From Diphasiastrum complanatum (lineage: Eukaryota > Streptophyta > Lycopodiopsida > Lycopodiales > Lycopodiaceae): a stretch of DNA of 64,000 nucleotides. Under the pieces are notes generated by a model that was not told the origin of the DNA, did no database searches, and saw only the letters and a list, made by a program, of their open reading frames with translations. Within the stretch, counting starts at the first letter, position 1. Every line of letters starts with the position of its first letter. The translations under genes were made by a program, and so were the position numbers. The stretch is taken from NCBI GenBank assembly GCA_029204225.1, contig CM055092.1, positions 64,715,190-64,779,189 of the forward strand, given 5' to 3'. Below are positions 1 to 64,000 of the stretch, piece after piece.

Positions 1-419
1 TGAGAAAGAACATCATATTGTGGCATGCCAGTCAATTAGCATGATTCATGAATTTCTATTGACCTTAGATAGAGTCTAATATGAGACTGAATAAGGTCCT
101 GTGGAGAATTATGCCTTGGAGCTCAATAAGCCACCTCCAAGAGTTAGTTGAATGATGCAATTGGTCAATATGGATTTTCATTATCTTGTTCCTCTGTCAG
201 GCTTCATTACATATTTGGCAACATGTCCTGGAATTTAGCTTACAAAGCTGTAATTAAGTAGGATTAGATCACACGTTTTACACGTTGATTGATGCTTAAG
301 TGTTTTGGATATGCTCTTCCATTAATAAACATATGTAGGATCTGATCTCTCCTCTACTGATACATTTGATGTAGCTGGGTGACAATGAAAATCAGTGATT
401 TTGATTGATTTTTATGTAG

Positions 420-1517
420 TATGTTGAGGTATCAAGCCCAGATGGAAAGGTTTGGCGATTTGCAGCTGGAACAAAAGCTGGATTTGCTGTAAGTAGGATC
501 AAACGTAAATTGCCAGAGTTATCAAGAGATATTCTGTGCATAGAAGCAGTTAAAGAAGGGGAAGAACCAGTTGAATTTGGTCCAGATGCTGAGCTTGTAC
601 ATTATGGTGAAAACTGGAAGCTTCAAATTTTGCAAGGTCAGTGGCTGGGCAATTTTATCTGATTATTTGCTTGCTTAAACCTGATTGTTGGAGAGGAAAC
701 CATACATGCAATTTCTTGAATGCAACCAGCCAAATTTTGTGATCTTATGCTAAGTGACATTTTTAAATTTGCATGCAAGAGTTGAACATTGATACACCAG
801 GACACAAGTACCTCTTACACTTGTTCCATTGAATGAAATAGGAATAAAATACAAGTTGGACTATCTCACATCTTTGCTATAGCTCCTTAATGAATGTCAA
901 CTAGCTAGTGTGGGGTGTTTACACCCTTGCTCTTATTTTTACCCTTAGCTCCTTTTAGGTATCGAGGTCAGTGGTGGGGCCATTGACCTACAAGTAGGTG
1001 CACCAGCCTACTGACCTACTCAGGCAAGTCACCATTGTTTACAACACTCACAGATTTGTTACTTAAGTGAAAGATGTGGGTCACAACCTGAAGCCAGTAG
1101 GCACATACTTACCATCTAGGACTGATTTAGCCTGACCCAATTGACAATTTATGTTGAATATGTAGATTTACAAATCTAGCTATTTGGCTTACGGCCTCTC
1201 GAGATTGTTACTAACACCTCTTTAGACATGCTAAGCAAGAGAAAAGGAAGGAATGAGAGAAAGAAATGCTTGCTAATGGAAGCTGGTTTTCCTAAAAGCT
1301 TCCACCATCCCTAGGCTTGCTTAATCTCCTTCTTGGGCTCCTTGGAAGTGCAAAACCTACTCCTAAGATCCAAAGCATGCTAAGATAAGAAGAGCAAAAG
1401 CACAAACATTCCAATAACACCGAAAGCTTACTCTAAAAACAAAGAAAATTACTACATGTTGTCATCGGAAATAACAATGAAATATACAAGCTCACTAACA
1501 TTGAGGGATCGATCAAG

Positions 1518-1567
<50 letters not shown>

Positions 1568-4314
1568 GCACTAACGGAGGAGGGAAACTCAACCTCTCCA
1601 ATTAACAAATGAAGCTTAAAGGAATTGACCCTTTTCTAGTTGGGTCAAAAAGAGCATATTTGGCAAAACACTATTAGCCAACTTCTAACCTTATGAAGTC
1701 TAAGATCACTTGATTTTAAATATTTTGAAAGTAACTTGACTTTTACGAAGCACTAAGCCATGCCACTTGTTTCCTATTGTGCTTCAAGGCACATTTCTTA
1801 ATCAACAAACTACCTAATAGCTCTACCGCACTTCACATATCACAATTCTTGGCACTTTAGTGCAATTACAAATATGCAATGTTTAACATATTTATATACA
1901 TAACTTCCATAATTAAGATTGTTTGAGCCCTTATTGTTTATTTCAAAATTGCATGGGCTAGGCGGTTGGATTATTCTATTGAGACTGGAAATGTCCAAAA
2001 TGCGCCAAAATTCCAAAAACCACAATCTTTGCATCTTTTGTTTGATCACTATAAACGCTTCTTTGGGATTCTTTCAAAATGGCAACAATAGAACTCTTAT
2101 TTTGTAAGAATGCTACAGGCTCAAAAATTATAGCTTTTGCACAATCCATGATAGTGTGATTCTTGCGATTCACCATACCAGTCTATTGTGGAGTGTGTGC
2201 TTGTGTTATTTGATGCTTGATCCTCCTATGTTCCTTACAAAACTCATCAAATTCCATTGACTTGTATGTATCCTTTGATTTGAAGTCTATATATAGCCCA
2301 AAAAATGGCTCAGTTTGACTATCAGACAAGCAAGTCATGGCTAAACAAAGATTTAGTTCTGTTTTTTCACTTTGAAGAAAACTTAATCTCAAATGACTTG
2401 CATCAATCGGGTCCCTTTAAAAAGTTTCCAAATGAAATCTTTTGATGGAAAAATCAACTTTATGTGAAAAAATCAGATCTAAATGACATAATTATGCCCT
2501 TTGATCTTTGGCAAATTTGGAGAGCACATCTAGCTTCATTAGCAATGTAGAAATCATGCATCAACTAACATAGAAGATGAAAACTCAATAAGAACTTGTC
2601 ATATAGATATGATATTCTACTGTCCATGTCCGTACAAAAGCAGTACAACAACAGTGTTCACACGTGTGAATTCATATACATAAGAAAAATAACATTCTAC
2701 ACACAAAAATTCACTATATCAACACCAAGGTGCAAAATTGGTTGTAGCTAATTAATGAATTTACGTAAAATAGAACCTACACTTCCAACCCCCTTAATGG
2801 GTTCTATGTACTCAACTACTTTTAACCTGTCTTTGAATTTCATGAACTTTCCTCTTGTAAGTCCTTTTGTGATATCTCCGGTACTTGTTGAGTCATAACA
2901 CAAAATTGTAGCTTGCTCTTGATTCTCGTGGCTTTGTATCATCTCATTGATGAATTGTTAATTGATCTCTATGTGCTTTGTCCTTGTATGAAAGACTTGA
3001 TTGTTGATGTCTTTTGGTTGTGACAATGGATGATCGTCATCGTAGGAGCAATTTGCTAATCTGCAAGTCATCAAGTAGGCCTCATAGCCATATAGCCTCA
3101 CAAGTAGCTTGTGTTGTGGCCCTGCACTCGGCTTCAATAGCTTTTTGCTACTCCATGCCACCGCACTGGATCCCAAATGAAAGTTCTATCCAATAGTGGA
3201 TTTTTGATCTTCTTTATCACCATCCCAACTTGCATCTCTAAACCTTTCAACTTGAATTTCCCTCAGTCATTGACACTCACTCCATAGTTTGTTGTGCTCT
3301 TACTACGTTTCAAGATCCTCTTCAATGTGATTTTTTTTGTTTCTCATAGATTAGCTTACCACATCAAATTCTGGATGCGGTAGTTAAATTAACGAGGGGA
3401 CTACTATATTGAGGATTTTCAGTTCACTAAACTTATTGAAGGCTATACATACTACCTTTATCTCCTCCGTAGTGGACATTAGAAATACCTGCGTTGAAGA
3501 GTTGAGAAACTATTACAGGGTGACAATTATTAGGTCATGTGCTTCATGCTGCAATTTTATAGAAGATTTTTATTATGCAACTTTAGGGAATCAGAGATGT
3601 GTGCGTTGGTTTGAGCATATATCACCATAGCCAAGTCAGAAGGCTGCTATTATGGACTTTTTGTGTATCCACAGGCTTGTTTTCTCATTGCTTGTTGTTT
3701 GTTGTTTATCATCTATGAGAGCTATCGATGACTAGAATAGCACATAACATCATATATGTGTGCACCTATACTAAAAATCGTTTTCTTGCTATATTTCTAG
3801 AACAAGATTACCTTTCAGGAAAAGTTGTGCACCAAGAAAAGCTTGGAGCTGGTTTTAATCGAGAAAAAGTTGGTGCTGGTTTACATCTTGTGAAGGTGGG
3901 AACTGGGCCAAACCAAGAACGAGTGGGTGCTGACTATAAAGCTGGGGCAGATCTTCAAGGCCAGCTTTGTGAAATCAAGGTAATTGATAGGAACCACTAG
4001 AAAGAAATTTTTGGAAATGAGTGATGTTCTTCCTGGAGCATTCTTATAGCATCTTAACATTTTTCTGATGTTTTCAGGATGTCGTAGGGAGAAACATGAT
4101 TGCTTTCCTGGAGTATTCCTAAGTCATCATATATAAATTTTTTTGATGTTCTCAGGATGTAGTGGCGGAGTTTTATCCTGGAGGAAAGCTACCAAAGGGA
4201 TCCAAACAAGAATTTTCTTGTGAGTACATTGGAAGGGTGGTATTGTCTCTTGGCTTGATGGTTCTTTTTGCAGCTACATTGCAATATGTACTAAAAAGCT
4301 TGCCAAGCTTCTGA
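420..4314 (+). CDS. Unrecognised host gene, 3' part (three exons), C-terminal membrane segment
   Basis: Three exons join in phase: 420-636, 3801-3979 and 4156-4314 (stop 4312-4314), giving 184 codons in the window; the 5' end lies upstream. Splice sites are GT-AG: acceptor tag before 420, donor after 636 in phase 1, acceptor tag before 3801, donor after 3979 in phase 0, acceptor ctcag before 4156. The first exon encodes a soluble part starting YVEVSSPDGKVWRFAAGTKA. The second has internally similar Gly-Ala/Val phrases (KLGAGFN, KVGAGLH, KVGTGP, RVGADY). The last ends in a hydrophobic stretch (VVLSLGLMVLFAATLQYVL) followed by KSLPSF, so a single C-terminal membrane anchor is likely. I do not recognise the family. 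Open phase and absence of stops argue for a real host gene. The intron between 637 and 3800 carries a microsatellite and decayed copia sequence. Confidence 0.6.
1520..1564. repeat. (CT)n microsatellite
   Basis: Uninterrupted TC/CT dinucleotide run inside the long intron of the first gene. Confidence 0.95.
1976..2330 (-). pseudogene. Ty1/copia integrase remnant
   Basis: Minus-strand translation shows the core integrase signature: FDEFCKEHRRIKHQITQAHT, then PQ, a degenerate GMVNRKNHTIMDCAKA (the usual Q-N-G-V-x-E-R-x-N-R motif) and later KDAKIVVFG, the usual K..LRVFG stretch. Sequence between the last two blocks is shortened, so there is an internal deletion. The fragment lies downstream of an RNase H fragment on the same strand, the reverse of the order inside one copia element, so the two pieces are rearranged or come from different insertions. 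Confidence 0.75.
2745..3345 (-). pseudogene. Ty1/copia RT-end and RNase H remnant
   Basis: Reading the minus strand from 3345: LKRILKRSKSTTNYG (usual AKRILRYVKGT.NYG), a degraded D-W-A-G-D region, GSSAVAWSSKKL (usual AVSWSSKKQ), then VFHTRTKHIEI and, in a second frame, DITKGLTRGKFMKFKDRL (usual ADIFTKPL...). Several stops and frame changes. No LTR or target duplication found. Confidence 0.8.
4079..4155 (+). repeat. Tandemly duplicated intron end / decoy splice acceptor
   Basis: The last intron of the preceding gene contains two similar acceptor contexts: ttttcag|gatgtcgta (exon-like start at 4079) and ttctcag|gatgtagtg (4156). Each is preceded by a similar stretch (TCCTGGAG.ATTC.TA...). Use of the first acceptor would read 14 codons and stop (TAA near 4121), so the second is taken as the real one. 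Confidence 0.5.
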
Positions 4315-5480
4315 AAATTGAAGCAGCAGCAGATATGCTCTTTACCCAGTTGAGTGTTGCAATGTAATGAGACTTTGAATGCCACACTGTTTGCCATTGA
4401 CTATTTTTTTACATCAAGTTTTTCTCTACGTTTATCTTCAAGGACCTCTTGCTTTCCATTCTTCTAAAGCTCTTATTTAGCTCATTTTTTCATATTAAAT
4501 GTCTTATAAGCGTGTAGGTCAAACGGATGAATTTACCTCCTTAATAGGATGCCAGTAACTTGATAAAAACTTTAAGCACTTCCCCAAGCTCCGGAAAACT
4601 GGCTTTCAAGTTGCAACATAAATCAGCTCTTGAGTTGAATTGCTTGCCTTTTGTACTGAATTTAAATGCCTGAGTGATAGGCTTTCAGCCAAATGATTTT
4701 TTTCATTGATAGCAACTTCGATCTTACTTTGGTTGTGGTTATGGTTGAGGCTGCTTGCAGGAGCATGGTTTTAGGGGTTGAGGGCCAACTCAGGCCCATT
4801 GATGGCCAGTAGGCCAAACTAGAAGTGGAGGTAAAACTAGGCCCTTTCATGCAAAGTTGCAGTTCATGCAAAGTAGTGGTTAGTGGTGGCGGTGCACATT
4901 TCGGTCACTAAAAGCTGGTTAGAGTGCTCTTTAGTCGGATACTGGGCAGAATACAGTAGGGTGTATTGAAGAGATGGAGGTCTAGCTATGTCTTCCCTGA
5001 CACTATGGAGGATTGTGTGCAATTGTTGTTAGGATGTGCAACTCTTGGATGATTTGAATCTTGAAGGGGAATTATGACTGTTGAATTTCAAGATCTGGCT
5101 TCTAATCCCTGATATGAATCCTCTGTTCATACCGAATTTGTTGTATATTTTTAGTTAAATGGTTTCAATCCATCACATTTACAAAAATCATGGCAAACGT
5201 CTTCAAGCGTTCCCAAATCAGAACTTATACCGGAATAATAAACCAATAGGAGTTGATTTGTTTTGCTTAAGCTAACCCATTCCTGCTTGATGCTGCTTTC
5301 CTTATCACAGAGGAATGTACTTTTTCTTCCGTGCTCTCTCTCTCTCTCTCATGTGCACATCTACACATGCGCAGGAGCCTTACCATCTGTCTTTTTTCAT
5401 ACCATAGCTTTTCCGTTGATTCACGGTCTCAATTGAACTGCATCTAACATTTGCATTGTAAAATCTCCTTGTTTCTTATG
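4315..5480. other. 3' flank of first gene, no further gene seen
   Basis: Follows the stop at 4314. A short (CT)n run lies near 5336-5350. No ORF with recognisable protein features on either strand. Confidence 0.5.
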
Positions 5481-5482
5481 CG
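5418..5482 (+). repeat. Direct repeat, partner at 6456-6523
   Basis: GGTCTCAAT.(G/A)A.CTGC.TCTAAC.TTTGCATTGTAAA is present at both places with modest divergence, each just upstream of a possible acceptor (gatcag). The stretch between them may be a duplication or insertion. Confidence 0.6.
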
Positions 5483-5485
5483 ATC

Positions 5486-5795
5486 AGTGGGTAGGGCCAT
5501 CCCAGGGCGTAGGGTCACAGCCACCTGACACACAGGCACGATGGAGTAGACACAGGGCTGGGGGTAGCCAGATGGGGGTCAGAGGAGGGGAGAGAGGCAG
5601 AGGCAGAGGCAGAGGTAGAGGTAGAGGCAGGGGGAGGGGGGGAGTCCAGAGCCAGAGGACGCAGCAGAGCCAGGGCCACACCACGGCATATGGCTCCCTC
5701 CAGTTCCGATTCATCTGCGGACCCTTGGGACCTGCAGTCAGGCACAGATTCGGATGATTTATCCTACCATGACTCTGACGAGCCTTAGTTGTATA
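5486..5795 (+). other. Purine-rich low-complexity block, possible terminal exon
   Basis: A (GGCAGA)n-like stretch at 5592-5645 gives repetitive peptides in all three plus frames (Arg-Gly, Glu-Ala, Arg-Gln), so none is compelling. One frame continues past it into an acidic Ser/Asp-rich tail (SSSDSSADPWDLQ... HDSDEP) ending at a TAG near 5788. This could be the last exon of an unseen gene, but there is no start codon and no homologue I recognise. Confidence 0.2.
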
Positions 5796-5957
5796 GTTTT
5801 CATTACGTTCATGGAACATCATTGTACCCCTTTTTGGTGCCATGTGGCCCTATATTATATATTATGATGATCCTATTCACAGCATTGTCGTGATTCAGTA
5901 TTGTTCTTTGTGGTTTTAGTTCAGTAACTTCGGTTTTATGGTTTATGATTTATGGTT

Positions 5958-5959
<2 letters not shown>

Positions 5960-5997
<38 letters not shown>
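5960..5997. repeat. (GA)n microsatellite
   Basis: Uninterrupted GA run. Confidence 0.95.
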
Positions 5998-6000
<3 letters not shown>

Positions 6001-6570
6001 GTATGGTTGTTTTGTCAAAAATTGTTTCATTTAAGGCTAAAGTTCAGAATGATTTAGCTGGGTTTTTGTTCAGCATGGTTTTAGTTCCGTTTGTTGTGAT
6101 TAGAGAGAGAGATAGAGAGAGGGAGAATTAGAGAAAGGGAGATTCCTGCTATGTTCATTGGGAAAGCCCCAATGTGTTCTCTTTTTTTTTTATGTGGGAT
6201 GCAGCTATATCGTAAACCTAGGAATTAATACACCTAAAAGGGACCATCCTGCACCAAAACAGTCGGCAAACTACACAGTCAGAATCCTCTCGATAAGAGC
6301 TTTCATCTGATACCCATATTGCCTAAAAAAATTTCAAAAAAAAAAAATCGATTCTACACGATTATGGGAAAATCCTGAATCGCGATTCTGATCGCGATTC
6401 AGAATCGTGCTGCATCTATGCACCATACACGTTTACTCAAAAAAAGAAAACTCTATTCATTCAAGGTCTCAATCAAGCTGCCTCTAACTTTTGCATTGTA
6501 AAGTATCCTTATCTCTCATGCTATTGGCACATACATTCATTTAACAATAATTTGGATCAGCTGTCTTCTG

Positions 6571-7101
6571 ATGAGGAGCTTCTTTGCAGCATCTGAGAGG
6601 CGTAAAAGATCTAGGAACTGGAATCTACATGAAGTATTGTTGTTGGTGCAAGCAAAAAAAGATGAATGGGAAAGATATGAAAATCCTTCTGATCGAAGCA
6701 AGTACGAGACTGCAGCAGAAAAATGGGTACGAGTAGCAGAGTGTCTTCAAGCTAAGGGAATACTGGATAGAGATGTGGATCAATGTCGAGGCAAATGGGA
6801 CAATCTGCTCTCAGATTTCAAGACAATCAAGGATTGGCACAGGAAGGTGGAGAACCCACCTTATGCATCCCTTTCTCGGGATGAAAAAAGGCAACAGAAG
6901 CTACCATCTCTGTTTGATTCTCAAGTTATGGATCTACTAGATAGTTTCTATGGAAGAAGGCAAGGTGTTTGCCATCTTTTCAGTATGGACCATTCTGCAT
7001 GTCAGAGCCACGATAGAGATGATGTTACAGATGAAGCTGACCACTGTGAAGGTGATGGAGAAGATGCCTTTAATAGTCAGAAAAAAAGAAGAAGATATTA
7101 G
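6571..7101 (+). CDS. Trihelix (Myb/SANT-like) DNA-binding protein, ASR3-like
   Basis: 176 codons from ATG 6571. The N-terminal half is a trihelix domain: RSRNWNLHEVLLLVQAKKDE (helix 1 with conserved Trp), a second helix with EKWVRVAECLQ, then DQCRGKWDNLLSDFKTIKDW and RQQKLPSLFDSQVMDLLD. The V/DQCR.KW.NL..DFK.IK.W and KLP..FD..V.D.LD pattern is typical of plant ASR3-type trihelix repressors (family knowledge). The C-terminus is acidic (DEADHCEGDGEDAF) and ends KKRRRY, a possible nuclear signal. About half the usual length of full family members. The frame stays open upstream of the ATG and an acceptor-like tttggatcag sits at 6551-6560, so this may be the terminal exon of a longer gene rather than a single-exon gene. 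Confidence 0.75.
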   Translation: MRSFFAASERRKRSRNWNLHEVLLLVQAKKDEWERYENPSDRSKYETAAEKWVRVAECLQAKGILDRDVDQCRGKWDNLLSDFKTIKDWHRKVENPPYASLSRDEKRQQKLPSLFDSQVMDLLDSFYGRRQGVCHLFSMDHSACQSHDRDDVTDEADHCEGDGEDAFNSQKKRRRY

Positions 7102-7743
7102 TTTGTATAAATACAATAAGCTTTTTACTCAACAGTTATACGTTCATGATTGCTCAAGTAAAGTACAGAGGACATTCCTCACAAACATGAAAGGTACAGG
7201 CCTTCAGAGAATTTCTGACCAACTGTACATAATTATAACTTTCTATGTAGCAACCTAAATTTTTGTAGAGATAGGAACAGTGAGGTAGTTGTATATTTTA
7301 AAGGATTGGATTGCGCTCAAGTTTTAAGAATCTTTTTGTGGATTTGTGTAAATGAGTCTAAAATTTTAAGTGCCATTACAGCAAAGCATGGCAATCATGA
7401 TGTGATGATCGAAGGGTATGCAATGTCTCTTCAGATCTGATATCTATTATTATGGTCATCCAAGTAAGTACAATGTTGGTGTTTGTTTGATAGTTTTGTT
7501 ATGTTTGTACTGAGTATGCTTTGTCTACTCTCACCTAGTAGTTGATCTCAAGAGGAGCATTGAGCATCTGATTGAGGAAAAGATGCTTTTGCATTGGTCC
7601 TCAGAAATCACAATCTCACTTTTCAGCCAATGAGTTATGACACATGCCTTATTGTTGATTGATAACATTGTATGTCTAGGACGAGCCAAGAGGTCGACAT
7701 ATTTTTGCAGGTAATAACAATCTTTGCTTATCATTCATGAATT
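7102..7743. other. 3' flank of the trihelix ORF, nothing recognised
   Basis: AT-rich, no coding signature on either strand, no clear repeat. Confidence 0.4.
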
Positions 7744-9660
7744 TTATGTTGTGCACGGGATAAAATTTGATTGACTAGAGTATGTATTAGGAAGAGAAAG
7801 AATGGTGCTACAAGAAATTTGACTCATTAAATTTTCTTTATTGGAAAGGTAGAATCTGTCAAGTTTGGCAAAAGTGTGAAAAGGTGAGGGACATCCCTGG
7901 TTCCAAGTGTGAAGGGAGGGGGAGTTGTAAAGGGAAGGAGCATCAGAGCAATTAAAATCATCCACCATAGAGTCCCAGGCTGGCCTTTCAGCAAAGGTGA
8001 TGGGGTCGGGACCATCAAGAGGATGAAGATACATATAAAAATCACTCGAAAGAACAAAGGGTAGGGTATTATGGGGGGAGAGATCATTCCAAAGGTCTAT
8101 ACAAGAAAGGGAGGAGTTAGGAGCGTAGAGATAATAAAAATGAAGGCAAATCCACATTTAGAAATGGAACAGATTATAGCGCGTCCACCAGGGAGGGAGA
8201 AACAAGAGGCTAGTTTATAGTCTCTAGAGATGAGAGTAACCAAACCTCCACGAGTACCATTAGCAAGGGTACAGGAGTAGTTGAATTTACGAGCGAAAGA
8301 TTTGATGAGGACATCAAGCAAAAAACCACTCAGTTTGGTTTCTTGGAGGCAAATCACTAAGTTGGAGAGCCGGAGAGACATGAGATAGTTGAAAAGCAAA
8401 GAGCGGCGAATAGGGGAGTTAAGCTCTCTAACATTCCAAGAAATTGCTAAATCTTCTTTTTAGGAAACTTCTTGAAACTCAGTAGATTTAAGGGAACAAG
8501 ATGTGTTCGCACAAGAGCAAGGAGGAAGACTAAGGCAAGAGGAGCAGAAGAGAGACAAAGGATCAAAATGGATAGATTGCTCGAAATAAGCCTTGCCATA
8601 AAAAATGTTAAGCTGGGAAGGAAGAATGTAGATCAGATTCCATAAATTACAAGCTTTAACAGAGGGAAAAATTGAGATTGGAAATCATCCTCGATGCTTA
8701 GAACTTCTCCAAAGCTAGAGAGAAGACCAAAGAGAAAACATTTGAGCTTAGCTAGAGAAAAAGGGAGTGAAAGGTGAATAGGAAGGAAGATAGAGGCAGC
8801 ATTATGAGGGCTGAAACTATTACTGTATTTGAAAGTAGAAATCACAGAGTTATTGAATCTGAAAGTGGAAGCATTAAGAATCGCAAGGGCATTCTCTCTA
8901 GAGCCAAAATGGAGAAGGGAGCTTAATCCGGGGGATAATGAACTGACTAATAAAAGCTTTGATAGAGGGGGGAGTGAGCACCAAAGTAAACGACAACAGA
9001 AGAGTAAAAAAGGTAAGGGGTGGAATCAGACGGAAGAGGGAGGAGCCTTCTTGGACTGATAGGTAAGTTGTTAGGAGCACTGATAAATGGACTAGGAGAT
9101 CTTCTCGAAGGGGGAGGGGGAATAGTCATGTCCTTTTTGAAAAAGGGACGGGTTTGAGAACGGTTAGCCACGGAACATGGAAAGGTAAGTAGAAAGAACC
9201 AGATGAGAAGTGAACTAGACACCGATGTGAAAGCTACTGCAAGTAGGAAGGACGGGCCAAGAAAACAATAATAAATAAACACGTCTAGGAGAAAAGTGGA
9301 GCCACAGCTCAGCAAATGTGTTTTAAAACACTGCTCAAAGCGATAGAAAAGAGCAGAAGAAGAAAGGACAGCGGCAATCAGCAATAAGCAAATCTGTGTT
9401 AAAAAACACAGGCTGAAAAGGAATAAAAATCCAGCTCCATAAAGAACTGTAAGTGTAAAGCTAAAGAGGAAGAGCTGAGCTGGAACGAAATAGCATATTC
9501 AAAAGGAAGGAAAAGTGTAGAACAATCCACAGCCTCTTAGCAGAGAAGCCCAAAATCAAGAGAAGCTGCTAAACAGCCACTAAGAAGAAGGGATCAAGAT
9601 CCGATAATCCCCACTCCAGCAAACATCTGCGTCGATGTCCGCCATCGCCGTTATACCGCA
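7744..9660 (-). mobile_element. L1-type LINE, 5' part: ORF1 remnant and endonuclease
   Basis: Minus strand. The apurinic-type endonuclease starts near 8457 with ISWNVRELNSP, continues NLVICLQETKLSG (catalytic Glu in QETK) and TRGGLVTLISRDY, then in a second frame VLSSDFYMYLHPLDG (usual GDFN), FAERPAWDSMVDD, PSLHTWNQG and AKLDRFYLS (usual S.LDR.L.S). Upstream (8480-9130) is an ORF1-like region with FLPIHLSLPFSLAKLK ... SFGEVLSIEDDF, similar to plant LINE ORF1 DUF4283 segments. Several stops and frame changes. The element ends near 7744, just past the endonuclease; reverse transcriptase is absent here. Confidence 0.75.
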
Positions 9661-9758
9661 TTACTTGTATTTTGTAAAGCGTAAAATGTGATGACATGAA
9701 AAATGAAGGACATGATTTTAGTACAAATATTAAAATATATTTGTGATGGGCTAGCTAG

Positions 9759-9934
9759 TTTTTTTTTTTTTTTTTGGGATACAGAGAGTTACGTCACTAG
9801 TGGGTTATACACAATATATACAGCATGGCCACGCCATCTGGGCAATGCCAAAAGCGGAGCAATCTCCTTACAATGTCACTACGCAGTGGCTGAGATTCGA
9901 GCCTGTGCCATGCTGGTCGCAGTCAACCACTCTA
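9759..9934 (-). mobile_element. tRNA-derived SINE
   Basis: Minus orientation: a 17-base A tail (T run 9759-9775 on plus) closes a short element whose 5' end carries a tRNA-like pol III promoter. The B box GGCTCGAATCTC is the complement of 9892-9903 and an A-box-like AGTGGTTGACTGCGACCAG is the complement of 9913-9931. A candidate target duplication ctagtttt occurs at 9755-9762 and 9932-9939. No tRNA cloverleaf beyond the promoter half, so not a tRNA gene. Confidence 0.6.
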
Positions 9935-9959
9935 GTTTTAATAAAGTATAGTCATTGTA

Positions 9960-12900
9960 TCTTAATTAAAACATCTTATTTGTGCGTACATACTACCATT
10001 ATATTTGTATCAATTTTTTCTATTTTATTTATCTATTTATTTAAACAAATTGTATCTATTTCTTCAATAGCTAGCTTTTTTACTCTAATTATATAAAGTT
10101 GAATATACAAAGTCTCATTGAGTATGTTAGTTGGATGTGTTTTGCCCTTTTCCAATAAGGAGAATTTGATATATGACATATGTAGCAAAGTTTTTTTTGT
10201 TTCATTCTACAAATAGCTGATAATCGTGCAATGATCTCCTACTAATAGTAGTAGATGATTTGTGAAAGGTTGATTTTGTGGTGTATTCTGAACTTGATTT
10301 GTTTGGTGAATTACAAGTTGCAAAATTTGTGATGTCATCATTGACATTTCGTAAATCGCAATCACAGTTGATTCTCTTGAATCTAATGTTAGCCGAGCTT
10401 AAATTTTTTGCATTATAAATTGTTTATTGAAATTAAGAGTAGTTGTGAAAAAACATGGCATGCTTACTTAATGTTGAAGCTAATTACGCATGTGTTTGGA
10501 TGGAATGAGTAAGCTTAAGTGATTCTTGGGAAAGTTGCTTTAGTCAAGCACCCTAAAAGGCCTCATGAAGAGATACACGACCTTTGGATAAGGGTGGGTC
10601 ATATTTGCATTCTCAATTGCTGTTGAGTGTACACATATGAATAATATGCTAGTAGTAGTATCGTGCCCAAACCTTGGTGGAATTCAACTCAAATATGGAG
10701 TGCCTATTGAAGAATTTTAGATATTTGAGAAAGTTCTGCCTAAACTCCAAATTTTTAAGAGAATAAAATTTTCAATTTTTGCTTATAGATTATTATTTAT
10801 GCCATTGCCATAAAGCATTTGAAGGACAAACAACGAAGAGTCTTAAAATATTCCTATCCCACTAATCAAACACTAAAAACCTTGACTTGCTCTTATTACA
10901 CTTGGTTGATTATTTTGTCAATAGGTGATGAACATGAGGTGCAAGTATCGTGTTATGCATTGTGTTAACTAGTTTAAGTATACGATATAAACTAAGTACA
11001 TAGGAAACTATCTTTTCTTCTCCCCCTTTTAAAAGAAATTCAATAATTTCAATTAAAAATTTCAAGAGACAACTTATAAGATATCAAAGATTTGAAAAAG
11101 TCAGTAATTAGTATCCAATACTATTACACACCGGACTTTTTCCTCAAAATCATAGAATATCTTATCCCGAGTGATAGAAATATAACATCTCAATAATCAA
11201 CTATTAAATAGAGATTAACATTTGGGTTCAGGAAGTTCAAACTCCACTGAATCAATTGAAAACATCAATAGATTCTGAGCCATATTCACAAATCATAAAT
11301 GGAAGTATAAATTCATATAATTTTATCAGTCCTTCAGAACCAAGTTCTACACTGGAAGGAATCATATGAATCTCAATCCAATTGTCTAGTATTTAAGAAA
11401 TTAAAAAAAAAATAGAGGTTTAACATAATAGAGAAATAGATTTAATGGTTTTCAGATTTTGTGAATAATGAGATACCATTTGGGATCGATCTATATCTCA
11501 TAATTTCCAAAATACCCAAAACAAAAAACCAATGGATTTCACTGTTAGTATGGCCATTACAATAATTACTAACCATTAGTCTATAGACCATTCTCACCCA
11601 AGAAATCCCTTTTGGAATCATTGATGTCTCATACCACCAACTTTTCCTCCAAGCATCCTGTGCATCTAGATCTGTTTTGCCCAAAAAGTCAAAAAGACTA
11701 TTTGGCTATCCTATATCCAACTATAGGATCAGAATCACAACCAATTTCAAGAGATACATCTAACCATTGAAATTCCTCATGCTCCTTAAGTGTTACCCAA
11801 AGAATACAAATGTATCATCCAAGTACAATTGAAATGTCGTAAGTGTATTCACTAACCGAAAAGGAACATGGATCTCAACAAAACTGAATACCATACTGTC
11901 CTAGATATCCAATACCTATTTCAGAATCGATAAAAAGAACTTAATTCTTTTACAGGTTAGAATTTCTCTTGGTTGTTTCAGTCATTATCAAAGAACACTC
12001 TCTAATGCCACATATAGAATCCAAATTACTAGATTCTTGCATGGAACACCTTTCATCTGCCATCACTTGCAAGATCCAAATCCAATTGCAAAACATAGAT
12101 GGTTCCATAAATGGATTATCTGACTTGCCACTCACTTTTCCCTTAGAATCTTCAATTTCTCAAAATTCTAATTAACACTGGGAAAAATGAATCCAAATTC
12201 CTAGAGGCAGTCTTCTTAATTAACTCCCAATCGTTATTCTCATTTGCTATCAGTTATACTTCAGGAATTTGAAAGTAGATTAACAAAACTGATCGACTAG
12301 GTCAACTAATCAACTACCCCTTAGGCTCCATCTCTTTCCTCCCTTCCAAATATGGTTCAAGCTAAAAGCCCCATATTTGTACTAGGAAAAAGTTCAATTT
12401 GGTATCAATAGTACTTAACTACTAATCAACCAGACAGTTTTGACTATTCATTCATTAAGTGCCGCACTTAATTACTGGCAAATCCCCTTATGGATCAGCA
12501 TAAAAATTGTTCCAATAAGATTTGCGTTATTCTTGGTTTTTATTGATCCCAAAAAACAAGAAATGCTCCTATTAGTTGACAGATTCCAAAATCTACAACT
12601 AAAAGTGAAAGGAACTATGATATTATAACTGACTGATTTCAACTTAGTAAGATCATTCACTTTACATACGGTTTCTGTTTGATTAATAACCAATGAATCT
12701 GAATTAATCCAAAACATCCATGGTTACTTTAAATTTTACGTAAACTAGGATTTTCAAATTTTGTTCGATATGGACCTAAGTTGTGAAAATCAATTTAAAG
12801 CATTGACTTAGCAGTTTCACAATTACCACCACATTCCGAAAGGATTTCAAAACATCCGTCATGCATTATACATGACATGCAGCGATTTCTAAAAAAATCA

Positions 12901-14090
12901 ATTTTTTTTTTATGTAAATTGCCTAGGAACTGGGAAATCAGCTTTTTGAACTAGAATTGCTAAAAATAGCTTCATGCATGAAATTTTCTCTGATCAATTT
13001 ACTAAATACCCATGTACCATGCATACAGATATATCCCTGAATGTTCATCAATAGAAAAGCACTACACTGAGTCATATGCATGCATGCATCAGAACATTAC
13101 GAAAAATTTGCAAATTTTAGTTAAAAAATTGCCAAACTTTCGATAGCCATAACTTTCTCTACAGGACACCAAATTGGTCGCTGTAAAGCACAGCACGGAG
13201 GGAGAGTAGGTCTACAAGATAGTTGCCACATCACCCTGCCATCTACGCTTCACACGTGCAATCTGTAACTGACCAAAAAATAGGTAGGGGCGCGCACTTT
13301 TTCAAGGTTGATTCATCAAAAATCTATCTACAGCCCTATAAGCATCCAATCAGAGGTTACAAGCACTTTTCTAAGGTTCATTAGAGAGGGATAAAGGCTT
13401 CTATCAAGTCCATCAAGCAATCATATGCTTAGATCATGCAAAAATTGCATTTTTGGACTCCTTCAACAAGCAAAACTTCAACATGATGGTGCCTAAGCCT
13501 CACACTACCAAATTGGATGAATGATAGCTCAAAAAAGAGGAAATCCATCATATCTTCGAGCTTGTAATGGGATCCAACAAGTTCAGACCACCATTTGATA
13601 GGTATTCATGCTCAAAAGTCCTCAAAAATACACTATTTTTTTTTGACTTTTTGAGACCCTTAATAGTGTCCAATCCTACCCAAAATTCATGACAGCCTTA
13701 GGAAATCTTCATTACACCTTTGAAAATGTGCATGAAAAGTATTGGCTATGAATTGTAAGAAAACCCCCAAAATTAGTCCAAAAACCATCAAAAAACCATG
13801 TTTGTGACCAAAATTTGTGGATCCAGTCCACAATTAAGTGCCATCAGACCCAAATCCCTGTAATTAAATTACATGAAAGCAGTAAAAGTTCTGATTTTAG
13901 TCAATTATAGACTCTAGAGCCCATTTGTAGTCCAAAACCCAAATTGTGGTAAAAAGTCACTATCTTAGCATCCTTTTGACTTTTCAACCAACATGCAATC
14001 ATTAGATCCAATCAATAATGACTGTAAAACAACAAGTACAATCTAGAAAACATACTAGATCAGTAACAATGATAAATTCCAAGCAAAAAC
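9960..14090. other. AT-rich stretch without a recognisable gene
   Basis: Many short ORFs on both strands, none with domain signatures. The 13.1-13.9 kb part (CATAACTTTCTCTACAGGAC and following) resembles retrotransposon untranslated or LTR sequence in style, but no ends could be defined. Confidence 0.4.
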
Positions 14091-14092
14091 AC

Positions 14093-14500
14093 TTCAATAT
14101 CTTTCATGCCATTTCTTTTAAGCGTCACTTGATCTTCATTATGAACAACTCTCTGATTTGGAACAAGATTCTTTGCCCTTCTCCGTCTTCCAATATTTCT
14201 TCTCTTACAAGTTTATAGGATATTATTGACTGCTCACAATACTTTATCCGTCATCAAGGGAGACTTGCTAAATCCTCCTCCTCTCTCCTCGAATCCTACT
14301 TAAAACAAACCCTCTCCTCCATTTCTTTTGACAGGGCTTGGGCTGCTAACCCTTCCCTTCGGGCTGATGAATTTATGGCTGCCTCCAATATGCTCAAAAT
14401 CCTCGATCACACCAAATCCGCTATCCTTCGAAAAAGAATCCACCTCAATTGGCTTCGGAAAGTAGACCTTCCCTCGGCTTTATTCTTCAAGGAAGATTAA
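14093..14500 (+). pseudogene. LINE fragment, endonuclease-to-RT linker
   Basis: Plus strand, after a stop near 14218 the frame reads RHQGRLAKSSSSLLESYLKQ, later DHTKSAILRKRIHLNWLRKV and ALFFKED. This matches the linker before LINE reverse transcriptase (usual ..W.QRSR..WL..GD.NT.FFH). It is a segment missing from the minus-strand LINE at 7.7-9.7 kb. Confidence 0.6.
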
Positions 14501-14719
14501 AGCTCAACAAAGGAGAAAAGACTCTTGTGGCCTTATCGTTGATGGTCCCTCATGTTGTCTATTTTCCATGTTTCTTGTTTCATTAGTTAATGTTTTTTCA
14601 TTAGCATGCACAATGAGCAAATGAGCTAACCTCCCCTCTCACTCTCTTTCTCTCCCTCTTGCTCTACTTCTTCTATCTATCAATCTCCCTTTCTTCTCTT
14701 CTTCTCTCCCTTTCAATCT

Positions 14720-14910
14720 AAAATCATGATGTGTGTGTGGTTAGTGTAAGGAAGAGTAGTGGTAAAGAGTAGTAGTGTTAGAGAATAGAGTAGGAAGCAT
14801 CTTGACATAGTTAGGTATCTATCCAGGATCTAATCCTTATTGACAGGTGGGGAGATGCTCACTGATTATATCTACACATCCTATAGTGGCGCCGTTGTTC
14901 AGGATAGGTT
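14720..14910 (+). mobile_element. Possible LTR end and primer-binding site (gypsy-like)
   Basis: TGGCGCCGTTGTTCAGG at 14887 resembles the TGGCGCCGTTGCC primer-binding site of many plant Ty3/gypsy elements. The 5' LTR would end just before it. No second LTR was found, so this is a solo remnant or chance match. Confidence 0.35.
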
Positions 14911-14973
14911 CCACTAACTAGTTTAGTTGCATTTTTATGAAAAATCAAGGTTTTTCTACTGCAAAACAGTGAA

Positions 14974-15549
14974 AGAACCTTTTCACAGCCAACCCTTGCA
15001 CGAGTAACCTTCATAGACCAAATCAATAGCTAGATCTGCACCAGATCCAGCTACTGTGAAAATCTTAGGCAATCGGAGCAATGATAAAAAAGTTATCAAG
15101 GAAAAACCACCGTAAGAGGCCTAAAATCACACTATCGGCCAATCATATTGATCTGATCCCTTAAGATCCAGATTGAATCCATTGTAATAGCAAGATCCAA
15201 CATCCTTGGACTCTACTACCAAATGAATCTGATATCTGAACGATCAATCGCGAGAAGAACAACGAATCAAGCACAAGACAAAACAAGGTTTTCTTTTAGG
15301 ATTCGAGTTACATTCGTCATAGAACCTTTGCAGAGCATCAAGATCTGCAAACCAATCTTTGTAGAGGGCATAAATGGAATCAGAGCAGTGAAATTAGCCT
15401 ACCTACGGGATCTAATCTTGAAAATCCAATATTTGGAATAAGTTGTGTGAGAGTTCACCTCGTGCAAGGGTTGAACCTTCGTAGACAGGCTGAACATTCA
15501 CAAAACCTTCACAGGGGGCAGTCAAATCACCTTCTGAACCTTCACAGAC
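14974..15549 (+). repeat. Dispersed short motif, consensus GAACCTTCACAGA
   Basis: Same-orientation variants at 14974, 15005, 15321, 15471, 15503 and 15535 (GAACCTTTTCACAG, TAACCTTCATAGACC, AGAACCTTTGCAGAGC, TGAACCTTCGTAGACAGG, AAACCTTCACAGGG, TGAACCTTCACAGAC). They lie just upstream of the TATA box of the next ORF. Confidence 0.5.
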
Positions 15550-15650
15550 TTCATTGAGGTCTTAGAATATTGTGATGAAGGTCCTTGCAAAAATTTGGTT
15601 GGAACTGAGCTAGGAAAAGTGCACGTCTCCTAATACGCATTCTAGTTTCC

Positions 15651-15660
15651 GCTATATAAG
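15651..15660 (+). promoter_or_regulatory. TATA box
   Basis: GCTATATAAG, a consensus plant TATA element, about 295 bases before the ATG at 15947 and just after the repeated GAACCTTC motif. Confidence 0.55.
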
Positions 15661-15946
15661 AGGAAAATTCGAGTCATTAGATACTTCATTCAGTGAAGCT
15701 CTACTGAAAAATCCAACAAAATTTCAAAGTCATCTGTTTGTGACCAAACTTCTCACAAGCTCTCATCTTTTATTGCATCCACCCTCTACACACTCAGTTC
15801 TACCATTATCGCTTTCGTTTTTACAATTTTCACATTCTCAATTTTTTAAGCCTTTCACCCATTTTTGATGTCTTTCCACCTTTTTGATCACCTTTTCGCC
15901 TGCCCACATTTCCATCGATAACAGTCCTTACCATCCATCTAACAAC

Positions 15947-17229
15947 ATGAAGTCTTCCTCCTCTCTTGACGATACTGGTACGAAGAAGGTCATCACATGC
16001 GAGGTGCCTTCTGCCGCCCAGGTTTGGGCCCTGCCATCTGAGTCTTTGATAAAATCTTGGCTTCAAGCTGCTGGCCTCCTTCTAGAAGCAATGGGCTTTT
16101 TCTCAGTGCTCTTCTCTTCTGACATCAACATGGATCTCGCTCTCCATGCTTACGCCACGTGGGACACACAGAAGCCGCATTTCCATATCCTGTACCAAGG
16201 TACTACGTACATTGTACAAATTAACTCTAACTCCATGGTCACCGTCGACATCGTGTCCAGTGATCGCCAACCCATCACCCATCACCAAGCCAAAAGCCTC
16301 ATTAAACCATACGTAACGACAACCACCCCTGAGCTCCCAATCAAAACTAACAATGGGTATTTGATAGAGGCTATCAATGACCCCATAACCCAAGCCGCCT
16401 ACTACTTGTTGAACAACTTCTTAGTTGTTATTTCAACTTTTCGCAAGGACCACATACAATCCATGTTGCTAAGCCAAATCGTGGAATCCTTCATAGAATT
16501 CCCGAGCCTCTCGGTGGTGCCATATGACTGGCATACCTTCCATATGACTGACATACCTTCCTAATCCATGAGCTCTCCATTGCCATCAAGCCTAACATGC
16601 ACAACCGCATCGCCACAGGACCTTTGCTATGTAACTTTGCCTGTGCGCTTCTCGAAGAGAAGGGTCGCGAGCTTAACTGCTCCACCGTTCTTTCTGCCAC
16701 CGTTCCAAAAATGCCCAAAATGAAAAGTTTCACTAACTTGTACCCTCCTTCTGTTGCATCCACCTCCACCCAACCAACAGTTACTGAGACAATGGCCAAC
16801 AAACGCATGCGTGGCACAGCCCCATTCTCATCTAGCCCTCCTACCACCAAACAACGCACCACACCACCACAACCCACTTCTGTTGCTTTCACAGCCACAA
16901 CTTCCTCTTCCGCTCAACCATCTGCTACCACCACCACATCTACCCCTATTGCTTCCATTCCGACATCCTCTACCTTTGTTTTCACATCTTCCACCGCTTC
17001 CATCACCATCGCTTCGTCTATACCCCTTGTCTCCCCTTCTACCCCACTCCTTCAGATCAACTCCCTCGATTCACAACTCTCTCCCGACACCCTTGCTTGG
17101 ATGAACCTCATCAACCTTTCGCTGCCTCGACAAGGGAGAGATGCAACCTATGCTCAGCATAGGTCGTCACTCGCGTGCTCTAGTCCAACCTATGCTCAAC
17201 ATAGGATCTCTTCGCAATCTGCTTGCTAA
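15947..17229 (+). pseudogene. Unknown ORF, gag-like layout, frameshifted by a 20-bp tandem duplication
   Basis: From ATG 15947 the frame runs open to 16564, then continues in another frame from about 16561 to 17229. The break coincides with an exact-length tandem duplication of CATATGACTGGCATACCTTC (16521-16540) as CATATGACTGACATACCTTC (16541-16560), so the frameshift is recent-looking and its cause is visible. The N-terminal 200 residues look globular (KSWLQAAGLLLEAMGFFSVL, LALHAYATWDTQKPHFHIL); the second part continues FLIHELSIAIKPNMHNRIAT and then becomes Ser/Thr/Pro-rich. The tail runs into the first two copies of the palindrome array. I do not recognise the domain; the layout resembles transposon gag-like or plant-mobile-domain proteins, but that is a guess. 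Confidence 0.5.
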
Positions 17230-17583
17230 TCTATGTTGAGCATAGGTTGGAAGAGGACCAGAGATTCAACCAATGCTCAGCATAATTTGAAAGGTGGTTA
17301 GAATTGAAAAATCTCGCCGGCATCCTATGCTGAGCATAAGCGAAGACATCCTATGCTCAGCATAGGTTGGATAAGAGCGTGCGAGTAACGACCTATGCTG
17401 AGCATAGGATGTCTGCGCAATTTGCTTGCTAACCTATGCTGAGCATAGGTTGGAATAGGACTAAAGATGAAAGCTATGCTCAGCATAGGTCGAAAGGAGA
17501 TTAGAATTGAAGAATCTCGCCTCCGTCCTATGCTAAGCATAAGTTGTTACTAAGGACCCGATACAACCTATGCTCAACATAGG
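17147..17583. repeat. Array of eleven 17-bp palindromes, consensus CCTATGCTGAGCATAGG
   Basis: Copies start at 17147, 17189, 17230, 17270, 17324, 17350, 17392, 17433, 17473, 17527 and 17567. Each is a near-perfect palindrome (centre TCA, TGA, TAA or CAA varies). Start-to-start spacing is 42, 41, 40, 54, 26, 42, 41, 40, 54, 40, so copies 1-5 and 6-10 form a 203-bp higher-order duplication. The spacer between copies 1 and 2 recurs inverted between copies 6 and 7. The array separates the unknown ORF from the ParB-like/methyltransferase gene. Confidence 0.9.
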
Positions 17584-18517
17584 TCGCTACTCGTATTTTT
17601 CTTGTTTTACAAGGCTTTGTCTGAGAAAAGTGACCTTTTGAGTTGTTTTAGTAAGAAAATGTGTTGAATGTTTAGTTTTGTTTTTTCAATTTTTTTCACA
17701 AAAACGGCTTGTCTTATTAAAGTTTTCAGTATTTTCATTAAGGTAGTGTTTTAAATTTTCTTAAAAAGTCCTTTTTTTTTTTTTGCAGATTTTCAATTGT
17801 CTTTGATAATTTTAGTCAAGGATTTCTTTCAGAATTTTGGGTAAACCTCAAGATATTCCGTTGAAAGATAAGAAAAAATTTATGTACTACTTCACCAAAG
17901 GGGTCAACAACACAAAGCTTTCAGAGCTTTTTATTCATAGCCTGGCAGGGGAGACTCACAATTCAAAGTTCAATAAAGATTGCTTGCTGATCAACCAGAT
18001 GAGGATGAGGAAGAAGGTTTTGTGAATGTACTTGTAAAGGAGACGGATAAGTCTCGTTCTATTTTCATTCTGAACAAGATTATGATAAAGATTCGACTTT
18101 TCCAAGACGAGGCCATCAAAGCCTATTTTGATAAAGCTCTAGTTACTTTGCTGTGTAATTATAAAACATATTTTTATTCATGTTTGTCTACATTTATTCA
18201 TTCTTTGAACTTTCAAGTAAAAGCCTTTACTCATTATTTTTTAAACTTGATTTTTGTTTCTGTCCAGAGCATGAAACAATGCTTAAAAATGGTTCTAGCT
18301 GCTATTGTTGAGGAGAAAGATCCAGTCTATTCATTATTGAGTTCAAAAGGTGCATCTATTGGACCTCGCAAGCCCGCTTCTACCACTGTTCAGGTCACAA
18401 AGCCGACCTCTGAAAATGTTGAGGATGAAATTGTAGCTGTCCCTCATCCCAAAAAAAAAAAGATCTCATAATATTTCTGAGTCTTCTCCCACTAGACCTA
18501 AGTCACGCCCAAAGACC

Positions 18518-19120
18518 ATGGCTACACATCACCATAAGTCCATCCCGTCTGCTGAAAGCAAGAAAGCCGCCACCAAACCATCTATGTCGCTACTTGGTGC
18601 ATCCATCCGTCCTTTACAAGACAGCTTTGAGCTTGCCAAATTAAGAGAAGATATTCATAAAACAAAAAAAATAAAAGAAACAACTTTGATTTTAGATATA
18701 AATCAGTGTGATAGGCCACCTGTAGACCCAATAACAGGAGACAGGCCAATGGAAGTAAGAGAACCGAATGAAACACATGTACATAATTTAGAAATAAAAT
18801 TTAAAGATCATACACATGCCATAGTTACTCCTTTTGTTGTTTTGATTGATCCCAACGAATGCAACGATGTTGCAAATTTTGATTTTTCTTTATTAGATTC
18901 ATATCATTTTTTTGTTCTTGGGGACATACACAGTTTACAAGCCCGGAAATAATTATCTCAAGAATATCCCCATACTCCAAGCTTTTGAACTGTGAGTGCC
19001 ATTGTATTTGCTGGTCTGATAGTGAAAGAAGCGAAATTATTGGCTTGGGACCACAATATTGATCAGGACTACCGGATGAAAATGACCGTGATACAAAAGA
19101 ATTCGATTTTTTCACAAAGA
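18518..19120 (+). other. ParB-like (ParB/Srx fold) domain within the gene
   Basis: The reading passes from TLILDINQCDRPPVDP through VREPNETHVHNLEIKF, IVTPFVVLIDPNECN and YHFFVLGDIHSLQA, the order found in ParB-N domains: a conserved Arg, a 'hv..L' helix, P-x-V-V strand, then 'y.vl.G.hr..A'. After a stop the next block reads FAGLIVKEAKLLAWDHNIDQ, resembling the helical part after ParB-N (ls..Ea..la...N.d). In bacteria and phages ParB-like domains are found joined to N4/N6 methyltransferases (family knowledge). Assignment rests on pattern only. Confidence 0.5.
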
Positions 19121-19930
19121 ATACATGAGAGTCTCCAAAGCAGGAGATGTGAATCAACTTGACTTCAAAGCACTCTGTGCTCAAGAGATAGGCCTGTCTT
19201 TTGATTCGAAAAATCCTACGTAGAGCCTTACAAAATATGATATTTTTTTTCAGCTTGTTTTTTGTAGTGGCCAGGTAATTTGTTTTGCTATGCTTGTCAT
19301 GGAATGCTCTAGTCATAATATATGTTGTAATCCTTTTAAATTGTTTTTATCAGACTAAAATTTTGAACTCAATTTTAATATTCCATAAATTCCTTATCAA
19401 ATAATTTTTTTTTTTGATTTTAGGTGTAGGCCCTTGTTGATAAATTTTTTGATAAATGAGAAACTTTTCAAATAAAAGACCAACCTGCTCAGGGTGTCTC
19501 AAAGTCAAAGAAAAAAGTTGTGAGCACTCAAACTCTGAAGCCAATCCCTACAGAAATGGGAATATCAGAGTGGAAGAATATGCAAGAGATTAGCTCTTCA
19601 GAGCTAATAATAAGTGTTCTTTTTAGAGTTGTTGATGGTCAACTTTCTTTGACAAAAATGAGAAAAAAATTTCAATGGTAATAGTCATAATCTAAATATT
19701 TATTTTCATATTACCTTTTGTAATAAAGTGATTTTCATGATTTTGTTGGATATTTAACAATTATACTTTTTAAATACAGACATAAATTATTTATAAAAGT
19801 TCAAGAAATCCTTGTGACAGGGTTAAATTATCAAGATTTTGATGAGTGTCAGAGGCTTTATCCTCTAAGCAGCCGAAATGAATCCTTGAGTCCATTTCTG
19901 ATTTTGTTTAGAGACATGGTATTTATTTCA

Positions 19931-20083
19931 CCCATGCTTAGCATAGGTGCTTATTAATTGTTTCTTTTCAATATTCTATGTCTCCTATGCTAAACAAAGC
20001 TTTTTCTTTATTATTATTATTTTTAAATAAGTTAAGTCTCCTATTCTATTTTATATTTTTTGTCTCCCATGCTAAGCATAGCT
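19931..20083. repeat. Further copies of the 17-bp palindrome inside an intron of the methyltransferase gene
   Basis: CCCATGCTTAGCATAGG at 19931, a degenerate TCCTATGCTAAACAAAGC at 19981 and CCCATGCTAAGCATAGC at 20067 lie within the intron between 19918 and 20097, about 2.5 kb from the main array. Confidence 0.7.
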
Positions 20084-20096
20084 TTTTCTTTTTCAG

Positions 20097-21286
20097 TCTC
20101 CCGAAGACAAGAAAAACAAAGTCCTTCCAGAGCAATTCAAGAGACATATTCTGAAGACAAAAGCAGAAAAAAAGGATAGGGAGAGATTGGCACAAGGTGA
20201 GACTATTGTGGAGGAGGATCCATTAGAGACCACCTTTCCAAAAGTGTCGATGATCAACCATGCTTTTACTCGGTTGAGGAGGGCGATTGTAGAGATTTTT
20301 TTTTTTAAAAAAAAAAGACCTTATACACTCTGCATCGCCGATATACCATATGGATTTCAGATGAAAGAATCATTAAATGATGATTCCCCTTTCAAATTCA
20401 TCGAAATCCATAGTTTTATGCAGGGTTTTTTTGAAGTCACAACTTCTCCAATTTGGAGAGTTGTTATTTTTCATTCTTCTTGGCAGTCAGCTTCAGTACA
20501 GAAAGCTCTACTAACTTTCTGTAATGCGGGAATAGAGAATGTTGTGTGGTAAGTTTCTAAGTTCCTGAATTATTAATTCGTATTTAAATTCATATTTTTA
20601 TTTTAAATTTTAAATTTTAAAGTTAAAATTTTAAACTTATTTTACTTGTAATGTTTCATGTCAGGTACAAGCCCAATGTCAGGAACTCGGGAGGAGCTCA
20701 ACTTTGCAATAAAATAGAATACATAACCATCGGTTATTATTCTTTAGATGACAAACGTTCGATGCTTCATTACAACACTTTCGGACTGACAAGTTTTGAA
20801 AACTTGTTCCAGTATCCAACCGTGACGAAGAAATTAAAGAATCCAATGACGGGTTCTGTGGCTTGTCCCTGCCAAAAGTCACAACAATTAATTAATCATT
20901 TAACTGATATTTTTTCTCACCCAACTGATTGGGTTAAAAATTTATTTAGTGGTAGCACTACGAGCGCATGTGCTATTCAGAAAGGCAGACATGTTGCTGC
21001 AGTAGATTTAGATACTAATTTAGTTGATTTTGTAAAAATGAGAATGAAATATCATTCAGTTTTGCTAGATGAACTATCTGAGGTGGGAAAGAGTTTAGAC
21101 AGTGAGGATACAATAATTCACTTGTCCAAGGAACCTCAGCCTCCTACTAGCAAAAAAGTAGGCGACACAAGAGAATTTGCTGATGTCTTGGTTCAAAATT
21201 ACAATGTGGTTATGGTAGTCGAAGAAATTCTAGAAGAGGTGCCACTTGAAAGTACAGTGGCTACTCAAGAAAAAAAAAAGATGTAA
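20097..21286 (+). other. Beta-class DNA methyltransferase domain (two exons)
   Basis: Exon 20097-20548 carries motif IV as IADIPYGF (20334-20357; usual D/N-P-P-Y, first Pro is Ile here), then IWRVVIFHSSWQSASVQKAL and FCNAGIENVVW; exon 20665-21286 continues YKPN, then NKIEYITIGYYS, and near the C-terminus DWVKNLFSGSTTSACAIQKG followed by RHVAAVDLD, matching motif I (usual D-P-F-x-G-S-G-T-T...G-R...E/D-x-D; one Gly appears missing). Motif IV before motif I defines the beta class of N4C/N6A methyltransferases. The junction GTTGTGTG|GTACAAG restores V-V-W-Y-K-P. A homopolymer TTTT/AAAA at 20298-20316 just before motif IV may hide a small indel. Confidence 0.7.
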
Positions 21287-21833
21287 ATGACCTTGATGAT
21301 TTTTGGAAATAAAAAATTCTTTTTCGTTTTAAAGAATTATTGCGTTTATATTTTTTGATGTATTGTGTTTTGAATTCTTTTTGATTGATTTACTATTCTT
21401 AAATTTATTTTTTAATGATTTAAAATTAAGAATTTGAAATATTTAAAATTTTTTAATATTGATAATCATTACAAAAAATTAAAATTGTAACGATTTGTCA
21501 AGTTTACAATATTTTAATTTTAAAAGTGTTATTATAATATTTTTTGTAAAAAAAATATTGTTAGAAATTTCAAGAAATGAAAAGATTTTTTAGATTTTTT
21601 TCAGGGTGATTTTAATATTTTCACAAATCATTTAATCTTGATTATTGTAAAGTAATTTTATTTGCGTTTATTTAATGTTTAAATATTTAATAAACTTACA
21701 TAGGTATAAGTAAAGATTTTAAAAAATTTAGAACTTCAAAAAATATTGATTCAAATTATTGACATAATTTAAAAAATATTTTTTTTCGTTACAAGAATTG
21801 TAATTTAAAAAACTTTTAAAATTCCAAAAAAAA
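21287..21833. other. Very AT-rich spacer
   Basis: Long A and T runs, no gene seen; separates the methyltransferase gene from the tandem array. Confidence 0.6.
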
Positions 21834-24800
21834 AACTATAACTTTTGTTTTAAGTAAGCAAAAAATATTTTTTAGATATTTTAGTGGTTGTGTATCTAAT
21901 GATTTTATTTTGAATAGTATTATTATTTAATATGAGCTAATTTTAAGTTATTTATGAAAATCTATTGACCAAATTTTTGTAGCTTGAATTATTTTCTTGC
22001 AAAATACGACATTTTTTTAACATTACAATATATATATTTGAAGCATTTTAAATTTGGATATTTTTTAAAAAAATTTAAATTTTTTAAAAAAAATGGGTCT
22101 CCAAGTCATTTCTCTTTTTTTTGGTCATCATATTCATGGTGTATTCCGACCTCCATTTCGACCCTACAAGTACCTCTAGGATCAGCTACAGAATTTGCGC
22201 CTTAAATGCTTTGATGGCGATCGGCCCAAAAATCAACAATAAAACCTACAAAACAAAAACTAGTATTGAAGTTTCCTAAGTATATTACCACAAAAAATAA
22301 TTGCAACAAACTAAATTTACACAAAGAACAACACAGATCCATATGGAATCCTATATATGCACCAAAAACTTGGATATCTATCATAGGAATAGAAGAGTTG
22401 GCTTCAGAATAGCCATTGGAATAGGCGTTGATTTAATAAATTCCATAGATCTACGTATTCCGATGGGCATTCCGACCATCTGTAAATCTGGATCTGCAAC
22501 AAAAAATTCTATAGTACCCTCATCCCTCACATGGATCTACATCACCCTAATAGAAAATAAGCCATCAAAATAGCCTTCGGAATAGCAAATCATGTAGATC
22601 CACCTATATTGATGGCCTTTCTCACCTACCTGTTACCTTAAAAAACTTTTGTGGATCTGCCGCCTCATTTGCCTCAAAATAAACCTGCACAGAAAACGTG
22701 AAGTCAATAAAACCAAAGTGCAATCACATTGAGATGGAGACTATGATGTAAGAGAAAGAGATAGTGAGAAAAAGAGATAGAGATAGAGATTACCTTACAT
22801 CCAATAATAAAATTACCTCCATCCTCCACCTTCTCTTTTTTTCTTGAGCTCACCACTTTTGATTTTCCAAGGAGTAAGTAAAGAAGAAGAGCAAGAGGAA
22901 CAAGCAAAGTGCAAGAGGAACAAACAAAGTGCAAGAGGAGGATGCAAAGAGCAATATCAATAGGAGCATTCAAATGTGAGGAGGATAAGGAGGGTGAGAA
23001 GGATAAAGAGAGTGAGGAAGTTCAACAAACAAGGGAGAGGACAAAGGCGGTAGGTACATCCCTTTATTGTGAAGATTATTAAAATATTATCTTCCTATCT
23101 CGAGTTTGGGGCATGTCCATGGTGATTTCCACTAAATTTCATGTTGTACATAAAAGGAGTGTGAGTTGAGCACATATCCTTCTAGTGTAGCTTGGATTTG
23201 AGTTAGATAGGTTCAATTATGATGACATGCAGATGTTTAGATAGCATGCAAAGTTTTATTGTATGCATGCAAGCCACATGCAATCAGTGCATGCAACATG
23301 CAAAGTAGTTTATGTGATCGACACATGTCTAGGCAGTTTTATGAGTTGACATGCAGTACATGCAACATCCATGCATGCGGTTACACATGTGGATCTATGG
23401 TAGGTGAATTAGTTCAGTTAAGTGGACTTTCCATGCAACTCCACTGTAGGAATTCGAGTCTCTCTCATGTAGGAAAAGCTGAGCATGTTTTGCTACATTG
23501 TGAATATTGAGATTTTGGTGTTTTGGACTCATTCTCTCTCTACCTGAGTTTTCTATGTTCGATTTTCTCTCTCTACCTGAGAGCAGCCTCTTTTTCCCAT
23601 ACTGAACACTTAGAATTATTTCTGACATTCATTTCTCATAGTGAAGAGTTAGATTTTTTCATCAGATGTATGCCATTGTGCTCTTGTCTTAGATTTTTTA
23701 AGCATACTCTTCTTTGATCAATCTTGTGCAATCACAACACCTCAATAAGATCCTGTAGGGTGTGTGGTGAAGTTCACACGTGCTAAAAACTTCACATTGA
23801 TAACATCACCCACTCCTCTTCTCTTTTCAAAAATGCCACAACAATGGTCAGCCATTTCAAAATTTGCAAGAAACTATCTAACCCTCGATATACATCTCAT
23901 ATTAGCTTCAGTACTCCGAGGGCTGTTTCAAGGTCCAAACTAAATTAGATTCAGTCTTCCATGGCCTGTTTCGAGGTCTATTCCAAGACCTCCACTAAAT
24001 GCTAAAATCAACTCAAAATTGTTGCATTCTAAAATCACACAATTATCAAAGATTGTCGGCTGTTATATTCCCAAACATTGTCAAAGAATATATAGTGCAT
24101 TGAACGACACTATTTTTTATCTGCTAAATTGTACTCATCTGGTTAAATGATGTCATACGTATTCAAACATCGACATTTTTGGCATCCAACTACTATTCTG
24201 GGGTGTCCAACTACTCAAAATTCTAAAATCTGTCTTTTCTCAAAAGTAGTGATTTTGAAAGATAGTAATTTTCCAAGGGATTTATTTACATATGTCCCTA
24301 TTTCCAGTACTCGAGAAAACTGGCATAGTATAGTAATGGAACTGGCAAAAACTTTGATTGTAATAAAGGCCTACGTACAAAGATCCAAAAGCAAAATAAT
24401 AAAAACTATAGCTTTTGTTTTAAGTAAGCAAAAAATATTTTTTATATATTTTAGTGGTTGTGTATCTAATGATTTTATTTTGAATAGTATTATTATTTAA
24501 TATGAGCTAATTTTAAGTTATTTATGAAAATCTATTGACCAAATTTTTGTAGCTTGAATTATTTTCTTGCAAAATACGACATTTTTTTAACATTACAATA
24601 TATTTATTTGAAGCATTTTAAATTTGGATATTTTTTAAAAAAATTGAATTTTTTTTAAAAAAATGGGTCTCCAAGTCATTTCTCTTTTTTTTGGTCATCA
24701 TATTCATGGTGTATTCCGACCTCCATTTCGACCCTACAAGTACCTCTAGGATCTGCTACAGAATTTGCGCCTTAAATGCTTTGATGGCGATCGGCCCAGA

Positions 24801-27800
24801 AATCAACAATAAAACCTACAAAACAAAAACTAGTATTGAAGTTTCCTAAGTATATTACCACAAAAAATAATTGCAACAAACTAAATTTACACAAAGAACA
24901 ACACAGATCCATATGGAATCCTATATATGCACCAAAAACTTGGATATTTATCATAGGAATAGAAGAGTTGGCTTCAGAATAGCCATTGGAATAGGCGTTG
25001 ATTTAATAAATTCCATAGATCTACGTATTCCGATGGGCATTCTGACCATCTGTAAATCTGGATCTGCAACAAAAAATTCTAGAGTACCCTCCTCCCTCAC
25101 ATGGATCTACATCACCCTAATAGAAAATAAGCCATCAAAATAGCCTTCGGAATAGCAAATCATGTAGATCCACCTATATTGATGGCCTTTCTCACCTACC
25201 TGTTACCTTAAAAAACTTTTGTGGATCTGCCGCCTCATTTGCCTCAAAATAAACCTGCATAGAAAACGTGAAGTCAATAAAACCAAAGTGCAATCACATT
25301 GAGATGGAGACTATGATGTAAGAGAAAGAGATAGTGAGAAAAAGAGATAGAGATAGAGATTACCTTACATCCAATAATAAAAAAACCTCCATCCTCCACC
25401 TTCTCTTTTTTTCTTGAGCTCACCACTTTTGATTTTCCAAGGAGTAAGTAAAGAAGAAGAGCAAGAGGAACAAGCAAAGTGCAAGAGGAACAAACAAAGT
25501 GCAAGAGGAGGATGCAAAGAGCAATATCAATAGGAGCATTCAAATGTGAGGAGGATAAGGAGGGTGAGAAGGATAAAGAGAGTGAGGAAGGTCAACAAAC
25601 AAGGGAGAGGACAAAGGCGGTAGGTACATCCCTTTATTGTGAAGATTATTAAAATATTATCTTCCTATCTCGAGTTTGGGGCCATGTCCATGGTGATTTC
25701 CACTAAATTTCATGTTGTACATAAAAGGAGTGTGAGTTGAGCACATATCCTTCTAGTGTAGCTTGGATTTGAGTTAGATAGGTTCAATTATGATGACATG
25801 CAGATGTTTAGATAGCATGCAAAGTTTTATTGTATGCATGCAAGCCACATGCAATCAGTGCATGCAACATGCAAAGTAGTTTATGTGATCGACACATGTC
25901 TAGGCAGTTTTATGAGTTGACATGCAGTACATGCAACATCCATGCATGCGGTTACACATGTGGATCTATGGTAGGTGAATTAGTTCAGTTAAGTGGACTT
26001 TCCATGCAACTCCACTGTAGGAATTCGAGTCTCTCTCATGTAGGAAAAGCTGAGCATGTTTTGCTACATTGTGAATATTGAGATTTTGGTGTTTTGGACT
26101 CATTCTCTCTCTACCTGAGTTTTCTATGTTCGATTTTCTCTCTCTACCTGAGAGCAGTCTCTTTTTCCCATACTGAACACTTAGAATTATTTCTGACATT
26201 CATTTCTCATAGTGAAGAGTTAGATTTTTTCATCAGATGTATGCCATTGTGCTCTTGTCTTAGATTTTTTAAGCATACTCTTCTTTGATCAATCTTGTGC
26301 AATCACAACACCTCAATAAGATCCTGTAGGGTGTGTGGTGAAGTTCACACGTGCTAAAAACTTCACATTGATAACATCACCCACTCCTCTTCTCTTTTCA
26401 AAAATGCCACAACAATGGTCAGCCATTTCAAAATTTGCAAGAAACTATCTAACCCTCGATATACATCTCATATTAGCTTCAGTACTCCGAGGGCTGTTTC
26501 AAGGTCCAAACTAAATTAGATTCAGTCTTCCATGGCCTGTTTCGAGGTCTATTCCAAGACCTCCACTAAATGCTAAAATCAACTCAAAATTGTTGCATTC
26601 TAAAATCACACAATTATCAAAGATTGTCGGCTGTTATATTCCCAAACATTGTCAAAGAATATATAGTGCATTGAACGACACTATTTTTTATCTGCTAAAT
26701 TGTACTCATCTGGTTAAATGATGTCATACGTATTCAAACATCGACATTTTTGGCATCCAACTACTATTCTGGGGTGTCCAACTACTCAAAATTCTAAAAT
26801 CTGTCTTTTCTCAAAAGTAGTGATTTTGAAAGATAGTAATTTTCCAAGGGATTTATTTACATATGTCCCTATTTCCAGTACTCGAGAAAACTGGCATAGT
26901 ATAGTAATGGAACTGGCAAAAACTTTGATTGTAATAAAGGCCTACGTACAAAGATCCAAAAGCAAAATAATAAAAACTATAACTTTTGTTTTAAGTAAGC
27001 AAAAAATATTTTTTATATATTTTAGTGGTTGTGTATCTAATGATTTTATTTTGAATAGTATTATTATTTAATATGAGCTAATTTTAAGTTATTTATGAAA
27101 ATCTATTGACCAAATTTTTGTAGCTTGAATTATTTTCTTGCAAAATACGACATTTTTTTAACATTACAATATATTTATTTGAAGCATTTTAAATTTGGAT
27201 ATTTTTTAAAAAAATTGAATTTTTTTTAAAAAAATGGGTCTCCAAGTCATTTCTCTTTTTTTTGGTCATCATATTCATGGTGTATTCCGACCTCCATTTC
27301 GACCCTACAAGTACCTCTAGGATCTGCTACAGAATTTGCGCCTTAAATGCTTTGATGGCGATCGGCCCAGAAATCAACAATAAAACCTACAAAACAAAAA
27401 CTAGTATTGAAGTTTCCTAAGTATATTACCACAAAAAATAATTGCAACAAACTAAATTTACACAAAGAACAACACAGATCCATATGGAATCCTATATATG
27501 CACCAAAAACTTGGATATTTATCATAGGAATAGAAGAGTTGGCTTCAGAATAGCCATTGGAATAGGCGTTGATTTAATAAATTCCATAGATCTACGTATT
27601 CCGATGGGCATTCTGACCATCTGTAAATCTGGATCTGCAACAAAAAATTCTAGAGTACCCTCCTCCCTCACATGGATCTACATCACCCTAATAGAAAATA
27701 AGCCATCAAAATAGCCTTCGGAATAGCAAATCATGTAGATCCACCTATATTGATGGCCTTTCTCACCTACCTGTTACCTTAAAAAACTTTTGTGGATCTG

Positions 27801-30800
27801 CCGCCTCATTTGCCTCAAAATAAACCTGCATAGAAAACGTGAAGTCAATAAAACCAAAGTGCAATCACATTGAGATGGAGACTATGATGTAAGAGAAAGA
27901 GATAGTGAGAAAAAGAGATAGAGATAGAGATTACCTTACATCCAATAATAAAAAAACCTCCATCCTCCACCTTCTCTTTTTTTCTTGAGCTCACCACTTT
28001 TGATTTTCCAAGGAGTAAGTAAAGAAGAAGAGCAAGAGGAACAAGCAAAGTGCAAGAGGAACAAACAAAGTGCAAGAGGAGGATGCAAAGAGCAATATCA
28101 ATAGGAGCATTCAAATGTGAGGAGGATAAGGAGGGTGAGAAGGATAAAGAGAGTGAGGAAGGTCAACAAACAAGGGAGAGGACAAAGGCGGTAGGTACAT
28201 CCCTTTATTGTGAAGATTATTAAAATATTATCTTCCTATCTCGAGTTTGGGGCCATGTCCATGGTGATTTCCACTAAATTTCATGTTGTACATAAAAGGA
28301 GTGTGAGTTGAGCACATATCCTTCTAGTGTAGCTTGGATTTGAGTTAGATAGGTTCAATTATGATGACATGCAGATGTTTAGATAGCATGCAAAGTTTTA
28401 TTGTATGCATGCAAGCCACATGCAATCAGTGCATGCAACATGCAAAGTAGTTTATGTGATCGACACATGTCTAGGCAGTTTTATGAGTTGACATGCAGTA
28501 CATGCAACATCCATGCATGCGGTTACACATGTGGATCTATGGTAGGTGAATTAGTTCAGTTAAGTGGACTTTCCATGCAACTCCACTGTAGGAATTCGAG
28601 TCTCTCTCATGTAGGAAAAGCTGAGCATGTTTTGCTACATTGTGAATATTGAGATTTTGGTGTTTTGGACTCATTCTCTCTCTACCTGAGTTTTCTATGT
28701 TCGATTTTCTCTCTCTACCTGAGAGCAGTCTCTTTTTCCCATACTGAACACTTAGAATTATTTCTGACATTCATTTCTCATAGTGAAGAGTTAGATTTTT
28801 TCATCAGATGTATGCCATTGTGCTCTTGTCTTAGATTTTTTAAGCATACTCTTCTTTGATCAATCTTGTGCAATCACAACACCTCAATAAGATCCTGTAG
28901 GGTGTGTGGTGAAGTTCACACGTGCTAAAAACTTCACATTGATAACATCACCCACTCCTCTTCTCTTTTCAAAAATGCCACAACAATGGTCAGCCATTTC
29001 AAAATTTGCAAGAAACTATCTAACCCTCGATATACATCTCATATTAGCTTCAGTACTCCGAGGGCTGTTTCAAGGTCCAAACTAAATTAGATTCAGTCTT
29101 CCATGGCCTGTTTCGAGGTCTATTCCAAGACCTCCACTAAATGCTAAAATCAACTCAAAATTGTTGCATTCTAAAATCACACAATTATCAAAGATTGTCG
29201 GCTGTTATATTCCCAAACATTGTCAAAGAATATATAGTGCATTGAACGACACTATTTTTTATCTGCTAAATTGTACTCATCTGGTTAAATGATGTCATAC
29301 GTATTCAAACATCGACATTTTTGGCATCCAACTACTATTCTGGGGTGTCCAACTACTCAAAATTCTAAAATCTGTCTTTTCTCAAAAGTAGTGATTTTGA
29401 AAGATAGTAATTTTCCAAGGGATTTATTTACATATGTCCCTATTTCCAGTACTCGAGAAAACTGGCATAGTATAGTAATGGAACTGGCAAAAACTTTGAT
29501 TGTAATAAAGGCCTACGTACAAAGATCCAAAAGCAAAATAATAAAAACTATAACTTTTGTTTTAAGTAAGCAAAAAATATTTTTTATATATTTTAGTGGT
29601 TGTGTATCTAATGATTTTATTTTGAATAGTATTATTATTTAATATGAGCTAATTTTAAGTTATTTATGAAAATCTATTGACCAAATTTTTGTAGCTTGAA
29701 TTATTTTCTTGCAAAATACGACATTTTTTTAACATTACAATATATTTATTTGAAGCATTTTAAATTTGGATATTTTTTAAAAAAATTGAATTTTTTTTAA
29801 AAAAATGGGTCTCCAAGTCATTTCTCTTTTTTTTGGTCATCATATTCATGGTGTATTCCGACCTCCATTTCGACCCTACAAGTACCTCTAGGATCTGCTA
29901 CAGAATTTGCGCCTTAAATGCTTTGATGGCGATCGGCCCAGAAATCAACAATAAAACCTACAAAACAAAAACTAGTATTGAAGTTTCCTAAGTATATTAC
30001 CACAAAAAATAATTGCAACAAACTAAATTTACACAAAGAACAACACAGATCCATATGGAATCCTATATATGCACCAAAAACTTGGATATTTATCATAGGA
30101 ATAGAAGAGTTGGCTTCAGAATAGCCATTGGAATAGGCGTTGATTTAATAAATTCCATAGATCTACGTATTCCGATGGGCATTCCGACCATCTGTAAATC
30201 TGGATCTGCAACAAAAAATTCTATAGTACCCTCGTCCCTCACATGGATCTACATCACCCTAATAGAAAATAAGCCATCAAAATAGCCTTCGGAATAGCAA
30301 ATCATGTAGATCCACCTATATTGATGGCCTTTCTCACCTACCTGTTACCTTAAAAAACTTTTGTGGATCTGCCGCCTCATTTGCCTCAAAATAAACCTGC
30401 ATAGAAAACGTGAAGTCAATAAAACCAAAGTGCAATCACATTGAGATGGAGACTATGATGTAAGAGAAAGAGATAGTGAGAAAAAGAGATAGAGATAGAG
30501 ATTACCTTACATCCAATAATAAAAAAACCTCCATCCTCCACCTTTTTTTTTTTCTTGAGCTCACCACTTTTGATTTTCCAAGGAGTAAGTAAAGAAGAAG
30601 AGCAAGAGGAACAAGCAAAGTGCAAGAGGAACAAACAAAGTGCAAGAGGAGGATGCAAAGAGCAATATCAATAGGAGCATTCAAATGTGAGGAGGATAAG
30701 GAGGGTGAGAAGGATAAAGAGAGTGAGGAAGGTCAACAAACAAGGGAGAGGACAAAGGCGGTAGGTACATCCCTTTATTGTGAAGATTATTAAAATATTA

Positions 30801-32106
30801 TCTTCCTATCTCGAGTTTGGGGCCATGTCCATGGTGATTTCCACTAAATTTCATGTTGTACATAAAAGGAGTGTGAGTTGAGCACATATCCTTCTAGTGT
30901 AGCTTGGATTTGAGTTAGATAGGTTCAATTATGATGACATGCAGATGTTTAGATAGCATGCAAAGTTTTATTGTATGCATGCAAGCCACATGCAATCAGT
31001 GCATGCAACGTGCAAAGTAGTTTATGTGATCGACACATGTCTAGGCAGTTTTATGAGTTGACATGCAGTACATGCAACATCCATGCATGCGGTTACACAT
31101 GTGGATCTATGGTAGGTGAATTAGTTCAGTTAAGTGGACTTTCCATGCAACTCCACTGTAGGAATTCGAGTCTCTCTCATGTAGGAAAAGCTGAGCATGT
31201 TTTGCTACATTGTGAATATTGAGATTTTGGTGTTTTGGACTCATTCTCTCTCTACCTGAGTTTTCTATGTTCAATTTTCTCTCTCTACCTGAGAGCAGCC
31301 TCTTTTTCCCATAATGAACACTTATAATTATTTCTGACATTCATTTCTCATAGTGAAGAGTTAGATTTTTTCATCAGATGTATGCCATTGTGCTCTTGTC
31401 TTAGATTTTTTAAGCATACTCTTCTTTGATCAATCTTGTGCAATCACAACACCTCAATAAGATCCTGTAGGGTGTGTGGTGAAGTTCACACGTGCTAAAA
31501 ACTTCACATTGATAACATCACCCACTCCTCTTCTCTTTTCAAAAATGCCACAACAATGGTCAGCCATTTCAAAATTTGCAAGAAACTATCTAACCCTCGG
31601 TATACATCTCATATTAGCTTCAGTACTCCGAGGGCTGTTTCAAGGTCCAAACTAAATTAGATTCAGTCTTCCATGGCCTGTTTCGAGGTCTATTCCAAGA
31701 CCTCCAATAAATGCTAAAATCAACTCAAAATTGTTGCATTCTAAAATCACACAATTATCAAAGATTGTCGGCTGTTATATTCCCAAACATTGTCAAAGAA
31801 TATATAGTGCATTGAACGACACTATTTTTTATCTGCTAAATTGTACTCATCTGGTTAAATGATGTCATACGTATTCAAACATCGACATTTTTGGCATCCA
31901 ACTACTACTCTGGGGTGTCCAACTACTCAAAATTCTAAAATTTGTCTTTTCTCAAAAGTAGTGATTTTGAAAGATAGTAATTTTCCAAGGGATTTATTTA
32001 CATATGTCCCTATTTCCAGTACTCGAGAAAACTGGCATAGTATAGTAATGGAACTGGCAAAAACTTTGATTGTAATAAAGGCCTACGTACAAAGAAGCAA
32101 AATAAT
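21834..32106. repeat. Four-copy tandem array of a 2.57-kb unit
   Basis: Landmarks recur with a 2570-2571-bp period: AAAAACTATA(A/G)CTTTTG at 21834, 24401, 26972 and 29543; the last copy ends near 32106 with a 6-bp loss. Copies are nearly identical. Copies 1 and 4 share variants (ATTCCGACCATC, CTATAGTACCCTC) that differ in copies 2 and 3 (ATTCTGACCATC, CTAGAGTACCCTC), an A-B-B-A pattern. The unit holds a purine-rich block, a cluster of TGCATGCA-type motifs and CTCTCTCTACCTGAG repeats. Short ORFs recur only because the DNA recurs; none has a domain. No LTR ends, primer site or transposase seen. Confidence 0.95.
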
Positions 32107-33000
32107 TGATCAAAAATACCTTGAACTCCTCAATGAAGTACTCTTTTGCAATTGATTATACAAAATTAGATTTTGATCAAGCAGATTATGTCGATCCTTG
32201 TTGTTTTCATTAATTTAGGAGTATTGAAGAGGTTAGCCATGTAATGAACCACATAGGCATGGATGTAATAACAAGATTACAGTTGGCTTTGCTCCAAACA
32301 ATGAGGAATTTAGACTCTATCTTGAATTTATACATCGAGATGCTTGGAACTGCCATAGATCACCATCATATTTATGAATGACTTCTAACCATATGAGCGT
32401 AACATTATTTTCATGTTGTGAGATATTATGCCATACTTTGCCAATGACACATGGTGACTAGATGATCACAAGTGACCTTAGTGTAGAAGGAATCTTGAAG
32501 AATTTGAATGTTTAGGCATTTTGATCAAAAACGCCTTATTCTTGATCCCCTCAATGATGTACTATTTTGATTGTACAAAATTGGATCTAAAAGTAGAATA
32601 TTATGCAAATCTCAGTTTTCATTAGTTTCAGAGAAATGAAGAGCGAGGCTAGCCTTGTACTGATGCACATAGGCATGGATCGGATATCTAGGATTCGATC
32701 CATGCCTATGTGCATCATTACATGGCTTGCCTCGCTCTTCACAAGATTGCAGTTGGCCTTGTCACAAAAAATGAGCATGGATCACAATGTTGCAGTTGGC
32801 CTTTTCACAAATAATGAGTAGGGATTTAACTAGACCTATTTTAGATTTATACGTCATCGAGATGCTTGGAACTGCCGGCACCATAGATCACCATCATATT
32901 TATCCAAGTAATTGCCATACAACTAATTATAAGCTAGGGGTGAACAATATTGTTTGTCAAAAAAATTGATTTAATTTATCTTGTATTGCTAAATTCAAGA
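32107..33000. repeat. Direct duplication block (about 32110-32380 and 32516-32910)
   Basis: Shared landmarks: TGATCAAAAA..CCTT near 32107 and 32522, CACATAGGCATGGAT at 32251 and 32667, ACAAGATT(A/G)CAGTTGGC, and GATGCTTGGAACTGCC at 32339 and 32862. No coding features. Confidence 0.65.
32638..32740. repeat. Long hairpin, 45-bp arms
   Basis: Left arm 32638-32682 begins GAAGAGCGAGGCTAGCC; right arm 32696-32740 is its complement with 3 mismatches in 45; the loop is 13 bases. It arose within the duplicated block, which carries only one arm at 32220-32260. Could be a foldback insertion, an inversion scar, or a source of small RNA. Confidence 0.8.
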
Positions 33001-33127
33001 GACTAGTTGCATTGGATTCAAAATTAGTAATTATAAACATGTATTGTATTCATCTCAGTGTATTCAATTAGTTTGTTTTATGTATTGCTGATCATTTCTA
33101 ATTTTGTGTTCCATCCATTGTCAACCA

Positions 33128-33690
33128 TCAAGGTGCACTGATGCAAATGGCGAGTTCACGTTCCTCTTCTCTAGATGATGAGGCAAGACCATCACATATT
33201 GGATCAGAGGCCTGGCTATACCAGAGAATATCATGCCCATGTACACGATGTAAGTATGCACTGCGATGAGAGCGACATATTACTATATCACACGTTCGTA
33301 TGCATGGACAGATTGAGAGAGAGTTATAATTTATGTGGCAGCCCGAAGTCAGTTCTTCGGTGAGTTCTGATTTGCAAAGCACTTTGTATTGCTAAAAAAC
33401 ATGATTGCATGCACTCTTACCATGTATGTAATTGGCGTTCTTCACGATTGGAGGAATATTTTGTTGTTTTTGACTGTTGTTGCGCTTGTATTGTGTAGGA
33501 TGATGACTCGCACTTACATGACTATCAAAGAATTCAACCAGATGTTGCCATGCAATCCGCAAGATTCAGACGTGCAAGCGCTCGAGAGCCACCACTTTCC
33601 TCGCATACACCGCCCCTGGATATGTCCCAAGGAGACACAATACATGGGGATGTGCCATTCACAGCGCATGATCACGAGGGGGACATGGAT
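33128..33690 (+). pseudogene. CACTA-like (TNP2) transposase N-terminal remnant, interrupted by copia
   Basis: A plus frame reads DDEARPSHIGSEAWLYQRIS then CPCTRC, the C-P-C-x-x-C hallmark of the transposase-associated domain of En/Spm proteins. A good donor GTAAGTATGC follows, and after an acceptor near 33499 (TTGTGTAG) the frame reads DDDSHLHDYQRIQPDV and on to DHEGDMD. A copia element is inserted here; the frame resumes at 39686 as DDMMDAFFDEF. Assignment is from the cysteine motif only. Confidence 0.4.
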
Positions 33691-34380
33691 TGTGAAAAGT
33701 ACAATACTAAGGACCATAAATGGATCTTTGAATGATCCACAAGGTGATTGTATGCTTGTTAAACAATCTATCAGAAACTAGTCATCAGAAAACAAGATCT
33801 AGTTTAGCAGCTTGATAGGAAACAAGTAGAGAAATCAAAGCATTGATCAAATAGTCTAATCCAACTCCACACGTGTGGAAATAAGGCTGTAGTACGGCCT
33901 GTAGACAGTGTTTACAAAGTGCCAAAGCTGGGTTTCATTGGAAAAATAGAGTAATCACCATACAATGAGAGGAAACTCGAGATTCTCTTTGAGGCTCCAA
34001 AAAGTTTCTATCTTCTCACTATGGAGAATGGAAATACATAGTAAAACACACTTCCTTTGCAAAGTTAGGTGAAAATCTAGCATGTAATAAGGAAGTAGAC
34101 TCCACTTTCTTGCCCTAATGTGAAAACCCTAGTCTAGATCCAAGAGTCATGCTTGGTAGGTGCATGGTAGGTACAAATCTCATCATAAATCATGGTCTAG
34201 ATCCTACAAAGTAGGAATCACTACCAAATAGACACAACCACTCCTCTTGACTCGTGGTAACCTACTTTAGGTGTGTATGTACAAGTGGCACTTTGGCCAT
34301 TCAAGTAACCAACAAACAATATTGGCAAAATGTACAATATTCTACATGGCTAGATTTGCCAATGTAGGCAATTTTTCACA
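33691..34380 (-). repeat. 3' LTR of the copia element
   Basis: 690 bp on the low-coordinate side, TG...CA ends (TGTGAAAAGT ... TTTTTCACA). Differs from its partner at few positions, including a 1-base length difference. Confidence 0.95.
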
Positions 34381-36129
34381 CTCCTCCTCAAATCTAGCCT
34401 TGTAGATCACAATGCTTTTATCAATAACTCCAATTGAAGATCTAATCTTGACAAATGAATCTTTAGTTAAAGGTTTAGTAAACAAATCAGCCAAGCAACT
34501 TGATGATGGCACGTGTTGGAGCTTGATCTCTTTAGCTTGCACTTTTTCTCTCACGAAATGATGAGCAATTTCGATGTGTTTGCTCCTTGCATGGAATGTA
34601 GGATTAGTTGCAAGTGATTGGGCTGATTGGTTGTCACAATAGATGATAGGGATCTCCTCCTCCATGACATGAAGCTCCACCAATAGCCTTTTGAGCCACA
34701 AGACCTCCTTGCATGTTGATGTCAAGGCCTTGTATTCGGATTCTGTGGAAGATAGGGAGATGGTATCTTGCTTTTTGGAAAGCCATGATACTACTCCATC
34801 ACATAGAAAGGTGGCAAATGCACTTGTTGATCTTCTATCCACTTTGTCACCTGCAAAATCCGAGTCACTATAGGCTCTTAAGCCAAGATTAGTTCCTCTA
34901 TACAAAATACCAAAATTCTTAGTGAATGAAATGTATCTAAGAACTCTTTTGGCCATCTTCCAATGTGAAACTAGAGGACTTTGCATGAATTGGCTTAACT
35001 TTTCAACACTATAACTAAGATCAGGTCTAGTTATAGTTAAATAGATCAAGGAGCCAATAAGCCTTCTATATAATGTGATGTCCTCAAAGGATGCTTCATC
35101 ACAACCAATAGATGCTTTTACATGTTGCTCCATTGGTGTCTCAATGCCTTTACAATTCTTCATTCCAAATCTATCTAGGATGGATGTAGCATATTTAGAT
35201 TGACAAATGAAGCTAAAATCACATCCTCTAATAACCTCTATTCCAAGAATGAAGCTCAATAGGCCGAGATCTACCATCTTAAACTCTTTTGCTAAAGCAA
35301 TTTTTACATTTCTAATTCCATCTAGATCATTACCACTCAAGATAATGTCATCTACATACAAAACAAGAATAATGATCATGCCATCATGAAAACTTATATA
35401 CAATGATGGATCATAGGCACTCATTACAAAATTGATGGAAATGAGAAAAGAGTTTAGCCTAGAGTACCATGCTCTAGGTGCTTGCTTGAGCCCATAAAGG
35501 CTCTTCTTCAAAAAACACACCTTTCCTTCATGCTTTGCCTTGATGAAGCCCTCGGGTTGCCTCATGTAGATCTCTTCCTCCAAATAACCATTGAGGAATG
35601 CATTTGTGAAGTCAAGTTGGAATAGCTCCCAATTGAAGATTGTAGCAAGACTAATGATCAACCTGATAGTAACAAGCTTAGCCACAGGAGCAAAAGTCTC
35701 ATCATAGTCAATGCCTTTGGTTTGTAAAAAACCTTTGGCAACAAGCCTAGCTTTATGCTTGCTTATTGATCCATCTTGATTATACTTCAATCTAAACACC
35801 CACTTGCAATCAAGAGGTCTCTTCCCTTGAGGAAGATCCACAAGATCCCAAGTATGATTCTCAATAAGAGCATCATACTCTACTTGCATAGCATCCATCC
35901 AACTTTTAGACTTACAAGCATCTTCATAGCATGTTGGCTCATCTAACATTGAAGTAAGAAAGGTGTAAGATGTGAAAGATGATGAGCCTTCCCTTTGATC
36001 ACCTTGACCATCATAGGTGAGCCTCAATGGCTCGGATCTTGCCCTTGTAGATCTTCTTGGAGTTCTTGGAGTTCTTGCATCTTGAGGTGGATCCTCAAGT
36101 TCTTCTTCACTTGAAAGCTCCTCCTCCAT
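34342..36129 (-). CDS. copia reverse transcriptase and RNase H part of pol
   Basis: 595 codons. RT motifs: WVFRLKYNQDGSISKHKARL, LDFTNAFLNGYLEEEIYM, catalytic LYVDDIILSGND. RNase H motifs: AYSDSDFAGD, SLSSTESEYKAL and DNQSAQSLA, then HARSKHIEIAHHFVREKV. Complete; overlaps the upstream frame by 105 bases, which locates the single frameshift. The end runs into the 3' LTR. Confidence 0.9.
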   Translation of the reverse strand: MEEELSSEEELEDPPQDARTPRTPRRSTRARSEPLRLTYDGQGDQREGSSSFTSYTFLTSMLDEPTCYEDACKSKSWMDAMQVEYDALIENHTWDLVDLPQGKRPLDCKWVFRLKYNQDGSISKHKARLVAKGFLQTKGIDYDETFAPVAKLVTIRLIISLATIFNWELFQLDFTNAFLNGYLEEEIYMRQPEGFIKAKHEGKVCFLKKSLYGLKQAPRAWYSRLNSFLISINFVMSAYDPSLYISFHDGMIIILVLYVDDIILSGNDLDGIRNVKIALAKEFKMVDLGLLSFILGIEVIRGCDFSFICQSKYATSILDRFGMKNCKGIETPMEQHVKASIGCDEASFEDITLYRRLIGSLIYLTITRPDLSYSVEKLSQFMQSPLVSHWKMAKRVLRYISFTKNFGILYRGTNLGLRAYSDSDFAGDKVDRRSTSAFATFLCDGVVSWLSKKQDTISLSSTESEYKALTSTCKEVLWLKRLLVELHVMEEEIPIIYCDNQSAQSLATNPTFHARSKHIEIAHHFVREKVQAKEIKLQHVPSSSCLADLFTKPLTKDSFVKIRSSIGVIDKSIVIYKARFEEECEKLPTLANLAM

Positions 36130-37541
36130 CTAGCATGATCCTTGGCATCAAGATGATTAGTAGCATTATCATCCAAATCACAAGCATGTCCTTCATCAAA
36201 AATAACATCCCTACTCACTATCACCTTGCTAGTGATGGGATTGAAGACTCTATAACCTTTGCTATTCTCACCATATCCCACAAAGATGCCTTTGATGGAT
36301 GTTGCATCATCCTTCCTTCTCTTATCCAAGGATTGGTGTACATAGCAAGTGGATCCAAAAACTTTGAGATCTTTGAGATTGGGCTTCTCTCCAAATAGAT
36401 CTTCAAATGGTGTGATTCCTCCAATGGCTTGGTTTGGCAATCTATTGCACAAATAGTTAGCACAAGTTATTGCTTCACCCCAAAATGGTTTGGATAGAGA
36501 AGAATCTAGCCTTAAGGCCTTAGCACACTCACAAAGAGATCTATTTCTTCTCTCACTCACTCCATTTTGTTGAGGGGTGTATGGACATGACAACTCTCTC
36601 TTTATGCCATTAGAAATACAAAAGTCAATCAACTTATTGGAGACATATTCACCTCCATTATCACTCCTTAATACCTTAATCTTGGTACTAAGTTGATTTT
36701 CTACCAAAGTCTTGAACTTTACAAAAGAATCAAACACCATTGATTTGCTAGACAAGAGGTACATCCAACAAAATCTAGAATAGTCATCAATGAAGATTAC
36801 ATAGTACTTGGCACCACCATTAGACTCATGTGAAAAACTATGAACATCCGAATGGATGAGTTCAAGAGGAGAGTTTGATCTTGATGTAGATCTTGAGAAG
36901 GGTAGCTTGTGAGCCTTTGAGAGGCTGCATGCTTCACATCTCTTCCCACACTTTGACAAATGCTTGGGGAGTCCAACTGCAAGCTCCTTTGTAGTCATAG
37001 ATTCCATGGCTTTGTAGTTGGGGTGGCCCAACCTTTTGTGCCACAGTTCCACCTTTGATAGCTCCACCTTTGCCAAGTTAACACTCTCCATTGCAATATT
37101 AGCATCAAGCTTAAACAATCTACCTTGCTTAAAGCCTTTGGCTATACATTCATCATTTCTAAGGATGGAACAAACTCCATGCTTAAATTGTACATCTAGG
37201 CCATTATCCATTAACTGGCCAACACTAAGCAAATTCTTGGTTAACTTAGGAACATAAAGAACATTATCTAGATTCATCCTTTTGGATGATCCCACATACA
37301 AGGGAATTGTTCCTATTCCACTTATCTTACATTCTTGACTACTTGCAGTGTAGATTGATCTATGTAAGTCATTGTAAGAAAGTAAGGTGGAGAATATGTC
37401 CTTTTGATATGTCATGTGGGAACTTGCCCCACTATCAATCCACCAAGAATCATTGGTGTTGCGCTTGGATGATGGTGGTTTGTTGGAAACCATCAAGGAT
37501 GACTCTTCATCCTCCTCTTCCTCCTGATGTGCAATGTTGCT
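36024..37541 (-). CDS. copia protease-integrase part of pol
   Basis: In frame with gag after the TAA at 37542. Begins with a Glu-rich stretch, then the protease site WIDSGASSHMT, the pre-integrase LWHKRLGHPNYKAM with downstream C..C, and integrase with D (HSDVHSF), D (LRSDNGGEY) and E (NGVSERRNRSL) in place. The frame ends in a false tail at 36024; the true continuation shifts frame near 36130. Confidence 0.9.
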   Translation of the reverse strand, partial: SNIAHQEEEEDEESSLMVSNKPPSSKRNTNDSWWIDSGASSHMTYQKDIFSTLLSYNDLHRSIYTASSQECKISGIGTIPLYVGSSKRMNLDNVLYVPKLTKNLLSVGQLMDNGLDVQFKHGVCSILRNDECIAKGFKQGRLFKLDANIAMESVNLAKVELSKVELWHKRLGHPNYKAMESMTTKELAVGLPKHLSKCGKRCEACSLSKAHKLPFSRSTSRSNSPLELIHSDVHSFSHESNGGAKYYVIFIDDYSRFCWMYLLSSKSMVFDSFVKFKTLVENQLSTKIKVLRSDNGGEYVSNKLIDFCISNGIKRELSCPYTPQQNGVSERRNRSLCECAKALRLDSSLSKPFWGEAITCANYLCNRLPNQAIGGITPFEDLFGEKPNLKDLKVFGSTCYVHQSLDKRRKDDATSIKGIFVGYGENSKGYRVFNPITSKVIVSRDVIFDEGHACDLDDNATNHLDAKDHARWRRSFQVKKNLRIHLKMQELQELQEDLQGQDPSH

Positions 37542-38363
37542 TTATTTGCTCTCTTGTGCCTTCTTCTTCTTGAGACATTCTGATGCAAAATGTCCTTTCT
37601 TTCCACAGAAAAAACATTTGTACTTGGACTTGTCTTTGATCTTGCCCTTTGAGCTTGAAGCCTCATCCTCCTCCTTGGTCTCCTTGAAGTGCTTCTTCTT
37701 GCCATTGGTCTTCTTCTTGCTTTTAAATGAGAAATTAGCTTTCTCATCACCATCCTGCAGAGAAATAGCATTCATTCTTGCATTGGTATGCAACATCCTA
37801 CACTCTTCAGCTACTAATACACTATGTAGCTTTTCTATAGTAGGCAAAATGTCTTGGATTGCAAAGCTTTGGGCCAAATTTGTAAAGCCACTCCCTAGAC
37901 CATTTAGGACAATCTGAACAAGCTCACTATCTTGAATCTTCTCTCCAATGGAAGCTAACTCCCTATTAAGAGACTTGATTCTTAGCACATAATCTTGTGC
38001 ATTCTCATCACTCCTCTTCATGCTTTGTAGAATCTGGTTCCTAAGCATGAGAACCCTCGAAGTGTTACTAGACTCATAGATAGATTTTAAAGATTCCCAA
38101 GCCTCTTTAGCACTCTTACATGATGATACTTCCCTTAAAAGATCATTGCTTACATTCATCTTAATACAGTGAAGTGCAAGCCTAGACCTCTTCTTGTATC
38201 TCACTAATTCCTGTGCACCTAGAGGTTCATCTTCATCATCTATTAGAAACTCATAAAGATCCTGGAGCACCATTAGTGACTCCATCCTCACTTTCCAAAT
38301 AGCATAATTGGTAGAATTTAACCTCTCACTAGCTTCTAGAAGGTAGGCTCCCACTGATCCCAT
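37542..38363 (-). CDS. copia gag
   Basis: 273 codons, start ATG at 38363. A UBN2-type gag domain (STNYAIWKVRMESLM, KEAWESLKSIYE, LNRELASIG) is followed by a Lys-rich stretch and one zinc knuckle CFFCGKKGHFASEC (C-x2-C-x4-H-x4-C). It ends at TAA 37542-37544; the same frame continues beyond the stop into the protease/integrase ORF, so this stop probably arose by mutation within one polyprotein. Confidence 0.9.
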   Translation of the reverse strand: MGSVGAYLLEASERLNSTNYAIWKVRMESLMVLQDLYEFLIDDEDEPLGAQELVRYKKRSRLALHCIKMNVSNDLLREVSSCKSAKEAWESLKSIYESSNTSRVLMLRNQILQSMKRSDENAQDYVLRIKSLNRELASIGEKIQDSELVQIVLNGLGSGFTNLAQSFAIQDILPTIEKLHSVLVAEECRMLHTNARMNAISLQDGDEKANFSFKSKKKTNGKKKHFKETKEEDEASSSKGKIKDKSKYKCFFCGKKGHFASECLKKKKAQESK

Positions 38364-38994
38364 CTTACTAGCAAGATTCTACACACAAGATATAGATTTG
38401 TTTGGACCTGAAACTCACAAAGGTTTCAAACTTGCAGTGTTTCACTCAAATGTTGACTTCTAATCCAACAGATGGATTTGTAATCACAGTTCTATCACTC
38501 CCTCACAAGCTGGAATGAAGATAAGATGAGATGAAAACTACACTCAAGCAAATCTTGCCAATCTTGGCTATTCTTGGACAAAAACTGACTCTATCTCTCT
38601 CATTCACTTTGATGTACTTTCAAGACCTGGTTTCCACTTTAAGAAGGTCTGAAATCAGCCTAGATTAATTAGTTTTCATGAAACAAATTCAAAACTAATC
38701 AATGGCAAGTGATCTTGGTAGCTTATCCTAGGATTTGCACCAAAAATTACATCAAACTGACACCATATGAATTTTCTATGATCCAATGAATATGAGTTAT
38801 TAAATGCTGGTTCAGAGATGCCCACACGTGTGAACAGTACGGATTTTGATCCTGAAAAAGTTTGGGATCAAATCCCCTCACCAAAACCTGGATACTAGCT
38901 CGCCCTTCCAATACTAGCTTTTTGCACCAAAACCTGCTAAAACTGGATTAGATTCAAACACAGATCAATGGCCTTGTACTTGGATCTGATACCA

Positions 38995-39685
38995 TGTGAA
39001 AAGTACAGTACTAAGGACCATAAATGGATCTTTGAATGATCCACAAGGTGATTGTATGCTTGTTAAACAATCTATCAGAAACTAGTCATCAGAAAACAAG
39101 ATCTAGTTTAGCAGCTTGATAGGAAACAAGTAGAGACAATCAAAGCATTGATCAAATAGTCTAATCCAACTCCACACGTGTGGAAATAAGGCTGTAGTAC
39201 GGCCTGTAGACAGTGTTTACAAAGTGCCAAAGCTGGGTTTCATTGGAAAAATAGAGTAATCACCATACAATGAGAGGAAACTCGAGTTTCTCCTTGAGGC
39301 TCCAAAAAGTTTCTATCTTCTCACTATGGAGAATGGAAATACATAGTAAAACACACTTCCTTTGCAAAGTTAGGTGAAAATCCAGCATGTAATAAGGAAG
39401 TAGACTCCACTTTCTTGCCCTAATGTGAAAACCCTAGTCTAGATCCAAGAGTCATGCTTGGTAGGTGCATGGTAGGTACAAATCTCATCATAAATCATGG
39501 TCTAGATCCTACAAAGTAGGAATCACTACCAAATAGACACAACCACTCCTCTTGACTCGTGGTAACCTACTTTAGGTGTGTATGTACAAGTGGCACTTTG
39601 GCCATTCAAGTAACCAACAAACAATATTGACAAAATGTACAATATTCTACATGGCTAGATTTGCCAATGTAGGCAATTTTTCACA
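38995..39685 (-). repeat. 5' LTR of the copia element
   Basis: 691 bp; next to the primer-binding site at about 38982-38994. Confidence 0.95.
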
Positions 39686-39759
39686 TGGATGACATGATGG
39701 ATGCATTCTTTGATGAATTTCACACGTGTGGACTGTCCACTACATGTACATGTGATCTC

Positions 39760-41178
39760 CTAAGGTGTGTAGATGCACCAAGATCAAGACTAGATTGAGA
39801 TTCAAGATCAATCTTAGATCCTATGCCAAAAACACACTACTACATGCATTCAATCACTTCCAACTCTCACTCACACATGTGGGAAGTATTCAAAAAATAA
39901 TCTAAGTAAAAACAAGCTGCTCTCCTTGAGTAGAGAGAGAAAATGCATCATGAGCTCTCGGGTAGAGAGAGAAAGCTAGAAATCCAATAACTCACAAAAT
40001 CCATGAAATCACCAAATCAATTAGATTCAAAATGAGGAGTACAATGATACTAGTAGGTCCACGAGCTACCACTATGCTTAACTATGATTGGACCATATTT
40101 TGTCACCTCTTGATCCTATTGGATTATTGATCCATGCACCTCTTAATTCTATTGGACTATATTCAAGCACACCTCAATTTCCTATTGGACCTCACAAGGT
40201 TCCACCTCTAAATCCTATTGGACCTCTTGGAATTCATCAAACAAAAGCTTTACACTTGTCTACACTCTAAATTGGCACGTGTTTAGCCTCTTACTCTATT
40301 TTGGCTCAATAGTGGCATTACAAGTGGAAATGCATAATTTGCCATCTATGCCAAATTTATTCCTATCAACATCCTACACCTAGATGCTTGATGTAAAAAA
40401 CATAAGACCCCTATATCTAACATAGATAATCTTTTTCAATTCTTCACACTCAACCTAAAAAATTATCTATGAGGATTTGAGCATAGATCTTGATATAACT
40501 CCAAGATTAGATCTATGCTTGATAAAAGCACTTTTGCTCAAAGGCTTGGTGAGTAGATCGGCAATACAAGAGGACGAGTTGACATGCTCCAAATAGATTT
40601 CTCCTCCAATGTGCTTGCTTCTTGCATGAAATATGGGATTGTTGGCAAGAGCTTGGGCCGAGATGTTATCACACTTGATCATTGGTAGATCATCCTCCTT
40701 GATGCACTTTAGCTCCATTAATAACCTCTTGATCCAAAGCACTTCTTTGGTAGTTGTAGTGAGTGCTTTGTACTCGGCCTCACATGAAGAGAGAGATATA
40801 GTATCTTGCTTTTTGGAAAGCCAAGATATTAGATTGCCTCCAAGAAAGATAGTGTATGCACTAATAGACTTTTGATCCAATTGTCACTTGCAAAGTCCAA
40901 ATCCGAGTAGCCAATAATGGATAGATCTTCACTTTATAGAGTAGACCATAATCACAAGATGAAGATACATATCTTAGAATCCTCTTGGCCATCTTCCAAT
41001 GATGGATCTTAGGATCTTGCATAAATTGACTCAATTTGTGCACACAAAAACTTAGATCAGGCCTAGTAATGGTAAGCCAAATTAAGGAGCCTACAAGACT
41101 CCTAAAAAGTGTGATGTCCTCAAAGGATCTTTCATCACCTTTATTAGGATCTTTTACAATTTGCTCCATTGGGGTATC
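39760..41178 (-). pseudogene. Second copia element, 3' part only (RT end, RNase H, LTR)
   Basis: 41169-40861 reads RPDLSFCVHKLSQFMQDPK and KMAKRILRYVSSSCDYG; 40880-40467 reads LISWLSKKQDTISLSSCEAE, SAQALANNPIFHARSKHIGG and LADLLTKPL. The sequence is close in type to the intact copia. A purine-rich tract and TGTTGATAGG (complement of about 40362-40371) mark the likely 3' LTR start; its far end near 39.75 kb is uncertain. The 5' side stops abruptly at about 41178 against gypsy sequence. Confidence 0.75.
40108..40230. repeat. Degenerate 30-bp minisatellite
   Basis: About four variants of CACCTCTTAATCCTATTGGA (near 40109, 40138, 40170 and 40203) inside the presumed LTR. Confidence 0.6.
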
Positions 41179-41185
41179 TATTCTC

Positions 41186-43920
41186 TTAGAATAATGAAAG
41201 ACGACGATCCTCTTCCAATTGCGTCAAAGAAATCATCCGCTCCCGGAGACTATCGTGTTCATCCATTCGCTCTTCATTACTAATGCGAAACGTCAGAACT
41301 TCGAATTTTATCGGTAGTATGGGATGCATTCCATACACAAGATAGTATGGAATCTGCCTAGTTGTAATCTTTTTAGCAGTTCTATATGCCCATAAGATAG
41401 ATGGTAACTTCTGATCCCAATCAAAAAAATCCGTTTCCGTTACTTTAATCAAAATTTTACATAGAATTCCATTTGTCCGCTCCGTAAGCCCATTTGCTTT
41501 TGGATTATATGGAGTGGTTTGGCGATGTGTAATAGAAAAATATGACAACATGGCTTCAATGGTCTGATTAAGGAAATGGGTTCCCCTATCGCTAACGAGT
41601 TCTAAGGGACAACCATATCGCGTGATAATGTTTTGGAATAAAAACTTTGCTACAGTCTTAGCATCATTCTTAATTGTGGCTTCGGCCTCTACCATCTTGG
41701 TAGCATAGTCCATGGCAACGAGTATGTAACGACGACGAGTTTTACGCGTGGTCGGTTTGATAGGTCCTACAAAATCTATCCCCCACTTCTCAAAAGGTGC
41801 TTAGGGGATAATTAGAGTAAGTGGCCAATGTGTTGCAAAGCTGGGTTTCCCCATCCTCTGGCATGCATCACATTTTTTGATGATAATTTTAACATCTCTG
41901 TAGACGGTAGGCCACCAATATTTAACATTAGAAATCTTTTTTGCGGTGTTTTTAAGAGCATAATGACCCCCCGAATCTTCCTCATGTAATGCACTTATTA
42001 CAACGGTCGTCTCGGTTGGTTCTAAACATCGGCGGAGACTATCATCAGCTCCTAATTTATACAATATACTGTTTACAATCGTGTAAGGTCCTACCTTAGA
42101 AAGAAAAACAGTTTTTTGTTGTTTATTAAAATGTTCAGGATATATCTGGTCCTGTAAAAAATTAATAACGTCCCTATAAATTGATGTTTCTAATTGAATA
42201 CTCATTATATGTTCATCTGAAAATTCATCAGAAATAGGTTCTAATTGGTTTTTTGTTTGGAGGCGGGATATGTAATCAGCATTTTGATGATCCTTGCCTC
42301 TTCTTAATTCTACTTCATAATTAAACTCATCTAATAATAATACCCATCTAGCTATTCTACCCGAAAGATCAGGTTTATTCACTAAATGTTTTAATGCGTA
42401 GTGATCTACATGAAAAACAAAAGAGTATCCTAAAAGGTAATGTCTAAATTTCTTTACTGAATAAATCATCCCTAATCCTTCTCGCTCTATAGTGGAATAA
42501 TTCTTTTCTGATGCAGCAAGTTGTCTTCCCGCATAGTAAATTGGATAATCTATATTTTGGTCATCTTTCTGACTAAGAACCACACCTATCGCAAACGATG
42601 ATGTGTCTACATATACATGGAACTTTCTAGCCCAATTTGGAGGTCTAACCCCAGTGGCTTCTGCTAATGATTGTTTCAATTGATCAAAAGCTTTTTGATG
42701 GTCTTGTGTCCAATGGTACTCAACAGATTTTTTTAATAAACTTGTTAAAGGAGTTACTATTATAGCATAATCTTTAATTATCCTCCGATAGTAACCTACA
42801 TGACCTAGAAAACCTCTAAGCTCTCTTAAATTCGTTGGTTCTAATAATTCTAAAATCATTTTTATTTTTTCGATGTCGGCTTGTTTACCATTCTTTGAAA
42901 TTTTATGTCCTAAAAGGATTCCTTCCCTCATCCCAAAGTAACACTTAGCTGGATGCAGTTTAAGAGATGTCTCTTGACATCTTCTCAATGTTTTCTCTTA
43001 TGCATCTAAATGGTTTTTAGTTGATGAATAGACACAAAATTCATCCATAAAAATTTCTAAAAACTTTCTTAAATTTTTTTGAAAAATATTCGTCATCATA
43101 CGTTGGAATGTGGCAGGTGCATTACAAAGACCAAAGGGCATTCACGTATATGCGTATGTCCCCCAATCAGTGGTGAAAGTTGTTTTGGATCTATCTTCCT
43201 CTTTTATAAAAACTTGGTTATAACCTGAGAATCCATCTAAAAACCTATAACGTTCATGACCAGCTACTTGGTCAAGAATGGTATCTGTATACAACAGAGG
43301 ATGATAATCCTTTGCTGTAGCAGCATTTAGTTTTCTAAAATCCTGACAAACTCTAATCTTGCCCGTCTTCTTCTTAGGTACTATAACTATTGGTGATACC
43401 CACTCATTGCTTAGAACATGATATATAATACCCGCTCTAGGACATCTATCTAATTCATCTTTTACTAATAATGAGTACTTTGGATTCAATCTATATTGAC
43501 GCTGTCTAACAGGTATTGTTCCCTGAATGAGATCTATTCTATGTTCGTCCCATTTAACTGGTATTCCTATTAAATCATCCATCAACCAAGCAAACACATT
43601 TTGGTATTTTTTAAGAAGCAATATATACTCTTCACGTTCTTGGTCCGATTGGTGTTTATATAGATTCAAAGTCTTACCTTTATTAATTTCTATTTCTACA
43701 TAATATGTTTTATCTACCATCCCCTTGGTCAGACTTGTTCTGGTTCCACCCAGAACTTCTCTTGACTCGGATGTTATCGGTATTTCTTCTTCCTCATCAA
43801 TCTCATAGCATTCTATGAAATTGATCCATGATTCAGCATGTCTAGCTAACTGCTCACCCCATCTCAAAAGGTGACCCCCTATTGGACTGGCTATGAGAAT
43901 GCTTGGAAAAAATATTCGCG
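41186..43920 (-). pseudogene. Ty3/gypsy pol, 5'-truncated
   Basis: RT begins in 43867-43142 with IVPKKKTGKIRVCQDFRKLN and RFLDGFSGYNQVFI. A TGA sits right before MPFGLCNAPATFQRMM (probably from CGA). The catalytic box reads IFMDEFCVYSS, so the second Asp of the usual M-D-D is Glu. RNase H (VYVDTSSFAIGVVLSQKD, FHVDHYALKHLV) and the integrase zinc finger (HEEDSGGH ... CDACQ) follow in 42988-41801; after one stop the integrase core has WGIDFVGP, SDRGTHF and GLTERTNG, all three acidic residues kept. gag and protease are missing above about 43920. The LRGFLGHVGYYRRIIKDY stretch resembles the Tat/Athila side of gypsy. No LTRs were found. Confidence 0.9.
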
Positions 43921-44298
43921 ACTAAATAATCCAAGTTTCAGTAATCTAGGTCATGTATATTGTGATTCAATAATCATTTTATTCATGTTCAGATTCTTTC
44001 TTTCTAGCAGATAAACTTATTTGTAGATTATTTTATTTGTATGACTAGTAGCTTGTGTCGATTTGTCGGTCTAATTTTCACTCCTAATATGCTTCCACAA
44101 AGCTAAATCTGAAACCGATCTAATTCGTGCATGGCTGTGGAATTGAGTGTATTGTCCAGTGACTTCGAAGCTATGATCAAGTAGGATAGACCTTGAACTA
44201 TCAAAGTTGGTCTGAAAACGATGGAAGAAAATGCATGCACCAAGGATTCCCGCTCGCTGCTCTGTATCGCAATGCACAAGCTTCACCTGATCCCAACT

Positions 44299-44800
44299 TG
44301 GTATCATAGTTGTAATATCTACTCTTTGATTCTTTTGAAGTGGAGGGGTTTAAATTATCTAAATGATTGTTCTGATAAAGAGTAGACATTTGATGTAATT
44401 GTTTCCAATTATATAATCTACTATTTGTATACACTCATCCTAAACTTCCAAATGAATTCGCAATCACAATCTGTTCTTATGGTAGACAAACTCGATGGTT
44501 TAAATCACTAGCTATGGAAATTCAAGATGAGAGTAGTACTGATGGCCAAGGAGCTTTGGGGAATAGTCGCTGGAACCAAGCTGCTTTCCAGTGTCAATGA
44601 GCAAGCCATTTCCATATGGAAGGTCAGGGATGGCAAGACTTTCGTCTTGATTACTCTTAACATATCCGACACACAAATTGGCCACATCAGATTGGCCACC
44701 CCAATCTTCGAAAGAGCTTGGGATATATCGAATACAATATACGAAGTGAGGGATGTTACTTCAAAGTTGAATCTGAGGAGCACTACAACATTCTGGAGGA
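44299..44800 (+). pseudogene. copia 5' end: primer-binding site, leader and gag fragment
   Basis: TGGTATCATAG at 44299 is an initiator tRNA-Met-type primer site, so a 5' LTR should end just before it (its start is not defined). gag starts at ATG 44479 (MVDKLDGLNH, stop, LWKFKMRVVLMAKELWGIVA) and runs to about TSKLNLRSTTTFW near 44790, where another element abuts. Same family as the gag pieces near 50 kb. Confidence 0.7.
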
Positions 44801-44829
44801 TTTTCGACCCTATTACCGATGCTTTTATG

Positions 44830-45130
44830 AAGAATATTTTTTTAAAAAAAAAAGACCATAAACCTCGGTATACACCCTGAAGTATATCTCGGAACGAGAT
44901 CCCCAATAATTGCCTCAGTAATCGAGGCTTCTTCACCTCGTTTTTTGCGTTGTTTATAGAATGGGTATACCGAGGGATATACCAAGGGCCCTCGGTATAT
45001 CCCTCCCAAACAAGCGATTGGCGACATGTCATTTTCGAGGATATACCAAGGGATATCCCTTGGTATATCTCTATTAAAAGTTTACCCTGTTTCAAAGGTT
45101 ATTCCGAGGGTATAAAATTAAAAAAAAAAT
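44830..45130. mobile_element. Foldback-like element built from CCTCGGTATATCCC motifs
   Basis: Starts with a T-run/A-run (44836-44853) and CCTCGGTATAC (44863), and ends with CCGAGGGTATAAAATT and an A run (45103-45130). Inside are a perfect 28-bp palindrome (45041-45068, half-site ATATACCAAGGGAT) and a 30-bp palindrome with one mismatched pair centred on GGGCCC (44974-45003). Probably a non-autonomous DNA element; no target duplication could be defined. Confidence 0.55.
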
Positions 45131-45390
45131 CAGGACAAAATGGAGCCAGTTTACAAGATCCAATCTGCCCTAAAAATGGACTCCATCCAATCCCAAGAGT
45201 CTTTTGCACCATATTTTATGAAGTTGGTAAGCAAAATCATTTGTTCATTATTGGTAATAAGAAAATTTGCTAAATTTATTTGAGTTACATTGTAAGCACT
45301 TACAAATTAATGAAGGAAACTTAAATTCATACATAAATGCTCCAAGTATAGAGATATGTTACAAATTATATTATTAAAATATACCTAATT

Positions 45391-46170
45391 ATAATTTGAT
45401 CCAGCTGAGTCGTCCTCGTCTTGGCCATTGATGTCGCAATTGGGCTCATGTGACTGCGATGCATGGGATTGTGACTGTGATACCTGCATCCAATGAATAT
45501 GATTCAGGTATCTGAGAAATGTGATGAGAGTAAGTTAGACCATATGAATGTAGTGAAGTTAAAGTGTATCTTGAAGCCATATATACCTCATATCTAGAAT
45601 ATCCATCTGACTCAAGGCACAAGGAAGACTTGAAGTTTGTGAAGAAAGGATTCCCCGAAAATCCAGATCGCGTCAAACAACAATGGGAGGCCGCTAAGAA
45701 GCTACAAGAGACTTTAGGGACCATCTGACCTGGGCAACGGTGGCCAAGGTTCTCCCATGGACATCGTTATAACCCTCTCAAATGGCTCCGTTCTGTCCTA
45801 AAACAGGACTACATGCAATTGAAAATCCATGTAGAGGACTTAAGTTAAACAAATTTGATATATTGATATATAAATATTCGAATTACAAATATACATCAGA
45901 ATGAAATGCCTAATTATTAGATCCAGCTGAATCGTCCTCGTCCTGGCCATATTCATCAGACTCATGTAACTATGATGCATGACATTGAGACTGCGATACT
46001 TGCGTGCAACGAAGATGTGTAAATTTTGTAAATGATGTTGTTAGAGTGTTTGATCGAATGAATGTGGTAAAGTCAAAATATATATTTAATATAATACATA
46101 CCTCAAAATATCCATCCCAGTCAATTCTCACTGCTTGTCTCTCCAATAATTTGAGTAATGATTGCAAGTT
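45391..46170 (-). pseudogene. Two copies of the last exons of an unknown gene
   Basis: On the minus strand both copies end with the same tail: VSQSQ.HASQ.HE(P/S), then GQDEDDSAGSN and a stop (45391-45480 and 45911-46000). Each is preceded by an intron with proper ends and by an exon ending DGYFE or DGYSRYE (near 46115 and 45590). The upper copy has LQSLLKLLERQAVRIDWDGY before it and one in-frame stop. Acidic, Gln/Ser-rich tails occur in plant DNA-transposon proteins, but I cannot name the family. A short open plus-strand stretch (45600-45730, KKGFPENPDRVKQQWEAAKK) overlaps the lower copy and is unexplained. Confidence 0.4.
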
Positions 46171-46496
46171 GTTGGAATATGCATACTTGTACTCCTCTTT
46201 TTGCCATAGATGCTAAATATTGTAGATATGTTAATCGGGAAAAAATATGCAACAAAGAACATAATATAGAGCCCTTCATGATAGAATGAATCAAAATCAA
46301 GCTCACATTTTGTCTTTAAGAAAGATTTAAAACTATATAGAATTTTCAGTCCCTAGATAGTGTTGATGTAGTGTTTACATTCGGCAAATACAAAACATGG
46401 AAAGAACCAATTTTTGACTTAATGTGAATCAACATCTTTACTTTAAGAATTTGAGAAATGGACAATTTTGTAGAGTTTGAATTTCAAGTCAAATCC

Positions 46497-47170
46497 AAGT
46501 TTATTCATACATGAAAACTCTACTTCAAGAGAGGCTTGACTATGTGAGATACTTAAGATTTATATGTTGTGTTGAAAAGCTACAAAATGGTTCCACAAGG
46601 GGAAAAAAAAATTCATACATTATTTTCAACTTCATTATAGAAAAAACTCATATCTCCTTTTATATTGTATTATTATTTAAAAAGTAGAAAAAATGCATAG
46701 GATCACAATGATTGACTATTCATTTAGTTTGTATAACTCTTTGTTATCTAAAATGTATATTGATCACATGCCTCATTGGAAAGCAAATGTTTTATACAAT
46801 TTTCTATTTGAAAATTGCTTGCAATTTCTAAATAAAGTATGAAAAGAAACCACATTCTTTCTCAATGACTCATCATTTCTCTCATTACAATGCACAATAT
46901 TGTTGTTTTCTAGGTATGTGCCTCAACAAACTACAACACAGGTTCGACCTTGTGGTTGCATCTATCTGGAGGACTTATTTACCAAGTAAATTTTGGATCT
47001 TTGATATCACTTGTGCCACTTTTGTGTTATATGATATTAAAAAGTTGGAGCATTAAAAGTATTTATGTTCTTTTATGAAGAAATGGTTTTGGCCCATGAA
47101 AGGTACAAATTTGGAGAGTTGACTTGAATTTAACATACTCATCAAAACATAGTGAATAAGGTGGCATGTG
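46497..47170 (+). pseudogene. Desaturase gene fragment (one exon plus introns), inverted duplicate of 60886-61580
   Basis: Exon 46914-46985 with tttctag acceptor and CAA|GTAAA donor encodes VCASTNYNTGSTLWLHLSGG then LIYQ, the exon just before the last histidine box of a front-end desaturase. Flanking intron sequence is also shared with 60886-61580 on the opposite strand. This copy keeps the conserved SGG where the 61-kb copy has SEG. It joins copia RT sequence at about 47171. Confidence 0.75.
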
Positions 47171-47171
47171 A

Positions 47172-47461
47172 GAAGTATGATCCTTGATGAATCCTTGAGG
47201 TTGTTCCATATAGATCTCCTCCTCAAGATAACCATTTAGAAAAGCATTGGATACATCTAATTGGAGCACCTTCCACCTGAAAAAACAAGCAAGAGAAATA
47301 AGAATTCTTATTGTCACCATCTTTGCAACGGGTGCAAAGGTCTCCTCATGATCAAGACCATGGATTTGAGCAGATCCTTTGGCACATAATCTTGCTTTAT
47401 GCTTGTTGATGGTGCCATCATGATTGAACTTGATCCGAAATACCCACTTGCAACCAATCAC
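47172..47461 (-). pseudogene. copia RT N-terminal fragment
   Basis: Reads CKWVFRIKFNHDGTINKHKA, ETFAPVAKMVTIRILISLA, LQLDVSNAFLNGYLEEEIYM and EQPQGFIKD, then breaks off into desaturase intron sequence. An upstream linker (PPSNKHVIG) continues to about 47480. Confidence 0.85.
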
Positions 47462-47489
47462 ATGCTTGTTGGATGGAGGATCTGAGAAG

Positions 47490-47590
47490 TTTTTAATAAT
47501 GGATCACTTCAGTTAGCTGATCTCCAAGGACATTCACTTGACACTCGAGTAAATGGTTCAAGGGTGAAGCGCTACTATGACTAATGTCTG
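47490..47590 (+). pseudogene. Ty3/gypsy polyprotein C-terminal tail
   Basis: Plus strand NGSLQLADLQGHSLDTRVNG then SRVKRYYD and stop matches the integrase C-terminal end of gypsy polyproteins (usual G.Y.L.DL.G......NG..LK.YY). Opposite in orientation to the adjoining copia piece. Confidence 0.55.
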
Positions 47591-48335
47591 ATACATCAGT
47601 TTCTGAAGGCCGTCATTTTTTGTCCAATTATTATTATTTATTTATTATTATTATTTTTTAATTTTTTTACCGAAGTTTACATTTTTTCCAAGAATGCCAA
47701 AGCATGCTGCAATTGTTTGTATTGCGAAAAAGCCGAGACCTTTGCTACATTTATATTTTGCAAGAAACCCGACACTATATTGGAATATGGTGTATTTAGT
47801 GAGTTCACCAATACGGAAATTGCGACACTTACCTTCGCATTTTTTGGGATTTTATCTTCTGACACCTTTGTATTTTTCGCATTTTAACGAAGGAAGAAAT
47901 AAGCTTACCAAGCGAAGCATTCCTGCATTTTGTTTGTTTATTTATTTTTGTTTTTTGGACTAGACACTTTATTATTTAGTATGTACCTTCAAAATGAAGG
48001 ACACGCTTCCATTTAATAGTAGCCCAATCCGCCGAAATATCATCAATACATCTAGAACCTCAAACACTTCAGTTGTTGTCGCTACCATTTTCCATCACTC
48101 TTGCTCTCCGAAATTGCGAATTGTTGCGATCAAGCTCTTGTTTGCCGTCGCTCGTTTACACTTGCAAGCACTATGGCGATTGTATTCAAGACACACCCAA
48201 AGCCAGTGTTACCAATCTTACAACCACTAGTTGTTCGCGCGCGAATTGAAGGTCTTCTTCAATTTAATCCATCAATTACTCTTACTGATCTTTGTTATGG
48301 GCTGATCCACAACTTTTAGATATAGATACATCATA
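47591..48335. repeat. Probable gypsy 3' noncoding/LTR sequence
   Basis: AT-rich, with recurrent GAAATTGCGA and its complement-like TTCGCATTTT (47718, 47815, 47836, 47873, 47916, 48107). Follows the gypsy tail; no LTR ends defined. Confidence 0.3.
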
Positions 48336-48339
48336 ACTT

Positions 48340-49090
48340 TTGACATCCTCTAGTATTTTCTCCTGTGTATAAGTTTGGAACTTCTGATGCTTCTATTTGG
48401 ATCTCTTCCTTGGTAGTGGTTGGCAGCAAATTTTGGTGTTCCTTCACTAGAGAATTGAGATACATCTAGTGGGAGCTCTACTTTTGAAATAGCTAGTAGC
48501 AGTTCTTCTCTTCTTCTGTATTCATCAAATGGTGTGTCATTTGCATCTGAAGTTGGCTCCTGCCTAGCACTTTTATTGTCAATGCACTCTTGTGTCTCAG
48601 TTGTCTCTTCTTGGTCTTGTAGTTTGGAATCTTCATTTGCTGATCCACTTTCAGCTGCATTGGTGGAATTTGAAATTTACAACTCTTTTCAAGTACAGTC
48701 ATCAGTTTCTTTTATTGGCTTGGTTGTGTCCTAAAATAAAGTTGTGGCTCGGGTTCCTGTAGTTGTCCTGTTTCACTGAGATAATAGCACATGCCTTCAA
48801 TAATAGGTGCTATTATTATAATTGCATCTGTAGCAATCAGCGAGCAAGGAACATCTTTTGTAACAACTTCTTGAAATGCTGCCTCGATCTCTATCTCTAT
48901 GGTAGTGCCAGCTACTTGAACTGTTGTTTCTTCTGCCCTCTGAGCTTCTGCATGCAGTTCTTGTTTAGTTACTGGGCTGGACTGAGGTGGTTCCTCATCT
49001 TGCTGTGCATTATAATTTTTCTACAAATCATCTTCTTGGCTGGTTTCAAATTTCATCACCGTGTTATCTTCTAGGTTGAACTTCTCAGTT
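48340..49090 (-). pseudogene. Acidic, Glu/Gln/Thr-rich coding remnant, unknown
   Basis: The minus strand has long open stretches with biased composition: QQDEEPPQSSPVTKQELHAE, TTIEIEIEAAFQEVVTKDV, then after stops DANDTPFDEYRRREELLLAI and SKVELPLDVSQFSSEG. It looks like a decayed low-complexity protein, not random sequence, but no domain is recognised. Confidence 0.3.
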
Positions 49091-49530
49091 TGTTTGATTA
49101 GTATTTTTTATCATTATAGCTTCTCCAGTGTTTGAGTAGTTCTACCTACACATGTCGAAGTGAAAGTTTCTCAACTCGAACCTGGTTCGATTTGAGGCTT
49201 TTCAATATCAAACTGCACCTATATAGTTTGAGCTTATTTGTTCAGAAACCACTTGTGAATTGAGATATCTACACTTACCCAACTTGACTACAAAAAAAGA
49301 AGTCTTCAACATGGACATGCACTTGTTTTACATCTCGTTTAGCTTCTGAGTTTTTCTGATAGGTTAGTTTTCATATCATAGTAGGTCCAGTTTTGAGCAT
49401 TTGCACCAACCAGTGTTGCCATCCTAGGGTGTTCTCACCATGTCATCTTCTAGGTTGAACTTTCCAGTTTGTTTGATGAGTATTTTTGTATCATTATAGC
49501 TTCTCCAATGTTTGAGTAGATCTACCTACC
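49066..49530 (+). repeat. Direct repeat of about 87 bp (49066-49152 and 49443-49530)
   Basis: Both copies carry CTTCTAGGTTGAACTT(C/T)(C/T)CAG, TTTGTTTGATTAGTATTTTT-like sequence and GCTTCTCCA(G/A)TGTTTGAGTA; separated by 377 bases. Confidence 0.8.
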
Positions 49531-49844
49531 AACACCAAGGGCAGTTACCTACTTTGTATATATACAAAAACTGGCGTAAATAACATTCAATGCTTGTAAG
49601 ATATTTTTCAAGACACTTGTAAATATATATATATATTACTAGATGAATCAAGTAAATAGGTTTTTTTTCCATTATTATCAGAGTTATATGTCGCTAGTGT
49701 AATTATGCTCAACAATGAAGCTAAAGTTATTACTTCAAGCATTGCACTCAATGTTTGATATTAATTAGAGTGCGATTTTCTCTCTCACTACTGTGTTGTT
49801 CATTTGTGCACTTTGTATAAATAATTCATCTTGAATATTTCTAC
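49531..49844. other. AT-rich spacer, nothing recognised
   Basis: Contains a short (TA)n near 49624 and no coding signature. Confidence 0.4.
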
Positions 49845-50165
49845 TGCTTTAGTTGGTGATGATGGCTGCATCACCTTATGGTTTGAGCTTTGTGCCATCA
49901 ACTATGTCCCACAGTTCTTTGGCTAGCAGTATAACCTTCATCTTGAATTTCCAGAGATAGTAGTTATCTCCATCAAGTTTGTCAAGGAGAGATGAACTAG
50001 ATGATGGATCCATTCTGGTTGAACGAGATTGTTGGTAGAAACAACGATTGTCGGAATATTGTTGGCTACATGTTTGCTAGAAAGACATCTTGGTAGAAAC
50101 AAGACTAATAATCCATAGTAGAAATGCAGATTATGGAAATGCTTACTCTGATACCATGTCGTAAA
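49845..50165 (-). pseudogene. copia gag N-terminus and primer-binding site, minus strand
   Basis: Minus strand from 50165: an LTR-like edge (ACGACA), TGGTATCAGAG primer site, then gag start MDPSSSSSLLDKLDGDNYYL and WKFKMKVILLAKELWDIVDG, with stops after KLKP. The same gag family continues at 50225 on the other strand, so the element is split by an inversion. Confidence 0.6.
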
Positions 50166-50535
50166 ACGTGGGATGACTGGCAGTGGAAGCTCGGAGGCTT
50201 TGAGCATAGGCGTGTAGACTGAGAGATGGCAAAGCATTTGCCATGATCACCCTCATTATCAAGGATACTCAGATCAGCCACATACGTGCTACTCAGACTA
50301 CTAAGGATGCATGGGACATCCTAGCAACCCTCTACGATATCAGAGATGTAACTTCCAAGCTACACTTGAGAATAAATTTTTTACCCTGAGAATGTCTGAC
50401 GTAGAGAGTGCTTTGAGTTACCTCAACATTTTCAAAAATCTTATGGAACAAATGACTGCAACTGGCTCAGTCATAGAAGATTCTAATGCTCTCATGACTC
50501 TATTGATGACTCTACCTGAAGCCTATGAAAATTGG

Positions 50536-50875
50536 GGTCAAGGATCTTACTGGCAGTATAGTTAGCTAATTTGCAAGCAATCTGACATCAATCAGATAAA
50601 CAATAAAGAGAGATCACACACAAAACCAAGAAAACACTTCTGAACTGTATTTACAAAAGAGATTGAAAGATATATATACACAGTCTAATTTTTGTGGGGT
50701 ATCGCTGCATGACAGTTCGGTCCCCGTTACGGGATGCATGTCCCAACTTACACTACGTGTACCATCAAATTGGCACACATGCATACTATCACAAAGATAG
50801 TAAAAAACTCGAAATCACTGCTGAACATGGAAAGTCATGAACTGTGAGAGAAACTCGGGCTTACTTATTCTAACA
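50536..50875 (-). repeat. 3' LTR of nested copia
   Basis: 340 bp, ends ...TTCTAACA; clearly diverged from its partner by substitutions and small indels. Confidence 0.9.
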
Positions 50876-50903
50876 CTCTCCCTTAAGCCCTAGTGTATCT
50901 TTC

Positions 50904-52160
50904 TTACAAAGAGCTTTTCTCTAAAAAAAACTCAAACTTATCAGTATTTAAAGGCTCAGTGAATATATCAGCTAACTGATTCTTTGTCTTACAATGCACT
51001 ATGTCTATTTCATTAGATAACTTCTCTCTAATGAAATGATACTTAATTTCTATATGCTTCATGCGTGCATGAAATACAGGATTTTTAGCTAGTTGTATGG
51101 CACTCTGACTGTCACATGTGATCAAAGTAGGCTTATTCTGCGGAATTCCAATGTCTTCTAACATTCTTCTTAGCCAAACTGCTTCCTGCATAGCTAAACA
51201 TAGTGCTTTGTATTCTGCTTCTGTAGTAGAAAGAGCAACTGTCTTGTTTCTTACTTGACCAAGAAAATACACCATTAGCAACATGAAATATATAACCTGT
51301 GGTAGATCTCCTGTCATCAATACAGCCTGCCCAATCTGAATCAACAAAGCCCTATAAAACTGGTAAAGTATGCTTTCTCTCATATAACAATCCATGGGTA
51401 TCGTGCCCTTCACATACTGAAGAATTCTCTTCGCTGCTTTCCAATGAATCTCTCTAGGAGTAGCCATGAATTGACTTACAACGCAGGATAAGTCTTTCTT
51501 GATTGCACCAATCAACTCATCATCATTTCCTGTGATTATGAGGTCGTCTACGTACAGCACAATCAGTGTGATACTAGAGTCATGAGCAAAGTAGTAAAGA
51601 TTGAAATTTGAAGAAGTGCATATCAAACCTCTAGAAAGGAGATGCTCATCAAAGTGGCTATACCAAGCACGTGGTTCTTGTTTCAATCCGTACAAGGCTT
51701 TCTTCAGCTTGCACACTTTGTCTTCCATGCCATGTGTCACAAAGCCACTAGGTTGCTCCATGTACACTTCTTCTTCAAGTTTACCATTCAGAAATGCAGA
51801 CTTCACGTCCATCTGATATAATTTCCATCCAAATAGTGCCGCCAAAGCAATCACCATGCGAAGTGTATTCCACTTGGCCACAGGAGCGAAGGTCTCTTCG
51901 TAGTCAATGCCCTTACTTTGCGCATAGCCTTTCACTACAAGCCTTGCTTTGTGTTTTGCAATAGTTCCGTCGGCATTGTACTTTGTCCTGTATACCCATT
52001 TGTTGCCAATGGGTCTTTTGCCCTTTGGAAGATCCACTATCTCCCATGTGTCATGGTGTTTGATGGAATCAATCTCCTCCTGCATTGCTTTTTGCCATAT
52101 CTCCTGATTTTTGGCCTCCTCAAAGCAAGAGGATTCAGTATATGAAATAATATCACTCAT
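50904..52160 (-). pseudogene. Nested copia RT/RNase H, internally deleted
   Basis: 418 codons open. RT has WVYRTKYNADGTIAKHKARL, MDVKSAFLNGKLEEEVYMEQ and LYVDDLIITGND, but soon after (GAIKKDLSCVVSQFMATPRE) about 80 residues of the usual connection are missing. RNase H keeps ALSTTEAEYKALCLAMQEAV, CDSQSAIQLAKNPVFHAR and LADIFTEPL, but its N-terminal part is frame-scrambled. Confidence 0.85.
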
Positions 52161-52579
52161 AAGTGCAAGATTTACCTAAAACTTGTCAGGTTCCTTCCTC
52201 TCTTGTGTGGAATGCCGCAACTCTCCCTCCTTGCTAGGCTCGGCAATTTTCCCCTCCTTGTCACTCATGAGTTTAGTATATCATTTGGGTAACTTACGTT
52301 GAGGTGATCCACTACGAGATTAATAGGAATCCCATGGTGCATCTTGCTCCTTCCTTTTATCACCTGCTACCTCAGTCTTTTCCGATCCAATAGATTTGTT
52401 TCTCACTCTCCATCTCGTCTCTATGGTGGGCATCATGACGATCTTCCTGTGGTGGTAGAACTATTTCATCCTCTTTGAGAAGCTTGCATAGCTCATCATT
52501 ATTCTCTTCTTCATCCCCAAATCTATGGATTTCATCAAATAAGACATCACAGCTTATGTGCACACGTAGCCCCTTTGGA

Positions 52580-53392
52580 TCACTTGGTTTGTTCATCATA
52601 TCTTGTAAAAATGCACTTCAAGACCTTTACCTGCATTTTGGCTCTCTCGCTCTTAGCTATGTGAACATACACTGGGCATCCAAATACTCGCAACCCATCC
52701 ATCTTAGGCTTCTTACTAGTGAATGCCTCCTCGGGTGTGCGATTATGTACTGCAACTGTAGGGCTTCTATTTTGTAAGATCACAGCAGTTTTGACAGCTT
52801 CTCCCCATAAAGAATCAGTAACTCCCATATGTGTCATCATTGCTCTAGCTGCTTCGACAATGGTACGATTCTTTTGTGGAGGTGTATCAACTTGCGCAAA
52901 ATCCTGTTTAATGCCATGCTCCTTGCAAAAGTCAATAAAATCTGTGGAACAATACTCACCACCACGATCTGCCTTGAGTACCTTGATCTTAGCACCTGAC
53001 TGATTTTCAACCAATGCTTTGAAGCTTTTGAAGCATCCAAATGTGTCAGACTTCTGCTTAACGGTGTAGATCCAGAACTTCCGTGAGTAATCATCAATGA
53101 AGATTAGCAAATAAAATGCTTTACCAGTAGACATTACCTTCATTGGCCCACATAGGCCAGAGTGTATCAACTCAAGCATTCGTTTTGGCCTTGTTGCTCC
53201 TTCTTTGTTGAACTTCTTCCTACGTAACTTGCCTAGCACGCACTCCTTGCAAATGGACTCTTCTTTGTCATCCAAACTAGGTAGACCTGTTACCATCTTG
53301 AGCTTACGAAGTAGCCTCAAGCTTTTGAAATTCAAATGCCCCATACGCCTATGCCATAAATCACTTTGTGATATAGATGTAGATGCTAACAC
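52580..53392 (-). pseudogene. Nested copia integrase
   Basis: Pre-integrase DLWHRRMGHLNFKSLRLL with CKECVLGK, then FIDDYSRKFWIYTVKQKSD, LKADRGGEYCSTDFIDFC (Asp kept; N of DNGG is R) and PPQKNRTIVEAARAMM, in which the usual Q-N-G-V-A-E part is deleted, removing the catalytic Glu context. Ends VFGCPVYVHI. Confidence 0.85.
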
Positions 53393-53925
53393 ATTGCATT
53401 TTGTAACAACAACATTTAATTTTTACAAACCACAATTTTTTTATTCCTAAAGCCATCAGCAATCACCTTGAAATCTCGTTTCACATCCTTGATCTGGCAT
53501 TTCTTGTCGTTGAACTCCACCTTCAATTCACTTTGCGCCTCTTAATATCCACCTTCTTTTTGTGACAATCTCTTGCCCAATGTCCAGGCTTTTGGCAATA
53601 CAAATAGTTGTCTTTCTTTTTCTTGCTTGATGTGGATCCTTGATTTTCATCCTCCACATTTGACTTCTTGGATTGCTTCTTGTATTTATGCTAGTATTGC
53701 TTGATCTTCCGATGTGGGAAGTCGAGTTTTTACCACTTCATGCCTTTGTTCCTCCCGTAGGATGATGCCATGAAGATTTTCAAATGTTGGTAGTCTCTCC
53801 CTTGAAGCAATGCCACGTGCAAACATTTGGAAATTTTCATGTAGGCCATTTACAGCTGTGTGAACCAGCTCAACATCTCTTATTGGTTCACCAATAGCTG
53901 TTAATTGGTCTCGTAACTCCTTTAT

Positions 53926-54273
53926 TCATGTGAAATAAGACTCTATGCCCTCATTTTCCTCCATGCGAACACTTATGAGTTTGGTCCTCAAAAACATTTG
54001 CCGTTTGAAACTGCGTTTTGAGTGCATCCGAAGCGCTTCTTGTTGATACAACTTCACTGACAAGTTTATCAAGGATAAGGCCTTATGCGCCCTTTTGTCA
54101 AATGCACGAGTACTGGCTGGAGTTGTAGCTGGCTGTTGTTCCACCCCAGTGACAATGTCCCACAGCTTCTTTTCCATGAAAATACTTTTCATTTTGAATT
54201 TCCAAATGTTGTAATTGGATACCCCATCCAATCTACTAGCTTCTCCAAGCACGGATTCTCCCAATCCTACCAT
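53926..54273 (-). pseudogene. Nested copia gag N-terminus
   Basis: Start ATG 54273; LDGVSNYNIWKFKMKSIFME, KKLWDIVTGVEQ, HKALSLINLSV and MEENEGIESYFT. The C-terminal half and a CWHCKK-type knuckle region (53550-53900) are out of frame. Confidence 0.8.
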
Positions 54274-54279
54274 TTTGCC

Positions 54280-55440
54280 AAAAATTGCTCCTATAGCGCC
54301 TTAATGAGGCCCAATGACAAGCTTATAGAGCAATTTAGACTTCTAAAAGTCAACTTTAAGGTCTGACCAAAAAAGTTTCAGGACCTCCCACCACTTTTTT
54401 GCCAAATCGGAAGCCAAATCGGTGTCGTCCTCTGAAATACCCTTCTTCACCAACTCCCAACTACTTGCCCACTAGAATGGTGAAAAGACTCTTGGCGCAC
54501 TCTGAACACTTTCTCCGCGGCAATCCCTCTGTTTTCAGGTATCGTACTTATAGGGTACAGTCCTTTTCTACCTTTAATTTGGAGGATTTTGGCTTTTGGA
54601 TGGCCTTAAATGGAACTTTAGACCAAAAGTTAAAGGCTCTTGAAGAAAACACACTGTTTCTTCACTTTGAAGTAAAACTCTTTTTTCAAACAAATTTGAA
54701 CTTCAGGTTCTCTTTCAACTTGAAATTTTTTAATGAAATTGAAGGTGTGCATGGCCCTTCAGTGCCCTTAGAGTCCAATTCAAGTTCATCCAACGGTTGA
54801 TCTCCAATCCACGGTCCACCCCTTATCATGGAGACTCAATTTCCATCACATATTAATCAGATTCTCTATCCGACAGTTCTCAGCGAACTTGGGCAATGAC
54901 TCTTCCTCCTTCGTGCACTAACCACTTCCAGATGCTCAGGTCTGTGTTGCGCTGGCCGCGCGGATGATCTGCGACCTTCCCTTCGTTAACCTGGCTATGG
55001 TTGCCTCCAAGTTCTTCCTCCACGCCTCCCTACCAGCTGATTCAGCGCTCAGATTACTCTACGGCTGCCCACGGCCATTTGTAGGTACATTCTTCCTGCT
55101 AGGGCGTACTCAATCCTTTTCTGAGATTTTTCTAGCAGTCTCCTATACCATTGAGGTCGCCCTACTACAAGAACGCTCTTGAGATTTTCGGCTTCACAAT
55201 TGATGCACAATTGAATGCAAACAAGCTGCTCTTCTTAGCAACCCTCTGTTTGCTCCAATCAACTTGAGAATTTAGCAATTTTTAGTTTTTCTCCTGGATC
55301 AAGCCAATAGCTTATTCTGAAGCCTTGAATTCAACTGGAGCTTCAAACAATTGCTTGCTTGACTAACCGTAAACAGTTTTTCGAATTTTCCCAAAATTCG
55401 ACTTCCAGCTAACACCGAACTGTGCCACTCCTAGGATCTG
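54280..55440 (+). other. Extended leader of nested copia with open antisense stretches
   Basis: Between gag start and primer site lie about 1.1 kb with plus-strand open stretches: 54399-54800 (MVKRLLAHSEHFLRGNPSVF ... FFNEIEGVHG) and 54950-55182 (RMICDLPFVNLAMVASKFFL). It may be captured non-retrotransposon sequence. Family unknown. Confidence 0.35.
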
Positions 55441-55446
55441 ATACCA

Positions 55447-55792
55447 TGTCAAAGATCTTACTGACAATATAGTTAGCTAATTTGCAAGCAATCTGACATC
55501 AATCAGATAAACAGTAAAGAGAGATCACACACAAAACCAAGAGAATACTTCTGAACTGTATTAACAAAATAGACTGAAATATATATATATATATACACAA
55601 TCTAATTTTTGTGAGGTACCGCTGCATGACAGTTCGGTCCCCGTTACGGGATGCGTGTCCCAACTTACACTACGTGTACCGTCAAACTGGCACACATGCA
55701 TACTATCACAAAGACAGTAAAAAATTCAAAATCACTGCTGAACATGGAAAGTCATGAACTGTGAGAGAAACTTGGGCTTACTTATTCTAACA
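55447..55792 (-). repeat. 5' LTR of nested copia
   Basis: 346 bp, starts TGTCAAAGATC on plus. Confidence 0.9.
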
Positions 55793-56114
55793 ATTGGGTC
55801 ATGGCAATTTCGACCAAAGAGCACCTCACTCTGTCAAGAGTAATTTCACTGCTCCTACAAGAGGAGATCAGAAGATCTGCATCCTCCTCAGGCTCAAGAT
55901 CGGATCCTCAAGCTCTATATTCAAAAAATCAAAAGTTCAGATCCAAGAGATCTACAAAGTCGAGTTATACTGACAAGAAGATTAACATGCGGACTGGACT
56001 AAATTCTAGTTCAGGATCAAACTCAACCTCTTCATCGTTCCAGCCAATGCAAAAACTATTCTACAGATACTATAAGAGGACTGGCCATAAAATCAAAGAC
56101 TGTCGCCAATCATC

Positions 56115-56282
56115 ATGTCTTTTTATCAATATAGAAAATTGCATTCTAGTATTATACTATGGACACAACCTGATTGTAAGAATCTATATTGATATCAATA
56201 AAATAATCCATAAACGGGTTGTTTACATGTAAAATAATTGTATTTTTTTGTTTTTTATGTCTCTCTATTTACAAATAGATCT
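56115..56282. other. Spacer between copia gag and the H3-like gene
   Basis: AT-rich; ATTGATATCAATAAAATAATCC near 56191 may be copia 3' sequence. No gene seen. Confidence 0.3.
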
Positions 56283-58341
56283 CTATTCAATCAATTTTTC
56301 TTTATTTTCTTTATCAGTACTAGGAACTGATAAGGCAATAGCTCCTTCTATAATCTCTCCCTCCTCTGTTTCGGGAAGGGCCTCAGTGCCTTTTAAGACA
56401 AGAGGAATATCTGCTATAAAATTGCCTTCCTTTGTATTAGGAAGGACTTTTATTCCTTTTTGATCATATAAAATAAGATCTGCATCTTGAGCAATCTGAA
56501 AGGCTGTTAAGGCAGGAGCAGCTTCCTTTTGAGGGCCCTCGATTCCGGGTGCAATGCTTACACCGTACTAGGCATAGGTTTCGATCAACTCTTGCCGAAA
56601 TCTATATACATCATCAGGAGTATACGGCTCAAGAGTGAACTGTCATCACAAAACACGAGAATCAGCAAATTACAAACAATGATAGTAAATAAATATGAAT
56701 CCGAATGAAAGGAACTACAAATGAACAAAATATTACCTTTTCAATATCTACATCCACTTGTAAATTATACCACTCAAAAAATAGCTTCGTATAAAGCGTC
56801 TTTTTGCTGCACACACTGAACGAAAATTAGTAAGATTATGATAGAAATTTTATTTATGCTATGACGATACATTTGAATTAAAAAAGGAATACATGCGTAT
56901 CAGAGATAAATTGAATATACCATGAGAGCTCAAATGGTTATCTCTCCAATTGAAGTTGTCGTTGTCGGTATTTCCCGACCGACATCATGAAGTAGAGAAT
57001 CAAATTCTCTATGTGTATTTGCAGCTGAGTTTAATTTTACACATAGAAAATTTGATATTCCCTCCTTATTTATCTTTACAAAAAGAATGTTCAGGCTCCA
57101 ATGCTGACTGAAACAACCAAAATACAAATATCAATAAATTCATATTTATAAAAAAAACTCCTTCCTTATTAAAGCAATGAAGCATGCAACATTCCAAATT
57201 AAAGCAACAAAAACAAAAGAGCAATCCTTACTTATTTTCATATGGAATCAAATAGAATTTTGCCACAGGACTACATTCGATAAAATAGACAACCTTATCA
57301 AAATTGGCTTCTTTCGCCTTTACCGCTCCCATGAAAAATGGACTAACAACAAAAACTGTACCATGGGAATCGAAACTAATCCTATTCTGCAAAAAAGAAA
57401 CTCCGGCTTCTACTATTACATCTGAAATTTTTGAGGTTTTATCTTTCAGTTTGGCACAAAATTTGGGACCTAATCTAAAACTTGTACGTATATCTGGAAG
57501 AAAAAAATCAAAAAAGTTGCCGAGAAGATCAATTTTATTAGCTAGGTAGGCCTCGTATTGATTATAATGGTCAAAATCAAAATAAACCTGGGCTGGATCG
57601 TATGGAATTCTCATAAAAAGATTATGTACAGGATCATAAACAATATTTACAGATTTCTCTGTTATTTTGTCTAGCTCCTCTTGGGTAATCAACACTTTTG
57701 GTGATGAAACCTACTGAGGAGTTGGACGAATAACAAGAAGAAGAAGGGGTGAAGATTTTCGATCTGAGTCAGATTCTCGAGCATTTGACTCAGAGCTCAG
57801 AAAGACACGAGGTCTCTTGGTCGGGATACGTCTAGGAGGAAGGGAAGCAGCTGGCTTTCGAGATCCAGCCTTCTTGGGGACAGCCTGTTTTCTCTTCCTC
57901 CTAGAGGTAGTAGGCAAGTCGGTTCTATCCAGAGGCAGGTCTCTGGAGGTGTTGACATTATCAACATGTAGACCAAAATATCTGTCCCGAAGCCTTTTGA
58001 GAATGACAAAATCTTTTGACATGATGGTGACATGCTTACCATGCACTGCCAAAAGACAAGTATCCTCAAAACTGGGACAAAAAATCTTCTGCAGCACCCT
58101 GTAAGGCCTACATGGCTGTCATGGCTAAACAAAAATTCAACCCAAGTGACAGAGCGACATTCCATACAGATCGGCTGAAAGGAGCTCTAGGGATCAACAA
58201 TTCAGTTGATCTTTGAGTTTTCTGATCTCCTTCAGCCAGACCTGCTTCCTGCCCCGCCTACGGCCAATACCAAGAGGGAACACGGGAATGGGATGGCTCT
58301 ACAGTGGATATGGCACGGGCAGTGGATTTGGTCCTAGCCAT
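56283..58341 (-). pseudogene. H3/CENH3-like histone fused to a long unknown C-terminal region, four exons
   Basis: Exons on minus: 58341-57233, 57107-56921, 56806-56737, 56639-56283 (stop TAG). It starts MARTKSTARA like histone H3, passes a short tail and a basic RRRGRKQ, then the fold: VWLKEIRKL, STELLIPRAPFSRSVW, ALQGAAEDFLSQF, EDTCLLAVHGKHVTIM and SKDFVILKRLRDRYFG (57975-58341). LLIP, AAEDFL and KDF match plant CENH3 better than canonical H3, which has LLIRKLPF, AYLV and KDI at these places. A basic linker follows (SRRKRKQAVPKKAGSRKP, IPTKRPRV), then a globular unknown region (VYFDFDHYNQYEAYLANKID ... VSPFFMGAVKAKE) and an acidic end. Breaks: about three small frameshifts in the histone part, in-frame TAG after TAM, TPQ and ETYA, TGA after ITI. 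Function of the fusion is unknown. Confidence 0.7.
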
Positions 58342-58499
58342 CACTCATAAGAAGAAGATTAACAAAAAAAAGTTTGAACAAAAGAAAAGTGGTTGAAAAC
58401 AAAAAACTTTGCGATAAAAGGACGCTAGAGATCGATACCAGAACTGAATATTGGTTTTGAGTGCAAGATCTACACAGATTATTTTATGAAAAGAGATGC

Positions 58500-59209
58500 G
58501 CGCTCGAAAGTGATATTGCACTACTAGCGGTATCGGACTCGAGCGCACTATGAGAGAGCAGAAGTTTGAACGATGAAAGAGCATGTTTGAAAGCGATATC
58601 GGGAGCAAAAATCGAAAATTTTGCGAAAAAAAATCAAAATTCTGAGGACTTATATATACAAAATTTTTGCACGTGTGAAAAGACGACAAAGACACGTGCC
58701 GTCAGATTATTAGTCTGCATGGTATGTCCGTACTAACAATAATGACCCAATTATGAGGCCACGTGGGCTGGGACACGTGCACGAATCCATCTTCGACGCA
58801 TGTTATTCTTGCACATGACAGATGTTAGATCAATCACTCTAGGTACATCGCATTTATTTTGACAAATCACAAGTCGACATGTGTTCCTTCGCCACTCCTC
58901 CACATGTGCAATTTTTTTTTAATAAATAGGTCTTTTTCAGCTCGGATTTTCAAGCAAATTTACGATTTCTTGGCCGGATATCGATTTCAAGCGTGCCCCT
59001 TGCTCTCATTACCCTCCGTTGACTATTTTGTGCCTGGAACCGATACTGCCTCGTCTGGTATCGCATTCAAGCGCACTTTTCATCTCTTTTCTTATGTGCT
59101 CTATGTTTCTGCGCTCGAATCTGATACCCCAACTTGTAATATCACTCTCGAGCGCATGTTGCGTTGATGTGCTTGCCTGACTTGCGGCTTGCGCCTAAGA
59201 GCGATATTT
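58500..59209. repeat. Eight copies of a 20-bp motif between two divergent genes
   Basis: Consensus GGTATCGCATTCAAGCGCAC and its complement. Copies: 58500 (complement), 58529, 58581 (complement), 58977, 59057, 59111 (complement), 59138 and 59191 (complement, degenerate). Three lie on the histone-gene side and five on the side of the plus-strand gene. Confidence 0.8.
58649..58658 (-). promoter_or_regulatory. TATA box of the H3-like gene
   Basis: TATATATAAG on the minus strand about 310 bases before ATG 58341, beside the motif cluster. Confidence 0.5.
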
Positions 59210-59239
59210 GAAACTTTAGTTCTGTTGTTTTTGTTTAAA

Positions 59240-60451
59240 ATGTCTAATTTTGATTCTAGTTTGCTTTCTTTTTTTTTATGAATTTGGTATTACTGATAGG
59301 TTGGAGTATTTCAAATCTCTTTTTTCTCCTGTTCTATTTATTCTACCTTCTATAACTGGGGGCCTTGGTGTGGAGGCATTTTCTGAGATATATCTCAGAT
59401 TTAAGTCCCTACTCAGTACTTTGTTATTCAGATCTCAGAATAAGGACATGATTCATTATCAAGACCTAGTGGCACTCGACAAGCATATCTATAAAGCTAA
59501 GTTTGACAAAGTGTTTACCAAGTTACATAATAATTTCAAGTCTGTAGATGAGTGCCCAATTCATAATAAAAAATGAAGATTTGTTGATTTTCAGTCTGCT
59601 TTTTTTTTTTTTTTTTTGTTAAATATTTTTGACGATTATGAGATTGTCCCCTCCACTTCTGAAGCAGCTTCTTCTAGTGGTACAAAGTTTGAAAAGTCAA
59701 AGATTGTAGATATAGAGACTTTTTTTATTGATACGAGTGTTAATTTACATGATTGTTCAGATTTTGATCCTACTCAAATAGGGCTACATTTATAGGCCCT
59801 AGAACACCCACTACCCTTTCAGCTTCTAATAAATCTTTGATCATTTTGCCTACTTATAATATAGATAATAATTCCTTTTTGACAATATCAGATATATCGG
59901 ATCTTTTTTACTTCACTGAAACTGAGACTCTTTGCATTTTGAGCAAAGAGCTTGATGAATTTTCGGATATAATTGATTTTGACGTTGATGATCTTCTCCC
60001 TGGTTTGACGATGTACATAATGATAAGTTTTATTCAGGAAAAGATTGCTTGAAAATGGTTGTGGAGGAAATGCGCAACAAAGAAGATGATCTACCTTTTG
60101 AGGAGGAGTTTTTTAGAATCCAAAGTCAACTTGGTTCTCCACAGCCAATTGTCTATTCACCAACAATATTGACATTGAAAGGTGGACATAATATTGATGG
60201 AGAGACAATAATCAGGGAAGACAAAGTCGAATGGTAACTTTTTGTATCTTATCAAGTACTAGTAGATTTGTTAAGTCAGATTATATACTGGAGCTTACTT
60301 TATTTTTTATCATTTCAGAAAACAATTTTCCTTGATGATTTCGCATATCTTCGAGGAGGGCAGAGATTTTCAAGAGATCATGCACTGGGGCACTATCTGA
60401 AGTCCTTCAAGGTGTTGCCCATTCAAAGTTTCATCAACATGGTGAAACTAT
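59240..60451 (+). pseudogene. Unknown gene divergent from the H3-like gene, decayed
   Basis: Starts ATG 59240 (MSNFDSSLLSFF), shifts frame at a T run (59270-59277), then EFGITDRLEYFKSLFSPVLF, ITGGLGVEAFSEIYLRFKSL and HYQDLVALDKHIYKAKFDKV to a stop at 59574. Further blocks: DYEIVPSTSEAASSSGTKFE, SKSLIILPTYNIDNNSFLTI, ETETLCILSKELDEFSDIID, then MVVEEMRNKEDDLPFEEEFF and EDKVEW before a donor at about 60235; after acceptor tttcag (60319) frames are mixed. Overall acidic and mostly soluble. No family recognised. Its promoter region is shared with the H3-like gene. Confidence 0.5.
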
Positions 60452-60636
60452 GATTATGGCAATCAGGGCACTGTCTCATTTTCTGATGAGCGTTCTCACC
60501 TTCACTATGCAAACTCAATATGAATTAGTTACACGATTGTTCTCAATGTTGATCATGAGAAAAAGAAATTTATAGTCAATATTACTAATAATCTATGATT
60601 ATTTGGAAGTCTGAGAGAGAGAGAAGCTAGAGACAA

Positions 60637-60676
60637 AGGGGAGGGGGGGAGGGGGGGGGGGAGAAAGAGATACCTA

Positions 60677-60722
<46 letters not shown>
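60637..60722. repeat. (G)n-rich run followed by (TA)n microsatellite
   Basis: GGGGAGGGGGGAGGG-type run at 60641-60661, then TATATA at 60680-60722. Confidence 0.9.
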
Positions 60723-60727
<5 letters not shown>

Positions 60728-61081
60728 TGAGAGGTTTCTTAGAAATAACATATATATATATAAATGTGTGGGGTAAGCCTAATCATGCTCTGGATCGTTC
60801 AAAGGATGAAAGAAGCTAGCAACCTAGATGTAATAGTTTATAGGTGAAAAAGATATATACTTATGACAATAACATATGCTATAATTCATATTTCTCACAT
60901 GCCACCTTAATCATTATGTTTTGATGAGTATGTTAAATTCAAATCTACTCTCCAAATTTGTACCTTTCATGGGTCAAAACCATTTTTTCATAAAAGAACA
61001 TAAATACTTTCAATGCTCCAACTTTTTAATATCATATAACACAAAATTGGCACAACTGATATCCAAAGATCCAAAACTTAC

Positions 61082-63758
61082 TTGGTAAATAAGTCCTTCG
61101 GATAGATGCAACCACAAGGTCGAACCTGTGTTGTAGTTTGTTGAGGCACATACCTAGAAAACAATAATATTGTGCATTGTTATGAGAGAAATAATGAGTC
61201 ATTGAGACGGAATGTGGTTTCTTTCCTTACTTATTTACAAACTGCAAGCAATTTTCAAATTGAAAATTGTATGACCATTTGCTTTTCAACGAGGCATACT
61301 AGTGATATGGGATGTATTAGGACATGTGATCAATATACATTTTAGAGAACAAAGAGTTATACTAACTAAATGAATCCTATGCGTTTTTTCTAGTTTTTTA
61401 AATAATAATACAATATAAAAGGAGATATGAGTTTTCTCTATAATGAAGATGAAAATAATGTATGGATTTTTTTTTTTTTGTGGACCCATTTTGTAACTTT
61501 TAAACACAACATATAAATCTTAAGTAACTCACACAGTCAAGCCTCTCTTGAAGTAGAGTTCCCATGTATGAATAAACTTGTGATGCCATATTTATGTTGA
61601 TATTCAATATTTAACATTTTTAGCAACTGCGCCAAAAATTGGTATATGTCGTACTATACCAACAAGGTTAATATAGGTTTTGTAGCAAATAGTATCATTC
61701 CCACATAGGACAGCATTAGAAAGTTATGTTTTTGGTACAACTTATGAGTAAAATTAAATAGACAACATAATAATGAAAGGGAATGACATCAAGCAACTGT
61801 TATAATCAAAACATGAATCTTGCATCAAGCATTTGATTGTATTAAAGAGTAAATGTTTTTCTATACAACTTGCATTGCTGCCCAACCATAAGGCACAATT
61901 GGAACTCCTTTATTTAGATCAACCATCAAGAAAGTTGCGGATTCCACCACATGACTAATCTCAAATAATATTTCTAGTGTCCATCCACACACCAATTGCA
62001 CCAAACATGTAATATTTGTCATATAGAAAGATGAACACACAAGTAGTCCTCTTGACAAAAAATTCCAACAATGTATTTCACTAAGCATATTCTAATTGGA
62101 CTAAGAAACATGTGTATTCTGATTATCAACAAACCTGTGATAAGATATATAGCTTCACCATTGTGGAGATTTCGTAGTTGCTATAAAGAAATGGAAGGAT
62201 GGCAATGTAAACAACATAGGAGAGTTTTGATCCCCAAAAAACCAAAATTTTTGAAGGTGTCATTTTTGCGATAATGCCTCTAAATGAACAAACACACGTA
62301 ACACATAACAAAGAGCACGCATCAGTGTGACAATCCAAGAAATAAACTTGATATTTGGTACATATCATTTTCGCAATTTTAGCAAATGAGATGGAAATAA
62401 GTATATGAATCTGCATATTTTAAGACTTAGTGCAAATTAAGAGATATAATACTCACTGTCCAATTTTTCCTGTGAACAAGGCTTGAAAGTCATCGAACCA
62501 AATAGCCTTCAATGTCATTAGACCATAAAGTGGCCATAGGTATATGTGCTGCAATGCACAATTCACAATTAATTCACCTAGAATGTTGAAAGAGTACTTG
62601 CAAAAAAATTTAATGCTAAAAGGATTTATAAGGCTTTCATAGCTCGAATGATGGCATTGGTAACTATGTGGGCTATTAATGTAACGCTCATGACAATAAT
62701 CATTCTTGCCAGAGAGAAATCCCATGACTCACCTGATAGGCATGAAAAGAGTGTTTTGGTTGTTCTAAGTGCACCCTTATGATATCAACGTCATTTGCTC
62801 CTATAAAGGTGTTCAACCTTATGAATTTATTCAATCGTATGTACTCACGATGACATTTTGCATCATACATACTCACATGAATATTGTGCTATTGAATACA
62901 ATATGAATGCTACTTATTTGATTTGAAGATCAAAATTTATGTCAACAACTTTCATTTAAATATGGATTGAGAAAACATACTAATATCTGGGTCAAATATG
63001 TTCACATTTGTGCGCAATAATGTGCTGTTGCCTATCAAACAATACAAATCACAATGAGAAAACAAATTTTCTCAACTTAAAAGTGACTAGATATTTATAT
63101 ATTTTAAGTATCATGTAAAATTTACCTGGTAGCTCCAATTAAATCTGAAGATATTCCCATCAAATATGAGAACCAAGGCCATGTAGAATATGCTCCTGCA
63201 AAGAAGTTTACATCCGAGGTGCTACAAAGATCAGCTCTTCTAATTTACAAATGTCTTTTGACATCTTAAAAGCTTCCAACTTTAGTCAATGACATGCTTG
63301 TAGTGTTCATTTAACAAGTGGAATGCAACCATCGATCATAACCATGTAGTCATTTGCAAAGACAATGGTAGATTCTGTAAAGGTTTTCTTTACATTAACT
63401 TGTTTTATGTTCTCCTAAGAGAGCCAAACATCTAAGTCTCCTATTGAATGTTCTTTACATGCACAAAATGAGCATTTTGGCTATGATATTTCTATCCTTT
63501 ATCAAATACACATATACATAGAAACTAGTAGTTGTAAAATGTATCCAAAAGCAAGAAAATTGGACACGCACCATGGTTGCCGTCATGCATAATATTCATC
63601 GCGATATGCGCTGATATGTATCCAAATGCAATTATAGCATATAGAGAAGAAATGACAGGATTTTGGACTTGGAAAAACATCACATAGTAGAAGAGCAAAT
63701 GCAATGCTAAGATCACAGCTGAATTGATAAACAAGTGTGAATGCACTCTTGGATTCAC
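61082..63758 (-). pseudogene. Front-end fatty acid desaturase, truncated and broken
   Basis: Exons on minus: 63758-63572, about 63200-63130, about 63040-62983, 62800-62733, 62548-62457, 62279-62135, about 62060-61870 and 61153-61082. Reading: VNPRVHSHLFINSAVILALH, first histidine box HDGNHGA (across the 63572 junction), YSTWPWFSYLMGISSDLIGA, then a damaged second box (QQHIIAH, frameshift, NVNIFDPDI), RVHLEQPKHSFHAYQ, HIYLWPLYGLMTLKAIWFDD, IIAKMTPSKILVFWGSKLSY, CGWTLEILFEISHVVESATF, GWAAMQ and VCASTNYNTGSTLWLHLSEG LIYQ. The next exon should carry the Q/V-x-x-H-H box but is absent; sequence changes near 60886. Family members desaturate Delta5/Delta6 positions of acyl lipids in the ER or plastid. 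The N-terminus and any cytochrome b5 domain would be above 63758, where methyltransferase-type sequence intrudes at 63825. Confidence 0.8.
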
Positions 63759-63824
63759 CTGCATCATTTTCAATTAAAAAATGATCATTAGATTTTTACA
63801 TTACATACAAACATACCACTGCTC

Positions 63825-64000
63825 ATCTCACAAAGCCGGCCTCTGAAAATGTTGAGGATGAAACCGTAGCCGTCCCTCATTCCAAAAAAACAGATCTCAT
63901 AATATTTCTGAGACTTCGCCCACTAGACCTAAGTCACGCCCAAAGACCATGGCTACACATCGCCATAAGTCCATTCCTTCTGCTGAAAGTAAAAAAGCCG
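63825..64000 (+). pseudogene. Second copy of the ParB-like/methyltransferase gene, starts mid-gene
   Basis: From ACAAAGCCGGCCTCTGAAAA onward the sequence follows 18399-18575 closely (same direction), covering ENVEDE.VAVPH, the A-run, SPTRPKSRPKTMATH and KSIPSAESKKA. The A-run is shorter here than at 18451. It begins abruptly within desaturase flank and runs off the window. Confidence 0.9.

Follow-up and report, generated by a model that had tools for sequence, protein, structure and literature searches.

What carries a gene that joins a ParB-like domain to a DNA methyltransferase (MTase) in the genome of a plant, and what would its enzyme do there? Fusions of ParB-like and MTase domains are a phage or bacterial arrangement, and a sequence-only reading of 64 kb of DNA from Diphasiastrum complanatum (the window, by which the whole stretch analysed is meant) had placed such a gene, divided by introns, at 17831..21286. 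A bacterial- or viral-type base-modification gene was thought to have been captured, to have gained introns and to have spread. In this study, the copies of this gene, their termini, their neighbours and their relatives were compared, focusing on gene structure, domain content, selection and a palindrome array upstream of the gene.

Structure of the gene in the window

Homology to other fetched copies extends over approximately 17144-22134 on the + strand, a larger span than 17831..21286, and this transposon remnant comprises the palindrome array, the ParB-MTase gene and the 3' end of the element. Splicing was predicted from the sequence, the intron ends being chosen by eye and then positioned by script, and gives six exons on the + strand. 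Exon 1 (17831..18152), taken from the three-frame translation, has an uncertain start and a broken frame and is followed by GT at 18153. Exon 2 (18268..19274), between the AG ending at 18267 and the GT at 19275, encodes a basic linker and the ParB/Srx-like domain, the latter at about 18674-19111; it contains frameshifts near 18456 and 19107 and in-frame stops at 18950, 18986 and 19221. Exon 3 (19424..19677; AG ending at 19423, GT at 19678) is matched in genomic copies and relatives and has one in-frame stop in the window copy. Exon 4 (19780..19918) is bounded by the AG ending at 19779 and the GT at 19919, and relatives were judged by eye to have an intron at the same place. Exon 5 (20097..20548; AG ending at 20096, GT at 20549) carries the motif IV block IADIPYGF, with DIPY at 20340-20351, and the last exon (20665..21286), which follows the AG ending at 20664, carries the SAM-binding motif LFSGS-TT and the stop codon, and is the exon matched to PF01555 and shown in alignment A1. 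The GT-AG introns of the earlier reading could be located in this way at all five pairs of ends. The motifs that it had named are likewise all present on the + strand and in the order it gave: DIPY, VVW|YKP, which spans the intron at 20549-20664, IEYITIGY in the last exon, and the LFSGSTT...VDLD block at about 20942-21013. The SAM loop of the window copy (LFSGS-TT) is one residue short, and with its stops, frameshifts and this missing residue the window copy of the ParB-MTase gene is a pseudogene.

The 3' terminal inverted repeat (TIR) ends the remnant at 22115..22134 (+ strand; ...GGTCATCATATT). No 5' TIR was found in the window with up to 6 mismatches allowed. A second copy, a fragment on the + strand cut by the window end (63814..64000), is 90% identical to 18381-18569, and an MTase match lies beyond it at C1:64781448.

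Several further repeats were observed in the window. A 2.57-kb unit is present at 21826-32102 in four head-to-tail copies that are 98.9-99.5% identical; since these units start within the last 309 bp of the transposon, the 3' end of the element has been caught up in tandem amplification. Just upstream of the palindrome array, 15869-17229 holds two overlapping open frames with no Pfam match over the cut-off, and 15900-16500 is part of another high-copy repeat (2226 candidates, of which the best 40 were scored). The two ends of 15900-22134 recur, 99% identical and equally far apart, at G000:C1:64859149-64865384, about 128 kb downstream, and the locus therefore probably belongs to a duplicated segment. 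A Copia-type retrotransposon, recognised by eye, occupies 33691-39685 with frames at 34342-38378 and is flanked by 99% identical repeats (33691-34380 and 38995-39685).

Copies and termini

A total of 1605 candidates were obtained with the MTase profile from the 1.74 Gb genome to which the window belongs, and the best 150 were scored, all 150 being over the cut-off. Twenty copies of 7-10 kb each were fetched from this genome; they divide into one main group and further groups that are more distant (about 67-78% DNA identity), and their matchable exon pieces lie in the same order. The copy L028 has AACACGATGAC at its 5' end and GTCATCATGTT at its 3' end, with GTAG flanking both. In 20 small end fetches, all from best-matching places, AACACGATGAC was present in 11 of 11 5' ends and GTCATCATGTT in 7 of 9 3' ends; genome-wide, the 5' end gave 1055 candidates and the 3' end 995, of which the best 40 each were scored. 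Both ends were read in three independent elements, the C24 and C1400 elements being counted as one because of their identical flanks, and all three have a target site duplication (TSD) of 4 bp, read by eye as GTAG, TCAA and TTAA. A 6-bp duplication (TGTAGA), read from L028 alone, was dropped when two further elements showed 4 bp. Paired ends give lengths of about 8.5 kb (L028), 8.3 kb (C9) and 4.4 kb (C1400 and C24). A 4-bp TSD is a trait of the Sola superfamily, which was weighed for this element on that ground and was not adopted. At G000:C22:12333634-12347569, four MTase matches stand in a row about 4.5 kb apart, likely a tandem array of element pieces.

The region is thus very probably a decayed copy, without a transposase gene, of a TIR DNA transposon measuring about 8.5 kb in the longest copy read. 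That the gene had spread in the genome is borne out by the 1605 candidates; the unit that multiplied is a TIR transposon, which also has a gene for a DUF7869 protein, rather than a captured gene on its own.

The DUF7869 partner gene

The second gene is read from the opposite strand and is located towards the 5' end of the element. Its product matches DUF7869 (PF25273) strongly, with 120.6 bits in L020 and 175.6 bits in a relative from another lineage; Pfam names no function for the family, and no paper in the literature searched contains the word DUF7869. We regard the protein as a putative transposase-like protein. Eight of the 20 fetched copies contain sequence of this gene (L015 and L016 its N-terminal part only), and none was seen in the other 12; the window copy gave no match within 14001-22500. 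Among the listed 5' ends, 6 of 40 have a listed DUF7869 match 1.3-1.9 kb inside, on the opposite strand. The genome holds 2953 DUF7869 candidates, the best 150 of which were scored and were all over the cut-off, and 14 control genomes gave no DUF7869 match. Pairs of MTase and DUF7869 matches within 15 kb, counted from the 123 MTase and 128 DUF7869 matches on contigs C1-C24 among the best 150 of each, numbered 3 against 0.3 expected, a count that is too thin to lean on and that includes one pair which is not divergent.

In two DUF7869 genes of a different family (L060 and L061) the open frames are long, and the 10 kb fetched showed no ParB-MTase. The MTase is therefore cargo of one lineage, and DUF7869 elements in general need no such enzyme; no palindrome array was seen at either gene. 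L061 also has a PPR-type protein, recognised by eye. At L062, a DUF7869 gene of the element's type is accompanied by retrotransposon frames, and no MTase match was found in the stretch.

A second lineage and the origin of the gene

When the MTase alignment was searched against a collection of genome contigs, seven loci (L033-L039) were obtained, all from one metagenome-assembled (MAG) bin of an uncultured Trichormus sp. (ERR2144891_bin.1). These contigs have intron-like gaps at the same places, and L037 also has a retrotransposon-like frame (by eye); we therefore read them as host DNA in a cyanobacterial bin. Trichormus azollae is described as the symbiont of Azolla ferns, and the host of these contigs is most likely Azolla. 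A first frame of 562-594 codons containing the ParB-like domain is present in five of them (L033, L035, L037, L038 and L039). L035 and L037 have no stop or frame break in any recognised exon, and L038 and L039 stay open up to the limits of the sequence fetched. Three are damaged: exon 5 of L033 has a frame break, L034 contains stops, and L036 has a truncated first frame. IADIPYGF is found in all seven. DUF7869-gene sequence lies divergently upstream in 5 of the 7; the domain itself is present only in L036 (175.6 bits), the other four having only N-terminal parts of the gene within the fetched stretch, and in the two contigs without this sequence, 590 and 116 bases precede the first frame.

Scans of viral contigs yielded no confirmed relative. 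Phage matches were weak (best E 3e-4), and the two that were scanned (L029 and L030) contained no ParB family. Among plasmids the best place showed 26.6% identity (E 7e-7), and 31 of at least 5000 records cover 80% of the query. Across the searches of phages, plasmids, viral contigs and genome contigs no close prokaryotic or viral relative was found; a bacterial or viral origin of the ParB-MTase is plausible.

Methyltransferase and ParB-like domains

Exons 5 and 6 joined scored 29.3 bits against PF01555 (N6_N4_Mtase), over the curated cut-off of 26.7 bits; the last exon alone scored 23.8 bits (E 4.9e-5), under it, and the 707-residue exon join 26.1 bits, just below it, while the corresponding exon of L035 reached 37.0 bits. 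Motif IV (DIPY, 20340) precedes SAM motif I (LFSGS, about 20942), as in the beta class. By profile and motif order alone, then, the predicted protein is an amino-MTase, and the beta-class assignment made by the sequence-only reading holds; a failure to match this family, which that reading had named as grounds for giving it up, did not occur. Phage MTase profiles and the solved amino-MTases CcrMI and RsrI gave weak matches.

In alignment A1 (12 rows), the SAM loop of the rows other than the window reads LFSGSGTT in 9 of 11 and LFSGSDTT in 2 of 11, and LFSGS, TTSAC and the QK..QQL block are invariant over all 12 rows, which come from several subfamilies, save for the missing residue of the window copy; this suggests that cofactor binding is under selection. 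Motif IV of amino-MTases is usually [DNS]PP[YFW], a pattern to which DIPY does not conform. DIPY stands in 8 of 8 hand-chosen rows of alignment A6, where it is common to both lineages. Thirteen fetched copies other than the window have a readable block, and among them motif IV is DIPY in five, DITY in two, begins with N in four (L009, L019, L025 and L028) and with Y in two (L023 and L024). These departures from DIPY are read as decay, and could also mark variants.

The ParB-like region of exon 2 is 37-46% identical to L035, and the predicted model of L035 has the ParB-N/sulfiredoxin fold. The Foldseek matches of this model include ParB proteins solved with nucleotide; as the tool itself counts, none in the list reaches E <= 0.001, and two VIA rows ranked above 7bm8_A superpose badly with the model (rmsd 10.1). 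The GGSHS of the domain stands at what we take to be the expected place of ParB/Srx signatures. No Pfam ParB family was detected in the window pieces and joins, in L025 and L020, or in the first exons of L035, L037 and L039, and ParB sequence searches of phages, PHROGs and PDB gave nothing credible. A predicted structure of this genome's own ParB copies had a pLDDT of 42 and was discarded. A ParB-like domain ahead of the MTase, as first proposed, is accordingly supported by the modelled fold of a relative, and by none of the Pfam ParB searches.

Selection on the protein

Twelve copies, the window included, were picked for open last exons, which biases the set to better copies, and 136 columns were compared. 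When the main group was compared with the two others, dN/dS averaged 0.12 and 0.19; the average within the second group was 0.23 and that within the main group 0.48 (range 0.26-1.24), the remaining comparison being saturated. In the second lineage, five first-frame blocks gave dN of 0.06-0.09, with dS saturated for all of the 10 pairs but one, for which dN/dS was 0.03. These ratios indicate that the protein was under selection while the lineages diverged; many present copies are decaying.

The palindrome array

Eleven palindromes like ACCTATGCTnAGCATAGGT lie at 17146..17584, upstream of the ParB-MTase gene and between the places of the two divergent genes, with start-to-start spacings of 40-42 bp (seven times), 54 bp (twice) and 26 bp (once). 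Two more, at 19930-19948 and 20065-20083, are inside intron 4, together with a weaker one at 19984. With up to 2 mismatches per half, 13 sites were counted in the 64 kb against 0.05 expected from 20 block shuffles. Genome-wide, 1517 places match the 19-mer perfectly, and none matches its reversed control. Among the 20 fetched copies, six have at least 8 sites, ten have one to four and four have none.

The second lineage has a different palindrome, AAGTCGATGCnnnGCATCGACTT, at the same place. L039 has 10 sites (every 50-52 bp), L038 has 6 and a second variant, L037 has 5 (spaced 50 and 31 bp), L033 has 2 and L034 has 1; none was seen in L035 and L036, one of which ends 117 bases above the first-exon frame. 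Most spacings come close to an integral number of helical turns (3, 4 or 5), so the sites would share one face of the DNA.

Proposed function and alternative explanations

Domain content, gene arrangement, TIRs and TSDs, high copy number, the long-term purifying selection on the enzyme and the layout of the second lineage with its different palindrome have been shown above; from the conservation, the layout and the parallel arrays we infer self-methylation, with the palindromes as its sites. The element encodes two divergent genes, one for the DUF7869 transposase-like protein and one, spliced, for a protein of ParB/sulfiredoxin fold and beta-ordered N6A/N4C-type MTase, with the array of mostly helically phased palindromes between both. 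The ParB-MTase would be directed to the palindromes, or via them to the DNA of the element, and would methylate an exocyclic amino group there; this amino-group mark, unlike the 5mC of the host, would keep the shared promoter region active or make the ends competent to move. Taken whole, as element identity together with self-directed amino methylation, this is the explanation towards which we lean. That the enzyme serves the element is likely, and that the ParB-MTase itself binds the palindromes directly is offered tentatively. It is also conceivable, as a speculation of wider reach, that land-plant transposons carry a parS/ParB-like self-recognition in which the ParB-MTase would read a lineage-specific phased array and write 6mA/4mC, a mark absent from 5mC silencing, enzyme and array having co-diverged.

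The palindromes may instead be bound by the DUF7869 protein or a host factor, with the ParB-MTase providing a general protective or anti-silencing methylation of the element. Binding to motifs repeated close to element ends is common among transposases, and the array occupies the upstream region common to both genes; however, the two DUF7869 genes fetched from the other family showed no array, and two or three palindromes stand inside the MTase intron as well, and we hold this account to be possible rather than likely. The departure of DIPY in both lineages from the usual motif, and the presence among the fold matches of ParB solved with nucleotide, would also suit an MTase fold that is catalytically dead, in a protein that acts as a ParB-like DNA-binding and spreading factor on a parS-like array, either as a regulator or as a transposition cofactor. 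This is rather unlikely in view of the LFSGS/TTSAC loop and the QK..QQL block, invariant in the 12 rows but for the window's missing residue.

Other alternatives concern the nature of the genetic unit itself. Old host paralogues would look like the second-lineage copies, which are highly diverged and strongly constrained, and the family might then be a domesticated host methyltransferase that has merely expanded; the divergent DUF7869 partner in 5 of the 7 MAG contigs and the TIR/TSD-bounded copies in the window's genome make this quite improbable. Genes for ParB-like proteins and for MTases are found in many viruses, and the gene could accordingly belong to a large DNA virus that has integrated. 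Short TIRs, 4-bp TSDs, five introns, about a thousand or more candidate copies and the absence of a confirmed relative from the viral contigs scanned speak against such a virus, to which we give hardly any weight.

Whether plants have enzymatic 6mA/4mC, and what writes it, is contested. A family of the order of a thousand candidate copies, with a bacterial-type amino-MTase kept under purifying selection, is a concrete candidate for a plant writer of these marks, and the element's own array is a concrete candidate target in long-read data. If the proposal is true, the known link of mobile elements with enzymes that modify DNA would reach beyond retrotransposons to TIR elements, and plant biology would gain the ParB fold and parS-like arrays.

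Comparison with known systems

In the titles and abstract openings searched, a scope outside which most subscription papers and all preprints fall, no ParB-MTase transposon was found. In the VANDAL/VANC anti-silencing system of Arabidopsis, an element-encoded factor acts with short motifs in the element's non-coding DNA. The present element is similar in having its own factor and short non-coding motifs; VANC is, to our knowledge, not a methyltransferase, whereas a methyltransferase domain is present here. As in ParB-parS partition systems, a ParB/Srx fold is combined with a palindromic array adjoining the gene.

DIRS retrotransposons are reported to carry Dam-like adenine MTases and other retrotransposons to carry DNMT, and DNA transposons with DNMT in marine viruses are mentioned as well (PMC5890265). 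Like these retrotransposons, the element described here is a eukaryotic mobile element that encodes its own DNA methyltransferase; unlike them, with their Dam-like or C5-cytosine enzymes, it is a TIR DNA transposon with a beta-ordered amino-MTase, a ParB fold and a palindrome array. The bdelloid rotifer N4CMT (PMC8885841) is comparable: it, too, is a eukaryotic amino-MTase of the permuted PF01555 type, and its introns are conserved. N4CMT is encoded by the host, has a chromodomain and marks transposons, whereas the enzyme considered here is itself carried by a transposon and has a ParB-like domain.
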